Source: Aquimarina sp. ERC-38 (GTDB lineage Bacteria; Bacteroidota; Bacteroidia; Flavobacteriales; Flavobacteriaceae). From it: a stretch of 64,000 nucleotides of DNA. Of this stretch, positions 1 to 64,000 are shown piece by piece (positions within the stretch are counted from its first letter, which is position 1; each line of letters begins with the position of its first letter). The notes beneath the pieces were generated by a model. That model saw only the letters and a list, made by a program, of their open reading frames with translations, made no database searches and had not been told where the DNA came from. The DNA is taken from contig NZ_CP098511.1 in assembly GCF_026222555.1 (NCBI RefSeq), positions 1,593,501 through 1,657,500 on the forward strand, written 5' to 3'. A program made the translations under genes and the position numbers.

Positions 1-602
1 TTATCAATAAACACTTTGGTGAACGAAGGAATTACCAGTCCGGGAATTACTAAAAATAAACTTGCCAAGATAATATAGGTAACACTCATCTCCGAACCTG
101 AAATACGAGAAAGTAAAGAAGATCGGAGGCTCTTTTTTTCATCAGCTTTTTCAAATACTTCATTAGGTTCAAAAGTCATGACTACCCCGGTAAATGCATC
201 GTCAAATTCTTCGTGGGTGACCTGGTACCTTCCCTGGGCGGGATCGTTTAAACACACTTTATTCTTGGTAAATCCTTCCAGGACTAAAAAGTGATTAAAA
301 TTCCAAAAAATAATGGCGGGTGCCTTTACTTTTTTTAGCTTTTCGATAGACTTAGCAAAACCCTTAGCTTCTAATCCGAATTGCCTTGCTGCTTTTAAGA
401 TATTAGTTGCTTTTAACCCATCCCGAGATACCCCGCAAGCTATTCTTAATTTTTCGAGGGGTACAAAACGTCCGTGGTACCCTAAAATAATACTTAATGC
501 CGCCGCCCCGCATTCTACAGCTTCCATCTGCAAAACCGTAGGCGTTTTTATCGGACGGGGTAGTTTTTCGGTCTTTGTATTTTTTTGTTTTATGTTAAAC
601 AT
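1..602 (-). CDS. NHLM-type ABC transporter with C39 peptidase domain (partial)
   Basis: This is the N-terminal 200 residues of a peptidase-containing ABC exporter; the rest lies beyond the left edge. My own translation of the minus strand gives a C39 peptidase domain with the [12 protein letters not shown] motif (catalytic Cys31), [11 protein letters not shown] (His104) and LNDPAQG (Asp120). The first membrane segment begins near residue 173. The wording of these motifs matches the NHLM bacteriocin-system transporter family, which cuts leader peptides after a Gly-Gly pair while exporting the core across the inner membrane. HlyD-like and TolC-like partners lie upstream, so a complete type I secretion route is present. 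The likely substrates are the Gly-Gly leader peptides at 22.6-25.1 kb and perhaps the small peptide at 9264. The 395-base gap to the HlyD gene is unusually long for one operon and is filled with repeats. Confidence 0.93.
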
Positions 603-623
603 GATGCGGTTTTTTAGTTGAAT

Positions 624-925
624 AGTCATTAGGCACTAGGCAAAAGTGTTGTTTGGGTTATTTAGTTATTATGTTATTAAGTTGTTTTTGAATTCATAAT
701 TCTACATTTATAACTAGTCTATGGTGGACTAGCCATTAGCCACTAGGCAAAAGTGTTGTTTGGGTTATTTAGTTACTATGTTATTAAGTTGTTTTTAATT
801 CATAATTCTGCACTTATAACTAGTTTGTGGTGGACTGGCTAAAAGCCACTAGGTAAAAGTGTTGTTTGGGTTACTTTGTTGTTTTTAAACTCTAAATTTT
901 ACATTCATAATTAACGAACTTGTTT
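624..925. repeat. Tandem intergenic repeat, about 106 bases, nearly three copies
   Basis: Three imperfect copies start at 624, 731 and 837, so the period is 106-107 bases. Each opens with a form of CCACTAGGCAAAAGTGTT and continues with GTTTGGGTTA. Copies 1 and 2 are nearly identical over their whole length; copy 3 has lost an internal part and diverges at its end. No reading frame is conserved. The array fills most of the 603-997 gap between the HlyD and ABC genes. Related single copies occur at 4789-4932 and 25220-25311, so this is a dispersed family. Confidence 0.85.
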
Positions 926-997
926 CCACTATAAAATCTAACATCTATTAGTGAGCAAAGCGAACGGTCTAACATCTAGCAGCGCAGTGGTCTCACC

Positions 998-2260
998 CTA
1001 ATATAAATCAAAGAACTTTTTTAATGCGGGGACTACGATGGCGGCCGGGGGTTCGGTTTTTACGGTTATTTTACCTAAGCAACTGGTTCCTTCGTTAATT
1101 ACTAGATCCGGACCCTGGGCAGAAGTCCATTTGAATCCGCTAAAGGAAGTAGTGTCCTTCTCAAATTCGACAAATACTTCAAATGGCGCTCCCATAGCCA
1201 ACAACCCCTGTACCAATTGATCATTTTTTACGGAGGTCATCATTCCCTTTTGGGTAATTGGAAAATCCGAAACGTAGGTAACTTTTCCTTTCATAAACCC
1301 GTGTTCCTGGGGTTGTACGGTCGAAGGAACTACCAGGGCTTCCATTCCAACTTTAATCTTTTTCCCATCCTGTGAAGGGATGTAAAGTACGCCTCTTAGT
1401 TTGTCATTATTTGACTTTACAAAGTTTTTCAATTTGCACAATGGCGAACCTTGCCCTACCATAATTCCGGCATCAGTTAATAATTCGACAACCTGCCCGT
1501 TGTAAGGACTTTTAATTTCTGTTTGAATTGTATAACGTTCATTCAATTGTTCTAATTTACGTTCGGCTTCAGCAATGCGTTGTTTTTGATTAGTAATACG
1601 TTGTTCAAGGTCAAAACCTAAATTTAATTGTTGACTGGATGCCTGAACCCGTTGTGCTTTTAACGATTCAATGCTATTTTTTGCATTCTCAATTTGTTGT
1701 TTGGTATTGACAACCTGTGATCGGGTTAATAGTCCTTGTTTCAGTAAATCATTTTCGGTTTTTAACTGATTTTTTAAGAAAGACAAGTTTTTACGTTGTG
1801 TTTCTATTTGTAGGTCAATACTGGAACGTTGTTGTTTAATCAATTCCCCCTGAATACGAGAATCTTGATTTCCATAAGACAATAATTGTTCTAACTCATA
1901 TTTGCGCTCGGTGATGGCAACTTGTGCTTCTTCGATCTGTTGTTGCAATTCCGGTTGTTCAATGATGGCAACGACATCTCCTTCCTTAATTTCGTCTCCT
2001 ATACTTACTTTTAAGTTTATTAACTGGCCCTGGGATGTAGAAACAATTTCGTGTATTTCTCCACCTAATAAAACACCCGTTACATTTAATTTGGTTTTTA
2101 CCCGGCCTATAAATGACCAACTGATTCCGGTAGCAAGGATCAATAAAATGGTTACCAGAGAAATCCAGGCTTTGGTTCCCGTAATTTTAATGAGTTGGTC
2201 GAGTTTCTCCGGAGTGGAGAGTTTTTCTAATGCTGCTTTTCTAAAAAATCCTGCTGCCAT
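998..2260 (-). CDS. HlyD-family (NHLM system) secretion adaptor protein
   Basis: This is a 420-residue periplasmic adaptor that links the inner membrane ABC exporter to the outer membrane channel. A short cytoplasmic N-terminus is followed by one membrane helix at about residues 32-52, a split lipoyl/barrel region (around GEIHEIVSTSQGQLINLKV), a long coiled coil at about 105-250, and a beta-rich C-terminal part. This order and length fit the secretion proteins of NHLM bacteriocin systems. It starts 18 bases after the TolC-like gene stops, so the two are probably co-transcribed. The C39 ABC transporter follows after the repeat-filled gap. Family membership is clear. The assignment to peptide export rests on the neighbouring C39 transporter and NHLP precursors. 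Confidence 0.93.
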   Translation of the reverse strand: MAAGFFRKAALEKLSTPEKLDQLIKITGTKAWISLVTILLILATGISWSFIGRVKTKLNVTGVLLGGEIHEIVSTSQGQLINLKVSIGDEIKEGDVVAIIEQPELQQQIEEAQVAITERKYELEQLLSYGNQDSRIQGELIKQQRSSIDLQIETQRKNLSFLKNQLKTENDLLKQGLLTRSQVVNTKQQIENAKNSIESLKAQRVQASSQQLNLGFDLEQRITNQKQRIAEAERKLEQLNERYTIQTEIKSPYNGQVVELLTDAGIMVGQGSPLCKLKNFVKSNNDKLRGVLYIPSQDGKKIKVGMEALVVPSTVQPQEHGFMKGKVTYVSDFPITQKGMMTSVKNDQLVQGLLAMGAPFEVFVEFEKDTTSFSGFKWTSAQGPDLVINEGTSCLGKITVKTEPPAAIVVPALKKFFDLY

Positions 2261-2278
2261 AATGTTATTTTTTACGAG

Positions 2279-3919
2279 TTATGTTTTTGGAACAGTGTAA
2301 TACTGTTGTTTTGAAATAATTGGAGTATTAACGGAATCAGTAAATGCTACTAAGGTTCCGGTTTCATACCTAAGGTTAGCAATGGCTACGGCAAATTGTA
2401 GCTGTGCCTGTTGGTATTCCAGTTGGGCAAAAGTGAGCCGTTCCTGAAATAGGATTAAATTTAGGAGGGTGGTTAATCCGTTTTTAAATTTAATCTGTTC
2501 GTTTGTAAATACTTCCTGTGAATAGGTAAGAGTTTCTTTAGCTTTCTTTAAGATAGAAGCGGAATTCTCTACGTTAGTCACAGCAATATTCACATTTAAA
2601 CTAATATTTCGCTCCAGGTTATCGGTAGCAATTTCCTGGTTATCTAAAGCTGTTTTCTGCTGAAGGTAAGTACCTCTGGCGGTTTGATTTAGAATAGGAA
2701 GTGAAAGGTTTAACCGAACCCCTACGGTATAATTACTACCATCTTTATTCGTAATCGCTGAAAATGCCCGATCGATTCCATTGCCAAAATTTGTACCTCC
2801 GTATGAAACAAAACCGGTAAGGTTTAGTTCCGGATTGCGATTGTTTGCGGCTAAGCGTACTTGTTTCATCAAAGCTTCTTTTTCTTTTTGAAAAGCTTGT
2901 AAATCATTACGGTTGATAAGTGCCTGTTCTAGTAATTTATCTTTTAGTAAAGCACCGTCTACTCCTGATGTGCTAATTTCCGGGAAGGTATTTAAAGGAA
3001 TACTTAAGGCTTCACTTTCGGTTTCATTGAGTCCTACGGCTCGTCCCAGGTTAATTTTAGAATTTTGAAAGTTTTGAAACGCAGTATTCGTTAAACGTTG
3101 TTGATTAGCAAGGTCGGCTTGAATTTGTACCAGGTCTCCGGCTGGTTTTTTATCTGCTTTAACTAATTCTTTAGTAATCCGAAGTACGTTAGCCACCCGA
3201 TCTTCATTCTCTTTATAAATTAACCAGTTTTGAAAGGCTGCGGTGTATTGCCAGTAGGCTACGGCAATTTGCAGTAATTGAAAGGCACTCTCATTTTGAT
3301 AATTATTTTGTACGCTTTCCGAACGAAGGATAGCCGCTTTTTCCAGTGCCGTAGCTACTTTAATCCCACTTCCTCGTAATAAAGGCTGAGTAAGCGCTAA
3401 GGTAGAAGAGAAAGTATGGTTGGATAAGAAGGGTCGTACGTTTTGATTGAACTGGTTTAAAGGAAAATTATTAGCTACATCGGCATAATCTACGTTTAAG
3501 GTAGAAAAAAGTCCGTTTCTGAATGTTTTTTGTAAACCTAATGTAAAATCAATGGTTTCAGTTTCAATTAGGTTATTATCTATTAGTTCATTTCTTGGAT
3601 CCTGGTCAAATAGGTTAGACCGGTTATCCTGATACGAAATGCCTGAAAGAAAAACCGGGTTAAAAACACCTTGTTGAATTTGAATACCTCCTTCGGCACT
3701 TAGTATTTGATTTTTGTTTTGAAGGAGGATTGGATTGATGCCTAAAGCTTTGTTCGAAAGTTCTACCAGGTCACAGGGAATCTCATTTTGTGCTACGAGA
3801 GTTTGTAGGCTTGTAATTAGTAGACTAATTAGGGTTACTAAATAAAGAAAATTTTGTTTTTTACAATGCTTTTTAACTAAAGTCAAACCTGAGTATATCA
3901 AAGGATTTAACTCATTCAT
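2279..3919 (-). CDS. TolC-like outer membrane efflux protein
   Basis: This is an outer membrane channel of the TolC family, about 546 residues from the chosen start. After a hydrophobic signal segment ending near SLQTLVAQ come the two long alpha-helical repeat halves typical of the family, with GVRLNLSLPILNQTARG near the second half. It should complete the tripartite export system with the HlyD and ABC proteins. The reading frame stays open up to an ATG at 4027. However, the extra 36 codons contain an inverted, repeat-like stretch (CTGAGCTTAGTCGAAGAG and a partner CCCTTCAGTAAACTCAGG) and no signal peptide features, so I prefer the ATG at 3919. The 4027 start would lie only 9 bases after the cyclic-nucleotide-binding gene and cannot be excluded. 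Confidence 0.88.
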   Translation of the reverse strand: MNELNPLIYSGLTLVKKHCKKQNFLYLVTLISLLITSLQTLVAQNEIPCDLVELSNKALGINPILLQNKNQILSAEGGIQIQQGVFNPVFLSGISYQDNRSNLFDQDPRNELIDNNLIETETIDFTLGLQKTFRNGLFSTLNVDYADVANNFPLNQFNQNVRPFLSNHTFSSTLALTQPLLRGSGIKVATALEKAAILRSESVQNNYQNESAFQLLQIAVAYWQYTAAFQNWLIYKENEDRVANVLRITKELVKADKKPAGDLVQIQADLANQQRLTNTAFQNFQNSKINLGRAVGLNETESEALSIPLNTFPEISTSGVDGALLKDKLLEQALINRNDLQAFQKEKEALMKQVRLAANNRNPELNLTGFVSYGGTNFGNGIDRAFSAITNKDGSNYTVGVRLNLSLPILNQTARGTYLQQKTALDNQEIATDNLERNISLNVNIAVTNVENSASILKKAKETLTYSQEVFTNEQIKFKNGLTTLLNLILFQERLTFAQLEYQQAQLQFAVAIANLRYETGTLVAFTDSVNTPIISKQQYYTVPKT

Positions 3920-4036
3920 TAGAACCTGTCCTGAGTTTACTGAAGGGCTTGACTCTTCGACTAAGCTCAGAGTACATGTAGAGTTCTTAAAAGAGTTGAT
4001 ATTATATGTGTTTTGATGGCGGTACATGCTGTTACT

Positions 4037-4549
4037 TTAGATTTCGGAGAATTTATGTAGGATTTGGCTAAACCTGGCTCCGGCTTGAGAGATGCCTTCC
4101 ATCACATTAGTATCAATCCGGTCTTCTTCTTCGGGAGATCCGAAACCTAACTGACTGGTAGTTTTTCGTAACCGGTCAGATAAAAATAAAGCTAAAGAAT
4201 AGTAAAAGTTGGCCTTAAAAGTCGGATCTTTTTCCAGGCGTTCGGTTACTAGTTTTTTTGAAATACTATAAATTTCACAATCTTCAGAAGCAATTACATT
4301 AACAGCAGGAGGACGGGCTTCTAAAAAGGACATTTCACCTACAATTTCACCCGGACCGATGGTAGCAATGACTTTATCCTGATCCCGGATGGTTAATTCA
4401 CCGGAAAGGATGATATACAAATCTTCAGGAGCTTCGCCTTTATGAATTAAAAAATCTTGTTCGGAAATTTGAAGTTTTTGTCCGTTTCGGATCATCCATT
4501 CGATATCCAAGTCGGTCAGATGCCCTAATAAAAAAAGAACCTTTTTCAT
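4037..4549 (-). CDS. Cyclic-nucleotide-binding domain protein
   Basis: This is a single-domain protein of about 170 residues with a CRP/FNR-type beta-barrel. The pattern LYIILSGELTI, then ATIGPGEIVGEMSFLEARPPAVNV, then a C-terminal helix, is the usual cyclic nucleotide pocket. The sequence has GEMSFLEARPPA where cAMP binders have GE and RTA motifs, so ligand binding is plausible but not certain. No DNA-binding helix-turn-helix follows. It is the first gene of the minus-strand exporter operon, just before TolC. In other NHLM and cyanobacterial peptide exporters a similar domain is fused to the ABC transporter, so a gating or regulatory role in export is likely. The start at 4549 (MKKVLFLLG) was preferred to an ATG eight codons upstream. 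Confidence 0.85.
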   Translation of the reverse strand: MKKVLFLLGHLTDLDIEWMIRNGQKLQISEQDFLIHKGEAPEDLYIILSGELTIRDQDKVIATIGPGEIVGEMSFLEARPPAVNVIASEDCEIYSISKKLVTERLEKDPTFKANFYYSLALFLSDRLRKTTSQLGFGSPEEEDRIDTNVMEGISQAGARFSQILHKFSEI

Positions 4550-4788
4550 ATGTTTGTAATTATTATTTCTCAATAGTCATATAGAACCTTTAGTAACTAA
4601 ATAATTGTAGGTGACGTAAAATGAATTATCTAATTAAGTGGTTTCATATACATTGGAATTAGAAACTGCTATTGTTTGTGATAGTGCTAAAGTAGAGCAC
4701 TAAGGAACTATAAAACTGACATAGTTACGGAGAGAACTGCCGGGTTCCCCCGGAGGGGGAGGTTATCTGTTATTGAGTTATCAAGTTG

Positions 4789-4932
4789 ACTAGCCACTAG
4801 CCACTAGCCAGAAGCTAGAAGTGGGAAGTACTGAGTTACTTGTAATTGGGTTATTAAGTTGTTTCTGTAGTTTAAGCCACTAGCCACTGGGCAAAAGCTA
4901 AAAGCTTTTTTAGATTTTTGTTACTTGTTATT
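4789..4932. repeat. Dispersed CCACTAGCCA-type repeat
   Basis: This stretch reads TAGCCACTAGCCACTAGCCA and then GGGTTATTAAGTTGTTTCTG and AAGCCACTAGCCACTGGGCA. It shares the word order of the tandem repeat at 624-925 and of the copy at 25220-25311. It lies in the 900-base gene-free stretch 4550-5452 between the exporter operon and the AraC-type regulator. I see no protein-coding signal in that stretch; it also holds the palindrome at 5191. Confidence 0.7.
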
Positions 4933-5190
4933 AAGCTATTTGCTCTAAGAATGGTTGTATCGTTACTAAGAGAACAGTTGAAGTTGCCAGCTTTTTTGAA
5001 AAGTAGGTAAACTAAGGTCGATTTTCTGAATTAGCAATAACCAATTATTGCAACTGCTTTGTGTTGATTTGCTAAGTTTTGGAGTTCTTTTTGAGCTACC
5101 TTGACCTTTATGTTTTAATTTCTTAAAATATAGAAATTAATTCTGAGATTGTTAGATTTGATCATAGTTTAAACGATTTTTAGATAGCGA

Positions 5191-5221
5191 GACCCCAAAG
5201 GTTTTTAAAACCTTTGGGGTC
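5191..5221. terminator. Perfect 15-base-arm palindrome, possible terminator
   Basis: The arms GACCCCAAAGGTTTT and AAAACCTTTGGGGTC are exact inverted copies separated by one base. It lies downstream of the AraC-type regulator (minus strand). There is only a short T-run on the plus side and none on the minus side, so it may be a terminator with a weak tail or another hairpin element. Confidence 0.55.
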
Positions 5222-5452
5222 TTTCCGGTTACATAATTTTACTTTTGTTTTTATTTGAAATTAAATTGTCCTATCCCTAACTCCGCCTTGACCGGATGAG
5301 CAAGCTCTTGTAAGTAGTTGAAGGTAATAGAAGGAGGGAGCTAATTAAGCCATTATTTTTATTTGCAAGAAGTGCTTTAGTCGTGGCATCTTTTTGTTGG
5401 GCAGCATCCCCTCCTGCATCTTCTTCGAAGGGGATGATAATTCTAGTTGCAA

Positions 5453-6136
5453 TTACCTCCTAATTGTCAAAAGTTCTTTTGGGGTGGTTTTGTATTGTTG
5501 GTTAAAAATTTTAGAGAAATAATGAGTGTCTGAAAAGCCCACGGCATATGCAATTTCCGAAAGGGTATCGTACGTATAATTATCTAATAATTCTTTGGCT
5601 TTATGTAATTTTAAAATACGGATATATTTATTTGGGGTTAGGTGTAAGAGATGTTTGATTTTACGGTGTAACTGACGTTCGCTGATAGCGAGTTGATAAG
5701 AAATCTCCGTTAAGTTTAATTGGTTGCTATTACTTTTTTGAAACACCTCTTGTTCAAACTGGTACAACCATTGCCGATCCGATTTGGAGATACGATTCGT
5801 ATCCAGGTGGTTTCTACAGAGAAGTTGTACATGCTCATTGTTTTCGTAGATTTTGAAAAGAATGGGGGTAGTGGTATCTGAAATCCGTATTGCTTTGGAT
5901 TCGATGTTGGTAAGTACCTTTTCAATTAGGATTTTAATCTCTTTGCTATTAGAAAAAATAATTTCTGCGGATTGTCGCCTATGGATTTCTGTTGTTGAAA
6001 GGGAACTAGTCTCAGAACTAGCTTCCATAATGGATTGTAACGGGAGTTGAATACTTCCCAGGATTTGTTGTAATACATCCGGGGCATTCCAGTCAATTTT
6101 TAGTTTTTCTAAGGTGTTTGTGCTTGGTGTGTTCAT
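5453..6136 (-). CDS. AraC-family transcriptional regulator
   Basis: This is a cytoplasmic protein of about 227 residues from the chosen start. The C-terminal 100 residues form an AraC helix-turn-helix pair (ISYQLAISERQLHRKIKHLL, then EIAYAVGFSDTHYFSKIFNQ), ending close to the stop. The N-terminal half (LQQILGSIQLPLQSIME and then SAEIIFSNSKEIKILIEKVL) resembles the dimerisation helices of a histidine kinase without the phospho-accepting histidine motif. The protein therefore looks like a stripped-down relative of a hybrid two-component regulator. It sits upstream of, and in the same direction as, the peptide exporter operon, so it may control it; that is inferred from position only. The start at 6136 was chosen over a 12-codon longer form because it opens at a more typical N-terminus. 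Confidence 0.85.
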   Translation of the reverse strand: MNTPSTNTLEKLKIDWNAPDVLQQILGSIQLPLQSIMEASSETSSLSTTEIHRRQSAEIIFSNSKEIKILIEKVLTNIESKAIRISDTTTPILFKIYENNEHVQLLCRNHLDTNRISKSDRQWLYQFEQEVFQKSNSNQLNLTEISYQLAISERQLHRKIKHLLHLTPNKYIRILKLHKAKELLDNYTYDTLSEIAYAVGFSDTHYFSKIFNQQYKTTPKELLTIRR

Positions 6137-6801
6137 AGTATGCTGTTCGTTTTTTCCTATTCCCCGACCCATGCCTTCCTCTTATACCTCATCGGAGGCT
6201 GGAAGGAAAGGGGGGTGAATAAATCTGATTGATGAATGATTAAAATGCTGATTTGGCATTTATGTTGATTTCCTGTTCCCTTGTAATTTCTACTTTCCTA
6301 GGATGTCGTTATTTCGACAAGGTAAGAAGCAGAGTAAATAGGTTTTATTTTGTGTTTGCATCCCCCCGAACAGCAAAGCCCGGAAGAATGCTACACAAAA
6401 AACTCAACCTCTAATTTGTCCTATCCCCCGGCCCCTTTCCGGAAGTAAGGGGAGTAAATTTTCGTACCTTGTTGGAAGCAAGAGGCCGGGGGAAGATTGT
6501 TAATATGCTGATTAGGCATTTTGTTGTTTTTTGATTGTTGTTGATTAGACAATTTGATGAATGACCTCATTTTTAATTTATACTATTAATCTGCCCTAAT
6601 TGAATGAGTAGATGAATGCCTTCTATAAAATATTATAATAACAAAGAATCCAGGCAACCGTTACAAAGTTGGGATAGATAGCTTATACAATTATAAATAC
6701 ATTCTGATAAAAAATAAAGCATGTGTTTTTGTTTGTAAGTGTTGTTAGTGATCTGTGACAAATATGTAATAGAAACTAGGGTTTTGCAACCAAAGCTTGT
6801 C

Positions 6802-6842
6802 CGGATTCGTGAATTTGGACACCCGAATTCGCGAATTTGGAC
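6802..6842. repeat. Direct repeat pair with 22-base spacing, possible operator
   Basis: CGGATTCGTGAATTTGGAC (6802-6820) and CGAATTCGCGAATTTGGAC (6824-6842) match at 17 of 19 positions. Their starts are 22 bases apart, which places both on the same face of the helix. The second contains the palindrome AATTCGCGAATT. They lie in the 1.26 kb gene-free stretch 6137-7394, which otherwise shows AT-rich DNA, a C-rich and G-rich pair of arms (CCCCCGGCC near 6425 and GGCCGGGGG near 6484) and no convincing gene. Confidence 0.5.
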
Positions 6843-7348
6843 TACAACTTTTATGTTTAATTATATTGATAATTAGCGATTTATATAAGTAAACTAAGTT
6901 GGTAACCCTACTTACAGCTATTTGCAGTAAAAAATTAATCAAAAACCTTTTTATTGGACTAAAATTTATTTTACGGCCACTGCTTTTTGTAAATTTTGTA
7001 CAAGTATTTAAATAAAGCATACTATTTTTTTTAAGTGTTATTAAAAAGCGAGTTCTCTATATAAACTAGATCTATTTTAGGTATCTGTTAAAACTAACTG
7101 GAACTTAGAGAATTCTACGCCTGTATGTTGCGGTTTTACAGTATAATGTTTTAATTTGCAACCACGTAAATACTTTCCCCAATCAATTATGATTATTTAC
7201 GGATAATTGATAGTTTAAACTATTTGCCATAAGTGTTATTAAAGAACTATACATGCCGTTACTATTTTTAAAATTTGAATTTGTTTACAATTTGCTTCTG
7301 GACAAATATTGGTTGGAAATTGGGGGTTTGCAAGGGGTAGTAATGATG

Positions 7349-7363
7349 ATTCTGGAATTTCGA
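7349..7363 (+). promoter_or_regulatory. Shared 15-base motif upstream of TPR-AraC regulator
   Basis: ATTCTGGAATTTCGA occurs here, 32 bases before the start codon of the TPR-AraC regulator, and again identically at 9166-9180, upstream of the Gly-Gly peptide gene. An identical 15-mer before both a regulator and its neighbour is suggestive of a common binding site, perhaps for the regulator itself. Function is inferred. Confidence 0.5.
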
Positions 7364-7394
7364 TAAAGTAATTCGAGAATTGTCTTATTAATAT

Positions 7395-9152
7395 ATGAAA
7401 TTTAAATATTTGATTTTTAATAAGTTAATAAGGGTTTTTTTAATTGAAGTCGCTGTCAGCTATTTTGTAATTTTTTTCTTGTCATGTGAACAAGTAATTG
7501 GTCAGAATACTAAAATTCCAACTACTATACCTGACACATTAAAAAATTTAACCGATGAAGAACTATTACATCGAAATGAAAATTATTATTCAGATACAAT
7601 ATTATCAATTATTTACTTAAGGAGCTATTTGAAGAGAGCGATAGAGTCGTTTGATTCTATAAAAGTTGCAAGAGCTTATTTTAGACTAAATTTTTATGAA
7701 AATGATGATAAAATCAAATTATCCTATATTGATAGTTCTATATCTATTAGCAAAGATTTAAAGAATAAAGAGTATCCTCTATTAGCATATTCTAGCAAAG
7801 CTGGATTTTATTTTAATCGCTGGGATTATGAAAAAGCTTTGAAATATTATTTAATTACTTTAAAATATTCTAAAAAATACAAAGCAGATAATTTTACATT
7901 CCTTACTAAGTATAATATTGCCCTTATTAAAAGTAGAATAGGTAAACCTTTAGAAGCTTTAAATACATTTAAAGAATCTTTAAAATTTGAACATAAAAAA
8001 GGAATAAAGGATACTTTAGATTATATTTCTATACTTAGAGATATTTCTGAAATTTATCTAAATTTATCAAAACTTGATTCTGCAAATAGATATATTAGAA
8101 ATGCTAAAAATTTATTAGTGTTAAAGAAAAATTCGACTTTTTACGCTAGAATACAATTATTAGAAGCAATAAGTTTATACTATTCAAGAGAATACGACAA
8201 ATCCATAAATTTAATTAATGAAATTTTAGAGCGTATATCTTTATATGAAGATAAAACCGATTTGGTTAAAGCTTATACCTATTTAGGTAATAATAGTAAT
8301 AAAATAGCTGATGAAAAAACAGCTTTTAAAAACTATGTTAAGGTTGACTCAATATTTATGACTTCAGGTGTAGCGATTCCCGAAATGAGAGATAGTTATA
8401 TTTATCTTATAAATCATTACAAATCAAATAGAAATTTAGATAAACAGCTTGAAAAAGTAGAGAAATTATTACTTTTTGATAGTATAATAGCTAATAGAAA
8501 ACTCAAAATTTCAAATCAATTATATGAAGATTTTGACACCCCTCAGTTTTTAGAGCAAAAAAATCGAATCATTGATAAAATAGAAAGAAGAAATTTTTTC
8601 TATAAAATAATCTTACCATTTCTTATTATAATATTATTAATATTATATTATTTATTTTATTCTAATTTTAGAAAGAAAAAGATTTATTATCAAAGATTTA
8701 CCGAGCTTCTTAAAGAAAAAAATAAAGAAAATGCTAACCCTGCTTTAAAAATCAAAGAAAAAATAGATAGTAAACTTCATATTAGTCCAAAAAAGGTTAG
8801 AGAGATTTCCGAAAAACTAAAATGCTTTGAAGAAAATAAGCAGTACCTAAAAAGCAATATTACTACAAATTCATTAGCAAAGGATTTTAAAACAAATACT
8901 AAATATCTATCTAAAATTATTTTGCGGGAATATGATAAAAAATTTGTGGATTATATTAATGATTTAAGAGTTGATTATGCTGTAGAGAAGCTTAAAACAA
9001 ATAAACTTTTCAATAATTATTCAATAAAATCAATCGCCAATGATGTTGGATTTAACAGTGCTGAATCATTTTCAAAAGCATTCTATAAAAGAAATAAAAT
9101 TTATCCATCTTATTTTATAAAACAAAATAAAAAGATACTGAATATTGATTAA
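7395..9152 (+). CDS. Membrane-anchored TPR-AraC transcriptional regulator
   Basis: This is a 585-residue protein of a type common in Flavobacteriia. A hydrophobic N-terminal segment (VAVSYFVIFFLSCEQVIGQ) directs a sensor region of tetratricopeptide-like helical repeats (about residues 50-385) outside the cytoplasm. One membrane helix at about 400-421 (KIILPFLIIILLILYYLFY) and a linker lead to a cytoplasmic AraC helix-turn-helix domain in the last 100 residues (SIKSIANDVGFNSAESFSKAF). Such proteins are thought to sense an extracytoplasmic signal and control nearby genes. Here the next genes are the small Gly-Gly peptide and its peptidases, and the shared 15-base motif before this gene and the peptide gene supports control of that unit. 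The gene is conspicuously AT-rich, even for this genome. Confidence 0.9.
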   Translation: MKFKYLIFNKLIRVFLIEVAVSYFVIFFLSCEQVIGQNTKIPTTIPDTLKNLTDEELLHRNENYYSDTILSIIYLRSYLKRAIESFDSIKVARAYFRLNFYENDDKIKLSYIDSSISISKDLKNKEYPLLAYSSKAGFYFNRWDYEKALKYYLITLKYSKKYKADNFTFLTKYNIALIKSRIGKPLEALNTFKESLKFEHKKGIKDTLDYISILRDISEIYLNLSKLDSANRYIRNAKNLLVLKKNSTFYARIQLLEAISLYYSREYDKSINLINEILERISLYEDKTDLVKAYTYLGNNSNKIADEKTAFKNYVKVDSIFMTSGVAIPEMRDSYIYLINHYKSNRNLDKQLEKVEKLLLFDSIIANRKLKISNQLYEDFDTPQFLEQKNRIIDKIERRNFFYKIILPFLIIILLILYYLFYSNFRKKKIYYQRFTELLKEKNKENANPALKIKEKIDSKLHISPKKVREISEKLKCFEENKQYLKSNITTNSLAKDFKTNTKYLSKIILREYDKKFVDYINDLRVDYAVEKLKTNKLFNNYSIKSIANDVGFNSAESFSKAFYKRNKIYPSYFIKQNKKILNID

Positions 9153-9165
9153 AATGTAACACGTA

Positions 9166-9231
9166 ATTCTGGAATTTCGACTTTAAAGTCACTGAAAATA
9201 ATAGTAATACTTAAAATATGAACTAAATTTG
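9166..9231 (+). promoter_or_regulatory. Promoter region of the Gly-Gly peptide gene
   Basis: The region carries the shared motif ATTCTGGAATTTCGA (9166-9180), an exact 12-base palindrome GACTTTAAAGTC (9179-9190) overlapping it, and a perfect Bacteroidota -7 box TAAATTTG (9224-9231). A clear -33 TTTG element is not seen, which would fit an activator-dependent promoter. The start codon at 9264 lies 32 bases after the -7 box. Confidence 0.55.
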
Positions 9232-9263
9232 CGAATATTAATATTAAATCAAAACTTCATAAC

Positions 9264-9413
9264 ATGAAAAACAAAAGCAAATTACAAATAAGGAAAATTA
9301 CAGTTACTAAATTAAACGCAAAGGAAAAAAGTTTTATTAACGGAGGTGATGAAGGTGAAAGAAGTAATAATATATTTTGCCAGACTGAAGGCAATTTAAG
9401 AAACTTAGAATAA
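9264..9413 (+). CDS. Small Gly-Gly leader peptide (putative RiPP precursor)
   Basis: This is a 49-codon gene starting at ATG 9264 and ending in TAA. The peptide begins MKNKSKLQIRKITVTKLNAK and continues to SFINGG at residues 23-28. That follows the pattern of Bacteroidota Gly-Gly precursors: a lysine-rich start, alternating hydrophobic residues, a V/I-x-x-L helix, then I-x-GG. The 21 residues after GG contain one Cys (in NIFCQTEG), one Thr and one Ser, and are acidic. It has its own promoter signals and lies 17 bases before a prolyl oligopeptidase gene. No lanthipeptide dehydratase or radical-SAM enzyme is adjacent. It could be a modified peptide, an unmodified exported peptide or a signal. 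Whether the C39 transporter at 1-602 processes it is open. Confidence 0.72.
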   Translation: MKNKSKLQIRKITVTKLNAKEKSFINGGDEGERSNNIFCQTEGNLRNLE

Positions 9414-9430
9414 ATTTTAAGAATTTTTAG

Positions 9431-11623
9431 ATGTTAAAAATTGTACTGTCTTTTTTCGTTATAATTTTATTAGGTTGTCAAAAAAGTATGAATATTAATA
9501 AACCGCCATCATTTAAAGGGGAAACGAAAAGATATACCTATTTTGGGACGACTTATCAGGATTCTTTTAGTAATATGGAAGATTTAAAAGATTCTACGAT
9601 AACTAATTGGTTTCATAGTCAAAATGTATACGCAAACAATATTCTAAACAAAATTTCGAACAAAGAAAAGTTGTATAAAACTTTGCAACAATATGACCAA
9701 ACCGATGGTTATGCTTTAAAAAATAGAGTAATTTCCGAAAAAGGACAGTATTTTTTTCTTAAGGAATTTAAGGAGGATAATAGGCAAGAGCTGTTTTATA
9801 GACCTCTTATTAAAGATACTATAGCTATTAAATTGTTTGAACCTAGTAAGATTGATAGTTTTAAAGAGTTTACCATCACTAAGATTAAACCAAGCTGGGA
9901 TGGAGAACTTTTAGCATTAGGATTATCTCAACCAGGAGAAGAAATAGCAATGATAATTTTTATAGAAGTTAGTTCAAAAAAGGTGTTGCCGTATAAAATT
10001 ACAAACACAGACGTGAATTTAGGATCAGGTATTAACTGGCTACCAGATAATTCAGGAATTACGTATTTATACCTTCCAATCACAGACATTCAGAATGAAC
10101 AATTTTATTTAAACACGGAAACTGTATTGTATCAACTAGGAGAGAATCCTAATCATAGGAATGTTATTTTCTCAAAAAAGAAAAACCCTGAATTGAACAT
10201 CATGCCGGAAGACTTTCCTTTAGTTTCTGTACACGCTACTAATTCTGACTATATTTTTGGTAGTATTTCGGGTGTAAATAGTTATAAAGACACTTATATG
10301 ACTACTATTTCTGATCTTAAAGCGGGCCGTTATAAGTGGAAAAAGATTTTTTCCCATGATGATAAAATAGATCAATTTTATGTGTATGGTAAAGACTCCA
10401 TAGTGTATTCCACTGCAAAAAATGCATCCAAATTTAAAATTTGTAAATCATCTTTGAATTCAGTTGATGCGACCCAGAATGATTGTATTATTGATGAAAA
10501 TCCCAATGAAGTATTGATAGATTTTGCATTACAGGACACTACCATACTTATCTCTACTATTAAAAATGGGATAGAATCTTATGTATATAGTAAAAGTATG
10601 AAAGATCAAAGCCCTAAAGTTAACATGGATTTACCGGTCAAAGCAGGTTCATGTTATATTTATAATAAAAATAACGAGATTTATATTTCTTTAAATTCCT
10701 GGACACTACCAAGGCAACTTTATCAATACGATATACTAAAAAAAGAATTCGATTATATTGATATTCCACAAATACCTTTTCCGGATGCGTTTAAACATAT
10801 CTCAGTGGAGGAAATAGAGGTTCCATCTCATGATGGTACTATGGTACCTCTTACTATTCTATCAAAAAAGGATAAAAAGAGGGATGGAAAAAATAGTACG
10901 TTAGTCCTCGCTTATGGTTCTTATGGGACATCTTTACGACCTGTCTATCAACCAGCTTTTCTAACCTGGGTTCTGGAAGGTGGAATTTTTGCAATTGCCC
11001 ACGTAAGAGGTGGTGGAGAAAAAGGGGAAGATTGGCATAAAGCGGGCTTTAAAAATACCAAGCCTAATACTTGGAAAGACGCAAATGCTGCAACGGAATA
11101 TCTTATTACTAACAAATATACCTCTAAGGACAAAACTGCTTTATTGGCTACCAGTGCGGGGGGTATCATGCTGGCTAGGGCGATAACAGAGCGACCTGAT
11201 TTATACAGGGTAGCTTTAGGAATAGTACCTTCTATTAACCTTACCCGATCGGAGTTTCAAGTAAATGGGAAGAATAATATTAAAGAGTTTGGTACGGTCA
11301 AGGATTCAGTTGAATTTAAGGCGTTGTACGAAATGGATGGTTTTCATCATTTAAAAGAGGATGAAGAATATCCGGCAGTATTTTTTACCGCTGGTTATAA
11401 AGATCAACGAGTGGTAGTTTGGGATCCAGCTAAATTTATGGCAAAATTGCAATTTTATGATAATAACTATCAAGAGCGACCTAAAATATTTAAAGTAGAT
11501 TTTGAAAGCGGGCACGGTGTTAATAACTCCAATACAACGTTTTATAAAAGTGTAGCAGAGATGTATGCTTTTGCATTTTGGCAAACTGGACATCCAGATT
11601 ATGAGTTAGGTACTTCTGACTAA
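9431..11623 (+). CDS. Prolyl oligopeptidase family serine peptidase (S9), lipoprotein
   Basis: This 730-residue S9-family peptidase should cut short peptides after proline. The N-terminus MLKIVLSFFVIILLGCQKS has a lipobox (LLGC), so the protein is probably anchored in a membrane outside the cytoplasm. A seven-bladed propeller region (about 70-430) precedes the alpha/beta hydrolase domain. The triad is visible: Ser575 in ATSAGG, Asp658 in YKDQRV and His695 in ESGHGV. The first Gly of the usual GxSxGG elbow is Thr here. FAIAHVRGGGEKGEDWHKAG is the typical family signature. It follows the Gly-Gly peptide gene by 17 bases, and a second homologue lies at 14737. The context suggests trimming or degrading the peptide, but the true substrate is unknown. 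Confidence 0.93.
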   Translation: MLKIVLSFFVIILLGCQKSMNINKPPSFKGETKRYTYFGTTYQDSFSNMEDLKDSTITNWFHSQNVYANNILNKISNKEKLYKTLQQYDQTDGYALKNRVISEKGQYFFLKEFKEDNRQELFYRPLIKDTIAIKLFEPSKIDSFKEFTITKIKPSWDGELLALGLSQPGEEIAMIIFIEVSSKKVLPYKITNTDVNLGSGINWLPDNSGITYLYLPITDIQNEQFYLNTETVLYQLGENPNHRNVIFSKKKNPELNIMPEDFPLVSVHATNSDYIFGSISGVNSYKDTYMTTISDLKAGRYKWKKIFSHDDKIDQFYVYGKDSIVYSTAKNASKFKICKSSLNSVDATQNDCIIDENPNEVLIDFALQDTTILISTIKNGIESYVYSKSMKDQSPKVNMDLPVKAGSCYIYNKNNEIYISLNSWTLPRQLYQYDILKKEFDYIDIPQIPFPDAFKHISVEEIEVPSHDGTMVPLTILSKKDKKRDGKNSTLVLAYGSYGTSLRPVYQPAFLTWVLEGGIFAIAHVRGGGEKGEDWHKAGFKNTKPNTWKDANAATEYLITNKYTSKDKTALLATSAGGIMLARAITERPDLYRVALGIVPSINLTRSEFQVNGKNNIKEFGTVKDSVEFKALYEMDGFHHLKEDEEYPAVFFTAGYKDQRVVVWDPAKFMAKLQFYDNNYQERPKIFKVDFESGHGVNNSNTTFYKSVAEMYAFAFWQTGHPDYELGTSD

Positions 11624-11721
11624 ATTATAGAAAATTAATACGTTTGAGTTTATCTACATATACCTTAAGCTCTTTAAGTACTTTAAAAAACATAAAGTCG
11701 GGTAATTTAAGTTTAAAAGCA

Positions 11722-13388
11722 ATGAATACTATTAATAAAGCTTATTTAACACTAATAATTTTTGGTTTATTTATTTTGAGTAACGTTCATAGTCAAAACA
11801 AACATTCGAATACTTTACATAAAGATTGTAATATACCTTGGTATTTTAAAGATTTTAAAAATGATTCGATAGTAGGGATAAGTTGGCAAAAACTAATTAG
11901 TGAAAAAAGTGTACTAGAAAAAATTGATACCATAATTGTTGCGGTCATAGATACAAAATTTGATATTTTTCACCAGGATATTAAAAATCAGGTTTGGACA
12001 AACAAAAAAGAGACTAAGGGAAATCATACTGATGATGATGGAAATGGATATGTTGATGATATTAATGGCTGGAACTTTTTAGGAGGTAAATTATCTAATA
12101 AACATATATCTGATTCTAATTTTGAATCCGTACGAATTCTAAGAAAATACAATGATTTTTTTAATAAAAAATATGCGGATACGATATCTGTTTCAGAGCG
12201 TTGGAAATATGAGCAATTTAAATTAGCTACAAATCAGAGAGCACAAGAAATAGCTAATTTGAAGGAGGATTTAGAATATGGTAATGTTTTAAACGATCGT
12301 TACTGGATAGCTAAAGATACAGTAGCGAAAATTTTTGGAAATTCCTCATATACTTTGAAAGAGCTAGATAGTTTATATCAAAAAACAGAAAAAGAAAATG
12401 ATTCCGTACTAAAACCCTTAGTTTATTTTATGCGGGATTTTGTAAAATATGATCTTAATGAACAATGGATATTAGAACAAAAATCGTTACCTCTCCAGCT
12501 TGAAAAAACTTCTTATAGTCAGGAGTATGACGAAAGATACTTAATAGGAGATACTTTAAATGAATTAGGTTTTAAGGACTATGGTAATCATGAGGTGTAT
12601 AACGATAGTATTACATTCCAACATGCAATCTCAATTGCAGGAATAATTGCAGGTCAATTGAATTGTAAAGAAGAGATTTCTGGTTTTTCTGAAAAATTTA
12701 AATTAATGCCTATTGTAGTTGCTCCAACTAACGGTGACGAACATGATAAAGATATTGCTTTAGGAATTAGATATGCTGTAGATAATGGAGCAAAAGTAAT
12801 TAATATGAGTTTTGGAAAACCTCTTTCTTTATATAAAACTTGGGTTGATGATGCTCTTAAGTACGCTGAAGAAAAGGACGTTTTAATTATCGCATCTTCT
12901 GGGAATGAGGGAAAAAAAATAGGTGATAATTTCGAACATTATCCTGATGACCATAACAACTCTTCTGAACATGAAATTGTGTCAAATTTTGTAAAAGTGG
13001 GTTCGACTTCAAAAAAAATAAACAATAAGCTACTTTCAAGTTTTAGTAATTATAGTAAAAAACATGTGGATCTTTTTGCTACGGGTAGTGATATTGCATT
13101 ATTAGCACATCAGAATTCTTACAAGAGAAGTAGTGGTACTTCCTTCTCTACCGCAATAGTATCAGGGGTTGCTGCAGTAATAAGATCTATATATCCTAAT
13201 TTAACCGCATCTCAAGTAAAAAAAGTATTTTAATGCAATCAGTAACCAAATATGATGTAGAAGTGGAAATTGAAGAAGAAGGTGTAGAGAAAAATGTTCC
13301 TTTTACAGAATTATCTAAATCCGGGGGGATTGTTAATGCTTATAATGCTTTAATACTAGCGGATAAAATAGCAAATAAAAAGTTATAG
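11722..13388 (+). pseudogene. S8 subtilisin-like peptidase with C-terminal frameshift
   Basis: This is a secreted subtilase. The start at 11722 gives the signal peptide MNTINKAYLTLIIFGLFILS; an upstream ATG at 11644 adds 26 unlikely residues. The catalytic residues remain: Asp77 (VAVIDTKFD), His301 (FQHAISIAG, a poor match to HGTHVAG), the oxyanion Asn in SSGNEG, and Ser474 (GTSFSTAIVSG, lacking the usual Pro). More than 200 residues separate Asp and His. The frame stops at 13233, but homology continues in another frame from 13225 to a TAG at 13386-13388. The continuation, MQSVTKYDVEVE then LSKSGGIVNAYNAL, matches the end of the second subtilase at about 17.28 kb. A two-base gain or one-base loss near AAAAAAAGTATTTTAATG explains it. 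About 50 C-terminal residues would be lost; activity may persist, or the shift may be a sequencing error. Confidence 0.85.
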
Positions 13389-13516
13389 TATCGCCCAAAT
13401 AAAAAAGTTTTTTCTGTAAAACCAGCCAAAAACTTCATAAATAATTCGAAATATTTGTAACAAAATTGAACCATTTTACGACTAATAGTAAATTCCTAAA
13501 TCATAATTTAGATCGT

Positions 13517-14665
13517 ATGCTTTATCACATAAAATTCTTATTATACCTAATAGTCATATTTACTACAAAAAGTTATTCTCAAAAAATAAAATTTATTGAA
13601 CGAGAATGGACAATGTTTGAACAAAAACTAAAATTAGAGTCTGATCAGACCGTAGACTTTAAATTGATAGCGAACATAAAAACCAAGGGCTTACAAGATA
13701 ATAGCGCTGCTTTTATTTGGACAACTATCAAGAATAAAAAAGGAGAGGAAGAAGGAAAGTATAAGCAAGTTATGGATTCTTTAACTAAAAGTGATACCTG
13801 GTCTACCTATGTGCTGGAAGGGTCATTTGATCAGAAAGCCGAAGAATTACAATTTGGCGGATATGTTTTAGGAAATGGAGATTTTTATTTTGACGATTTT
13901 AAGTTAATATTTAGAGAAGCAAATAGTAAGGACTATAACGAAGTATCTGTTTCAAATCATTCTTTTCAAAAACCAGTTGTCAATGACAGTATCCCTGAAT
14001 GGTCGCAATTCGGATGGAAAAATGATAGCGTTCTCAAAGTGAAAGGCTTTAGTTTTCATACACCTACTTCAGAAAATTCGAAAAAATCGTTCTTGCATAT
14101 AAAGGGTCGTGGAGTAGAAAAAAGAAAATCAGGACAAATTAAAGCTAAGGAAGGATTCTCGCCACAAATAGGCGTGTTAATTGCCATGTTAAATAATTTA
14201 AGTAACCGGGTAGAACGTGTAGTAAAAGACTTGGACCTTAGAGAAACGGATCATTTACACGATGAAAAAGCTAATCGAATAGGTGCGTTAATTATGCACC
14301 TGGCCGCAGCAGAAAAAATTTATCAAAATATGACTTTTGAAAATAGAAGGTTTACAAAAGATGAAGAAATTTGGCAAATTGCTTTGGAACTTGATGAAAA
14401 GGCAAGGCACGAGTTTCAAGGAAAGCCCATAAAATATTACTTAGATATTTATAAAGAGACGCGAGAAAAAACTATAGAAGAATTAAAAAAGAGAGACGAT
14501 ACATGGCTAGAAGCTTCCTGGCCTGGTTCAACCATGAATAACCATTTTGCTTGGTTTCATGTAATGGAGCATCAATCTAGTCATTTAGGTCAAATATTAT
14601 TTTTAAAAAAGCGAATTCCGGAAGAAAAAGTTCCTGAACCTAAACTTGAAGAAGAGATAGATTAG
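13517..14665 (+). CDS. Secreted two-domain protein with DinB-like C-terminus
   Basis: This is a protein of about 382 residues from the start at 13517, which gives the signal peptide MLYHIKFLLYLIVIFTTKS; an upstream ATG at 13466 adds 17 unlikely residues. The N-terminal half is beta-rich (about 25-190, with GYVLGNGDFYFDDFKLIF) and resembles carbohydrate-binding or jelly-roll modules found in secreted Bacteroidota proteins. The C-terminal half is a four-helix DinB-like domain with histidines placed as metal ligands (IMHLAAAE and HVMEHQSSHLGQI). DinB-family proteins are usually cytoplasmic thiol-dependent enzymes, so a secreted fusion is unusual. It sits between the two peptidase pairs and probably belongs to the same transcription unit. 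Its reaction is unknown. Confidence 0.75.
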   Translation: MLYHIKFLLYLIVIFTTKSYSQKIKFIEREWTMFEQKLKLESDQTVDFKLIANIKTKGLQDNSAAFIWTTIKNKKGEEEGKYKQVMDSLTKSDTWSTYVLEGSFDQKAEELQFGGYVLGNGDFYFDDFKLIFREANSKDYNEVSVSNHSFQKPVVNDSIPEWSQFGWKNDSVLKVKGFSFHTPTSENSKKSFLHIKGRGVEKRKSGQIKAKEGFSPQIGVLIAMLNNLSNRVERVVKDLDLRETDHLHDEKANRIGALIMHLAAAEKIYQNMTFENRRFTKDEEIWQIALELDEKARHEFQGKPIKYYLDIYKETREKTIEELKKRDDTWLEASWPGSTMNNHFAWFHVMEHQSSHLGQILFLKKRIPEEKVPEPKLEEEID

Positions 14666-14736
14666 ATTTATTCTTCCCAGCGGATAAAGCTATTATTCTA
14701 TATTGACCAAAATAAATAATATACCTCCTGTTTTTT

Positions 14737-16866
14737 ATGATCACTCGAATTTTATTTTCTCTTTTCTTTTTTAGTTGTTTAATTGTAATTAGCCAAAAAC
14801 AATCTTATATCGATCAGGATGACTATTTAAAATATGAAAACAAACAAGAGGAGCAAATCCTTCAATGGTTAGAGTTACAAAAAGAAAAATCAAAAACTTA
14901 TTTAAGTGCTATCAATCAACGTGATACATTAATCCGGAAATTATATAATTTCTCTAATAAATTAGGAGGGAAGGCTTCTTACCTTCGAAATGATGCAAGA
15001 AACAACTATTATTTTGTAAAGAATGATACTCTCTTTCAACTAAAATCCGGTAGCCGCAAAGAAATATTTACAATTAATTCGTATAATAACCTACAGGACA
15101 AAAATTATATTATAAGTTATTTAAAGCCTTCTTATTCTGGTAATACTGTTTTAGTATGTCTATCTTTAAAAGGAAGTGAAACTTCAAAAGTAATCCTTAT
15201 AAATACCGAAGATAAAACCATTTCTGAAACTAATATCAACTCTGCTGAACCAGCTTTGGGAGGATTGTTTTGGGCACCTGATGATTCCGGCTTTTTTTAT
15301 ACTTCTACAGATTTATCTCTAGTTGGCACTAAGCTAAATAATACCAATACTACGAATCGATTTTATCATATTAAAAATCGGAAAGACTTCGAATTCTTTT
15401 CCCGGTTCAATAAGCAAGGTATAGCAATTAAACCTGAAGAATTTCCGATTGTATATATCAATTACCCTTCCGATCAATTTTTAGTTGCAACTATATATGA
15501 TACCTCACCGGGTTTTATAAGTTACTCCACTCCTGTAAGTGCTTTGAGCCAACCTATAGATAGCATCGTATGGAAACCATTATTTACCAGGGAAGAAAAA
15601 GTAAAGGAATATTATCAAATAAATGATAGTATTATTTATTTGACCTCTAAAAATGCGCCAAATTTTAAAATTTGTCAAACTAGTATTACTCAGCCTGATT
15701 TTAAGAACCCAAGTTATGTTGTAAAGGAGACAAGCGACGAAATTATTAGAGGTTTTACAATTACTAGTAAAGGAATTTTTTATGCCACATTAAAAAATGG
15801 CACTGTAGGAAATTTATATTGGATTGATAAAAATAATCATACTAGAAAGATAGCATTGCCATTTAGTACAGGATATATTGAAGTATCTGCTTTAAGTAAG
15901 GATCAACCGGATATTTCCATAACGCTCCAAGGCTGGCTAAACCCTAAACGTAAATTTACATTTGACTATCAAGCAGAAAGACTTATTGAAGATCAAGCGT
16001 TAAAGACCATATACCCAAAAATCGAAGATGATCAATTAAATAACTTAATTGTTGAAGAAGTAGAAGTGCCATCCAGAGATGGGGTATTAATTCCGTTATC
16101 ACTTATCTACTCTAAAGACATGGTAAAAGATGGTTCTAATTCGGTATTGATAAGAGCCTATGGGGCTTATGGAGTCCCTATGTCACCCATCTTTAGTCAT
16201 AGTCTTTTACTACCGGCATTTGAAGGAGGTATATATGCGATTGCTCATGTAAGAGGAGGAGGTGAAAAAGGGGATCGTTGGTATAAGGCAGGATATAAAG
16301 CAACCAAAAAAAATACCTGGCAGGATTTGATAGATTGCACGCAATTTTTAATTGATCAAAATTATACTGCAAAAAAGAAAGTGGCCATGTGGAGTGGTAG
16401 TGCTGGGGGTATTACAATAGGAAACGCACTGGTAAAAAGACCGGAGCTTTATGGTGCAGCGATTATAGATAATGGTGTATTAAATCCTTTACGTTTTAAT
16501 CATGCACTTAATGGGATAGACTCCATGCCGGAATTTGGTTCGCCTAATGACCTGGAAGAACTACCTTACCTTGAGCAAATGGATGCTTTTACTAACATTA
16601 AAGAAAAATTAGATTATCCCGCAACTTTATTAAGGCTGGGTATGAAAGATCAACGGGTGGATCCTTTCCAAACCATGAAGTTCGGAGCCAAACTTAAAGA
16701 TTACCATATGGGTAGTAAACCGATCCTTATTTATCCGGATTTTGAGTCCGGGCATCTATTACGTTTAGATAGTAAAGAAAAACAATTTAGAAAGACAGCA
16801 GAAGCAATCGCTTTTGCTCTATTACATACCGGACATCCAAAATATCAATTGGAAGTACAGAAATAA
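14737..16866 (+). CDS. Second prolyl oligopeptidase family serine peptidase (S9)
   Basis: This 709-residue homologue of the S9 peptidase at 9431 has the same layout: signal peptide (MITRILFSLFFFSCLIVISQ, cleaved after a SQ, not lipobox-anchored), propeller, and hydrolase domain. The triad is Ser555 in WSGSAGGI (a regular GxSxGG elbow), Asp638 in GMKDQRV and His673 in FESGHLL. IAHVRGGGEKGDRWYKAGYK is conserved. It probably works in the periplasm. The two enzymes and their following subtilases look like an old duplication of one pair, since the second subtilase fragment follows 74 bases after this gene. Substrate preference after proline is assumed from the family. Confidence 0.93.
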   Translation: MITRILFSLFFFSCLIVISQKQSYIDQDDYLKYENKQEEQILQWLELQKEKSKTYLSAINQRDTLIRKLYNFSNKLGGKASYLRNDARNNYYFVKNDTLFQLKSGSRKEIFTINSYNNLQDKNYIISYLKPSYSGNTVLVCLSLKGSETSKVILINTEDKTISETNINSAEPALGGLFWAPDDSGFFYTSTDLSLVGTKLNNTNTTNRFYHIKNRKDFEFFSRFNKQGIAIKPEEFPIVYINYPSDQFLVATIYDTSPGFISYSTPVSALSQPIDSIVWKPLFTREEKVKEYYQINDSIIYLTSKNAPNFKICQTSITQPDFKNPSYVVKETSDEIIRGFTITSKGIFYATLKNGTVGNLYWIDKNNHTRKIALPFSTGYIEVSALSKDQPDISITLQGWLNPKRKFTFDYQAERLIEDQALKTIYPKIEDDQLNNLIVEEVEVPSRDGVLIPLSLIYSKDMVKDGSNSVLIRAYGAYGVPMSPIFSHSLLLPAFEGGIYAIAHVRGGGEKGDRWYKAGYKATKKNTWQDLIDCTQFLIDQNYTAKKKVAMWSGSAGGITIGNALVKRPELYGAAIIDNGVLNPLRFNHALNGIDSMPEFGSPNDLEELPYLEQMDAFTNIKEKLDYPATLLRLGMKDQRVDPFQTMKFGAKLKDYHMGSKPILIYPDFESGHLLRLDSKEKQFRKTAEAIAFALLHTGHPKYQLEVQK

Positions 16867-16939
16867 CATAATAAAAGCTACAGATGAAATTTTGGACTTA
16901 TGTATTATTTACTCTTTAAGCAATGGTTATAATAGTTTT

Positions 16940-17512
16940 ATGCAAACAAAAGCCGCTGGAAACGAATCCAAAAATATAGATAAGCATTTGCATTATCCTA
17001 ATGATTGGGCGAATGGAAAGGAGATAGTTGACAATTTTATACTGGTGGGAGCAACTTCAAAAATTCCGGACGAACATTTTGTAGCTTCTTTTTCTAATTA
17101 CGGAAAAGAGCAAGTTGATCTTTTTGCCCCCGGAAAAGAAGTATATACTGCCCATTGGAAAAATACTTATAACATTACACAAGGCACTTCTTTTGCATCT
17201 CCAATAGTTGCCTATGTTGCAGCCTTAATTAGATCCCATTATCCAAAATTAACCGCTCCTGAAGTAAAACAAATCTTACTAAACTCCGGAACACCTTATG
17301 ATTTGAATATCGAAATCAAACAGGAAGATGGAACTAAAAGCAAAGTTCCTTTCTCTAAGCTTTCTAAAAGTGGGAAAGTGGTAAATGCTTATCAGGCTTT
17401 GTTAATGGCGAAGATATTAAGTAAAAAATGGATAAGAATTATACGTTTAACTTTTAAAATTTTAAATTTATACAACTTTCTTCATTTGAGAATTACCTAT
17501 TCACTTACATAG
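16940..17512 (+). pseudogene. Truncated S8 subtilase fragment
   Basis: Only the C-terminal half of a subtilase remains. The fragment begins near an in-frame ATG at 16940 and keeps the oxyanion region (KAAGNES), VDLFAPGKEV, and the Ser motif GTSFASPIVAYVAAL. The Asp and His catalytic regions are missing, so it cannot be an active peptidase. The same frame opens upstream inside the preceding S9 gene, but that part shows no subtilase homology. It matches the frameshifted subtilase at 11722 closely at its end (KVPFSKLSKSGKVVNAYQAL against VPFTELSKSGGIVNAYNAL). It may have arisen by deletion between the duplicated units. A short unrelated tail follows residue KK at about 17430. Confidence 0.8.
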
Positions 17513-17601
17513 TTATGATCTAAAAATATTTAGAAGTGTAAAATAATTAAGTGTAAATATGTAATTAATAGTATACTTGTAGAATCATTACTGTCGGACT
17601 T

Positions 17602-18939
17602 ATGAGTACAGATTATAAAAGTGAATCCTTTAGAAAATTACTTGATAAATTACAACAAGAAAGTTGGCAGTTGGAATTATTAGTATCCGGATTTGTAATC
17701 TTTGGTTTGTTTGCTGCGGTTGATAAATTACAAGAACCTATTAATCGAACTTCAATAGAGGGTCAAGTACTAATAAGTATATTTATGATAACTCTGTTAG
17801 TATCCTGTTACTCTATAATTTTAAACCTTATTCTTCACTTAATTTTACGTGGTTTATGGATTGGAGCCTTGGGTTTACGCTATGTGTCTGGAGATATTGA
17901 TTTTGAAGTTTTAAATTATAATAAAAAATTTACAAAATATCTTAAAAAAAGAATAGTTTCTTTCGATAAATATTTGGCTACGTTAGAAAATACGTGTAGC
18001 GTTTTATTTGCCATATCCTTTCTATTAGTTTTTTACTTAATATCATTTTTTATTATCTCTTTGCTTTTTGCGGCTATAACTTTTTTTGTATTTAAGAATG
18101 ATAGTTTCTCTGAGCTAACACAGCAATTTTTGGGATATTCCTTACTAATTTTACTCGCAATAGGTGTCTTATTTACATTCTTAGATTCTCTTACTGTTGG
18201 CTACTTCAAACGAAATCGGTACATAGCCAAAATTTACTACCCAATCTATTACATTTTTAGTTTTATAACACTTTCTTTTTTGTACCGATCTATCGTACAT
18301 AATTTTATAGATAACAAGTTTGGAAAAAAGATTTTTAAACTTTTAATTCCTGTATATATAATAATTTTATTCATAACTAACATTGAGTATCAAGTTTCTA
18401 ATTACATAGGAACTAATTCTTTCAAGAGGATTAACATGGATATAGTTATGTCTAGGAATAGCTACGAAAACAATCTTGAAGATAATAAAGATCTAGTAAA
18501 AGTTACTTCCATTCCATCAAAAATTATTAATAGTAATTATCTAAATTTATTTCACACTTATAATGGTAAAACTGAAGATCATATTTTCGCATATGATAGT
18601 ACAATGCTTCCTAAAAAAGATGAACGTGGCTATTTTTTAGGTTTGTTCCGTCTTGGCGAAGATACGGATTCTATAATTAAAGTAAAGAAAGAAAAAGCTC
18701 GACAATATTTGTGTACGTTTAATCAATCTCATCAAATTTTAATTGACACTATATCCTTTCCTAGTGATTTTCTAATAAGTTATAATAAAAAAGAGCAACT
18801 TGGCTTTGAGACGGTATTAAATTTAAAAAACCTTTCGGAAGGAAAACATATATTATATCTTAAACGTTTAGAACGAAATAATCAAGATAGTTTGATTACC
18901 AAAGAAGTGAGTACAATCCCTTTTTGGTATTATAAATAG
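17602..18939 (+). CDS. Polytopic membrane protein of unknown function
   Basis: This 445-residue protein is not recognised. Around six membrane segments are visible: residues about 24-41, 57-85, 132-165, 178-198, 215-238 and 248-266. A soluble C-terminal domain of about 170 residues follows (from EYQVSNYIGTNSF to the end). The first 25 residues are charged and cytoplasmic-looking (ESFRKLLDKLQQESWQLE). It lies 89 bases after the broken subtilase on the same strand and ends the AT-rich island; an IS66 remnant follows. Conceivably it exports or gives immunity to the Gly-Gly peptide product, but nothing in the sequence shows this. Confidence 0.65.
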   Translation: MSTDYKSESFRKLLDKLQQESWQLELLVSGFVIFGLFAAVDKLQEPINRTSIEGQVLISIFMITLLVSCYSIILNLILHLILRGLWIGALGLRYVSGDIDFEVLNYNKKFTKYLKKRIVSFDKYLATLENTCSVLFAISFLLVFYLISFFIISLLFAAITFFVFKNDSFSELTQQFLGYSLLILLAIGVLFTFLDSLTVGYFKRNRYIAKIYYPIYYIFSFITLSFLYRSIVHNFIDNKFGKKIFKLLIPVYIIILFITNIEYQVSNYIGTNSFKRINMDIVMSRNSYENNLEDNKDLVKVTSIPSKIINSNYLNLFHTYNGKTEDHIFAYDSTMLPKKDERGYFLGLFRLGEDTDSIIKVKKEKARQYLCTFNQSHQILIDTISFPSDFLISYNKKEQLGFETVLNLKNLSEGKHILYLKRLERNNQDSLITKEVSTIPFWYYK

Positions 18940-18994
18940 TAAGATTTGCTCTATTGTAGGGTAAACTTCCAAGTGTGTTTTCTTCGTATATAGG

Positions 18995-19258
18995 CTATAG
19001 TAGTAGTTCTTCTAGTTTGAGCATACTGTGCTCTAGTATTAGCTGTAATGTGTCAGTCAGCCATTCTTTGAAATTAATTCCTTGCATTTTATAGCTTTCA
19101 AAAAAAGTAATGTAGTATTACAGCGTTTTGTGCTACCTTGTACGATCCGCAGAAAATATAATTCTTTCTTTCGATTAATATAGGTTGGATTGCATTTTTG
19201 ATCAGGTTTTTATATCGTTCGATGCGTACATTATCAAAGATGACTTTCAGTTTTGGAT
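18995..19258 (-). mobile_element. IS66-family transposase remnant (C-terminal fragment)
   Basis: The minus strand encodes NVRIERYKNLIKNAIQPILI, then ERKNYIFCGSYKVAQNAVIL and HYFF. After a one-base shift it continues ESYKMQGINFKEWLTDTLQL and ends LKLEELLL before a stop. This is the C-terminal end of an IS66 TnpC transposase (compare the family pattern NAIRP, GRKNYLFAGS, CKxxGINPxEWL). It is frameshifted and lacks its front part. The rest of the 711-base stretch 18940-19650 shows no other clear gene. The remnant marks the right side of the AT-rich island. Confidence 0.8.
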
Positions 19259-19650
19259 GTTAATTGATGAAATAAATTTACGCACTACCAATGTGTAGCC
19301 TTCCTTTTTTTATGGCATGAGATGCTGCAAATTTTTTTTGATTCTGACCTGAAATCTCAAAATTCCTTACTAACTTAACATCTGTTATTTTGTGTCATAA
19401 CTTATATTTATTTGCGACAACAAAACTAAGTCGCATAATATACTTTGGACAATGTAGTTGCTTGGTGAGATACCACCAGAACGTCAATAACAACCTTATC
19501 AGTGGTCATGCTTTAGAAAGGGGTTTAGTTCAGTGCATCCATAAAGTTCTCAGTAAACTTTGAATTTAAAATAAAACAGATTCTCTTTAAGTAATTACTT
19601 CTTTGCATTGTATCCCACCTCAAACTTAATTATCGTAGGCTGTTCTTCTA

Positions 19651-20700
19651 TCAAATGTCAGACTTTATAAACTTTATTATTTCAGACACATAATCTTGTT
19701 GGTTTTCAATGTTCATCGAGTGACCTGATTTTTTAATTACCTTTAATTCAGAATTTGGATAAAGTTCCTTATATTCGTGAGCAAATTCCCAATCTAAGTA
19801 ATCACATTCGGGTTTTAATATAAGAACTGGTTTGTCATATTTTTTCATATCGTTTCTTATACTTTCAGGAACATTTTCGTAGGATTGATTTGTGAACATT
19901 GAGCAATACATTCCTGGCCTTCCTACAGGTTTTGAAACTATGGTAGAATCACAGACCATAGCTTTTACAAATTCTTTAGAAATCTTGTGTAAAATCCCAT
20001 CAACTTTATTATCACTTATAAAACTAGTATTTCTACTAACCTTCGCTAAACTTAACCAAATTATTTCTCTAAAACTAAAATCATTTATTTTTGTATTGAT
20101 TTTATTAATTCTCTCATCAATATCTGTTAGTTTATAAATATAATCTGGGGTGTTAAATTTATCATAATTTGTAGAATAGACAGGATGGATTTGACCTGGA
20201 GCTGTTAAAACTAATTTAGTTATTAAATTAGGATTATTAGATACAAAATATGATGCTAAAAAACCTCCCCAAGATTGTCCTACTAATATTACATTAGGCA
20301 CATTCAATTTTTCTAATATTTCTTTTAAATCTTTTGAATGACGATCAACGGTATATTCATCAGGATTTTTAAGCCTTTTAGATAATCCGCACCCTATTTG
20401 GTCATATAAATAAACGTTGTATCCTTGTTTAGATATTTCCCTATATGTTTCAATAGTTGAATTGTCTATATAACCACCCGGACCGCCATGAAGATAGATA
20501 ATTGTCGATTTAATTGATTCGACTTCTGATTTTAGTTGTGTGTACGCAATTTTAGATCCAGTACTTAATTCCCAATATTGAGTAGATTTTCTTGGGGTGT
20601 CATCAAAATCTGATTCAAAGTTTGGAATTAATATCCATATAATTATCCCTATAATTAGGATTAATGGTATATATATCAAAGGTTTTCGTATAATTTTCAT
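19651..20700 (-). CDS. Alpha/beta hydrolase, proline iminopeptidase-like (S33)
   Basis: This 349-residue protein has an N-terminal membrane anchor (LIYIPLILIIGIIIWILI) followed by an alpha/beta hydrolase fold. HGGPGG at residues 71-76 is the S33 proline iminopeptidase signature, and GQSWGG carries the nucleophile Ser143. The acid is probably the Asp in KPECDYLDW and the base the His in KKSGHSMNIE near the end. Enzymes of this family release N-terminal proline or hydrolyse other small substrates. It probably faces the periplasm, tethered by the helix. It lies between the island and the NHLP peptide genes on the minus strand. Proline preference suits the proline-rich cores nearby, but that link is only inferred. 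Confidence 0.85.
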   Translation of the reverse strand: MKIIRKPLIYIPLILIIGIIIWILIPNFESDFDDTPRKSTQYWELSTGSKIAYTQLKSEVESIKSTIIYLHGGPGGYIDNSTIETYREISKQGYNVYLYDQIGCGLSKRLKNPDEYTVDRHSKDLKEILEKLNVPNVILVGQSWGGFLASYFVSNNPNLITKLVLTAPGQIHPVYSTNYDKFNTPDYIYKLTDIDERINKINTKINDFSFREIIWLSLAKVSRNTSFISDNKVDGILHKISKEFVKAMVCDSTIVSKPVGRPGMYCSMFTNQSYENVPESIRNDMKKYDKPVLILKPECDYLDWEFAHEYKELYPNSELKVIKKSGHSMNIENQQDYVSEIIKFIKSDI

Positions 20701-20789
20701 ATTATTTTAAATTTCTTCAAAATAATTGACATAATTTCCATTTTAAATACAATATCTCTTTGAAGTAATCAAAATTACTAAAATTCAAA

Positions 20790-21134
20790 CTAAATATTAA
20801 TATAAAGCTTAATTCCTGTCAAATTATACCCTCTAATTTTAAAATGACTGCAACCAGCAATAAGTTCCAAATCTTCTTCAGTTAGTTCCATATCGAGGTT
20901 TATATCTAAATCTTGAGGATTGGCAATAATGTTAAGATACAATGTAGAAGTGTCAGTTTGATTATTTACCTGGATTTCAGCTCCTTCAAACTTAAATTCT
21001 CTTACAGTTATCTTATAAGTGTGGCAACTGGATCATTTATTAAACTTTGCTTAAACGACTAGTCTTAACATGTTTTGGCATATATTTTTTGCAAGGTTAC
21101 TCTCTACATTTGTTTTTAATTCGATCAAATTCAT
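20790..21134 (-). pseudogene. Decayed NHLP precursor peptide
   Basis: This is a broken copy of a nitrile-hydratase-like-leader precursor. The start MNLIELKTNVESNLAK matches the intact copy at 22598 (MNLVELQKKADSNLQK). In-frame stops and shifts follow in the middle. The last part is open again: VNNQTDTSTLYLN, then DMELTEEDLELIAG, ending with TGIKLYINI before TAG at 20790. The cleavage site reads AGC instead of AGG, so even an intact version would not fit the usual Gly-Gly rule. It lies 68 bases after the glycosyltransferase stop in the same direction and fills most of the 502-base gap 20701-21202. Confidence 0.9.
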
Positions 21135-21202
21135 TTTTTTAATTAAAAAACTAACAATTAGTTTGTTTATAATTTTTATTTTTCCTCAATAAATATGGAA
21201 TG

Positions 21203-22375
21203 TTATGCTAGTACAAATTTTATAACTTCTTCCATTCTAAAATTTGCCATGGTTTTATCTATTTCATTTTTTAGTCTATCCATCATGTTATAATCTGTTA
21301 ATGTATTTTTTTCAAATTTGTTCATCAATTTTTTGAAAATATTCCAGTAATTGGGATTATCATCTGGATGAGGTATGTGACCAGAAACACCAAGTTTCTG
21401 TAACCTTTGTGCAATGTCTTCACGATCGTAACATTGAGTTCCAATTGTAAGAAATGCTGTTTTTGTTATCAATGGGTAATGGTATATTCCAGAGCCACAT
21501 TGATGGATAACTAAATCTGATATTTTACAAATGTAATTCAAAGGCAACAATTTATTATAAAAAACATTATGTTTATACTGTTCGCTTATTTTACAATCAT
21601 TGGTAGTTATTATAGCATAATTACGTTCTGCGAAGTATTCAATATATTTTTCAACAGGTGTTTTGTCGACAGTACCCGTTGTGACAAAGACAATAGGTTT
21701 GCCTTTATTTAATTCAAAAAATATCCCTAACCTAATTAATAGATTCTTCGAAGGTTTATTTTTTATAAATAGAGGACCAGAATAGAAATATGATGGTCTA
21801 TTTTCTATGTTGTCTGGAAGGCACTCAAGAGAGGGTATTCCAGGAATAATCTTCGCTTTGGCACTTTTATATACGCTAAAATTATTTTGATCATCAAACT
21901 TACTATTTTGCAATAACCTGGAAGCAGTTTTTGATGACTCGGCAAATGAAGGTTGTACAGAGTCTGCCTTTTCCATAGAATGAAGATGGTTAGGATTTCT
22001 ATAACTTTTATCAATTGACCTAAAAAATCCTGTCCTTTGAATAGAAATTCTAGGTACATTATTCTTTTCTGCTATAAGAGGGGAAGTAAGTGAACAGTCT
22101 TCTATGATTAAGGTAGGTTTTATTTTTTCGTATGCCTCTTTTTCTTTTTTCATCACATACTCTATGGCTTGTTTTCTATTTTTTAGATGCTTAGTTTTAT
22201 CTCCAAAATAGTCTATGGGTACACAACTCACACCTTTCCTTTTTAAAAAATTTTGTAGGTCATTATGAGCCAAGAAATAGCTGTTCATACTCGTGTTATA
22301 TTTATTATTTAGGGCAAGTAATGGAAGCATATGCGACAAACCTCCAGTAAAATATGGTATATTTAAAATAGTCAT
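21203..22375 (-). CDS. GT1-like glycosyltransferase within the NHLP peptide array
   Basis: This 390-residue protein has the two-domain GT-B layout of UDP-glycosyltransferase (GT1) enzymes. The N-terminal acceptor domain begins MTILNIPYFTGGLSHMLPLL (the GGxxHxxP pattern). The C-terminal donor domain has IVFVTTGTV at its start and DLVIHQCGSGIYHYPLITKT, a form of the HGGxGT/E donor-sugar motif, with QCYDREDIAQRL following. No signal peptide is seen, so it is cytoplasmic. It is on the same strand as the NHLP genes, with intact copies before it and a decayed copy after it. This placement makes it a candidate for sugar modification of a precursor peptide, for example on Ser or Thr of the 22598 core. 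An unrelated acceptor is also possible. Confidence 0.85.
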   Translation of the reverse strand: MTILNIPYFTGGLSHMLPLLALNNKYNTSMNSYFLAHNDLQNFLKRKGVSCVPIDYFGDKTKHLKNRKQAIEYVMKKEKEAYEKIKPTLIIEDCSLTSPLIAEKNNVPRISIQRTGFFRSIDKSYRNPNHLHSMEKADSVQPSFAESSKTASRLLQNSKFDDQNNFSVYKSAKAKIIPGIPSLECLPDNIENRPSYFYSGPLFIKNKPSKNLLIRLGIFFELNKGKPIVFVTTGTVDKTPVEKYIEYFAERNYAIITTNDCKISEQYKHNVFYNKLLPLNYICKISDLVIHQCGSGIYHYPLITKTAFLTIGTQCYDREDIAQRLQKLGVSGHIPHPDDNPNYWNIFKKLMNKFEKNTLTDYNMMDRLKNEIDKTMANFRMEEVIKFVLA

Positions 22376-22545
22376 TTGGATAAAATAAGTTAAACGGTTA
22401 GGGAGCTTTTACGCATTTTTTTCCAACGGTATAGTTGATCAATTCCGATCTTAGTTCTTTACTAAAAACATATATTTATTTTAAAATTGTTATATTATAT
22501 ATAATCAAATCATTCCAGAAGCGTAGTTAATTTCCATTTTATAAG

Positions 22546-22585
22546 CAATGTGTATAAAGCAAGATTATTTGCCTTATACACATTG
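22546..22585. terminator. Hairpin after the last intact NHLP gene
   Basis: Inverted arms CAATGTGTATAA (22546-22557) and TTATACACATTG (22574-22585) with a 16-base loop lie just after the stop of the 22598 peptide gene on the minus strand. It may end or attenuate transcription before the glycosyltransferase. The T-tract is weak, so it could also be an mRNA-stabilising hairpin. Confidence 0.5.
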
Positions 22586-22597
22586 TTTATGTATTTA

Positions 22598-22951
22598 CTA
22601 CCACTCAAGGTGTATATCAATTTCTATCGCACCCCATAAATAACTTCCTTCTATATCAATTACAACGCCACCTGCAATAACTTCCAAATCTTCTTCAGTT
22701 AATTCCATATCGAAATCTGCAACTAACTCTTTTGGATCCGCAGGAATGTTAAGATATAAGGTTGAAGTATCTGTTTGATCATTTACCTGAATTTTTACTC
22801 CCTCAGGATTAAATTCACCCTTTGTAATCCTATTAAGCGTAGCAATAGGATCATTAATTAAACTTTGCTTAAATTCTTCATTTTCCCATGCTTTTGCATA
22901 AATTTTTTGTAAGTTACTGTCTGCTTTCTTTTGCAATTCTACTAAATTCAT
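22598..22951 (-). CDS. NHLP leader precursor peptide, copy 6
   Basis: This is a 117-residue precursor. The 95-residue leader is the most divergent of the intact set (MNLVELQKKADSNLQKIYAK) but keeps AWENEEFKQSLINDP, the region resembling the nitrile hydratase alpha subunit, and ends TEEDLEVIAGG. The C39 transporter should cut after Gly95. The 22-residue core is hydrophobic and acidic, with two Trp, one Tyr, one Ser, one His and no Cys or Pro; it starts VVIDIEGSYLW. It is the closest relative of the decayed copy at 20790 and lies next to the glycosyltransferase, so its core is the best candidate acceptor. The leader is unlike the others, which suggests an older or separately acquired copy. Confidence 0.9.
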   Translation of the reverse strand: MNLVELQKKADSNLQKIYAKAWENEEFKQSLINDPIATLNRITKGEFNPEGVKIQVNDQTDTSTLYLNIPADPKELVADFDMELTEEDLEVIAGGVVIDIEGSYLWGAIEIDIHLEW

Positions 22952-23051
22952 TGTTTCTCAGTTTTAAATATTAATAATTAATTTGTTTATAAATGTTATT
23001 TTAAAATGCAACTAAAAGGTAATGTTGACTTTAAATTATCAAATGAGTCAT

Positions 23052-23190
23052 TTATACAACCAACTCTGTACCTTCAGGTAAATTGAACTTTTCTCCGGTT
23101 AATTTTTCTATTGCTTCAATAGGATTGTAATTCAACTCTGTTTTTAGAGGCTTCACTTTTCCATGCCTTAGTAACGATCTGCCGAAAACA
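23052..23190 (-). pseudogene. NHLP precursor remnant
   Basis: In two frames this stretch encodes QIVTKAWKSEASKNRVELQS and then NPIEAIEKLTGEKFNLPEG with TELVV before a stop. These match the middle of the NHLP leader in the intact neighbours (NPVQAIEALTGEKLNIPEG). A frameshift separates the two pieces, and no cleavage site or core remains. It lies between the copies at 22598 and 23236. Confidence 0.85.
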
Positions 23191-23235
23191 CTATCAACTT
23201 TACCTTTAAAATTTTAACACAATACTAATTAGGTT

Positions 23236-23562
23236 TTATTGAATAATCCAATTCAGTATCGGATGGTCTCTATATCGAAAATCTCTTCCACCTGCAATGA
23301 TCTCTAATTCTTTTTCATTCAATTCAATATCGTCCAAATCTCTTTTGGTTGGAATATTAATGTAAATAAAATGTTTATTTGTTTGATCTTGTACCACTAA
23401 GGTTTTACCTTCCGGGATGTTTAATTTTTTTCCGGTGAGTTTTTCAATTGCTGCAACTGGATTAGCAATCAATTCCTGTTTAAAACTTTCATCTTCCCAG
23501 GATTTTTTGATAATAGTGTTTAGGATTTCTTGTCCTTTTTGTTGTTGTTCTGTAGATGTCAT
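23236..23562 (-). CDS. NHLP leader precursor peptide, copy 5
   Basis: This 108-residue precursor has a 92-residue leader with SWEDESFKQELIANPVAAIE and KLNIPEGKTLVVQDQT, and ends LNEKELEIIAGG. The core RDFRYRDHPILNWIIQ (16 residues) is basic at its start and aromatic, with one Pro and one Trp and no Cys, Ser or Thr. Without Cys, Ser or Thr there is no site for heterocycles, thioethers or O-glycosylation, so this copy may be exported unmodified or be modified on other side chains. It begins MTSTEQQQKG, unlike the MEL-type start of the upstream copies. Confidence 0.92.
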   Translation of the reverse strand: MTSTEQQQKGQEILNTIIKKSWEDESFKQELIANPVAAIEKLTGKKLNIPEGKTLVVQDQTNKHFIYINIPTKRDLDDIELNEKELEIIAGGRDFRYRDHPILNWIIQ

Positions 23563-23705
23563 TTGTTTTTAGTTTATAAAGTTTGCATTCCATTCTATTT
23601 TCCGTAATCTATGAGTGAGCTAGAGAAGTTTTGATAAATTACTTTTCAACTTCGCTCGAAATGACTGGTAAAAGAATAGTATGCTTGCCTCGATTGATGA
23701 ATAAT

Positions 23706-24017
23706 TTATTTTAAAAAATCTCCGAAGACATCATTAAAGATTTCTATTATTGATTTACCCCCCGCAACCGCTTCCAGTTGATCTTCGTTAAGTTCTACAT
23801 CTTCGGCTGGTGCCGTAGGAATATTAATATATACCGTATCTTCTGCGGTTTGATCACGTACTACCAGCGTTTTTCCTTTAGGAATGTTTAACTTTTTACC
23901 AGTTAGGGCTTCAATGGCTGCTACCGGATCAGCGATTAGCTCTTGTTTAAAACTTTCATTTTCCCAGGCTTCATTGATGATCTGTTGGTAGCGTGCTTGC
24001 TCTTTAGATACTTCCAT
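23706..24017 (-). CDS. NHLP leader precursor peptide, copy 4
   Basis: This 103-residue precursor has the 87-residue leader typical of the array (QQIINEAWENESFKQELIAD and ending DQLEAVAGG). The core KSIIEIFNDVFGDFLK is 16 residues long and reads as an amphipathic helix: Ile, Phe, Val and Leu line one face while Lys, Glu, Asn and Asp fall on the other. It has no Cys or Pro and one Ser. The layout resembles small unmodified membrane-active peptides, but its net charge is negative, unlike most antimicrobial peptides. It lies 143 bases before copy 5. Confidence 0.93.
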   Translation of the reverse strand: MEVSKEQARYQQIINEAWENESFKQELIADPVAAIEALTGKKLNIPKGKTLVVRDQTAEDTVYINIPTAPAEDVELNEDQLEAVAGGKSIIEIFNDVFGDFLK

Positions 24018-24045
24018 AATAACTGTTCGTTTTTTGATGAATTAA

Positions 24046-24408
24046 TTACCCAAAAGGAAAGTTGTCCGGAGCTTTTTCGTCAATCCAGATAGTAGGATCC
24101 CATATTTGCGGATCACCAAATTTGATGATAGGTATTTCAATTCCTCCGGCTACGGCTTCTAACTGCTCTTCGCTTAACTCTACATTTGCCGTATCTACTG
24201 CTGCGGGGATATTGATGTATACCGCATTCTCATCCGTTTGATCACGTACCACTAGCGTTTTTCCTTCGGGAATGTTTAACTTTTTACCGGTTAAGGTTTC
24301 AATGGCTTGTATTGGATTTACAAGTAGTTCCTCTTTAAAACTTTCGTTTTCCCAGGCTTCGTTAATAATTTGTTGATACAATTGTTGTTCTCTTGTTAGT
24401 TCCATCAT
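24046..24408 (-). CDS. NHLP leader precursor peptide, copy 3
   Basis: This 120-residue precursor has an 89-residue leader ending LSEEQLEAVAGG and the longest core of the set, 31 residues. The core starts IEIPIIKFGDP and contains five Pro, two Trp and one Thr, with no Cys. Two adjacent ATG codons (24408 and 24405) can serve as start. The stop TAA of the preceding copy (24411-24409) abuts the first ATG with no base between, so translation of the two copies is probably coupled. Confidence 0.93.
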   Translation of the reverse strand: MMELTREQQLYQQIINEAWENESFKEELLVNPIQAIETLTGKKLNIPEGKTLVVRDQTDENAVYINIPAAVDTANVELSEEQLEAVAGGIEIPIIKFGDPQIWDPTIWIDEKAPDNFPFG

Positions 24409-24759
24409 TTAAAATTTTGCAGTGTTAATTTTTTCCCAGGGTAGTGAAGGTCTAGGGTAGAAAATAAGAGGTCTTTTTATTAGCTCATATCCTCCGGCAA
24501 CCGCCTCTAGTTGTTCCTCATTTAACTCTACATCATTATCCTCAACAGGCATTGCTGCTGGAATATTGATATATACCGTATTTTCATCTGTCTGATCTCT
24601 TACTACCAGCGTTTTTCCTTCAGGGATGTTTAACTTTTCACCGGTTAAAGTTTCTATCGCCTGTACCGGATTTTCTAGTAATTCAGCTTTAAAACCTTCG
24701 TTTTCCCAAGCTTCGTTAATAATTTGTTGAAATAACTCTTGTTCTTTTGTAAGTTCCAT
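24409..24759 (-). CDS. NHLP leader precursor peptide, copy 2
   Basis: This 116-residue precursor has a 90-residue leader (MELTKEQELFQQIINEAWEN, ending ELNEEQLEAVAGG). The 26-residue core starts YELIKRPLIFYPRPSLPW and is basic, with four Pro, one Trp, one Ser, one Thr and no Cys. It is the second gene from the array's start, 15 bases after copy 1. Its stop codon directly abuts the start of copy 3. Confidence 0.93.
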   Translation of the reverse strand: MELTKEQELFQQIINEAWENEGFKAELLENPVQAIETLTGEKLNIPEGKTLVVRDQTDENTVYINIPAAMPVEDNDVELNEEQLEAVAGGYELIKRPLIFYPRPSLPWEKINTAKF

Positions 24760-24774
24760 AATATTAGTTTTTAA

Positions 24775-25104
24775 TTACATTTCTGGTGTTGGGTCAAAAG
24801 GGGAAGGGAAATTTGGGATAATCCATTTTGGTATATCATTTCTTCCCCCAGCAACCGCTTCTAATTGTTCTTCACTTAGTTCCGCATCAACAGGTATTGC
24901 TGCCGGGATGTTAATGTATACGGTAGATTCATCCGTCTGATCTCTTACTACCAAGGTTTTTCCTTCAGGGATGTTTAACTTTTCCCCAGTTAAGGCTTCG
25001 ATAGCTTGTACTGGATTTTCTATTAAGTCCTTTTTAAAACTTTCATTTTCCCAGGCTTCGTTAATAATCTGCTGGAACAGTTGTTGTTCTTTAGATAATT
25101 CCAT
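24775..25104 (-). CDS. NHLP leader precursor peptide, copy 1
   Basis: This 109-residue precursor is first in the array. The leader of 87 residues (MELSKEQQLFQQIINEAWEN, then NPVQAIEALTGEKLNIPEGK, ending LSEEQLEAVAGG) is the nitrile-hydratase-like leader known from NHLP/proteusin-type peptides. The core of 22 residues starts RNDIPKWIIPNFPSPF and is rich in proline (six residues), with one Trp, one Ser, one Thr and no Cys. The C39 transporter at 1-602 is expected to cut after Gly87 and export it. The promoter for the array should lie in 25105-25200, but I could not find a convincing TAnnTTTG box there. Confidence 0.94.
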   Translation of the reverse strand: MELSKEQQLFQQIINEAWENESFKKDLIENPVQAIEALTGEKLNIPEGKTLVVRDQTDESTVYINIPAAIPVDAELSEEQLEAVAGGRNDIPKWIIPNFPSPFDPTPEM

Positions 25105-25219
25105 GTAAATAATTTTTGATGATGATGCTACTAACTTTTAGCAGCTTTCTTGATGGTAAAATTAGGTCGTGAAGTATAGATAAAAATGCCAAATACACTG
25201 ACGGAAATACCTTTTTTTA

Positions 25220-25311
25220 GTTGACTAGGCAAAAGGCACTAGGCAGAAGTTTTTTAGTTATTGTGGTTGCTAAGTTATCTTTTACTCGTTATTAAGTTAT
25301 TATGTTACTAG
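25220..25311. repeat. Dispersed CACTAGGCA-type repeat upstream of the NHLP array
   Basis: GTTGACTAGGCAAAAGGCAC and then TAGGCAGAAGTTTTTTAGTT and GTTATTAAGTTATTATGTTA follow the same word order as the tandem repeat at 624-925 and the copy at 4789-4932. It lies in the 652-base gene-free stretch 25105-25756 between the NHLP array and a divergent small gene. A hairpin AAGAATC/GATTCTT at 25358-25374 follows. Confidence 0.7.
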
Positions 25312-25392
25312 GTTTATAAGAATCTTAGACGCAAAGTTTCAAAGCCTCAAAGTACCAAAGAATCTAAGATTCTTAAAATCTATATACTTGTA

Positions 25393-25545
25393 TATCTTTG
25401 CATCTCTACCTCTCTTCTACTTTGTAACTCTACAACTCTACATCTCTGCAACTTTGTAACTTTGCACCTCTGCTACTTTATAACTTTGCATCTCTGTACC
25501 TCTACACCTCTACACCTCTGCAACTTTGTACCTTTTCCCCTCTGC
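25393..25545. repeat. Degenerate pyrimidine-rich simple repeat
   Basis: About 150 bases consist of near-copies of 7-8 base words such as ACTTTGTA, ACCTCTGC, ATCTCTAC and ACCTCTAC, for example CTCTGCAACTTTGTAACTTT. A short purine-rich counterpart (CAAAGTTTCAAAGCCTCAAA) precedes it at about 25333-25352. No reading frame is conserved. The region separates the NHLP genes from the next gene. Confidence 0.8.
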
Positions 25546-25695
25546 TTCAAAAAAACTACGGTCTTATCATACTTGTTAAAAGGGAAATCTTTATTTAGCA
25601 CTTATTTTTAACATTAAGAGAAAAAATTTTTGTTTTTAAGGGATAAAAAACTTAATTTGAGGACAACTTAACCTACAGATTAATGAAAAATTTTA

Positions 25696-25703
25696 TATGT
25701 TTG
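25696..25703 (+). promoter_or_regulatory. Putative -7 box of the 98-residue small gene
   Basis: TATGTTTG fits the Bacteroidota -7 consensus TAnnTTTG, 53 bases before the ATG at 25757. No clear -33 box stands at the expected distance. Confidence 0.4.
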
Positions 25704-25756
25704 CAACAGCTTATTCGCTGATGCTCCGATAGTTTATCAATTATAAGCCCTAAATA

Positions 25757-26053
25757 ATGAACAAACTCGACCACCATAGTTGCTTTTTAAAAAAGATAGA
25801 TGATTTTATCTACATGCTCATGGAAGCAGGTAGTAATAATTCGTTATGCCTTTTTGACCTGAATCATGTCAAAGAGCAATACGTAAAGATCAAAGCATCT
25901 TATCAAAGACATCCTGACTATTTTGACCTGCAGGATTTTGCAAATAACTATGCTTTTTCCTATTATCAGAAAAATAATATTTTGGATTATCAAAATCAAA
26001 CCGATCAAATGGCTACACAAATTGTCGAATATGTGAGCGGACTTGAAACTTAA
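25757..26053 (+). CDS. Small protein of unknown function (98 residues)
   Basis: This protein is not recognised. It is soluble-looking, with no signal peptide or membrane helix, aromatic (many Tyr and Phe) and probably alpha-helical (NNSLCLFDLNHVKEQYVKIK). It is divergent from the NHLP peptide array, so it might serve that locus (for example immunity), or belong to the housekeeping segment that follows. A -7 box precedes it, which supports a real gene. The shortness and lack of a known family leave its role open. Confidence 0.6.
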   Translation: MNKLDHHSCFLKKIDDFIYMLMEAGSNNSLCLFDLNHVKEQYVKIKASYQRHPDYFDLQDFANNYAFSYYQKNNILDYQNQTDQMATQIVEYVSGLET

Positions 26054-26204
26054 TTCGACTTCCTTTTTTAGTAAATGTGTAATAGCGTAACTCTTTGTTG
26101 AGTTGCGCTATTTTAATACTACCTAAGTATAATTCAAGTTACAATCCTAAAAATTGTCGAACACCCCTAAAAAAAACAACCTCAACCAGGCAGTTTTAGT
26201 TTTG

Positions 26205-26212
26205 TACTTTTG
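26205..26212 (+). promoter_or_regulatory. Putative -7 box of the 2-hydroxyacid dehydrogenase gene
   Basis: TACTTTTG fits TAnnTTTG and lies 33 bases before the ATG at 26246. A -33 box is not obvious. Confidence 0.4.
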
Positions 26213-26245
26213 ATTTTAGTTCAGTTTCAAAACTAAAAAAGACGT

Positions 26246-27196
26246 ATGAAGATTTTACACCTTGATAACAACCATCCTCTGCTTATTGCTGAACTAGATA
26301 AAGCAGGTTATCATAATGATACGGACTACACTTCGGATAAAAAGGAAATTGAGGAAAAAATTAGTAATTATGACGGAATTATCATCCGTAGTCGTTTTGC
26401 TATAGACCGTTCTTTTTTAAGTAAAGCAACCCATCTTAAATTTATTGGTCGAGTAGGGGCAGGATTAGAAAGTATTGACTTGAATTTTGCTAAACAACAA
26501 GGAATCCATCTATTTTCCGCACCCGAAGGAAACCGTAATGCTGTTAGTGAGCATGCACTTGGAATGTTACTAGCGTTATTTAATAACTTAATCAATGCAA
26601 ACGAAGAAGTAAAAAACGGGCAATGGAACCGCGAAAAAAATCGTGGAATTGAATTGGATGGAAAATTCATAGGGCTTATCGGGTACGGAAATATGGGAAA
26701 GGCTTTTGCTAAAAAACTTCGGGGTTTTGAGGTAGAAGTGCTTTGTTACGATATAAAAGAAAATGTGGGTGATCAAAATGCAACACAAGTACCTTTATCC
26801 GTATTGTTTAATAAAGCTGAAGTGGTAAGCCTACATACCCCCTGGACTCCCTTGACGGATAAAATGGTGAATCAGGAATTTATTAATAACTTTAAAAATC
26901 CATTTTGGTTATTAAATACTGCCAGGGGTAAAAGTGTGGTAACAGAAGATGTGATGGTTGCTTTAAAAAACGGTAAGATACTTGGAGCCGGACTAGACGT
27001 TCTGGAATACGAAAAACTGTCGTTTGAACAGTTATTTGGAAGTAAAGAAAGCATGCCGGATGCATTACAAGAACTTTTAAGTATGAAACAGGTCATTTTA
27101 AGTCCGCATATTGCCGGCTGGACGGTTGAATCTAAAAGAAAACTTGCACAAACTATCGTAGATAAGATCATAGCACAATTTGGTGTACAAAACTAA
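26246..27196 (+). CDS. D-isomer-specific 2-hydroxyacid dehydrogenase
   Basis: This is a 316-residue cytoplasmic NAD-dependent dehydrogenase of the family that includes phosphoglycerate and lactate dehydrogenases. The nucleotide-binding motif GYGNMG is at 146-151, after FIGLI. The substrate-binding Arg is in LLNTARGKSVV and the catalytic His in SPHIAGWTVES. No C-terminal ACT regulatory domain is present, so it is a short form. The exact 2-oxoacid is not determined by the sequence; SerA-like phosphoglycerate oxidation is possible. The DUF1801 gene starts six bases later and is probably co-transcribed. Confidence 0.92.
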   Translation: MKILHLDNNHPLLIAELDKAGYHNDTDYTSDKKEIEEKISNYDGIIIRSRFAIDRSFLSKATHLKFIGRVGAGLESIDLNFAKQQGIHLFSAPEGNRNAVSEHALGMLLALFNNLINANEEVKNGQWNREKNRGIELDGKFIGLIGYGNMGKAFAKKLRGFEVEVLCYDIKENVGDQNATQVPLSVLFNKAEVVSLHTPWTPLTDKMVNQEFINNFKNPFWLLNTARGKSVVTEDVMVALKNGKILGAGLDVLEYEKLSFEQLFGSKESMPDALQELLSMKQVILSPHIAGWTVESKRKLAQTIVDKIIAQFGVQN

Positions 27197-27201
27197 AGAG
27201 A

Positions 27202-27666
27202 ATGAAAGAAGAGCCCTTACCAAGTATTGAAAGTTATATCAACAACCTTCCGGAGGAACGAATAACACCTATCCGAAAATTACGAAAAGTCATTAAAGAT
27301 AACTTACCTAAAGGTTTTTCAGAAGAAATAAATAATAGGACGATAGGATTTGTAGTGCCTCTTAATTTATATCCAAAGGGCTATCACTGCCAACCTAACC
27401 AACCTCTGCCTTTTATAAATCTGGCTTCGCAAAAAAATTACATAGCCCTACATCATATGGGAATATATGCTGATCCGAACCTTCTAACCTGGTTTAAGGA
27501 GGAGTATACAAAACATGTCAAAACTAAATTAGATATGGGTAAAAGTTGTATTCGTTTTAAAAAGGTAAACAACATACCCTACACGCTTATAGCAGAACTA
27601 GCTGCTAAATGGACTCCGCAACAATGGATAGAAACTTATGAAAGGGTTATCTATAAAAAAAGCTGA
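27202..27666 (+). CDS. DUF1801 domain protein
   Basis: This 154-residue protein belongs to the DUF1801 (YdhG-like) family. The N-terminal part SIESYINNLPEERITPIRKL and the central PFINLASQKNYIALHHMGIY are typical. The family fold is a small alpha/beta domain of unknown biochemical role; no signal peptide is present. It is 6 bases downstream of the 2-hydroxyacid dehydrogenase and ends at a hairpin that overlaps its stop codon. Confidence 0.85.
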   Translation: MKEEPLPSIESYINNLPEERITPIRKLRKVIKDNLPKGFSEEINNRTIGFVVPLNLYPKGYHCQPNQPLPFINLASQKNYIALHHMGIYADPNLLTWFKEEYTKHVKTKLDMGKSCIRFKKVNNIPYTLIAELAAKWTPQQWIETYERVIYKKS

Positions 27667-27686
27667 AGAAATAAATTCCTTCAGCT
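27661..27686. terminator. Bidirectional terminator hairpin
   Basis: AGCTGAAG and CTTCAGCT form a hairpin flanked by an A-run before and TTTAT after, overlapping the DUF1801 stop codon. It separates this plus-strand unit from the convergent MscS gene. Confidence 0.75.
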
Positions 27687-27844
27687 TTATGTATTTATTT
27701 TATCATTTAGTGTCCAAGATAATTTTATATTATTGATTTTCAATATTGTAATAATTAGTTTTGATTCCAGAAGCAATAGCAACCTGCCCGTCCGCAAGCG
27801 GGTCTTGCATCTTTACAGGACACTAATGTTGTTTTATATCAAAA

Positions 27845-28675
27845 TTAAGCCTTACCTGGTAGATTCTCCTGAAATAAATGTACGTCTCTTTGAGGATAAG
27901 GAATAGAAATTCCGGCTTCATCCAGTTTCATTTTACTGGTTTCCAAAACATCAAATAAAACAGTCCAGTAATCTTCAACTAATACGGCTGGTCTTACAAT
28001 TAAAACAATAGCACTATCTCCCAATTCACTGACAGCCACCTGTGGTTCAGGGTCTTTTAATACTTTTGGATGATCGTTTAAAACCCCTAGTAATACTTCC
28101 TTAGCTTGTTTAATATTATCATTATACCCAATGCCTATGGTAATATCAACTTTAGCAGTTCCCTGTGAAGTATAGTTAATGATATTTCCGTTAGACAAAG
28201 CTCCGTTTGGAATAATGATTTCCCGGTTTTGCCAATTCGTCATTTTAGTCGTAAAAATATCAATCATTTTAACTGCTCCAATTTGGCCTTGTGCTTCAAT
28301 GACATCTCCTACGCGGAATGGCTTAAAAATAAGGATAAGTACCCCTCCGGCAAAATTGGATAGCGAACCCTGTAATGCCAGTCCGATAGCTAGACCTGCA
28401 GCGGCTAATACGGCAGCAAAAGAAGTGGTTTCAACCCCTAGGGTTCCTAGAACCATAATAATCACCAGGATCCAAAGCCCCCATCTTAAAATGCTTACCA
28501 AGAATTTTTCCAATCCCGGATCGTAATCCACTTTTTGCATGGATTTATTAGCAATTTTGATAATTCTTTTAATTACCCAATTACTTACAATTAAAATAAG
28601 AATAGCTCCAATAACTTTTGGGCCAAAATCAACAACAAACGCGATGCCCTGATCAATCCAGGTTTGAATTTCCAT
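27845..28675 (-). CDS. Small-conductance mechanosensitive ion channel (MscS family)
   Basis: This is a 276-residue inner membrane channel that opens on hypo-osmotic shock. Three membrane helices are visible (about 15-32, 60-83 and 88-110). The third is the glycine- and alanine-rich pore helix (AAAGLAIGLALQGSLSNFAG). The cytoplasmic beta domain follows (FRVGDVIEAQGQIGAVKMID). Length and order are those of standard MscS proteins. It is a single gene, convergent with the DUF1801 gene. Confidence 0.94.
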   Translation of the reverse strand: MEIQTWIDQGIAFVVDFGPKVIGAILILIVSNWVIKRIIKIANKSMQKVDYDPGLEKFLVSILRWGLWILVIIMVLGTLGVETTSFAAVLAAAGLAIGLALQGSLSNFAGGVLILIFKPFRVGDVIEAQGQIGAVKMIDIFTTKMTNWQNREIIIPNGALSNGNIINYTSQGTAKVDITIGIGYNDNIKQAKEVLLGVLNDHPKVLKDPEPQVAVSELGDSAIVLIVRPAVLVEDYWTVLFDVLETSKMKLDEAGISIPYPQRDVHLFQENLPGKA

Positions 28676-28815
28676 AAGATATTAATTTTAAGATTTTAAC
28701 AAATGTAATCGGATATTACCAAAATTTCAAAAAGGTTATGAATACTTTAAAATTTGTATCTTTTTGCATTTACGGCATTTATTGTATTTTAGCAGAGACC
28801 TCAAAAGCACACTTA

Positions 28816-29400
28816 ATGTCTGAATTTTGGCTGTATGTACAATTAGGTTTCTATCACGTACTTGATTGGAAAGCTTATGATCACATTCTTTTTTTAACGG
28901 TACTGGCAGTATCATTCTCTGCAGATCACTGGAAGAAAGTACTGTGGGCGGTAACCGCATTTACCTTAGGTCATACCATAGCTCTATTTTTATCTATTTA
29001 TAAAGTAGTAAGTATTAATAAAAATATGATCGAATTTTTAATTCCGGTAACCATACTGATTACTGCTATTTTTGTAGTAGTCAGGTCCGGTAGTTTAAAA
29101 CAACAAGCTTTATCTCCTGTTTTTATTGGAATAACTATATTTTTCGGATTGATACATGGCTTTGGGTTTTCTAACTATTTTAAAGTGATTAGTAGTAATA
29201 CCGGAGCAAAATTAATACCCGGATTATCGTTTGCTACCGGGATTGAACTGTCACAATTACTATTAGTGGTAGTTGTATTATTGGTTGGGTTTTTGGTACA
29301 GCAATTCTTTAAAGTTGCAGAACGGGATTGGGTACTGGTCATAGCTTCTGTTGTTATAGGAATGACCATCCCTATGGTACAGAATAATTGGATTTTTTAA
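28816..29400 (+). CDS. HupE/UreJ family membrane protein
   Basis: This is a membrane protein of about 194 residues from the start at 28816. HGFGFSNYF and FTLGHTIALFLS carry the histidines typical of HupE/UreJ proteins, a family linked to nickel or cobalt handling and permease-like roles. Six membrane segments fit. An ATG 26 codons upstream (28738) gives an additional hydrophobic piece that is less likely. There is no hydrogenase or urease gene nearby, so the metal role is unproven. The dCMP deaminase follows at 29427, 26 bases after this stop. Confidence 0.82.
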   Translation: MSEFWLYVQLGFYHVLDWKAYDHILFLTVLAVSFSADHWKKVLWAVTAFTLGHTIALFLSIYKVVSINKNMIEFLIPVTILITAIFVVVRSGSLKQQALSPVFIGITIFFGLIHGFGFSNYFKVISSNTGAKLIPGLSFATGIELSQLLLVVVVLLVGFLVQQFFKVAERDWVLVIASVVIGMTIPMVQNNWIF

Positions 29401-29426
29401 TTGTGATACAAGCTTACCTGAATTAA

Positions 29427-29858
29427 ATGCCAGCATTAAAACAATTACGATATGATAAAGCTTATTTACGCATTGCTCGTGAATGGGGTAATTTGTCACA
29501 TTGTAAACGTAAAAAAGTAGGAGCATTGATTGTAAAAGACCGGATGATTATTTCAGACGGGTATAATGGCACCCCTACTGGCTTTGAAAATCCCTGTGAA
29601 GATGAAGAAGGCTATACTAAGTGGTACGTATTACACGCAGAAGCAAATGCTATTTTAAAAGTAGCTTCTTCTACACATTCATGTAAGGGAGCAACCTTGT
29701 ATATTACCTTGTCTCCCTGTCGCGAATGTAGTAAATTGATTCACCAGGCCGGGATTGAGAGAGTTGTGTATCAAAATGCCTATAAAGACAATTCAGGATT
29801 GGAGTTTTTAGAAAAAGCAGGAGTATTAATTGACCATATTTCGGATTTAGACAATTGA
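29427..29858 (+). CDS. dCMP deaminase family protein
   Basis: This 143-residue cytosine/deoxycytidylate deaminase has the zinc motifs HAEANA (His70) and TLSPCRECSKL (two Cys). The N-terminus CKRKKVGALIVKDRMIISDG and GYNGTPTGFENPC match dCMP deaminases, which convert dCMP to dUMP on the way to dTTP. The stop TGA overlaps the ATG of the S41 peptidase (TGATG). It belongs to the plus-strand unit starting at 28816. Confidence 0.9.
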   Translation: MPALKQLRYDKAYLRIAREWGNLSHCKRKKVGALIVKDRMIISDGYNGTPTGFENPCEDEEGYTKWYVLHAEANAILKVASSTHSCKGATLYITLSPCRECSKLIHQAGIERVVYQNAYKDNSGLEFLEKAGVLIDHISDLDN

Positions 29859-31447
29859 TGGGAGGATATTCAAAGAAATTTTTACCGCTGGTTATCGGAG
29901 TTGCAATGGGATCCGGCGTTTTTTTAGGAAGCAGACTGGATTTTGATGATCCGGCCGCCGAACTTTTTACGTATAATTCTAAAAAAGAAAAGCTAAACCG
30001 CTTAATTGATTACATTGATTACGAATATGTAGATGAAATTGATACGGATAGTATTGTAGATGTAACTGTTAATCGAATTTTAGAAAATTTAGATCCGCAT
30101 TCTACCTATATTTCTCCGGAAGAACTGGAAGGTATTACTGAAAATATGCAGGGTGATTTTATCGGGATCGGAGTTACCTACTATCCCTATAACGATACCA
30201 TATCCGTAATTAACACGATTAAAGGCGGACCTAGCGAACAGGCGGGGATCAAGGCGGGAGACCGTATATTGATGGCGGATAACGACACGCTGTACGGCCC
30301 TCAATTGCAACAAAGCCAATTAGCCGGTAAACTAAGAGGGGAGTTAAATAGCCGGGTACGCTTAAAAGTATACCGTCATGGCAGAGGAACTTTTGACGTT
30401 ACCGTAACCAGGGGTAAAGTACCTTTAGAAAGTATTGATGCCACCTATATGCTTACCTCCTCTATGGGGTACATAAAAATTAACCGCTTTGCCGAAACTA
30501 CGTTTACCGAATTTAAAAAAGCCCTACGTAAATTAAAAAAAGAAGGAGCTGCTTCTATGATTATAGACTTGAGGGATAACGGAGGCGGTTTTATAGCCCC
30601 GGCCCTTAAAATTGCCGATGAATTCCTGGAAGATGATAAATTAATTATGTTTACTAAAAATAAAAAAGGAACTATTGAAAATAATTACGCTTCCAGTACC
30701 GGTATTTTTGAAAAAGGGGATTTGTACGTATTACTAAACGAAAATTCAGCTTCTGCCAGCGAAATTTTTGCAGGTGCCATACAAGATAATGATCGGGGCA
30801 CCATTGTTGGTCGCCGATCATATGGAAAAGGTCTGGTACAACGTGAAATGTCATTAGGTGACGGGAGCGCAGTACGTCTAACCATTTCGAGGTATTATAC
30901 TCCGACCGGTAGGTCCATTCAGAGACCTTATAAAAAGAACGGGAACAAAGCTTATTTTAACGAATACCTGGAACGATATCGCAACGGGGAATTACAAAGC
31001 GCTGATAGTATCCAGGTAGCAGACTCCTTAAAGTTTAGGACACCCGGTGGTAAAATTGTGTACGGCGGTGGCGGGATCATACCAGATATTTTTGTAGGTA
31101 AAGAAGGATCAAGAGCAAGTGAAACCTTAAGTTATATGGTGCGTAACGGATTTATGGGTCGGTATGTATTTGAACAAATTGATAAAGATAGGGCAACCTA
31201 CCAGGATTGGTCAAGAACTGATTTTATAGACAATTTTGTAGTAGATGATACAATGGCTGACGGTTTTATGTCTTATGCTGAGGAAGTTGGTATTAATATG
31301 AACCTTACCAATTACCAGGATCTATTAAAAAAATACCTAAAAGCAATTATTGCCCGGCAACTTTATAATAGCAGTGCCTATGAACAAATACTGAATAAAG
31401 AAGATCGTATGGTGAATAAAGTTTTATCTTTATATCAGAATTCGTAA
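29858..31447 (+). CDS. S41 family C-terminal processing peptidase (CtpA-like)
   Basis: This 529-residue peptidase begins with a signal/anchor segment (FLPLVIGVAMGSGVFLG), followed by an N-terminal helical region, a PDZ domain (about 95-170, GGPSEQAGIKAGDRILMAD) and the S41 catalytic core. The serine is in NSASASEIFAGAI and the lysine in RRSYGKGLVQ. It acts in the periplasm, cutting C-termini of proteins. A TTG three bases upstream of the ATG could also start it. The ATG at 29858 overlaps the dCMP deaminase stop codon, so translation is probably coupled. Confidence 0.94.
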   Translation: MGGYSKKFLPLVIGVAMGSGVFLGSRLDFDDPAAELFTYNSKKEKLNRLIDYIDYEYVDEIDTDSIVDVTVNRILENLDPHSTYISPEELEGITENMQGDFIGIGVTYYPYNDTISVINTIKGGPSEQAGIKAGDRILMADNDTLYGPQLQQSQLAGKLRGELNSRVRLKVYRHGRGTFDVTVTRGKVPLESIDATYMLTSSMGYIKINRFAETTFTEFKKALRKLKKEGAASMIIDLRDNGGGFIAPALKIADEFLEDDKLIMFTKNKKGTIENNYASSTGIFEKGDLYVLLNENSASASEIFAGAIQDNDRGTIVGRRSYGKGLVQREMSLGDGSAVRLTISRYYTPTGRSIQRPYKKNGNKAYFNEYLERYRNGELQSADSIQVADSLKFRTPGGKIVYGGGGIIPDIFVGKEGSRASETLSYMVRNGFMGRYVFEQIDKDRATYQDWSRTDFIDNFVVDDTMADGFMSYAEEVGINMNLTNYQDLLKKYLKAIIARQLYNSSAYEQILNKEDRMVNKVLSLYQNS

Positions 31448-31476
31448 AATACTAACCAGGCAAGTACGTCACTTTT

Positions 31477-31785
31477 ATGTTCGAGATCAAGGAATATTTA
31501 ATGGCAGTTGCCATATGTTCACCTTTGCTATTTTTTATTCTGGCGGTAACTTTTAGGCTACTTGATAATAGTGCCTCTATATTTTTGGACCATGATATTC
31601 TATTAGATTCCGCTTATGTGTCTAATAGTTTGATTAAAAAACAAATTGAAGATTCTAACGATGAAAAACTAAAGAAAAGACTTAAAAATTCCCTTCGATA
31701 CCGAAAATTACATTACATTTTTATGATCCTGGCAATAGCAACCTTACCCATAGTGGTTGTGATAGCAGTATTATTTATTATCTGA
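31477..31785 (+). CDS. Small two-helix membrane protein (102 residues)
   Basis: This protein is not recognised. Two hydrophobic segments (about 8-27, LMAVAICSPLLFFILAVTF, and 80-102, FMILAIATLPIVVVIAVLFI) flank a charged middle rich in Lys and Glu. It follows the S41 gene by 29 bases on the same strand and may be part of that operon. It converges on the 31805 gene. Confidence 0.6.
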   Translation: MFEIKEYLMAVAICSPLLFFILAVTFRLLDNSASIFLDHDILLDSAYVSNSLIKKQIEDSNDEKLKKRLKNSLRYRKLHYIFMILAIATLPIVVVIAVLFII

Positions 31786-31804
31786 TGATCCTAAAAATGA
31801 TAAC

Positions 31805-32002
31805 CTATCCTTGCGCTTTTTCCTTAATTTTATAAGAAATTAATAAGGTAATTAATAAAACTATAGCACTGGCGCAACCTAAAATACTGTAAACAGCAAT
31901 TCTGCTATTACCTTCTAATAAATTTGTAAAATTAAGTAAGGTTGCATTATAAACAGCAAGTGCCGAAGCCAAAACAAGTAAGATATATACTAAATATTTC
32001 AT
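31805..32002 (-). CDS. Small membrane protein (65 residues)
   Basis: This short protein has two hydrophobic segments (MKYLVYILLVLASALAVYNA and IAVYSILGCASAIVLLITLL) and a Lys-rich end. It is 10 bases downstream of the MarC gene on the same strand, so the two are likely co-transcribed. No function is recognised. Confidence 0.55.
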   Translation of the reverse strand: MKYLVYILLVLASALAVYNATLLNFTNLLEGNSRIAVYSILGCASAIVLLITLLISYKIKEKAQG

Positions 32003-32012
32003 AAGCTATAAG

Positions 32013-32585
32013 TTAAAAAAGACCTTTAATATTAGTTGCAAACAATTTTACTGCAATAGCCAGAAGAATCACACCAAAGATTTTCCGGATAACATTAATC
32101 CCCTGTTTACCTAAAAAACGTTCAATACGCCCAGAAGACTTAAGGACAATGTATACAAAGATAATATTTATTAAAACAGCAATGATGATATTAATAGTCG
32201 CATATTCTGATCGTAGGGATAATAGCGAGGTCATTGTTCCGGCACCTGCAATCAGCGGAAAAGCGATAGGTACCACAGCAGCCGTTTCCGGAGCATCATC
32301 TTTATATAGCTGAATGCCTAAAATCATTTCAAGGGCAATAAAAAAGATAATAAAAGAACCGGCAACCGCAAAGGAGTTAACGTCTATCCCAATAAGGTTT
32401 AAAATCTTCTTTCCTACAAATAAAAAAACAATCATTAAAATGCCTGCAACAATAGATGCCTTTTCACTTTGAATATGTCCTACTTTATTACGCAAACCTA
32501 TAATGATAGGAATACTACCGATGATATCAATAACCGCAAATAAAATCATACTGGCAGTTAGTACTTCTTTTAAGTCAAAATTCAT
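32013..32585 (-). CDS. MarC family integral membrane protein
   Basis: This membrane protein of about 190 residues has six hydrophobic segments. MILFAVIDIIGSIPIIIGLR and AVVPIAFPLIAGAGTMTSLL (the conserved loop of MarC proteins) identify the family. Its transport function remains unknown in general. An upstream ATG at 32657 adds 24 mostly polar residues; I prefer 32585 (MNFDLKEVL). A 65-residue membrane protein gene follows. Confidence 0.9.
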   Translation of the reverse strand: MNFDLKEVLTASMILFAVIDIIGSIPIIIGLRNKVGHIQSEKASIVAGILMIVFLFVGKKILNLIGIDVNSFAVAGSFIIFFIALEMILGIQLYKDDAPETAAVVPIAFPLIAGAGTMTSLLSLRSEYATINIIIAVLINIIFVYIVLKSSGRIERFLGKQGINVIRKIFGVILLAIAVKLFATNIKGLF

Positions 32586-32763
32586 AATTTGGGATTTAAA
32601 AATTTTGAGTGCAAAAGTACGTTGTTCTTTGTATATAATATCTACAAATAAGTACAATTGTCAAATATTCAGGGTTTTAACACATAGCAGTATTTTTTTA
32701 TTTAAAACTAAAACAGGGTACAGTTTTACTATTCAGGATTCATACTTTTTATTGAATATCTCG

Positions 32764-32771
32764 TACCTTTG
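32764..32771 (+). promoter_or_regulatory. -7 box next to the start codon of the DUF3109 gene
   Basis: TACCTTTG fits TAnnTTTG and ends only four bases before the ATG at 32776. Transcription from it would start at or next to the ATG, giving a leaderless or almost leaderless message. Confidence 0.45.
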
Positions 32772-32775
32772 ACAA

Positions 32776-33348
32776 ATGTTTCAGTTAGGAAAAACCATCG
32801 TTTCAGAAGAAATTTTTAAAAAAGATTTTGTGTGTAATTTATCAGCTTGTAAAGGGGCTTGCTGTGTACAAGGAGAGGCGGGTGCCCCGGTTGAAACAGA
32901 AGAGGAAGCTATACTGGAAGACATCTATCCAAAGATTAAAAAATACCTACGACCCGAAGGTATTGCAGCTATCGAAGCGCAGGGAACTACCATTAAAAAT
33001 GATTTTGACGAAATTGAGACCCCACTGGTGCAGGGAGAAGAATGTGCCTACGTAATTTTTGATAAAAAGGGAACAGCCAAATGTGGTATTGAAGAAGCCT
33101 ACAATCAGGGAGCCATTACCTGGAAAAAACCCATTTCCTGTCATTTATACCCGGTCAGGGTGCAGCAATATACAGAGTTTGCAGCGGTTAACTACCATAA
33201 ATGGTATATCTGTGATGACGCCTGTACACTAGGGAAAGAATTACAGGTTCCCGTTTATACTTTTGTAAAAGAAGCCTTACAGCGCAAGTTTGGAGACAAT
33301 TGGTATCAGGAGTTAGAAAAAATAGCTCAACAGTATTTATCCAAATAA
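32776..33348 (+). CDS. DUF3109 family protein
   Basis: This 190-residue protein has the cysteine-rich YkgJ-like layout of DUF3109: FVCNLSACKGACCVQGEAGA at the start, then CAYVIFD, CGIEEAY, CHLYPVR and YICDDACTLGK. The cysteines could bind zinc or an iron-sulfur cluster. Its function is unknown and it has no signal peptide. The 3' gap 33349-33640 holds no clear gene; a 74-codon frame overlapping the gene end is not supported. Confidence 0.87.
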   Translation: MFQLGKTIVSEEIFKKDFVCNLSACKGACCVQGEAGAPVETEEEAILEDIYPKIKKYLRPEGIAAIEAQGTTIKNDFDEIETPLVQGEECAYVIFDKKGTAKCGIEEAYNQGAITWKKPISCHLYPVRVQQYTEFAAVNYHKWYICDDACTLGKELQVPVYTFVKEALQRKFGDNWYQELEKIAQQYLSK

Positions 33349-33640
33349 AAAAAGACAAGATCGGTAATAGTATTTTCGATCAATTTGTAGTAAGATGTAA
33401 AACTATAACTATCGTATATTTAGATAAAAAAGCGTCGTTTCTAGTGTCTTTTCGTAATAAAAATGAAGAAAAATTGCCTGTCTTTTATTCGATCGAGGAT
33501 ATCGAGAATAGCTTTTTTGACTAAAATATCAATCATCTTGGGCTTTGGATAAATGACTTAATGGTTCTACTAAGTTTTAACGGTATATAATTATAGCTTC
33601 GTTCTACATAATTATGACTAAAATTAATAAAAAGAAGCAG

Positions 33641-34387
33641 TTACTTATCAATTTCGCTAAGTAAGTCCGGGGCTTCTTTCCTTTTAAATGAACTGTTTCT
33701 GATCAAATCTTTTAACATATATATCGACTTATCCGTTTGCTTTAGTTTTAGATATGCTAAAGAAAGATACCACATCCCGCGATCCGTTAGTTTTCCGTTT
33801 CGGGCAAGATAATCTTCCAGAGTACGAGCAGCTTTATCATATTGCTGCAAGGCTAATTGCGAATTACCTTGGTATAATAATAAATAAGGACGGTTATACT
33901 GTTCATAGGCATTTTGAAACTCCAGGACGGCATGCTCATAATCTTTTTGCTCATAGGCAAGAAAAGCCTCTTTTTCCGAATCATTTTTTTCAGAGTTATT
34001 ACCTCTGGTAAAAGGCAACACTACATTTTGGTAAGGTTCAAAATAAACGGCATATAATTGATCGGTATTGATTCTGGAAGATTGCCATATAGCAACCCCG
34101 GCCAGTGCAACTGTTAGAAATATAATTGCCGCCGCAATCCATTTTTGATAAAGGGGTAATACCTTTGACGTTGTCGATTTTGATGTATGAATCCTTTCTT
34201 CAAAGCGTTTTAAGTCTTTTTTTAAATCCATACGATTCTGCCGACCTGCAACTTCTCTTACATCATTTAGAAAACGAATTTCATCTTTTAAATCCGGGTT
34301 TTCTTCTTTTAACTTTTCAAACAAGGATGTTTCTTCGGGGTTCAAAGATCCTTGTATATACTTGTCAAGTAATATATCTTTCTCCAT
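33641..34387 (-). CDS. Anti-sigma-like membrane protein with TPR-like C-terminus
   Basis: This 248-residue protein pairs with the sigma factor before it: its ATG overlaps the sigma stop codon by one base (TAATG). The cytoplasmic N-terminus (MEKDILLDKYIQGSLNPEET) resembles anti-sigma proteins in Bacteroidota. A membrane helix lies at about 87-107 (WIAAAIIFLTVALAGVAIWQ). The outer part has tetratricopeptide-like helices (AFLAYEQKDYEHAVLEFQNA). It probably holds the sigma factor inactive until a signal reaches it, but no zinc motif is present and anti-sigma action is inferred from its place. Confidence 0.75.
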   Translation of the reverse strand: MEKDILLDKYIQGSLNPEETSLFEKLKEENPDLKDEIRFLNDVREVAGRQNRMDLKKDLKRFEERIHTSKSTTSKVLPLYQKWIAAAIIFLTVALAGVAIWQSSRINTDQLYAVYFEPYQNVVLPFTRGNNSEKNDSEKEAFLAYEQKDYEHAVLEFQNAYEQYNRPYLLLYQGNSQLALQQYDKAARTLEDYLARNGKLTDRGMWYLSLAYLKLKQTDKSIYMLKDLIRNSSFKRKEAPDLLSEIDK

Positions 34388-34929
34388 TATGACGGTGTTT
34401 TAATAAGTTCCTTTAGGGCTTTTAAACAATGGGATTTTTGACTCTTAACTACACTTTTATTTTCGTAGCCCAGGCTTAGGGTAATCTCGTCAATAGTTAG
34501 TCCGCGGTAATAGAACAAGGTTAACATTTCCTGGCATCTTTTTCCTAATTTTTTAAAAGATTCATGTAACCGTTTGCTTTGTGGTGATGGTTCAGCTTCT
34601 TTAAAAATATAAGACAAGGCTTCGGTTTCCGTATCTTCAGGAAGGTCTTCAAAGGTCGTTGTCTTCTGCTTCTGCTTTAAAAGGTCATAGATTTTATATT
34701 TTCCAATACTAAATAAGTACGTTTTTACAGAACTTTTAATATCGTCTAATTTTCCTCTGATAGCATGTTCACGTAAAGCAATAAAAGATTCCTGATAAAT
34801 ATCAATCACATCATCATGGGTAAGATCATACTTTCCGGCAAATTGTATAAACGAAGTACGATAAGAGGTATACATTTTTTCTAAAGAATGGTTCCCTCCT
34901 TTTTTTAATAAACGTATTTCTTCTTTCAT
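34387..34929 (-). CDS. ECF-type RNA polymerase sigma factor
   Basis: This 180-residue protein has a sigma region 2 (SFIQFAGKYDLTHDDVIDIY, then ESFIALREHA) and a region 4 with a helix-turn-helix (MLTLFYYRGLTIDEITLSLG). It lacks regions 1 and 3, as expected for an extracytoplasmic function sigma factor. The partner membrane protein starts at its stop codon. Its targets cannot be told from this window. Confidence 0.9.
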   Translation of the reverse strand: MKEEIRLLKKGGNHSLEKMYTSYRTSFIQFAGKYDLTHDDVIDIYQESFIALREHAIRGKLDDIKSSVKTYLFSIGKYKIYDLLKQKQKTTTFEDLPEDTETEALSYIFKEAEPSPQSKRLHESFKKLGKRCQEMLTLFYYRGLTIDEITLSLGYENKSVVKSQKSHCLKALKELIKTPS

Positions 34930-35213
34930 AAATAGAATGAATTGATGATTCTTTGGAAGAAAAGGAAGGTACTATTTTATTTAAAAGTAAAAATAAGATT
35001 CCAAATTAAAATAAGTTTTTTTGATTTAAGCTAACATTTTAAACGATAAAATTAGGTTTTTTCAAAATAAGAAATTTCATACGTATTGAGTCCAAAAAAT
35101 TAGAATTTAAAAATGAAATAAAGATCGAAATTTTATTTTTTAAAGCTGTTTTTTGATTAGTTTTTTGTACCAAAATCAGTTAAAAACCGCTTATCAAAAA
35201 CCGTTAGTAAATC

Positions 35214-35413
35214 TGTTGAAAACCATGCGGAAGCCGTATGTTTAAAGGCTTGATAAGGTAATTGAGTAAGTATTAATTTTTATAAGCAATTCAGTTGTAA
35301 ATAACTGTAATTTAGAATTTTAACTAGTGAAGTTGAAAAGGTAAAATGTGTACTATCACTTTTTCATGTTGAAAACTTTGTTGAAAAGCTCTCGTTACTT
35401 TTTGTTGAATACA
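35214..35413 (+). promoter_or_regulatory. Cluster of TGTTGAAAA words upstream of nrdB
   Basis: TGTTGAAAA occurs at 35214-35222, 35367-35375 and 35379-35387, with a close variant TGTTGAATA at 35405-35413. The reverse complement TTTTCAACA is two bases away from the DnaA-box consensus TTATCCACA. A -7 box TATTTTTG stands at 35422-35429. The 710-base gap 34930-35639 otherwise shows no convincing gene. Binding of a regulator such as DnaA before a ribonucleotide reductase gene is plausible but unproven. Confidence 0.4.
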
Positions 35414-35639
35414 GGCTTCTATTTTTGATCTTTGTTAAAGAACTGATCGAAGCTTTTCTAATAAAGAACCAGAAATTGATTTTTGTCTGTTATTGAAATT
35501 ATTTTTTAGTTGTATGGCTAAGGCAATAGAACCAAAAAAGTGGAAATAAAGGGGTAAAAATTCTTTTGTAATTGTTTTTAAAGTTAGGATTAGTCCTACA
35601 GCTACGAAAAAGAAAAATATCAAATTTTAAGACACCCTT

Positions 35640-36617
35640 ATGAATGCAGTAGAGCCAATTTTAGAAGAAAATAAAGACCGATTTGTAATTTTCCCTATTA
35701 AACATCATGATATCTGGGAGTGGTATAAAAAATCAGAAGCCAGTTTCTGGACGGCAGAAGAAATTGATTTACATCAGGATCTCACGGATTGGTCGGCTAA
35801 ACTAAATGATGATGAACGTTATTTTATCAAACATATCCTTGCCTTTTTTGCAGCATCTGATGGTATTGTAAACGAGAACCTGGCAGAAAACTTTGTCAAT
35901 GAAGTTCAATACAGTGAAGCAAAGTTTTTCTACGGCTTTCAGATTATGATGGAAAATATCCATTCGGAAACCTATTCTCTATTAATCGATACGTACGTAA
36001 AAGATGAAAAGGAAAAAAATCGATTATTCCAGGCATTAGAGAACTTTCCGGCAATTAAAAAGAAAGCGGATTGGGCATTAAAATGGATTGAATCCGATTC
36101 TTTTGCAGAGCGGTTGATTGCTTTTGCCGCAGTAGAAGGGATTTTCTTTTCCGGGGCTTTTTGTTCTATATTCTGGTTAAAGAAAAGAGGTCTGATGCCA
36201 GGACTTACGTTTTCTAACGAGTTAATCTCACGGGACGAAGGGGTGCATTGTGATTTTGCCGTACATCTACATAATCATCACTTAATTAACAAAGTGCCTA
36301 AAGAACGTATTCGAGAAATTATCGTAGATGCATTAAATATAGAAAGAGAATTTATTACAGAATCTTTACCGGTTAGCCTGATTGGGATGAATGCCAATTT
36401 AATGACGCAATACCTGGAGTTTGTCACCGATCGTTTATTAGTAGAACTAGAATGTGATAAAGAATACGGAACTGCTAATCCGTTTGACTTTATGGATATG
36501 ATTTCTTTACAAGGAAAAACAAATTTCTTTGAAAAAAGAGTATCCGAATACCAGAAAGCCGGGGTGTTAACTAAAGATGCAGAAGAAGATAAAATCAGTT
36601 TTGACGCTGAATTTTAA
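35640..36617 (+). CDS. nrdB: Class Ia ribonucleotide reductase small subunit (NrdB)
   Basis: This 325-residue radical-generating subunit carries the di-iron ligands and tyrosyl radical needed by the large subunit to reduce ribonucleotides. [32 protein letters not shown] and [15 protein letters not shown] show the Glu and His metal ligands, and Tyr98 (FFYGFQ) is placed as the radical tyrosine. Its motifs are close to the eukaryote-like R2 form, common in Bacteroidota. The large subunit gene lies 297 bases downstream, with a terminator-like hairpin and a longer structured element between them. Confidence 0.95.
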
Positions 36618-36645
36618 TAAAAACCATAACTCACACACAAACTAT

Positions 36646-36674
36646 AAAAATCAAACAGAACTAGTTTGATTTTT
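36646..36674. terminator. Hairpin with T-run after nrdB
   Basis: AAAAATCAAAC and GTTTGATTTTT form an 11-base stem with a 7-base loop, ending in a T-run. It could terminate the nrdB message or act as an attenuator before nrdA. Confidence 0.65.
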
Positions 36675-36691
36675 AAACAACTAGTATCATT

Positions 36692-36765
36692 CTGAGCCTA
36701 TCACGGCGGCTATAGTTAACCTGGCAACCGTAATTTTAAGTATAGCCGCTGATGGAACGGGCTCA
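36692..36765. promoter_or_regulatory. Extended inverted-repeat element between nrdB and nrdA
   Basis: TGAGCC (36692-36697) pairs with GGCTCA (36760-36765), and GCGGCTATA (36706-36714) with TATAGCCGC (36741-36749), giving a long interrupted hairpin. A run of T follows at about 36773-36779. It may be a second terminator or a regulatory leader for nrdA. Confidence 0.5.
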
Positions 36766-36914
36766 GTTTGACTTTTTTTAAAGTTGATTACTTGGTAAAA
36801 TAAGAATTGATGTAATAATAATAGTAGTATTTCCCGACTGGAAAACTGCTTTGAAATAGTAAAGGAAACCTCAAATTTTAATAAAAATAAAAACCACAAA
36901 AAATCCCGAAGCAT

Positions 36915-39383
36915 ATGTATGTAATTAAGAGAGACGGCCATAAAGAGCCGATTATGTTTGACAAAATCACTGCCCGAGTAAGAAAACTATGCTATAGTTT
37001 AAATCCTCTGGTAGACCCGGTAAAGGTTGCAATGCGTGTCATAGAAGGTTTATACGATGGGGTTACTACCAGTGAACTGGATAACCTGGCGGCTGAGATT
37101 GCAGCAACCATGACAATTACCCACCCGGATTACGCAAAGTTAGCAGCACGGATTTCGGTTTCTAACTTACATAAAAATACGAAGAAAACATTTTCTGAGG
37201 TAGTTACGGATTTATACGAATATATTAATCCGAGAACGGGTAAAAAATCGCCTTTAATTGCAGATGAGGTCTATAAAGTAATTAAAGAAAATAAAGAAAA
37301 GTTAGATTCTACCATTATTTATAATCGGGATTTCGGGTATGATTATTTTGGGTTTAAAACCTTGGAGCGGTCCTATTTATTAAAGATTGATGGTAAAATA
37401 GCAGAACGGCCACAACATATGTTAATGCGTGTTTCTATCGGGATTCACCTTAACGACCTGGACGCAGCTATCGAGACCTATGAGTTGATGTCTAAAAAAT
37501 TCTTTACGCATGCAACTCCCACGCTTTTTAACTCCGGGACACCTAAACCTCAGATGTCATCTTGCTTTTTGTTGACCACCAAGGATGACAGCATTGATGG
37601 TATTTATGATACCTTAAAACAAACGGCCAAAATATCACAATCTGCCGGAGGAATCGGGCTTTCTATTCATAATGTACGAGCCACCGGTTCGTATATTGCC
37701 GGTACTAATGGGACCTCAAACGGGATCGTGCCTATGCTTAAAGTCTTTAATGATACAGCACGTTATGTAGACCAGGGTGGGGGCAAACGTAAAGGTTCTT
37801 TTGCTATTTACGTAGAGCCGTGGCATGCGGATATTTTTGATTTCCTGGATTTAAAAAAGAACCACGGAAAAGAAGAAATGCGCGCCAGGGATTTATTTTA
37901 TGCCATGTGGATTCCGGATTTATTTATGGAAAGAGTACAAACCGATGGGACCTGGACGCTGATGTGTCCTAACGAATGCCCGGGGCTTTATGACATGCAC
38001 GGAGAAGCTTTTGAAAAGAAATATGAGCAATACGAAGCCGAAGGAAAAGGAAGAAAAACGATCAAAGCCAGGGAACTATGGGAGAAAATATTAGAATCCC
38101 AAATTGAAACCGGTACCCCGTACATGTTGTACAAAGATGCGGCTAATAGAAAGTCAAACCAGCAAAACCTGGGTACTATCCGTTCTTCCAATTTATGTAC
38201 GGAAATTTTAGAATATACCAGCCCTGATGAGATAGCAGTGTGTAACCTGGCATCCATTGCCTTACCGATGTTTGTAAAGAACGGGTCCTTTGATCATAAA
38301 GAATTATTCAGGATTACCAAGAGAGTTACTAAAAACCTAAACAGGGTGATTGATCGTAACTATTATCCGGTAAAAGAAGCAGAAAACTCAAATATAAGAC
38401 ACCGTCCTATTGGATTAGGGGTACAAGGACTGGCAGATACCTTTATTCAATTGCGCATGCCCTTTACCAGTGACGAAGCTAAGCAACTGAACCAGGAAAT
38501 TTTTGAAACTTTGTATTTTGCAGCAGTTACCGCTTCTATGGAAGAGGCTAAAGTAGATGGTCCATATCAAAGTTATGAAGGTTCCCCGATTTCCAAAGGA
38601 GAATTTCAATATAACCTTTGGGGGATTAAAGATGAAGAATTAAGTGGTCGTTGGGACTGGGCAAAACTACGTAAGCAAGTCCTTAAGAACGGGGTTCGGA
38701 ATTCATTATTAGTAGCGCCTATGCCTACCGCTTCCACTTCACAGATTTTAGGAAATAATGAAGCCTTTGAACCTTACACCAGTAATATTTATACCAGACG
38801 CGTGCTTTCCGGAGAGTTTATCGTGGTTAACAAACATCTTTTAGAAGATTTAGTAAACTTAGGACTATGGAGCGATGACTTAAAAGACGCCATCATGCGG
38901 GCTAACGGTTCCGTTCAGAACATTGACGGGATACCGCAGGAACTTAAAGATCTTTATAAGACAGTTTGGGAGTTGAGTATGAAGGATATTATTGATATGT
39001 CTCGCCATAGAGGGTATTTTATCGATCAGTCACAATCTCTTAATTTATTTATGGAAGGGGCAACAATGTCAAAACTGACCTCTATGCATTTTTACGCCTG
39101 GAAAAGTGGTTTAAAAACAGGAATGTACTACTTACGAACAAAATCTGCGGTAGATGCTATCAAATTTACATTAAGTAACGCAAAAAAAAAGAAACCTTTG
39201 ATTGAAGAAACCATTGCAACTACCACAAAAATCAGGGAAACTAAGGTAAATGGTGCGGTTGAAGTAAGTTCGCAACCTACCGTAACTACAGAAGGAACAT
39301 CTTTAAGCCCGGAAGAACTAAAAGCTTTGATAGCACAATCAAAAGAAGCTGAAGGAGATGATTGCCTGATGTGCGGATCATAG
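36915..39383 (+). CDS. nrdA: Class I ribonucleotide reductase large subunit (NrdA)
   Basis: This 822-residue catalytic subunit reduces ribonucleoside diphosphates with the NrdB radical. An ATP-cone at the start ([20 protein letters not shown]) gives overall activity control. The barrel holds [32 protein letters not shown] and the Cys pair that is reduced in each cycle. The C-terminal DDCLMCGS supplies the redox Cys817 and Cys820 that pass electrons from thioredoxin. The length is typical. It is the second gene of the nrdB-nrdA unit. Confidence 0.95.
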
Positions 39384-39465
39384 TAAGAACGTACTATTAT
39401 TTGATACAATAGGGGTGCCTATACAAGACTGATTACAAACAGGAAATTTTTTTAATAAGTGTAGT

Positions 39466-39499
39466 AAAAAGGAGGCTGAATTATAAAGGTCTCCTTTTT
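39466..39499. terminator. Terminator after nrdA
   Basis: AAAAAGGAG and CTCCTTTTT form a hairpin followed by a T-run to about 39503. It lies in the gene-free stretch 39384-39754, which otherwise shows nothing clear. Confidence 0.75.
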
Positions 39500-39754
39500 T
39501 TTTGCTATAAACTTTATAATCGAAGCAGTTTAATTTTAAAAAGAACACACATAAAACCATACTTTACTACTTTAGAAATTCAAATTAGAAAAACATAAGA
39601 TAATACCATGATTTAGCGTTATCTATAAAAGAAGATATGTGTAATAATAGGGTGAAACCATAAATACACTACTTTAAAAATAGTTTTTTATTGTTAAAAT
39701 TTTGTTATTTATATCTATTTTTTACTACATTTAAATCTCTGAAACTGACAAAAT

Positions 39755-40054
39755 ATGGAAGACCTAACCATCCATCATTCTTTGTGTCCTCAATGTAATA
39801 ATGATATTACCTACAGCACCATCTCCTGTAGAAGTTGCGGATTTGTAATCAAACAACCGAATAAGCAACAGAAAGTATTTCATAAAAAATCGATTGGAGA
39901 CCGAAAAAGAATGCTTTTTAAAAAACGTATGCATAACATAGCAATTACGCTATTTTGGATCATAGGACTTACCTGTTCGGGTTTTTTGGTCTATTTTATG
40001 GTAACTGCCTTTCAGGAGGCTTTCTTTCCGGATATAGGAATGCATACGGAGTAG
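39755..40054 (+). CDS. Small zinc-ribbon membrane protein
   Basis: This 99-residue protein has a Cys4 ribbon at its start (CPQCNND and CRSCGF) and one membrane helix at about 68-88 (ITLFWIIGLTCSGFLVYFMV). It probably has a cytoplasmic zinc ribbon. No enzymatic role is recognised. It lies alone between nrdA and dGTPase. Confidence 0.65.
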   Translation: MEDLTIHHSLCPQCNNDITYSTISCRSCGFVIKQPNKQQKVFHKKSIGDRKRMLFKKRMHNIAITLFWIIGLTCSGFLVYFMVTAFQEAFFPDIGMHTE

Positions 40055-40223
40055 CGCAAAGGTATATAGCGATTAAAAATAGCAAGTCTACCAACTTCAT
40101 CAACCGGTCAAAGATTAACAAACTACACTTTATTAGCTAATTTCGAAAAGTTCCAACTACTTCCATTCATTCTTTTTTCTAAACCTTATATTTGACTTGC
40201 ATTTAATTTGAAAAAATCGTTCT

Positions 40224-41582
40224 ATGCCTCAAATGAAATGGGAGCAACTACTCTCTTTAAAAAGACAAGGAGATACACAAAAAAGAATCCGTAAAGAACA
40301 GGATGAAACCCGATTGGGGTTTGAGGTAGATTATGACCGTATTATTTTTTCTTCCGCGTTTAGGAGTTTACAGGACAAAACCCAGGTAATCCCCCTGTCT
40401 AAAACCAGTTTTGTACATACCCGGCTTACCCATAGTTTAGAAGTTTCCGTAGTAGGGCGCTCCCTAGGTCGTTTAGCCGGAAAACAAATTTTAGAAAAAC
40501 ATCCGCAACTTTCCGAAATCCATGGGTATCAGTTTAATGATTTTGGAGCAATTGTAGCGGCAGCGGCTTTAGCGCATGATATTGGAAATCCACCTTTTGG
40601 GCATTCCGGTGAAAAAGCAATAGGCGAATATTTTAAAAATGGGGCAGGTAAAAAATATAAAGACCAATTAACATCAGAACAATATCAGGATTTAATTTCT
40701 TTTGAAGGAAATGCTAACGGCTTTAAAATATTAACCGAATCCAGAGAAGGCATTGAGGGCGGACTACGTTTATCGTATGCAACCCTGGGTGCATTTACTA
40801 AATATCCTAAAGCGTCTTTACCTTATAAACCTACCCATCATATTGCCCATAAAAAATACGGATACTTTCAGTCTGAAGAAGAACAATTTACAGACGTAGC
40901 TCAAGAAACCGGTTTGCTACTGCATAAGATAGATAATGCCTCAACTTATAGCCGACACCCCTTAACCTTTCTGGTAGAAGCAGCTGATGATATTTGCTAT
41001 ACCATTATTGATTTTGAAGACGGGATTAACCTGGGGTTAATTGATGAAGAATATGCGCTGGAATATTTAATAAAACTGGTTAAAAATTCGATTAATACTA
41101 AGAAATATGGTAAACTCAATACCACTGCTGATCGGTTAAGCTATTTAAGGGCGTTGGCAATCAATACTTTAATACAGGAGGCAACGGATACTTTTATAAA
41201 ATATGAAGAAGAGATTCTATCCGGAACTTTTGCCACTGCTTTACTCGACAAAAGTGAATATCAAGCCCAAATAGAGGATATTTTAAAAACCAGTATTAAA
41301 GAAATTTATGAAAGTCCTGAAGTGCTGGAAAAAGAAATTGCCGGATATGAAATTTTACAAACACTATTAGACTGCTATTGTACTGCTGCTGATAATTATA
41401 CTATAAACGAGTGTACAAACTACGACAAGCTTATCTTAAAATCCGAAAAAGACTGCTTTACTTATCAGTCCCTGGACCTTTATACCCGTTTGATTAGTAT
41501 TTGTAAATACGTAGCCAGTCTTACGGATGGTAATGCGGTTCTAAAATTTCAAAAAATTAAAGGCACAAGTGTAGCTAAATGA
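40224..41582 (+). CDS. dgt: Deoxyguanosinetriphosphate triphosphohydrolase (dGTPase)
   Basis: This 452-residue HD-domain enzyme hydrolyses dGTP to deoxyguanosine and triphosphate. The HD motif is seen in HTRLTHSLEVSVVGRSLG and AALAHDIGNPPFGHSGEKAI. FSSAFRSLQDKTQV and FLVEAADDICYTIIDFEDG are also family-typical. A TATATTTG box (40187-40194) lies 29 bases before the ATG. A terminator shared with the convergent sulfatase follows the gene. Confidence 0.93.
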   Translation: MPQMKWEQLLSLKRQGDTQKRIRKEQDETRLGFEVDYDRIIFSSAFRSLQDKTQVIPLSKTSFVHTRLTHSLEVSVVGRSLGRLAGKQILEKHPQLSEIHGYQFNDFGAIVAAAALAHDIGNPPFGHSGEKAIGEYFKNGAGKKYKDQLTSEQYQDLISFEGNANGFKILTESREGIEGGLRLSYATLGAFTKYPKASLPYKPTHHIAHKKYGYFQSEEEQFTDVAQETGLLLHKIDNASTYSRHPLTFLVEAADDICYTIIDFEDGINLGLIDEEYALEYLIKLVKNSINTKKYGKLNTTADRLSYLRALAINTLIQEATDTFIKYEEEILSGTFATALLDKSEYQAQIEDILKTSIKEIYESPEVLEKEIAGYEILQTLLDCYCTAADNYTINECTNYDKLILKSEKDCFTYQSLDLYTRLISICKYVASLTDGNAVLKFQKIKGTSVAK

Positions 41583-41618
41583 AGATTCAAGTTATTTAAT
41601 ACTGATTTAGCTATATAA

Positions 41619-41661
41619 AAGAAGTGGTTTAAACAGTTGTAAACTATCCAAACCACTTCTT
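41619..41661. terminator. Bidirectional terminator between dgt and the sulfatase
   Basis: AAGAAGTGGTTT (41619-41630) and AAACCACTTCTT (41650-41661) form a 12-base stem with a loop of 19 bases, placed between two convergent genes. Confidence 0.8.
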
Positions 41662-41695
41662 CTTTATGACTTAACTATTTAAGTAGTAGTACGCT

Positions 41696-43276
41696 TTATC
41701 TAAACTGAATTTCTTTAACGTCCGCAGCATTGTCTGCTCCTCTTAAAGATGTAAAAGTAGTCATCATTTCTTCAAGTTTTTCGGGGTTTGCTTCTGCCAG
41801 GTTATTCTTTTGACCCATATCTTCATTTAAGTTATATAATTGCGGGTAAGGAAAACTACCCACTTCAATACCTACTTCTTTTCTGAAGTTCTCTCCTTTA
41901 TATGGAGGGATCATTAACCAGTCACCTTTTCTTAAAGCAGTTCTTCCGGAAGCTTCAAGGATTAAACTTTCCCGAGCTTCTTCTGCATTACCTAGTAAAG
42001 CATCCAGAACATTTTTACTATCCGTAGTAGTTTCTTCCGTACCGGTCAAATTTGCCAGGGAAGCTAATAAATCCATTTGACAAACAATAGCATCAGATAC
42101 TCCGGGCTCAATTTTACCTTTCCAGTAAGTAATAAAAGGAACTCTGGTACCAGCCTCAAAAATACTGTATTTACCACCTCTTAAACCACCATTAGGATCA
42201 TGGTTTCCTATCTTTTCAACAGCATCATCATAATATCCGTCGTTTAATACAGGACCATTATCACTGGAGAAGATGACTAAAGTATTTTCTAAAATACCTT
42301 CTTCTTCTAAGGTTTTCATAAACTCACCGATACACCAGTCAGCTTCTAAAATTACATCACCTCTTGGGCCCATTCCTGATTTACCTACAAATCGCGGATG
42401 TGGCGTTCTGGGAACATGCGGTTGCTGCATTGCATAATACAAGAAAAAAGGTTCGTCTTTGTTTTCCTTTACATAATCTTGAGCTTTCTTTAAAAAATGA
42501 TCCGCCATCTCCGTATCTACCCATTTGGCACTATCACCACCTTTCATAAACCCAATCCTACCAATACCGTTTACAATACTACTATTATGTCCGTGGTGCC
42601 ATTTCATCTCTACCATTTCCGGATTGTCAATTGCCGTAGGTTCCCCTTCAAAATTCTTTTTATAACTAACTTCTATCGGATCGTTTTTATCTAAACCAAC
42701 CACGTTACCATCTTTTATATAAACCGTAGGTACCCTGTCTTGAGTTGCAGCTAATATGTATGATTGGTCAAAGCCTACCTCGTTAGGACCCGGTTTTACT
42801 TTTTCATTCCAGTTAACCACACCGGTTCCCAAACCTAAATGCCATTTACCTACAATTGCGGTTTTATATCCTTGTGTTTTTAGAAGTTTGGGTAAAGTTT
42901 GCTGTTCCGTACTGATTAAAAGCGGGGCAGTTCCCGGTAAAATCTTGGCATCTTTATTTTTCCAGGGATACATTCCGGTTAATAAAGCATATCTACTGGG
43001 AGTACAGGTTGCTGAAGATGCATATCCATTCGTGAATTTAAGACCACCTTCTGCCAGCGCATCAATATTAGGAGTAGATAACTCTGTGGCTCCGTAAGAA
43101 CTTAAATCTCCGTACCCTAAATCATCCAGGTAAATAATGACAATGTTAGGATCATTTTCTTTGATAACTTCAGCACTTAACGTATCATCTTTTGTATCTG
43201 ATTTCTTAGTTTCTGATTTGCAACTTATAAAAAGGAAAATGTAAAGAAGAGGTATTAACTGAAAAATGGTTTTCAT
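41696..43276 (-). CDS. Sulfatase (S1 family), lipoprotein
   Basis: This is a sulfatase of about 526 residues from 43276 (MKTIFQLIPLLYIFLFISCK), whose signal peptide has an LFISC lipobox, so it is membrane-anchored on the surface or periplasmic side. The formylglycine Cys91 lies in ATCTPSRYALLTG, the sulfatase signature. NIVIIYLDDLGYGDLSSYGA supplies metal ligands. The protein removes sulfate esters, presumably from galactan fragments. It is the last gene of the SusC-SusD-lipoprotein unit, 80 bases after the lipoprotein stop. An ATG at 43342 adds 22 unlikely residues. Confidence 0.93.
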   Translation of the reverse strand: MKTIFQLIPLLYIFLFISCKSETKKSDTKDDTLSAEVIKENDPNIVIIYLDDLGYGDLSSYGATELSTPNIDALAEGGLKFTNGYASSATCTPSRYALLTGMYPWKNKDAKILPGTAPLLISTEQQTLPKLLKTQGYKTAIVGKWHLGLGTGVVNWNEKVKPGPNEVGFDQSYILAATQDRVPTVYIKDGNVVGLDKNDPIEVSYKKNFEGEPTAIDNPEMVEMKWHHGHNSSIVNGIGRIGFMKGGDSAKWVDTEMADHFLKKAQDYVKENKDEPFFLYYAMQQPHVPRTPHPRFVGKSGMGPRGDVILEADWCIGEFMKTLEEEGILENTLVIFSSDNGPVLNDGYYDDAVEKIGNHDPNGGLRGGKYSIFEAGTRVPFITYWKGKIEPGVSDAIVCQMDLLASLANLTGTEETTTDSKNVLDALLGNAEEARESLILEASGRTALRKGDWLMIPPYKGENFRKEVGIEVGSFPYPQLYNLNEDMGQKNNLAEANPEKLEEMMTTFTSLRGADNAADVKEIQFR

Positions 43277-43356
43277 GACTATTAAATTATATTTTGCTAA
43301 AAGTAAAACAAATTTATTGAATTCTTTTAGAGTTAAATGCACTTATACTAATGATA

Positions 43357-45021
43357 TTATAATCTGGGTTCAATAATTAACAGATCAAAATTATCCAGCC
43401 AAAGCTTTTGAACAATAGGATCGTCCTGACCGATATTAGTAATTTCCAGATCAAAGCGTCCCTTAGAAATATCTGGAAGGCTAACTTCCGGTAAAGTCAA
43501 ACGCACCCACTGTCCCCGGGGCGTAGTGGAAATGTCAAAAATAAATTTGATACCTTCTGCATTAAAAGTAAACTGTAAATTATTCATAGTATTTGCATTA
43601 TCAATAAAAACCCAAACGGAAGGTATATAATCACCTGTCGTTACAGGACTTAACATAGGAAAACCACCACCTTGTAACCTTGCCGAATCAGGAATACCTT
43701 CTGCCGGGGTCTCAAACTTCATTGAACTATTACCTTCAAATGCCATTGAGGTATCTCTGAAATAATACAATGGGCCCGCATTAGACCTTCCGTTTTGCTG
43801 CGCAAAATATCCTTCGGTATTTGCTTTTCTAAACTGATTTCCGGAACCTGACCACGCTACTTCATAACCAGTAAAACCTTCAATATTCATTTCACCCCGA
43901 AAATTCATTACGACAGGTATTGCATCAAAACTTGCTAGAATTCTACTATCTTCGGATTGAATAGCACCCGAGGTATAAGATACGGTGATGTCATCACTAT
44001 TAAAAATCGGTGCAGATAACACCAGGTCAATTTGAGATGCATCATCCGGATTAATCGTAACAGATGCTACGGGTATGGTTTCATTAAACCCGGAAACCGT
44101 ATTGGTAACATTTACCGTAAAGTTGTTTTCTTCATTTACTATGGTTTTCAATTGACCGGACACCTTAAAGGATAGGACTTCGGATTCATTTTCTGTAATA
44201 GCACCATCAATAGTAAGAGGCTGGCTTGAAGGGACTACTTCAATAGTAAGCGGAATCAATTTTGTGGCTTCCCCGGCAGGTTTTGTAATATCTGCTCTTC
44301 TGGAAAGTATGCTACCTGCCTGAAAGGTGCCTAAATTTCGATACTGAACGTTTTCACTTTCTCTGTTACTGGTTGCTATAGAGCCACCGTTAAAAGTCCA
44401 GGTTCGGTTATCCGGAGCACCTACGGTAGTTCTATCTACATAAGTAAGTTGTTCTCCGGCTTCAACGGTAACTGTAGGCCACGACGCTGAATCCGTTAAG
44501 AGTGGCATATCACTTTCACTAACTTCCAGAACTACATCAGATCCTTTTAAAACCTGAAATGATGGTGAAACTTCATCTAATACATTTACCGTAAATGTTT
44601 TTTCGACTACCCATTTTCCTTCAACCGGAACGGATTCCCTTACAGAATCGTTAAAAACGTTTCTTAATACAATTTCTTTGACTCCTGGTTCTACAAATAA
44701 TAGATTAAGCAAATTGTTTCCCGTAGCAGCAGGTCCCGAACCACTAATAAAATTAGTGTATATGGTGTCATTTTGATTAAAGTCGTTTCTTAATATCCGG
44801 GTTCCCGCAGGATATCGCCAGGTATGTTCAATAGCATTTTGTGATACATCCCTAAAACCAACATATTCGTTGACCGCTGTGATGTAATCTGATGTCTCAG
44901 TTCCTTCGGTAGTGATCCAGGCTAACGCTGAAAAATCTCCGAATGGCGCTTCATATTCTTCTGAGTCACAACCGAAGATAAGTACTAATGCAACGGCCAC
45001 TAAAATTAATTTTGTTTTCAT
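43357..45021 (-). CDS. Surface lipoprotein, putative glycan-binding protein of the PUL
   Basis: This 554-residue protein starts MKTKLILVAVALVLIFGCDS, with a lipobox. It carries PKD- or Ig-like repeats in the first half (WRYPAGTRILRNDF and RTWTFNGGSIATS) and a C-terminal beta domain ending GQWVRLTLPEVSLP and LWLDNFDLLIIEPRL, like a carbohydrate-binding module. Its place after SusD and before a sulfatase is that of SusE/F-like surface glycan-binding proteins. The sugar it binds is not known. Confidence 0.8.
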   Translation of the reverse strand: MKTKLILVAVALVLIFGCDSEEYEAPFGDFSALAWITTEGTETSDYITAVNEYVGFRDVSQNAIEHTWRYPAGTRILRNDFNQNDTIYTNFISGSGPAATGNNLLNLLFVEPGVKEIVLRNVFNDSVRESVPVEGKWVVEKTFTVNVLDEVSPSFQVLKGSDVVLEVSESDMPLLTDSASWPTVTVEAGEQLTYVDRTTVGAPDNRTWTFNGGSIATSNRESENVQYRNLGTFQAGSILSRRADITKPAGEATKLIPLTIEVVPSSQPLTIDGAITENESEVLSFKVSGQLKTIVNEENNFTVNVTNTVSGFNETIPVASVTINPDDASQIDLVLSAPIFNSDDITVSYTSGAIQSEDSRILASFDAIPVVMNFRGEMNIEGFTGYEVAWSGSGNQFRKANTEGYFAQQNGRSNAGPLYYFRDTSMAFEGNSSMKFETPAEGIPDSARLQGGGFPMLSPVTTGDYIPSVWVFIDNANTMNNLQFTFNAEGIKFIFDISTTPRGQWVRLTLPEVSLPDISKGRFDLEITNIGQDDPIVQKLWLDNFDLLIIEPRL

Positions 45022-45033
45022 AGTTTTTAAGGA

Positions 45034-46800
45034 TTAGTTAGCATTACCTGATACTGCATTGTTATTCAAGGTCTCTGAAATGGGTAAAGGGAAGTAACCG
45101 GTAGCATAGAACTGTGCGGCACCTACATACTCCTGTGTGATTTGAGGATTGTTTCTTGGGTCCGGGCTTGTACCTTGTCTGACTAAGGATCTCGCTCTTG
45201 TTTGAGTTGTTCCGGTTCGATCATCATAATATTCATAATCTGCCAGATAATAGGAACTAGATGCTAAATCGGTAAATCTTTCCTTTGCAATCCCCCATCT
45301 TCTTAGATCAATAATTCTTTGTGATACCCCTTCTACGGATAATTCAAGCGGACGTTCTACAAACATTAAGTGATCCATCAAGGTTTCTACCGTATAGGGG
45401 ATACCTTCGGTTAAACTTGCACCCGGATCTAGTAATTGTAAGCCCCAGCGTTGTCTGATAGGGTTGATAAAGTCAATAGCTCCTGCAATATTATTATCAC
45501 CTCTGAGCAGACATTCCGCATACATAAGGTACACATCGGCTAGGCGATTGACAATAACATTTTTTCCGGATTTCCAACTGGTACCTCCGGTTTCTTCTTC
45601 CCTGCTTACAATATCATGGTTTGAATATTTTTTAAAATAACCGTATTTATTTTGATTACTGCCAAAGTTGACTAAAACTGGTGCTGAAGGTGCATTATAG
45701 TATTCGGTATCTTCATCATTGACCACAGCAATCATTGCAGACGACCTAAGGGATACCTTTCTTATTCTTCGGTTTCCGGTTGCTCTGTCCATTACTATAT
45801 TTCTAGGGTCATCTATATCCAAAGGTTCTGTGGCATAGGCATGAATAAGCCAGGAGGCAGCCGTAAATTGCTGGTTAAAACTGGCACCTCCGCCTTCAAT
45901 CGGAGCTGAAAATCTGGCAAGAGGGGTAAAGAAACTTTCCTGGTCAAAGTTACCATCTTCTATTTGTTGATCCGTTGTGTAATTAATTTCAAAAATAGAT
46001 TCCGAATTAAAATCACCGGCTTCTGTAAACATGATACTCCAATCCTGAACCAGACGATATCCGTACGCGGCGTTATTGATTACATCTTCAAAGAGTATTT
46101 TTGCATTTTCATAATCTTCAGAATATAGATAGCTGGTTCCTAAAATAGTAGCTGCTGTACCCGCAGTTACCCGGGAACGATCTCTCAAGGTTGGTGGCAA
46201 ATTCTCATAGGCATAGCGCAGGTCTTCTCTAAAAAAGGCAATTACTTCTTCAGAAGAACTTACGGGTTTTGAAAAATCTTCTAATTCTTCCGGAGCTACA
46301 TCTCGAATCACAATTTCTCCGTTGTTATACAGTGAATGCAGGTAGAAATGAGCCAAACCCCTAAAAAATCTGGCCTGACCCATTTGAACAGTCCATAATT
46401 CTTCACTTTTTAAGTCATCATTCATACCTTCTAATCCGGCAATTAGTTGATTAGCCCTCCATATAACCTGATAAAGCGCATTCCATTTAGTATTGATATA
46501 CTGATTATCTTCATTAATAATCTGTTGATAAATATTTAAGGCATCAATCTCAATATTTCTACCTCTGTTTCCCGGAAAAGCAAAATCAGAACGCCAGGCT
46601 TCTTCTCTTGCCCCGACAATAGATTCATTTAGCATTGCTCCGTAAACAGATGTCAGAACAATGTTTGATTCATCCAAACTTTGATAATGAGTCTCCGCAG
46701 CTATTTCATTAGGATTCACTTCTTCTACATAGTCTTCACAAGAGCAAATGCTAAGCATATAAGTACAAGCGATAAGTAATCTGATAGTATATGTTTTCAT
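45034..46800 (-). CDS. SusD/RagB family outer membrane lipoprotein
   Basis: This 588-residue protein begins MKTYTIRLLIACTYMLSICS with a lipobox and has the helical TPR-like SusD fold (ARFFRGLAHFYLHSLY, RLADVYLMYAECLLR, and the C-terminal PLPISETLNNN). It forms the lid of the SusC transporter and helps to bind the glycan. It lies 10 bases after SusC and 12 before the glycan-binding lipoprotein. Confidence 0.94.
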   Translation of the reverse strand: MKTYTIRLLIACTYMLSICSCEDYVEEVNPNEIAAETHYQSLDESNIVLTSVYGAMLNESIVGAREEAWRSDFAFPGNRGRNIEIDALNIYQQIINEDNQYINTKWNALYQVIWRANQLIAGLEGMNDDLKSEELWTVQMGQARFFRGLAHFYLHSLYNNGEIVIRDVAPEELEDFSKPVSSSEEVIAFFREDLRYAYENLPPTLRDRSRVTAGTAATILGTSYLYSEDYENAKILFEDVINNAAYGYRLVQDWSIMFTEAGDFNSESIFEINYTTDQQIEDGNFDQESFFTPLARFSAPIEGGGASFNQQFTAASWLIHAYATEPLDIDDPRNIVMDRATGNRRIRKVSLRSSAMIAVVNDEDTEYYNAPSAPVLVNFGSNQNKYGYFKKYSNHDIVSREEETGGTSWKSGKNVIVNRLADVYLMYAECLLRGDNNIAGAIDFINPIRQRWGLQLLDPGASLTEGIPYTVETLMDHLMFVERPLELSVEGVSQRIIDLRRWGIAKERFTDLASSSYYLADYEYYDDRTGTTQTRARSLVRQGTSPDPRNNPQITQEYVGAAQFYATGYFPLPISETLNNNAVSGNAN

Positions 46801-46810
46801 CTGTGTAATT

Positions 46811-49800
46811 TTAAAATATAATTCTTAAACCCAAACTGTACGTGGAAGTTATCGGAAAACGCGAAGCATCAATACCACGCCTGGCCACGTTATTGCCACC
46901 TATTTCCGGATCATAACCCTCATAGTTTGTGATGGTGATAGGATTTTGTGCACTAAGGTACAATCTAAAGGTGTTTAGCTTAAGGGCTTCACAAGTATCA
47001 TCCGGTAGCGAAAATCCAAGGGTAACCTGTTTTAGTCTTAAATAATCTCCGCTTTCTAACCAGAAATCCGTTGTTCCGGCAAAGTTGGGATGTTCTGTGG
47101 ATCGCCCTCTAAATGAGGGAATATCAGACTGAGGGTTATCCGGGGTCCATTGATTGACCAAGTCCTGATGACGACGAAAACCATAAGTTGCAGCTTTATT
47201 CCCATTTAAAATTTCTGAACCTACGGTACCAAACCAGTTCATGGAAAAGTCAAAACGTCCAATATTATAATTCAGGTTAATACCGTATTCAAAATCAGGA
47301 AGGCCACTGCCCTGATAGGTTCTGTCTTCAGTAGTAATATCCCCGTCGTTGTTTGAATCTACGTAGCGTAAGTCCCCCAGATTTGCATTTGACCTGGATG
47401 GAAATCTTCTATAGGCTTCAAGTTCTTCCTGGGTTTTAATAGTACCATCAGTTTCAAATAAGAAAAAAGATCCTGCTTCAAAACCTTCTGCAATTACCGT
47501 TACTGTAGAGGTAGGGTCTCCGCTAATTAAAGCAGAATTGCTATTAAATACTACGCCGTTGCTCACTACTTTAGTTATTTCATTATCATTTGTTGTAAAG
47601 ACACCTCCGATACTAAAATTACCTTTTCCCAGGGTACTTCTGTAATTTGCTGATATTTCCAAACCTCGATTGGTCATATTACCAAGATTAAGGGTTAATT
47701 GAGGGTCATAAAAAGCACCTGCGGACCCGGGCAGAGTGACTGGAAATAACATATCTTTCTTTTCTGTGTCGTAATAGTCTACGGTTAAGTCAAACTTATT
47801 ATTGAACATAGAAAGGTCAAAACCAAAATTATCTGATATAGACGTTTCCCATCTTACATCCTCGTTAGCATAAGATCTTATAGCGTAACCAAAATCTATT
47901 GAATTATCATTCGGGTCAAAAACATAATCAGCAAACGGTGCCAGGGTAAGGGCAAATTCATAATCATCAAAACTATCATTTCCTACCTCCCCATGACTAA
48001 ACCTAAGCTTAAAGTTGTTAATTACTTTTTTTATGGGTTTCCAAAAAGATTCCCCGGAAACATTCCATGCAGCGGCGATAGAAGGAAAAGTTCCCCATCT
48101 AAATTCTCTACCAAACCTGGAAGAGCCATCATAACGTGCTAATGCGGAAAGTACATACTTGCCGCCGTAATTGTATTGAATTCTACCTAAAGTACCTACA
48201 CGTTTTGTAGTAAAATCAAATCCGCTACCTACGTTTTCGTTGATTGTACCTCCATTAAGTATACTGATTGAGTTATCCGTAATTCCTTCTATGGAAGCAA
48301 AGAACTGTTTGTTATTATCCTCTTCCAGGGTAACTACACCCTGAACCCCGATACTATGTTTACCTATTTTTTTCTTATAACTTAACCCACCATCCCAGCT
48401 AAACTTGGTAGTTCTTGCAGAACTGGTAGTAACTCCACTTCGTGTAGGGTCTACTTCTACGCTGCCATCGTCTACGTTAAACAAATCAAATCTAGGTCTA
48501 AATACGTTTCTAAAGTCATTGGTAATAGAAGAACCGACATTAGTGATAAGATCCAAATCATCGGTTAATTTACGAGTAATACCCAGGCTTATATTAGTAC
48601 GGTCTCTATTACTATCATTTTTCTGCTTTAAGGCCTGCCCTAACCCGATAGTAGGAGTTCGGGTTCCACCACTACTATTTACCAGTGCAATATCTGCATC
48701 CGGATCAATTTCAGGAAAATAGGGTAGGTATCTACTGGCGGTAACAATTAAACCGGTACTGGATTGACGCCTGGTTTCATTGGTAATAGCGACGCTGGCA
48801 TTTATTTTCCAATTATCAGTGTTATAGATAGCAGTAATACGTGCATTGTATCGTTTAAAATTTGAATTTATTAAGGCTCCGTCCTGATCAAATAAACTTC
48901 CGTTAGCACTATATGAAAACTTTTCTGACCCTCCTGAGATGTTTAAGTTATAAGTAGCTATATCAGCTGCATCTACCAGAACAAAATTATCAAAGGTATT
49001 GTCATTATTAAGCCATTCCGGGTTATTATTGATAAGGGGTTCAAAACCACCAAAATTTTCAAAAGTAGTTAATTCAAAAAATATCTGATCTTCGGTATTC
49101 ATTAGGGGTGTACCCTGACCTAAGAATTGAAAACCGTTGTTTAATTCAAAATCAATTTTCATAGCTCCTTCCTTTCCGGTTTTAGTAGTAATTAGAATTA
49201 CTCCGGCTGCACCACGAGAACCATAGACTGCTGTGGATGCTGCATCTTTAAGAATATCTATAGTTTCAATTTCATTAGGAGAAAGACCGGGATCTCCGAT
49301 TTGAGGAATACCGTTAACTACATATAAAGGGGTATTGCCGCCACTCAAGGAAGTAATCCCTCTGATCTGAATATTTGCGGCTTCACCGGGTTCACCGGAG
49401 GCAGAGGAAACACTTACTCCTGCCACTTGCCCCTGCAATCTGGAAGCAACATCAGAAGTTATAAATTGATTAATATTTTCTGATTCTAATCTGTTCACCG
49501 CACCGGTTACTTCTTTTTTTGTAACCGTACCGTAACCTACAATAATCACCTCTTCTAAACTCTCATTGTCTTCTACCATCGTCACATTAAGTGTAGTACC
49601 TGTCACTTCGACTAATTCTATTTTTAAACCCAGGTATATAAATTCTAAAATATCCCCTATTCTTGCTTTTATGGAATATTTACCGTCAAAATCAGTCGTG
49701 GTACCTACTGTAGTACCTTTAATTACAATAGAAACCCCTGGAAGAGGTGAATCATCTACCTGGTTTTTTACGAATCCTGTTACTTCAATAGGATCGGTCT

Positions 49801-49900
49801 CCTGGGCATACGTACCGAAAACCATGACTACAAAGAATAACAAAGAGAAAAACACACTTCTTAATAAAGTTATTTTTTCTATGGATTTTTTATTTTTCAT
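46811..49900 (-). CDS. SusC/RagA family TonB-dependent transporter
   Basis: This 1029-residue outer membrane transporter starts with a signal peptide (LLRSVFFSLLFFVVMVFGTY), an N-terminal carboxypeptidase-D-like domain (VTGFVKNQVDDSPLPGVSIV), and a plug (EEVIIVGYGTVTKKEVTGAV, then PLYVVNGIPQIGDPGLSPNE). The beta-barrel follows to the end (YSLGLRIIF). With SusD it imports oligosaccharides. It is the first gene of the minus-strand unit SusC-SusD-lipoprotein-sulfatase. The 402-base upstream gap 49901-50302 holds a putative regulator box but no gene. Confidence 0.95.
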   Translation of the reverse strand: MKNKKSIEKITLLRSVFFSLLFFVVMVFGTYAQETDPIEVTGFVKNQVDDSPLPGVSIVIKGTTVGTTTDFDGKYSIKARIGDILEFIYLGLKIELVEVTGTTLNVTMVEDNESLEEVIIVGYGTVTKKEVTGAVNRLESENINQFITSDVASRLQGQVAGVSVSSASGEPGEAANIQIRGITSLSGGNTPLYVVNGIPQIGDPGLSPNEIETIDILKDAASTAVYGSRGAAGVILITTKTGKEGAMKIDFELNNGFQFLGQGTPLMNTEDQIFFELTTFENFGGFEPLINNNPEWLNNDNTFDNFVLVDAADIATYNLNISGGSEKFSYSANGSLFDQDGALINSNFKRYNARITAIYNTDNWKINASVAITNETRRQSSTGLIVTASRYLPYFPEIDPDADIALVNSSGGTRTPTIGLGQALKQKNDSNRDRTNISLGITRKLTDDLDLITNVGSSITNDFRNVFRPRFDLFNVDDGSVEVDPTRSGVTTSSARTTKFSWDGGLSYKKKIGKHSIGVQGVVTLEEDNNKQFFASIEGITDNSISILNGGTINENVGSGFDFTTKRVGTLGRIQYNYGGKYVLSALARYDGSSRFGREFRWGTFPSIAAAWNVSGESFWKPIKKVINNFKLRFSHGEVGNDSFDDYEFALTLAPFADYVFDPNDNSIDFGYAIRSYANEDVRWETSISDNFGFDLSMFNNKFDLTVDYYDTEKKDMLFPVTLPGSAGAFYDPQLTLNLGNMTNRGLEISANYRSTLGKGNFSIGGVFTTNDNEITKVVSNGVVFNSNSALISGDPTSTVTVIAEGFEAGSFFLFETDGTIKTQEELEAYRRFPSRSNANLGDLRYVDSNNDGDITTEDRTYQGSGLPDFEYGINLNYNIGRFDFSMNWFGTVGSEILNGNKAATYGFRRHQDLVNQWTPDNPQSDIPSFRGRSTEHPNFAGTTDFWLESGDYLRLKQVTLGFSLPDDTCEALKLNTFRLYLSAQNPITITNYEGYDPEIGGNNVARRGIDASRFPITSTYSLGLRIIF

Positions 49901-50211
49901 ACAGGTGTAATTGTGTTAATGCTTAATGAATTTTAAAAGATATTATGGTTATTAAATGGATTTGAATATAGGTTTAGAAATTCATATTATGAACACTATA
50001 ACTTATACACGCTAATTAGTATTTTATTTATGTTTTTAATTGAAATCCTACTAAAATTAGGTATTGTTAATACTACTTTATTGTAGGCTGTATTACTTAA
50101 TAAGTTTGTCATAAAATTTAAAAAGGGTTGAAATATATGCTTCAACATTAGTTAATGAACACATAATATTTTAACACTTTTTATGTAAATGTCATTAAAT
50201 TCAGTCAGGGG

Positions 50212-50230
50212 TATGTATATTTCCGTAAAT
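50212..50230. promoter_or_regulatory. Putative HTCS binding box upstream of SusC
   Basis: TATGTATATTTCCGTAAAT matches 15 of 19 bases with TATGTATTTTTCTGTAATA at 54775-54793, before the T9SS-sorted protein. Ten of its bases (TTTCCGTAAA) recur exactly at 59091-59100, before the regulator gene. Recurrence before three transcription units of one PUL suggests a common control site. Confidence 0.45.
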
Positions 50231-50302
50231 TTAATGTGTTTTATAGTATATCAGTATAAGTTAACTATCTCGCTTAGAGATACATAAATATCAAATTTAG
50301 TT

Positions 50303-52123
50303 TTAATTTTTATAGTCAAATCCTTTATTATTTTTCACTTGTAAGGTTTCTTTTGTACTTTTATCTGCCATCACATGGGTTTTAACGGTGCCTTGATAAC
50401 TATTTTCTATTAATTCTACGTTTTTACAATTTTCAAAATGAAATAAATAAGCTTCAGGGTACAATTGCTTTAAACCAGTAGTTTGAGTAATATGATTATT
50501 TCTAATAGTGAGGTTTTCAGATCTTAGTGCCCAGACAACTCGATTATCAAAGGTTTCTATAATATTATCCTCAAAAATAATATTTCGGTCATATATTTCA
50601 TTTTGATTAAAGCCTTTATTAAACTTTGGTGAAATGTAAAATACAGCATGTTCTGCACCGCCGTGAGCACAATTTTCAAAATGGTTGTTTCTAATTATTA
50701 AATCTTCAACTGCACCGGATTCGTACCAGTTGACCATCTCTCCCCTTAACATTATCGAAGACATCTCCGAAGACAAATAATTATTTTCAATAAGGATTTT
50801 ATAAGGGGTTTTTAGCATCATGTTTCTGGCCCGATGTTTAGAAATACGGCAACCACGCATCGTGAATGAAGGGTTCCAGGTTTTGTTTTCCAGTACATCT
50901 CCTGTTTTTAAACTAGTAGGTAACTTATCTTTAAATTTTAAAGTCGTATACTTTTCATTGACCATATTTACTTTAGTTACCGTATTTACCTCAGCCCTAT
51001 CCGGACTGGGCTTTTTAATAAACCAAATTTCATCACCAACCCCGGCAAATTCAAAACCCATCTGTTCAAAATGCTGAAATGCAACCCTGACGGTGTACTC
51101 ATCTATTATTTTATTAACAGTAACATAGGTGCCATGCACGTTTGTACCATCATCCAGCATTCCTTCAATCCTACAATTCTCAATTAAGATATCTCCCTTA
51201 CAATTAGCAAAATGTGTAGCATCTGCGGTACTGGAAATATATCGATCAGACCCATCCCGTGTATAAACACCAGAATTTGTAATTTTGATATTTTCAGTAC
51301 GCTCAAATAGAAACCCCATACCTAATGCGTGATGTATAATTACCTGATCGATAAGAATGTTAGCGGAGTTTTGGGTTTGAAATGCAGGTGCGTAACGATT
51401 GAGTTCTTTTTCACCTTTAGCTGCAAGAATGCATCCTACCGGTGGGTAATGTTTTAATTTTTCATAAAACCTAAAAACACCTCCATCCAGTTTTTCAATT
51501 TTGGTAGAATTAAGGTGCAATCCCCAGGCTCCATGGGCGGTTGCTTTTGTTTCCTTGTCAAAGCAATGTGCATGTCCAAAGCTTTTAAAGCTAAAGTCAT
51601 TTATATCAGGAAACGAAATTTTATCATTTTTATATAGCCAATTATAACCATCTTTAAAGGGAATAGCGTCAAAATAACCTGCCTGTTCGTTTACTGCGGT
51701 AACTTCAGCTTGAAAAATTAAAGGGATATCCCAATCAATCGTTAAGTTTTTGATGGTAATTTTTTTGCAATTTTCAAATTGAAAGGGTGCGGTCAAACCG
51801 TTGAATATAAATTCGGAACCATTTCCTTCTATGTCGATAGTATCAAAATCTTCAAAACGAAATATGATTCTTTTATATCCGTTGCCATGGTTAGTAATAA
51901 AGGAGTACTTACTTAAAGCATATTCCGGAAGGAACTTATAAATCCCTTTTTCAAATACCAGTTTTAAATTTTTTTCTTTTACATTTTCTAAGGCTTCCCG
52001 GATGACCAGGGTCATATCCTTTTCGGAATGTTTTATTTCAATCGTCTTCTGAGCCTGTATAGCAATTGTTTTTAAGGATACAAATAGAATGGTGAAAACC
52101 AGAAAATTCTTGTTTATGATCAT
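50303..52123 (-). CDS. GH110-like alpha-galactosidase (parallel beta-helix)
   Basis: This 606-residue secreted protein has a signal peptide (NFLVFTILFVSLKTIAIQAQ) and right-handed parallel beta-helix repeats (NCKKITIKNLTIDWDIPL, TENIKITNSGVYTRDGSD). SSTADATHFANCKGDILIEN and LDDGTNVHGTY are shared with the paralogue at 59312. The length and these motifs fit family GH110, whose members remove alpha-1,3-linked galactose from blood group B or carrageenan-type chains. The catalytic residues are probably the Asp residues in these conserved blocks. It begins 188 bases after the second sulfatase stop. Confidence 0.82.
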   Translation of the reverse strand: MIINKNFLVFTILFVSLKTIAIQAQKTIEIKHSEKDMTLVIREALENVKEKNLKLVFEKGIYKFLPEYALSKYSFITNHGNGYKRIIFRFEDFDTIDIEGNGSEFIFNGLTAPFQFENCKKITIKNLTIDWDIPLIFQAEVTAVNEQAGYFDAIPFKDGYNWLYKNDKISFPDINDFSFKSFGHAHCFDKETKATAHGAWGLHLNSTKIEKLDGGVFRFYEKLKHYPPVGCILAAKGEKELNRYAPAFQTQNSANILIDQVIIHHALGMGFLFERTENIKITNSGVYTRDGSDRYISSTADATHFANCKGDILIENCRIEGMLDDGTNVHGTYVTVNKIIDEYTVRVAFQHFEQMGFEFAGVGDEIWFIKKPSPDRAEVNTVTKVNMVNEKYTTLKFKDKLPTSLKTGDVLENKTWNPSFTMRGCRISKHRARNMMLKTPYKILIENNYLSSEMSSIMLRGEMVNWYESGAVEDLIIRNNHFENCAHGGAEHAVFYISPKFNKGFNQNEIYDRNIIFEDNIIETFDNRVVWALRSENLTIRNNHITQTTGLKQLYPEAYLFHFENCKNVELIENSYQGTVKTHVMADKSTKETLQVKNNKGFDYKN

Positions 52124-52311
52124 TATTTTGGATTAATCTTTACGAATACTCTAAAATACATTGAAAGGCATGTCAAAATTGTGGTTGTGCATTTATTAGT
52201 TGTCTACGTAGGTCAAAATTCCAAACAGGCTTTATCTAGGGTTTTAGTTGTATTAGCACCTTAAAAGCTATTGCATACTTTTAAAGAAACAGATAAATGT
52301 TTGTTGTGATC

Positions 52312-53814
52312 TTATAAATTAACGCCACTACCTTGTAAAGAGGTGTCATGTCCCCAGATAATCATCCACGGATCTTTGGTCTTTGCCTGATATGCTTTCA
52401 TTTTAGTTTTCAGAAGTTTCAGAGTGGCTTGATGTCCTTCAATAGTAGCAAGATTATGTATTTCGTCCGGGTCATCAGATAAATTATATAGTTCAAATTC
52501 TGGTCTAAACAGGTAATCCTTTACCTTTTTATTTCCGAAGAATTCCTTTTTTGCCCTGTAATTAGCTTGCCAGGTGGAAGCCGCCCAAAGGTCTGAAGCA
52601 AACGGATATTCTAAACGGTAAGCGATGTTCCAGATCAATTTATAATTTTTATGCCTTATAACGCGCATTGGGTAATACATAGTAATTTCATGGAAGGTAT
52701 GAGAAGCGTAAATTTCTTCCCATCCGGTAGGGTTTTCTTCTGCTATAATGTCATTAAATGAGTTTCCGTGAAAGGTGTTTTTAGTATAATTAACCTTCGC
52801 CATATCCAAGATGGTAGGGGTTAAATCTACCCAGGATATCAAAGCATTATTTGTTGTTCCACCACTAATTTTTTTTGTTGGATCTTTAATAATACAAGGC
52901 AATTTTATGCCAGGCTCATACACGGTGGTTTTTGCACCGGGAAAAGCCATTCCATTATCAGATATATAAAATACAATGGTATTTGCTGCCTTACCGGTTT
53001 CTTCCAGCATTTTCATAAGTTTGCCGAAGCCCTGATCGATACGTGAAATGCTTTGGTAGTATTGCGCTATTTCTTCACGGCTCTGTTTAGTATCTGGTAG
53101 AAACGAAGGGACGAGCACCTCTTTTGGGTCATAAATTATTTGGTCAACTCCGGTATATCCTTCTTTTTTATTTCCAAAATTGTTAGGAGCGTCCCAGGGA
53201 TCCGGTTCAAAAGGATGTCCGCGATGTGGGTCGTCTGTACAAAAGTATAAAAAGAAAGGTTTTTTAGAATTTAATACCGTTTCACATTTTTGTGCCATCG
53301 CTACGGTATTTCTCGGATCTGCTTCCAGTACCGTATTAAAATGATATACTTTTTCCGGTGCGACATGATATTTACCAATCCGGGCGGTTTCATAACCTTC
53401 TTTTTCTAATAATACGGGTAGTGACTTTATAGAATCGTAAGTACTAAAGTGATGGTAGTCATGTACGTGTCCGTAAGATCCGGTGGCATGACCAAATTGA
53501 CCGGAAAGAATTACGGACCTACTGGCAGCACAACTGGCACTCGTACAGTAAGCATTATTAAATTTTACGCCTTCTTCTGCCAACTTATCGAGATTTGGAG
53601 TTTTTATAACCGGATTTCCATAGGCGCCAATCGCATCCAGACCGTGATCATCTGCTACAAACAAGATGATATTAGGTTTTGATGAATTACCGGAGGTTTC
53701 GGTTACTGTTATTATTGATTTTGTTTTGTTTTTTGATTGTTCGGAACAGCCTATGATAATAGATGTCAGTACAAATGTTAAACTAAGTAGAAGGGTTTTT
53801 TGAATTTTTGTCAT
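52312..53814 (-). CDS. Sulfatase (S1 family), second PUL member
   Basis: This protein of about 500 residues from 53814 (MTKIQKTLLLSLTFVLTSII, then GC lipobox) has the formylglycine Cys95 in SASCAASRSVILSG, the C-x-A-x-R form of the sulfatase signature. NIILFVADDHGLDAIGAYGN gives metal ligands, and VFYISDNGMAFPGAKTTVYE a later conserved block. It removes sulfate from glycan fragments. Sequence differences from the first sulfatase suggest a different position or residue. An ATG five codons upstream (53829) is a less likely start. Confidence 0.92.
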   Translation of the reverse strand: MTKIQKTLLLSLTFVLTSIIIGCSEQSKNKTKSIITVTETSGNSSKPNIILFVADDHGLDAIGAYGNPVIKTPNLDKLAEEGVKFNNAYCTSASCAASRSVILSGQFGHATGSYGHVHDYHHFSTYDSIKSLPVLLEKEGYETARIGKYHVAPEKVYHFNTVLEADPRNTVAMAQKCETVLNSKKPFFLYFCTDDPHRGHPFEPDPWDAPNNFGNKKEGYTGVDQIIYDPKEVLVPSFLPDTKQSREEIAQYYQSISRIDQGFGKLMKMLEETGKAANTIVFYISDNGMAFPGAKTTVYEPGIKLPCIIKDPTKKISGGTTNNALISWVDLTPTILDMAKVNYTKNTFHGNSFNDIIAEENPTGWEEIYASHTFHEITMYYPMRVIRHKNYKLIWNIAYRLEYPFASDLWAASTWQANYRAKKEFFGNKKVKDYLFRPEFELYNLSDDPDEIHNLATIEGHQATLKLLKTKMKAYQAKTKDPWMIIWGHDTSLQGSGVNL

Positions 53815-53910
53815 GTAATTATTATTCAATAGGTAAAGACTATTTGTAACGTAATTGTTTAGCTAAATGAATATTAAATAGTATGATTTTCCCTTTAGCT
53901 ACAATTAAAA

Positions 53911-53938
53911 AGAGATTTTATTTCACAATAAAATCTCT
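53911..53938. terminator. Terminator hairpin after the T9SS-sorted protein gene
   Basis: AGAGATTTTATT (53911-53922) and AATAAAATCTCT (53927-53938) form a perfect 12-base stem with a four-base loop. Reading the minus strand, a T-run follows it. It ends transcription of the 53966 gene before the sulfatase. Confidence 0.75.
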
Positions 53939-53965
53939 CCTTTGTCATGGTAAACATAGCGATTA

Positions 53966-54721
53966 TTAACTCTTTATCATTTTAGTTTTATAAACCTTAC
54001 CTTCATTTACTACTTCTACAAAATAAATACCACTTCCTAAATCTGATACGGATAGGTTTTTTGTAATATCTGAATTTTGAATAGTTTTTACTTTTACACC
54101 CAAAAGGTTATAGATACTAACATTACTGCCTATCGGACTAGTGATATTAATGTAGTTAGTAAAGGGATTAGGATATACTGCAACTCCTTCTAACGTCTTA
54201 CTTGGTACATTAAGAGTAGTTGGCTCTACAATTTGTATTCGATTAATTTGAATAGTATTTCCGTCTAACATGCCCCCTCCGTCAAAAACAAACCGAAGCC
54301 TGAACTGAAAGGTTCCTACCCACGTGGCTTCTGATGAAGGAATGCTTATGATATAGGATTGTTCAGAAGTATCCGCAGCACTTATATTTTGTCTGGCTAC
54401 AATTGTAGTTGTACCACCTGCTAAAGTTTGAACTACAACCTCATTAGCATTTGAATTATTAATAACATCTATAACAATCTCTGTAAACGTAGCAGGATCT
54501 CCTACAGAAGTTCTGCTTCGTCTTAATTGGGCGTTATTTCCGGTTCCTGTACCTAAATTAAAGAAACCACCGGTTACCGTACCGGTTACTCCGGGACCGC
54601 CGGTCGTAAAACCTTCCAGGTCACCGTCTGTGTTAAAATTAGCATCGACCTGAGCAAAGGTAAAATTAACTATAAGTAGGGTTAAAGACAGAAGAAGGGG
54701 TTTAAGTATATGTTTTTTCAT
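53966..54721 (-). CDS. T9SS-sorted secreted protein, putative carbohydrate-binding
   Basis: This 251-residue protein has a signal peptide (ILKPLLLSLTLLIVNFTFAQ), one beta-sandwich-like domain (about 25-165, with TFQFRLRFVFDGGGMLDG) and a type IX secretion C-terminal domain (VAVYPNPFTNYINITS, then GIYFVEVVNEGKVYKTKMIK). It is therefore delivered to the cell surface or medium. Its place between a sulfatase and the regulator suggests a glycan-binding role, but the domain is not one I can name. It appears to be transcribed on its own from a promoter with a shared box. Confidence 0.8.
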   Translation of the reverse strand: MKKHILKPLLLSLTLLIVNFTFAQVDANFNTDGDLEGFTTGGPGVTGTVTGGFFNLGTGTGNNAQLRRSRTSVGDPATFTEIVIDVINNSNANEVVVQTLAGGTTTIVARQNISAADTSEQSYIISIPSSEATWVGTFQFRLRFVFDGGGMLDGNTIQINRIQIVEPTTLNVPSKTLEGVAVYPNPFTNYINITSPIGSNVSIYNLLGVKVKTIQNSDITKNLSVSDLGSGIYFVEVVNEGKVYKTKMIKS

Positions 54722-54774
54722 TTGAATATAGTTTAAAGGTTACTATATCAAATGAAGGTAGATTTTTGTAGGAA

Positions 54775-54793
54775 TATGTATTTTTCTGTAATA
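54775..54793. promoter_or_regulatory. Putative HTCS binding box upstream of the T9SS-sorted protein
   Basis: TATGTATTTTTCTGTAATA matches the box at 50212-50230 at 15 of 19 positions. It lies 54 bases before the start codon of the 54721 gene. Confidence 0.45.
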
Positions 54794-54856
54794 AAAGTGT
54801 AGTTATAAGTCAATTAGATAAAAGCTAAAAATCAGTTACGTCTTGTTATTTTTAAT

Positions 54857-57800
54857 TTAGCCGTATTTTTCAGTTTGCGATTTAGCATACTTGCCGGGGG
54901 TTACGTTATAATGTTCTTTAAAGAGTTTGCTGAAATGAGTCCTGCTTTTAAACCCTGTCATCACATATACTTCGTTTACAGAAAGTTTGTTTTGTTGCAC
55001 TAATAAATCCGCAGCTTTTTTCAAACGGTATTTTTTTAGGACTTCAAAAGGTGTAAGGTCGGTTAATGCTTTTACTTTTTGGTAAAAATGAGTTCTGTTC
55101 ATATACAATTCTTTAATAAAATCGTCCAGGTTAAGGTTTTGATTATCCAGGTTGTCTTCTATTAGGTTGTATAATTTTTCAAGAAAAGCATTATCGTTTC
55201 GATTGTTGATATTATTTTCTTTGGTAAGGGGGATACCTATCTGAAAACGCTTTCTTAATTGTTGCCTGTTACGGAGTAAGGCTTCTATCCTGGTAATTAA
55301 ATGCTCAATATTAAAAGGTTTTCTAATGTAGTCATCCGCTCCGTCCCTGATACCTTGTATCTGATTTTCGATATCGGCAAGAGCGGTAAGTAAAATAACC
55401 GGAATATGACTGGTTTTAATATCTGATTTTATACTTTTACACAGGTCTAGACCGTTCAATACGGGCATTTGTACATCACTTATTACAATATCCGGCCACA
55501 TTTGATCCATTTCATCCAGGCATTCTTTTCCGTTACTGAATGTTTTTACTTTAAAGAATTTAGATAAAGCTTCAGAAATATACATACGCATATCTGAATT
55601 ATCTTCAACAAAAAAGATAAGTATTTCAGAAAATTCACTGTCAATTACAATTTTAGACAAGTCATCTTCTTTTATCATTTGTTCTTCAAAGGTAAATTCA
55701 TCTTCAGCGGTTAATATGGTTTTTTGAATGAGATCTTCATCTTTAGCTTCTTTCTTTTTCACCACGGGAAGCCTGACAAAGAACGTAGTACCTTTATGCA
55801 ATTCACTTTTTGCATAAATATAACCGTAGTGCATTTCAACTAATCGTTTGGCAAAAGCCAATCCTATCCCCGAACCGTTAATATGCTTGTTATGCTGTTT
55901 ATGCGACTGATAAAACCTCTCAAAAATATGAACTAGATCTTTCTGATCTATCCCATTGCCGGTATCTTTTACTTTTACAATAAGGTCTTTTCCATGGCTC
56001 TCCAGTTCAATAGTGATAGCATCGTTTGCTTTTGTATATTTAAAAGCGTTGTTAAGTAAATTGTTGAATACCTTTTCTAATTTATCCTGATCTGCAGAAA
56101 CGATAATATCCGGATGATGACTGATGACTTCTAATTGTTTCTGATCATTTTTTGCCATGAACCTGAAGTCCATAATCAGCTCTTCTATAAATGCGTTAAA
56201 ATGAAAACGCGTATAATTCATTTTTAACAGGTTTGCATTTGCTTTTTGAAAGTCATGCGTCTGGTCAACCAGTTGTCCTATTTTTTTGGACTGTCTTCTG
56301 ATAAGTTGCAATTTTTCATTAATATCCGGGATATACCCGAACTTATCGGATAAATTATCTACCGGTCCTTTAATAAGGGTTAGCGGTGTTTTTAATTCAT
56401 GAGAAATATTAGAAAAAAACCGAAGCTTTTCTTCATTAGACCGGGTAATAGTATCAATCTCTACCTGTTCAAGCTGTAGATTATAATTTAATTTCTGGAT
56501 TCTAAGTATAATTTTAATAACTATAAATAATAGTAGTAAAGCGCCTAAGCCATACAATAGATAGGCTTGCCATGTTTTCCAGAACGGAGGGGAGATTATG
56601 ATGGATAGAATTTTAGGTTTTGTCCATTCTCCTAATGAATTAGAGGCTTTTACTTGTAGCGTATATTGTCCGGGGGGCAGTCCGTTATAATATATGTTTT
56701 GCTCATCAGATGGTACTTGAATCCATTTTTCATTTACCGGTAATAACCGGTATTTTAAGCTGTGGTTATCAGGATTAGAAAAATGTAAAGATTTTAGTTC
56801 AACAGAAAAAACATTCTCGTTATATTTTAATTGTAGTTCATCTACCTGATCTAATGTTGTGTCAAATAAAACCCGATTGGAGATTTTATCACCGGGAGTT
56901 ACGGATTTATTAAAAATTTTAAATTCGCCAAAGGCTAATCGGGGTAGGGATTCCGTATTGCTAATATTTTCCGGATTAAAGTAGCAAATGCCATCCAGTC
57001 CTGAGAAGATATAATATCCGTTTTTAAGTTTAGCTGATATAAACCAGAAGTCCTCAAAGGGTAATCCGTCATTAATACCAAATTTTCTAAAACTCCGGTT
57101 CGCAAGATCAAATTTATTTAAGCCAATATTGGTGGAGATCCATAAATTAGCATTATCGTCTGATTGTAAACTTTTGACTACATTATTCGATAAGCCTTGT
57201 TTTTCTGAAAAGATTTCGAATTTTGGGGTACCCGTACTGTTCTTTACACGACATATACCACCACCTTCCGTACCCACCCATAATTCTTTATTTGGTAATC
57301 GAACTACGGAGGTGATAAAATCACTTGATAATGAATATTTGTCATCAATAGTTTGTGTAAATTGATCAATTTTAAGTTTGTTTACTGCAACATTTGCCTC
57401 TAGTTTTATCCTGAACAAACCATTAGAATCCGATCCGAACCATAAGAAATCATACAAAGGATCTACGTATACACATCGAACTAGGGAAAGTTTGTTATCC
57501 TTAAAGAAAACATTAGCGTTTAGAGATTCTATGTTAGCTACGGTATTATCCGTATTCATAGTAATTTTATACACATCGTAAAGACCACCAATCCAAATAT
57601 TACCGTCAGTATCTTCACTAAATGACCTTGGCGTTATCATATCAAATTTGGGTATATGATCAGCTTTAATCTTCTGAAGTGTTTTTGAACCTGCCTTTAC
57701 CTGGTAGAGTCCTTTGTTTTTAATAGTTAGCCATACATTTTTATTAGAGTCTACATATACGTCTTCCGTATTTTTAGCATCAGTTTTAGATATTGCAAAG

Positions 57801-58990
57801 GGTAGCGGATTAAATAATTCCTTATTGGTATCGTATAAAGCAATTCCTTCCAGGTTTGCAACCAGATACACCTGACTACTGTCAAGAGGTGCTATATTGG
57901 TGACAATACCTGCATGCGGTCCCAGTCCGTTTTCTAATCCCAGTTGATAATTTTTAAACGGATTTTGGTTTACATCAAAGGTAAATATACCTTTGTTAAA
58001 GGTGCTGTACCAACAAACTCCTGTACTTGTAACCTGAATTGAACTTGATCTTAATACCCCAGTATCCGGTTTAAAGTAGGAAGTTTTGTAGGCTTTATCT
58101 CCTAGAAATAAATCAATATTATCAATATAGATTAAACCATCGTTTAAGGTTCCAAGCCACATATTGTTTAAAGGGTCTATATGTAACGAATGAAACCTAA
58201 ATGCTTCTAATTTTGTTTGTTTAAAAACAAAGGAAAATGTACTTCCATTTTGCTTAGCCTCAATAATAGCAATACCGTTCTCCAGAAGTACTCCAAAAGA
58301 ATGATCATTAATTTTAGCAATTGCCTTGGAGTAAGGTATAGAATCACTTAGAATCTTTTTATACGTTTTTGATTCTACATTAAATATAAACAGACCTACG
58401 GAAGTAGTGAGCAGGTAATTAGCATTATCTAATGTCACAATGTCAAATGTAATAATGTTCTCTCCTAATTCGCTTTCGGGAGGTCGGTAATTACCGATAA
58501 GAGCTTGATTTTGATTAAATAAGAGAACGCCTCTTTTTTCTGTGGTACATACGAGTAATTGCTTCTCTTTATGGTATATAATTTTACGGATGATCGGTCC
58601 CGTAGTACCTGATTTTTTTAGTTTGTTTGAATATACATTGGTAAATTTTTGCTTTTGATAGTTATAAATCGAAATACCCTGATCCGTCCCAATCCAGATA
58701 TTTTGCTGATCATCTTCAGCCATGCATCTTACCCTGTTGCTTACCAGTACATTTTTATCAACGGTATTTTTAAATACTTTAAAACCATACCCATCGTATT
58801 GATTTAGTCCGTCATACGTCCCAAACCAGATAAATCCCCTGAAATCTTCTAGTATTGAAGTAACTCCGTTATGCGCTAAACCATCAGAGATCGTAAGGTT
58901 TTTCTTTACTTCTAAAAATTTTTCCTGGCTATACAGACATAAAGAGATAAGATAAAATAGGGTAAATAGGTATTTATTTACAGTAAGCAT
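54857..58990 (-). CDS. Hybrid two-component system regulator (HTCS)
   Basis: This 1377-residue one-protein sensor controls the PUL. A signal peptide (LFTLFYLISLCLYSQ) leads to two-component propeller repeats (about 30-700), a Y_Y_Y domain (about 710-780) and one membrane helix at about 790-812. The histidine kinase has His864 in SNISHELKTPL and ATP-binding boxes NNAFKYT, GNGIDQKD and GSGIGLAFAKRL. A receiver domain has Asp1172 in VISDVQMP, and an AraC-type helix-turn-helix ends the protein (SVNEVYVMTGFKSRTHFSKL). It should bind an oligosaccharide outside the inner membrane and activate the neighbouring transport and enzyme genes. Confidence 0.95.
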   Translation of the reverse strand: MLTVNKYLFTLFYLISLCLYSQEKFLEVKKNLTISDGLAHNGVTSILEDFRGFIWFGTYDGLNQYDGYGFKVFKNTVDKNVLVSNRVRCMAEDDQQNIWIGTDQGISIYNYQKQKFTNVYSNKLKKSGTTGPIIRKIIYHKEKQLLVCTTEKRGVLLFNQNQALIGNYRPPESELGENIITFDIVTLDNANYLLTTSVGLFIFNVESKTYKKILSDSIPYSKAIAKINDHSFGVLLENGIAIIEAKQNGSTFSFVFKQTKLEAFRFHSLHIDPLNNMWLGTLNDGLIYIDNIDLFLGDKAYKTSYFKPDTGVLRSSSIQVTSTGVCWYSTFNKGIFTFDVNQNPFKNYQLGLENGLGPHAGIVTNIAPLDSSQVYLVANLEGIALYDTNKELFNPLPFAISKTDAKNTEDVYVDSNKNVWLTIKNKGLYQVKAGSKTLQKIKADHIPKFDMITPRSFSEDTDGNIWIGGLYDVYKITMNTDNTVANIESLNANVFFKDNKLSLVRCVYVDPLYDFLWFGSDSNGLFRIKLEANVAVNKLKIDQFTQTIDDKYSLSSDFITSVVRLPNKELWVGTEGGGICRVKNSTGTPKFEIFSEKQGLSNNVVKSLQSDDNANLWISTNIGLNKFDLANRSFRKFGINDGLPFEDFWFISAKLKNGYYIFSGLDGICYFNPENISNTESLPRLAFGEFKIFNKSVTPGDKISNRVLFDTTLDQVDELQLKYNENVFSVELKSLHFSNPDNHSLKYRLLPVNEKWIQVPSDEQNIYYNGLPPGQYTLQVKASNSLGEWTKPKILSIIISPPFWKTWQAYLLYGLGALLLLFIVIKIILRIQKLNYNLQLEQVEIDTITRSNEEKLRFFSNISHELKTPLTLIKGPVDNLSDKFGYIPDINEKLQLIRRQSKKIGQLVDQTHDFQKANANLLKMNYTRFHFNAFIEELIMDFRFMAKNDQKQLEVISHHPDIIVSADQDKLEKVFNNLLNNAFKYTKANDAITIELESHGKDLIVKVKDTGNGIDQKDLVHIFERFYQSHKQHNKHINGSGIGLAFAKRLVEMHYGYIYAKSELHKGTTFFVRLPVVKKKEAKDEDLIQKTILTAEDEFTFEEQMIKEDDLSKIVIDSEFSEILIFFVEDNSDMRMYISEALSKFFKVKTFSNGKECLDEMDQMWPDIVISDVQMPVLNGLDLCKSIKSDIKTSHIPVILLTALADIENQIQGIRDGADDYIRKPFNIEHLITRIEALLRNRQQLRKRFQIGIPLTKENNINNRNDNAFLEKLYNLIEDNLDNQNLNLDDFIKELYMNRTHFYQKVKALTDLTPFEVLKKYRLKKAADLLVQQNKLSVNEVYVMTGFKSRTHFSKLFKEHYNVTPGKYAKSQTEKYG

Positions 58991-59081
58991 TCAAATCCGG
59001 TTACGAAAGGTTAAGAAATTATAATTGACAACGGTACTCTACTTGTTATATGATAAAACATAAAAGCCAGTCACATCAGAA

Positions 59082-59100
59082 TTTACAGATTTTCCGTAAA
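59082..59100. promoter_or_regulatory. Putative HTCS box upstream of the regulator gene
   Basis: TTTACAGATTTTCCGTAAA contains TTTCCGTAAA, identical to part of the box at 50212, and an inverted pair TTTAC/GTAAA. It lies 91 bases upstream of the HTCS start, within the 321-base gene-free stretch 58991-59311, which shows nothing else clear. Autoregulation is possible. Confidence 0.4.
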
Positions 59101-59311
59101 ACCTTGACTGTCACATAGCAGTTGATATGCGAATAAATATAGGTATTTTTTTAGTAAAGTAGTTAAATGGCAAACAGGAATTGTCTATAGAAGTTAAAAC
59201 ACCTATCCCTTACAATCCAACTGAAAAGCTACAATCATTACAAACCTGCTTAACCGGACTTGGAGTTATCAGTGTAGCAGGTTAGTGATTGCATTGTAAC
59301 ATAGATAAGGG

Positions 59312-61204
59312 CTACTGAAATTGTATGGTAGGTACATTCTTATCAGACTTGATCATTTCCGTTGCTTTACCGGAATAGGTATTTTTCTCAAATTTTATAT
59401 TTTGCGATGCATTAATATGTATTGCTGCATTCTGAGGATGTAATTGTGGAAAAGTCCCTGAATTGGTTATCGTATTTTCCTTGAAAAGCAGACCATCTGT
59501 ATTCGTAATTTCCAAAATTAAATTATCAAATTGATTAAAGGTGTTGTTTGATATTTCTATGTTTCTAAAAGCAATATTTTTATTATCATCGTCCGTGGCA
59601 AAGCGAATTACCCCCCGGTTAAAACCACTATGTTGATTATCCTGAAATATATTATTTCTTATAATAACATTAGCTGCGTTTCCGGATTCGAACCAATGCC
59701 CGCTTTCTACCGGAATGAGAATGGCCTCCATCTCCGTGCTAAAAAAATTATTTTCTATCACCGTTTTTTTAGGATTTGAAATCAATAGACCCCTGGCCCT
59801 ATTATTAGAAATTATACAGTTTTGAACTAATACATCCGGATAAGCATCGAGATTTTCTATCAAATCACCAATTTTTAAATCCTTAGGCAACTCTTCATTT
59901 AAAGTAATAATTTGATAGCGTTGATTGATATATTGAATGTTTTTTATAGTGGCTTTATCGTAGGCGAAAAAAGAGTTGCTTAATCTTACAAAACCCAAGG
60001 TGTCTTTTTTATTTCCTATTTTAAACCCTAATTGTTGATGATGTTCCATGCGCACACCGATAGAATTTTCAGATAAGATATCTACAATACTTTGATACGT
60101 CCCGTGTACATTTAGGGCATCATCTAGTTGGTTTGTAAATTTACTGTTCTTCAGGACTACTTTTCCCCGACATCCTACAAAATGAGTGGCATCTGCTGTA
60201 GTTGAGACCATCCTTCCCTTAGAAGGGGTAACGTTAAAATTGTCCAGAATTAAATCCGAAGAATTCTCAGCAATAATTCCCATACCGCCTGCATGGTGAA
60301 TCGTTACATTTGTTCCCTTAAAACCAGTAGTATGTTTTACACTAAAGGCAGGGGAAACCCGGTTAAAGCCTTGTGCACCTTTCATAGTTAATATTTCACC
60401 AACCGGGGGCAGTTCTTTTCTATGTCCAAAAACACGTACCAAACCAGGTTTTAACTGTTTGACTTTTATAATATATTCAGCACCCAGGTTTTTATACTCC
60501 GGTGCACGTTTATCGTATGCATATTTATAGGTGATCTTATCTGTATGGTTTCTATTTGTTTTAGGAATCTTACCTTTTGAAGTTATTTGAGTTGCAGCTT
60601 CTGTATTAAAAGCAATCCCTTTTCTTTTAGTGTCATATAAAATGGATTGTCCTAACTCATGTTCATAATAAGGTTTAATAAAATAAATCTGCTCATTTCT
60701 GATTTCATACGGATATTCATCCGAAATTTGCATGTCAAACGAGTTTTCTTCTTTGTTATTTGCAACAATTAACCCTTCACTATGAAAAGCTTCGCTCCAA
60801 TCTATAGTAACATTTTTAACCGTAATGTTTGCGCTATTCTCAATTAAAAAAGGTAGCATTACTCCATGAAAAATAAAGGAAGAACCTTGCCCATCTATAG
60901 TTAGGTTTTTAAAGTCATCCAGGGGGAAAGGGGTAGTAGTTAATAAATCTCCGTGATTAGATAAAAAAACAAATTTTTCAAAACCTTTGTCCGGATAAAA
61001 GTGGTACGTTCCCTTTTCAAATTTTATAGATGTTAACGCTTTATTTTCTAAAATTTTAGCAAGAACACTAGGGGTGGCATCTTCACTAATTTCAGTTGTA
61101 AATACCACTTCTGTGACTTCATTCTTTTCAGTAGTTATATTAGAATAAAAGTTTGTGGTTAGGAATGTAAAAAAAAGAATTACAGTATAGGTTCTAAAAG
61201 TCAT
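59312..61204 (-). CDS. GH110-like alpha-galactosidase, second copy
   Basis: This 630-residue secreted beta-helix protein is a paralogue of the 50303 protein. A signal peptide (TVILFFTFLTTNFYSN) is followed by beta-helix repeats (SANITVKNVTIDWSEAF, SSDLILDNFNVTPSKGR). STTADATHFVGCRGKVVLKN and LDDALNVHGTY match the paralogue at the same places. The two copies probably cut related alpha-galactosyl linkages in different contexts. It lies 180 bases after the GH2 gene stop. Confidence 0.82.
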   Translation of the reverse strand: MTFRTYTVILFFTFLTTNFYSNITTEKNEVTEVVFTTEISEDATPSVLAKILENKALTSIKFEKGTYHFYPDKGFEKFVFLSNHGDLLTTTPFPLDDFKNLTIDGQGSSFIFHGVMLPFLIENSANITVKNVTIDWSEAFHSEGLIVANNKEENSFDMQISDEYPYEIRNEQIYFIKPYYEHELGQSILYDTKRKGIAFNTEAATQITSKGKIPKTNRNHTDKITYKYAYDKRAPEYKNLGAEYIIKVKQLKPGLVRVFGHRKELPPVGEILTMKGAQGFNRVSPAFSVKHTTGFKGTNVTIHHAGGMGIIAENSSDLILDNFNVTPSKGRMVSTTADATHFVGCRGKVVLKNSKFTNQLDDALNVHGTYQSIVDILSENSIGVRMEHHQQLGFKIGNKKDTLGFVRLSNSFFAYDKATIKNIQYINQRYQIITLNEELPKDLKIGDLIENLDAYPDVLVQNCIISNNRARGLLISNPKKTVIENNFFSTEMEAILIPVESGHWFESGNAANVIIRNNIFQDNQHSGFNRGVIRFATDDDNKNIAFRNIEISNNTFNQFDNLILEITNTDGLLFKENTITNSGTFPQLHPQNAAIHINASQNIKFEKNTYSGKATEMIKSDKNVPTIQFQ

Positions 61205-61384
61205 TGATATGATAAATTTTAGTCATTTTAAAAAATTTAATTACCAGTGGTAACAGCATATAAATTTGGATCAATTTCAGCTTTAAAAAGTAGGTAAGCG
61301 TACTTTTATTGTATCTTTTAGTTTTCAAATTGTTACCTGATAAAAATACGCCTTCAAGACGTTAACTCTGTATAAGTAAATATC

Positions 61385-63796
61385 TTAGTTTACCTTAATT
61401 TCTATAGAATTTTTAAGTTTCTCAGATTGTGCCGTTAATTGTAATTTTCCTTTTTTATGACCGGTTTTTAAAACGATGAGACACCTGCCTTTCTTAGTTT
61501 TTATAGAAGTAGTGTTGGTAAATCTAGTAGTATCGCTAATATTTCCATTTGAGATTCCAAGAATTTTACCATCCCCCAGGAGTTGAATATTCAATTCTGT
61601 TTCCTGATTATTTACTAAAACACCTTTTTTATCCAGAATACAAAGTTCTATTTGGACAATATCGTTGGTAGAAATTTCTTCCTCGACTATTTTAAAATTA
61701 ATCTTTTTGGGTTTATTATGTGTTTTTATTTCAAATTTACAAACCTCTTTTCCGTTGATAATACCTACTGCCTTTACAATGCCTGGTTGATAATTTACTT
61801 TTCGCCATTTCATAATCCAGTTAGGCACATCTGCCAGTTTTTTATTTCCTATCTTTTTTCCGTTTACGTATAAGTCCACAGATTCGCAATTGGTATAGGT
61901 GACCAGGTCATAAGGTTTGCCTTGTTCAAGGTTCCAGGTTTCATTTATGGGAGGCCAGTACCATTTACCGGAAGTAGAAAAGTCATTTGTGTCTCCTTCA
62001 TATACCGCAATCCTTACCATGGGTGTATCTGTCCAAAATGCCTGGTATAAGTACGATCTTTCTTTTCTGAAACCCGCAATATCAAGCAGACCAGTATCCG
62101 TACCTAGTTTAGGAAATTTTCTGGACTCTCCCAGATAATCAATACCCGTCCATAAAAAAGCCCCGATATTATGGTCATTTTCCAGCACATCAAACCAGGG
62201 TAACTTTTCTATATTTGAAAAGCGTTTTTCTTCAGAACTACTAAAATAGATATAACTTTCAGTACTTACATACGCTTTGCCCGGATTACGTTCTGCAATG
62301 GCTTCATTCCATTGTTCTCCATAATTTAAGGCAACCAGATCCATGTATTTGGTAGTTTTAATAATATCGTCAACCTTTTCCGCTGGATTTTTATCTTTAC
62401 CTCTTTCCATTCCGGAGATAACCGGCCGGGTGGGGTCAAGGGTTCTTACGAAGTTGGTATATTTTTTTAGTCCGAAACTTTGCCTGGCATCATCCGGGCT
62501 ATGATTTTCATTACCTACACTCCACATAATGACACTGGGGTGGTTTCTATCCCTAAAAATGGTTCGCCGATAATTTTCTTTCCATTCCAAATAAAAATTA
62601 GGATCCCCAAACCCATTAGGATTAAAAAAGTTACCACCTTTCTTTGCTCTGGACTCATTATCATACCACTTATCTACAAATTCATCCATCACCAGAAAAC
62701 CCATTTCATCAAATACATCCATAAGTTCGGGGGAAGCAGGGTTGTGCGCAGTTCTAATCGCATTACAGCCAATATCCTTTAGGTTTTGTAAGCGTCTTTT
62801 CCATACTTCGACAGGAACCGCAGCACCCAGTACCCCGGCGTCATGATGTATGCACAGGCCTTTTAGTTTTTTGTTTTTACCATTTAGGAAGAAACCCTTT
62901 TCGGCATCAAATTCAATAGTCCTGATTCCAAAAACAGATGTATAGTCATCGACTACTTTACCACCCACAATTATTTTGGATAGTGCTGTATACAAAACCG
63001 GGGTTTCATCACTCCATAATTCAGGAGACGAGATGATAATTTGCTGATCAACTTGATAATTCTTTAATAGTCCGGCATGTACTTGTGAAGAAGTAGCTCC
63101 TACTTTTAAACCCTCAGCATTATAAATTACGGTTTCTAACTCAAAATCTACGTTTCCCTTATAATTTTCTACGGTGGTTTCAATAGCTACCGTAGCTTCT
63201 TCCTTTGTAATTTTAGGAGTAGTAATAGAAGTACCCCAATTACGGATGTGGAGTTCATCAGTAACCCTTAACCATGTGTTTCTATAAATACCTGAACCAG
63301 TATACCACCTGGAATTAGGCTGTACGGAATTATCTACTCTTACCGCAATATGATTAGGTTCATCAAATTTTAAGAATAACGAAATGTCATAATAAAAACT
63401 GGTATATCCATCGTATTGATTTCCTACATGTTCGCCATTTACATAAATTTGAGCATGCCGGTAAACCCCGTCAAACTGAATTTCTATATGTTTATCCCTG
63501 TAGCTTTCAGGAAGGGTAAATTCTTTACGGTACCAAGCGATCCCTCCGGGTAACCAGGCATTTCGCCCGGAATTTTTCTGATCAAAATCAAATTCCCTAC
63601 TCCAATCGTGAGGTACATCCAGTATTCTCCAATTTGTATCATCAAACTCAGGTTCTTTAAAACCTATACTATCGGCTAACTGAAATTTCCAGTTTTTATT
63701 AAAATTTTCTGTTATTCTGATATGTTGCTTGACTTCTGGTTGTGAAGACAAGTTAAAACAGAGTAAACTGATCATTCCTAGAATGTAGAATTTCAT
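61385..63796 (-). CDS. GH2 family glycoside hydrolase (beta-galactosidase-like)
   Basis: This 803-residue secreted enzyme has a signal peptide (MKFYILGMISLLCFNLSSQ), an N-terminal sugar-binding domain (about 30-190, GIAWYRKEFTLPESY), an immunoglobulin-like domain, and a TIM barrel. The acid/base Glu430 lies in WSVGNENHSP and the nucleophile Glu513 in YVSTESYIYFS. A DUF4982-like piece and an Ig-like domain end the protein. The family covers beta-galactosidases, glucuronidases and relatives; galactan context suggests beta-galactosidase. It starts ten bases after another gene ending at 63806, so the two are in one operon. Confidence 0.92.
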   Translation of the reverse strand: MKFYILGMISLLCFNLSSQPEVKQHIRITENFNKNWKFQLADSIGFKEPEFDDTNWRILDVPHDWSREFDFDQKNSGRNAWLPGGIAWYRKEFTLPESYRDKHIEIQFDGVYRHAQIYVNGEHVGNQYDGYTSFYYDISLFLKFDEPNHIAVRVDNSVQPNSRWYTGSGIYRNTWLRVTDELHIRNWGTSITTPKITKEEATVAIETTVENYKGNVDFELETVIYNAEGLKVGATSSQVHAGLLKNYQVDQQIIISSPELWSDETPVLYTALSKIIVGGKVVDDYTSVFGIRTIEFDAEKGFFLNGKNKKLKGLCIHHDAGVLGAAVPVEVWKRRLQNLKDIGCNAIRTAHNPASPELMDVFDEMGFLVMDEFVDKWYDNESRAKKGGNFFNPNGFGDPNFYLEWKENYRRTIFRDRNHPSVIMWSVGNENHSPDDARQSFGLKKYTNFVRTLDPTRPVISGMERGKDKNPAEKVDDIIKTTKYMDLVALNYGEQWNEAIAERNPGKAYVSTESYIYFSSSEEKRFSNIEKLPWFDVLENDHNIGAFLWTGIDYLGESRKFPKLGTDTGLLDIAGFRKERSYLYQAFWTDTPMVRIAVYEGDTNDFSTSGKWYWPPINETWNLEQGKPYDLVTYTNCESVDLYVNGKKIGNKKLADVPNWIMKWRKVNYQPGIVKAVGIINGKEVCKFEIKTHNKPKKINFKIVEEEISTNDIVQIELCILDKKGVLVNNQETELNIQLLGDGKILGISNGNISDTTRFTNTTSIKTKKGRCLIVLKTGHKKGKLQLTAQSEKLKNSIEIKVN

Positions 63797-63805
63797 AAAA
63801 GCGTG

Positions 63806-64000
63806 CTATTGAATGTTAAATTGCGCAGTCCCTTTTAATTTTTTTGAAGTTGCAGAAACTTTTAGAACACCCTTTGCGTTACCTATTCGTAATAAAGCGG
63901 TGGCAATACCTGCTTCTGCTTCTAATTTTTCCGGGTTAATTACGGACGCAGCTCCTTCCAGGCTTACTTTTATTTCCTCTGAAAAATTCGGGTTTACCGT
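63806..64000 (-). CDS. C-terminal end of a PUL protein, GH2-like (partial)
   Basis: The last 64 codons of a minus-strand gene that starts beyond the right edge; the stop is TAG at 63808-63806. The visible sequence (TVNPNFSEEIKVSLEGAA, then AGIATALLRIGNAKGVLKV, ending LKGTAQFNIQ) resembles the C-terminal Ig-like domain of the GH2 protein that follows. It is therefore probably another GH2-type hydrolase, but the catalytic part is not in view. Confidence 0.7.
   Translation of the reverse strand, partial: TVNPNFSEEIKVSLEGAASVINPEKLEAEAGIATALLRIGNAKGVLKVSATSKKLKGTAQFNIQ

Follow-up and report, generated by a model that had tools for sequence, protein, structure and literature searches.

NHLP/proteusin systems (TIGR03793 precursors with TIGR03794, TIGR03796 and TIGR03797) combine several precursors that share a common leader but carry varied cores with a Gly-Gly cleavage site and a three-part ABC/HlyD exporter. 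Glycocins are made by GT-A/GT2 (SunS-type) enzymes that act on Cys or Ser, and have a disulfide-linked, Cys-containing core. Class II lanthipeptides with NHLP leaders likewise join a conserved leader to varied cores (in the parts of PMC7268733 that describe them). NHLP genes without known maturases were already noted in 2010 (in a passage of PMC2887384), and for a Flavobacterium strain LanM and an NHLP precursor were reported by antiSMASH (in a section of PMC7317107). In our literature search, neither a glycosyltransferase link nor glycosylation was reported for any of the NHLP systems found.

The locus described here lies in a stretch of 64,000 nucleotides from Aquimarina sp. ERC-38 (the window), and the system as a whole extends over about 36 kb, from genome position 1582823 to 1618604. 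It resembles NHLP/proteusin systems in its leader family, GG site and exporter, and in having several precursors with a common leader and varied cores; it differs in that neither a RiPP-type radical SAM enzyme nor LanM was found and YcaO is not linked, in the GT-B glycosyltransferase that occupies the place of the modifier, and in the linkage of cyclase-domain and cNMP-binding proteins. We lean towards a multi-peptide NHLP system in which the cores are glycosylated by the adjacent enzyme, cleaved at GG and exported.

The initial annotation of this DNA described six intact precursors with a common leader ending in AGG and differing cores of 16–31 residues, and this description holds: for six ORFs on the minus strand, the TIGR03793 scores exceed the curated cut-off of 50.9 bits (6/6; 53.9–58.9 bits). 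Precursor 1 (24775..25104, 57.7 bits) has a proline/aromatic core, RNDIPKWIIPNFPSPFDPTPEM; precursors 2 (24409..24759, 53.9 bits) and 3 (24046..24408, 55.6 bits) have proline-rich cores, and precursor 4 (23706..24017, 54.6 bits) a short, amphipathic-looking one. Precursors 5 (23236..23562, 56.7 bits) and 6 (22598..22951, 58.9 bits) complete the intact set. Sequence and three-frame translation also reveal the broken remnant of a further precursor on the same strand (about 23052..23180), with leader pieces in two frames. A seventh precursor, 8.3 kb beyond the left edge of the window, scores 48.7 bits, slightly below the cut-off; AGG stands at the leader end, as the Gly-Gly cleavage site, in 7/7 precursors.

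After GG, the cores of precursors 1–6 measure 22, 26, 31, 16, 16 and 22 residues. Proline is abundant in the first three, as previously described, with six, four and five residues counted (15/79 against a background of 3.4%; binomial P = 6e-8). Over all six cores, Trp is also enriched (7/133, P = 8e-4), and aromatic residues taken together give P = 0.026. The cores are indeed Cys-free, with 0 Cys in 133 residues, and the metal-binding Cys cluster of nitrile hydratase is absent from the precursors, there being no Cys at all in the six translations. With Cys making up 0.59% of residues locally, however, the chance of such a result is 0.45, and the lack of Cys in the cores is therefore not remarkable. 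Cys occurs in 33/97 parsed cores from relatives and the window system, a set that includes the system's own seven cores (none with Cys), leaves out loci of other types (L033, L079–L087) and comes from a parser that discarded 7/121 rows without a clear GG. Ser and Thr account for 7/133 residues of the window cores, one of which has neither.

Export and regulatory genes of the system lie on the minus strand near the left edge of the window. ABC1, with a C39 peptidase domain, is partial (1..629; TIGR03796, PF03412, L094:9887-12130), and its gene runs on left of the window. It is followed by the NHLM HlyD adaptor (998..2260; TIGR03794, cut-off 156.2), a TolC-type outer-membrane exporter (2279..4027; TIGR01844 51.5 bits, below cut-off) and a cyclic-nucleotide-binding, bacteriocin-transport-associated protein (4037..4573; PF00027, and TIGR03896 at 121.5 bits, below the cut-off of 161). 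The linked NHLP export genes TIGR03794, TIGR03796 and TIGR03797 score 314.8, 1070 and 873.7 bits, all above cut-off. An AraC-type regulator with HTH matches (5453..6172) has a homologue that adjoins the cNMP gene in relatives where that part was covered, and two proteins with adenylate/guanylate-cyclase domains also belong to the system.

The initial annotation saw no maturase in the window, a statement that the gene directly downstream of the array calls into question. This gene (21203..22375, minus strand), 222 bp from the array, on the same strand and intact-looking, encodes a GT-B (GT1-type) glycosyltransferase that we propose as the tailoring enzyme on the basis of a weak TIGR01426 match (3.6e-6, far below the family cut-off), a structure model and its linkage to the array. 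The model (pLDDT 76) matches GT-B enzymes, with a two-Rossmann GT-B fold, and in an alignment of 26 rows H15, H291 and D317 are invariant while G294, S295 and G296 are conserved in at least 90%; by analogy with GT1 enzymes, these residues may correspond to the N-terminal catalytic His and the donor motif. The enzyme shares its fold, and perhaps its donor-site pattern, with the GT1 antibiotic glycosyltransferases YjiC, OleD, GtfB and GtfD, but is only 11–17% identical to them and is tied to ribosomal peptides. Two samples of 395 genomes each and 72,556 plasmids were searched, and all copies of the family that were detected adjoin an NHLP array; the copies comprise its own, four others in three genomes and one on a plasmid. 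The Kordia enzyme P0026 is 59% identical, and the Kordia proteusin cluster outlined in part of PMC10734526 may be of the same kind as the window system. The seemingly missing modifier of the array is probably the neighbouring glycosyltransferase. The system is like glycocins in that an exported GG peptide is likely to be modified mainly by a glycosyltransferase, whereas it differs from them in the GT-B fold of the modelled enzyme and in its Cys-free cores.

A hairpin with a 22-nt stem, found as an inverted repeat (22541..22590, minus strand), separates the last precursor from the glycosyltransferase gene. Folded over 90 nt it reaches -23.9 kcal/mol, which corresponds to z = -5.3 relative to 200 letter shuffles, and a strong hairpin directly follows the array in 5/7 other glycosyltransferase loci. 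It is not a U-tailed terminator in a terminator scan, which returned no sites; given its position, a single transcript is not certain. TAnnTTTG is a Bacteroidota promoter motif. It is absent upstream of the array and the glycosyltransferase in the four stretches scanned. A separate promoter scan gave 33 sites against 33.7 expected by chance.

The absence of a maturase, when checked across the genome, holds for LanM and RiPP-type radical SAM enzymes, neither of which was found, and no YcaO gene is linked to the array. LanM (PF13575) is absent from the genome, while the same search found it in 3/7 genomes, this one among the seven; LanC was likewise not found. Together with the lack of Cys in the cores, this sets the system apart from class II lanthipeptides. 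Twelve radical-SAM genes are present, of which the 10/12 scanned fall into named families not tied to RiPPs; the remaining two resemble MoaA and QueE by eye. The sole YcaO gene lies about 0.77 Mb from the array, where its operon also contains an inositol-phosphate-synthase-like gene together with GT4 and deacetylase-like genes; its action on the cores in trans is conceivable. TOMM assignment is not indicated by a locus with no linked YcaO and with cores so poor in Ser/Thr and devoid of Cys. After these searches, radical SAM, YcaO, LanM and LanC were rejected as hidden maturases.

Comparison of 15 distinct Bacteroidota array loci shows a recurring neighbourhood, in which the place after the array, the modifier slot, contains different enzymes: a glycosyltransferase in 8/15 loci, a cyclase-less LanM-type dehydratase in 10/15, a JmjC oxygenase in 3/15 and a methyltransferase in 3/15. 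Only one locus of the 15, L073 from Tenacibaculum, has no recognised modifier there. The Tenacibaculum array (L029/L073) is followed by a 1124-aa gene, which was dropped as a modifier because its product, by eye, resembles a surface or outer-membrane protein bearing a signal peptide, and has no Pfam match. Like class II lanthipeptide systems, relatives carry a LanM-type protein, but theirs consists of the dehydratase part only (475–650 aa), and the window has none. Since these proteins lack the cyclase part, such loci would probably be missed by LanC-centred mining (of the kind set out in parts of PMC7268733). A modular Bacteroidota NHLP chassis with interchangeable tailoring genes is a possible generalisation, put forward tentatively, in which one branch, comprising the window and Flavobacterium flavigenum (with two copies of the glycosyltransferase gene), would use a leader-guided GT-B enzyme as its only tailoring enzyme and so yield glycosylated linear proteusins. 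The parts of the chassis are a cyclase-domain protein, an array of chemically different cores, a cNMP protein and C39-ABC/HlyD/TolC.

In the proposed pathway, seven NHLP precursors would be made in the cytoplasm with leaders ending in L(X)4L...AGG. The GT-B enzyme beside the array would then act on the peptides, adding a presumed sugar at a presumed residue to some or all cores. By analogy with known NHLP systems, the C39 ABC transporter ABC1 would cleave after GG, and ABC1 and ABC2, HlyD and TolC would export the peptides as a mixture, probably of the bacteriocin kind, with products expected to act on competitors. The two cyclase-domain proteins, the cNMP-binding protein and the AraC regulator would control the system. 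If this is true, a glycosyltransferase is among the enzymes that NHLP leaders guide, and the steering of different enzymes by leaders could be addressed directly in a chassis whose tailoring genes are swappable. The array and its neighbouring enzyme point to a little-noticed Bacteroidota group of possibly sugar-decorated peptides.

Several observations count against glycosylation. Comparison of cores from loci with and without the glycosyltransferase shows no clear enrichment of any acceptor residue in the former (raw percentages: S 4.8/4.7, T 6.2/7.5, Y 3.5/2.8, W 2.9/1.7, N 3.3/2.9), Ser/Thr are few in the window, the hairpin precedes the glycosyltransferase gene, and no sugar-nucleotide synthesis genes were seen among the annotated genes around the array. 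In addition, the IPKWIIPxFP core of precursor 1 recurs in another Aquimarina locus, L025, which has a JmjC oxygenase and a LanM dehydratase yet no glycosyltransferase there. The occurrence of one core with differing modifier sets would also fit export of chemically unchanged cores, that is, unmodified multi-peptide bacteriocins with an NHLP leader, the glycosyltransferase serving another role such as self-protection via an altered surface glycolipid. The modifier-less L073, with its five-peptide array, agrees with such export, as do the last cores of relatives, which resemble Gly-zipper membrane helices, presumably as in unmodified class II bacteriocins. Against it, at least one candidate modifier is present in the slot of 14/15 array loci, and an immunity role for the LanM-type dehydratase, so frequent in these loci, is hard to see; we regard unmodified export as unlikely, and retain glycosylation by the adjacent enzyme as the preferred reading.

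Two other sources of modification were weighed. Some 0.58 Mb from the array, an orphan LanB split into two genes, an N-domain of 754 aa and a C-domain-like gene of 289 aa (by eye), with no obvious LanA adjoining, might dehydrate the cores in trans, and in L077 and L036 a LanB gene is found within the array locus or next to it. The distribution of LanB does not follow that of the array, however, LanB being present in 6/8 array genomes but also in 9/10 same-genus and 4/10 same-family genomes without NHLP (all hand-chosen), and the scarcity of Ser/Thr and lack of LanC make dehydration by this pair highly improbable. We give equally little credence to maturation or destruction of the proline-rich peptides after export by a secreted-looking S9/S8 peptidase island and a proline-iminopeptidase-like gene (7395-20700), which in this genome interrupt the system. 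Between regulator and glycosyltransferase there are two genes for S9 prolyl-oligopeptidases, as well as subtilases and the proline-iminopeptidase-like hydrolase, a content that suits the first three cores, and S9 peptidases take part in class III/IV lanthipeptide maturation (as stated in part of PMC10885120). Yet the island stands on the opposite strand with its own AraC regulator, its second S8 gene is without a front half, and no S9/S8 counterpart was found at the other 14 array loci within the stretches retrieved, not all of which reach as far as that region. A suspected loss of the catalytic His from S8a was discounted, since comparison by eye with the fuller S8 gene of L096 shows the residue to be present.

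All six precursors of the array (22598-25104) described in the initial annotation are present as stated, and in a profile search each passes the curated NHLP model. The fifth and sixth are separated by a broken precursor at about 23052-23180. The cores in the window are 16-31 residues long and contain no cysteine, an absence to be expected by chance given the local cysteine usage (P = 0.45). Proline is enriched in the first three cores (15/79, P = 6e-8) and tryptophan in the window cores as a whole (7/133, P = 8e-4); Ser, Thr or Tyr is present in 7/7 of the genome's own cores, and chance alone predicts as much. The lack of cysteine, together with the lack of LanC, fits products that would be linear and uncyclised. 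Upstream of the array (25300-25500) there is a repeat-like low-complexity stretch built from variations on aactttgcatctctgc.

The gene that follows the array on its own strand encodes a glycosyltransferase of 390 amino acids (21203-22375, minus strand), and this adjacent enzyme is likely to be the maturase of the window precursors. The earlier reading that no maturase is visible is supported in part: it holds for LanM and LanC, neither of which was found in the genome, but not for this neighbour. Its family matches are weak (TIGR01426 at 3.6e-6), and a search of the protein collection at E 0.001 found 228 homologues, of which the 119 listed apart from the query show 55-83% identity along the full length. 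In an alignment of 26 rows, H15, HQC and YHYP are invariant, a near-invariant GSG follows HQC, and a YDRED stretch contains an invariant DRED; these conserved stretches resemble the catalytic His and donor motif of GT1 enzymes. The structural model (mean pLDDT 76, pTM 0.75, disordered at about 131-168) matches GT-B enzymes in the hits listed.

Linkage was assessed by searching for the glycosyltransferase independently of the array. A sample of the phylum contains the glycosyltransferase in 3/395 genomes and NHLP in 14/395, and all three glycosyltransferase genomes fall within these 14; in a sample of the order the enzyme occurs in 4/395 genomes as five copies, every one beside an array. Both searches scored no more than four candidates per genome. 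The samples overlap (our genome and genomes G075 and G396 are common to both), and thus the evidence outside our genome amounts to four copies in three genomes. Among 72,556 plasmid records, glycosyltransferase and precursor are each found once, on the same Spirosoma oryzicola plasmid, where the genes lie 0.55 kb apart. A homologous protein from a Spirosomataceae MAG (P0004) is 80% identical to the window glycosyltransferase; Spirosomataceae belongs to another order, and such identity across orders suggests that the system was horizontally transferred.

The place after the array where candidate tailoring genes stand, the modifier slot, was compared across 15 distinct loci fetched from this genome and its relatives: the window, L025, L026, L028, L030, L031, L032, L036, L072, L073 (= L029), L075 (= L027), L076, L077, L078 and L093. 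Loci that are partial or of other types (L033-L035, L074, L079-L087) were left out. All 15 carry 3-8 array precursors and 14 carry the TPR/cyclase gene, the exception (L028) beginning within the array; regulator and cNMP genes are found in 10/15, TolC in 9/15, HlyD in 8/15 and an ABC match in 8/15 (L029 standing in for L073), and chassis parts not seen may sit past contig or fetched ends. The glycosyltransferase occupies the slot in 8/15 loci (the window, L030, L031, L032, L036, L072, L076 with two copies, and L093), a figure that is biased because most loci were found via precursors; in the window and L076 it is the sole candidate. LanM-type dehydratases, all of 475-650 amino acids, occur in L025, L026, L028, L031, L032, L036, L072, L077, L078 and L093, and NCBIfam scans of two of them (L032, L077) gave matches to just the first 519 of 932 LanM positions. 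The slot holds a methyltransferase in L030, L031 and L036, and a JmjC_2 oxygenase, possibly a core hydroxylase, at L025:11940-13163, L075:8688-9902 and L078:9124-10386; L073 has no recognised modifier there.

Core kinds recurring in the relatives, judged by eye, are an amphipathic W..D....LFP.L helix, Pro/aromatic cores, Gly-zipper helices and short sentinel cores. Comparison of core composition revealed no residue clearly marking the glycosyltransferase loci. The window core IPKWIIPxFP is found again in an Aquimarina locus whose modifier set differs, and this argues against a strict match of core and enzyme. A separate NHLP protein adjoins the cNMP gene at L072:6075-6410, L076:7512-7838, L077:946-1284 and L093:14037-14375, and its conserved terminal TDYxxLYDSL tail sets it apart from the array cores.

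A strong hairpin (z -5.3) directly follows the last window precursor; the terminator scan found no U tail. Hairpins also stand right behind the array in L031, L036, L072, L076 and L093 (z -4.2 to -7.9), with weaker ones in L032 (z -2.2) and L030 (z -0.8). Among the seven loci lacking the glycosyltransferase, values are -4.3 to -5.0 in L025, L026 and L078 and about -3 in L073 and L077, and L028 and L075 have no post-array hairpin. The hairpin may hold expression of the enzyme down relative to the precursors.

The initial annotation had advised a genome-wide search for LanM, YcaO and radical-SAM genes. No PF13575 (LanM) match was found; 14 standard controls gave no match, and relatives' genomes were searched instead, PF13575 being present in 3/7 genomes (our own among the seven, that of L025 not). 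LanC was not found in our genome, with one control genome positive. A single YcaO gene does exist, but about 0.77 Mb from the array in a separate operon (contig C1:2382229-2393281; L023:7230-18282). Its partners are inositol-phosphate-synthase-like, methyltransferase-like (by eye), GT4 and LmbE-type deacetylase-like proteins, an arrangement reminiscent of low-molecular-weight thiol synthesis, with thiol-family matches below cut-offs. Of the 12 radical-SAM genes, the ten scanned are MiaB, MtaB, HemW, RimO, LipA, PA0069-family, BioB, RlmN, ArsS and a DNA-repair-linked family; the other two, by eye, resemble MoaA and QueE. A split LanB pair (L096:9011-12151) lies about 580 kb from the array, with no obvious LanA adjoining and LanC not found in the genome. 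In a hand-picked survey of 30 genomes, LanB is present in 6/8 array genomes, 9/10 same-genus and 4/10 same-family genomes without NHLP, and 2/2 same-genus genomes with other NHLP genes; LanB therefore does not follow the array.

In the published excerpts available, NHLP leaders engage different enzymes, with a role for L(X)4L (PMC12455567), and class II families found via LanC combine NHLP leaders with varied cores (PMC7268733); a Kordia proteusin cluster (PMC10734526) and a Flavobacterium LanM-NHLP cluster (PMC7317107) are also mentioned there. NHLP genes lacking known maturases had already been noted in 2010 (Haft et al., PMC2887384). Neither the listings nor the excerpts searched, from a literature with most subscription journals outside its scope, describe a glycosyltransferase with NHLP arrays.

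The window represents positions 1593501-1657500 of a single 4.43-Mb contig, and the system extends past its left edge. The ABC1 gene with a C39 peptidase (window 1-629) is split by this edge and continues to the left, where ABC2, a DUF7005 protein, a GAF/PAS protein with a cyclase domain, a seventh NHLP precursor and a TPR protein with a cyclase domain are found; HlyD, TolC, a cNMP-binding protein and an AraC regulator (998-6172) lie inside. TIGR03794, 03796 and 03797 all exceed the cut-off, and the NHLP export gene set is complete. The DUF7005 protein (L021:14082-15314) has HECAH and DELIAD stretches and is metallopeptidase-like by eye; homologues in L025, L029 and L030 lie close to genes of the NHLP transporter, and another is in the cyanobacterial L035. 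The system is sporadic in the genus, since an NHLP match of any sort is found in 3/33 genomes (our own included) and the other two, G018 and G021, have just two precursors or one fused; their fetched 20 kb contain no glycosyltransferase or transporter match.

A peptidase island (7395-20700) is inserted within the system, and none of the remaining 14 array loci has a counterpart in the sequence fetched. It comprises secreted-looking S9 and S8 peptidases, a DinB/MST protein, an AraC/TPR regulator and a proline-iminopeptidase-like gene; the front half of S8b is missing, and S9a and S9b are 31% identical.
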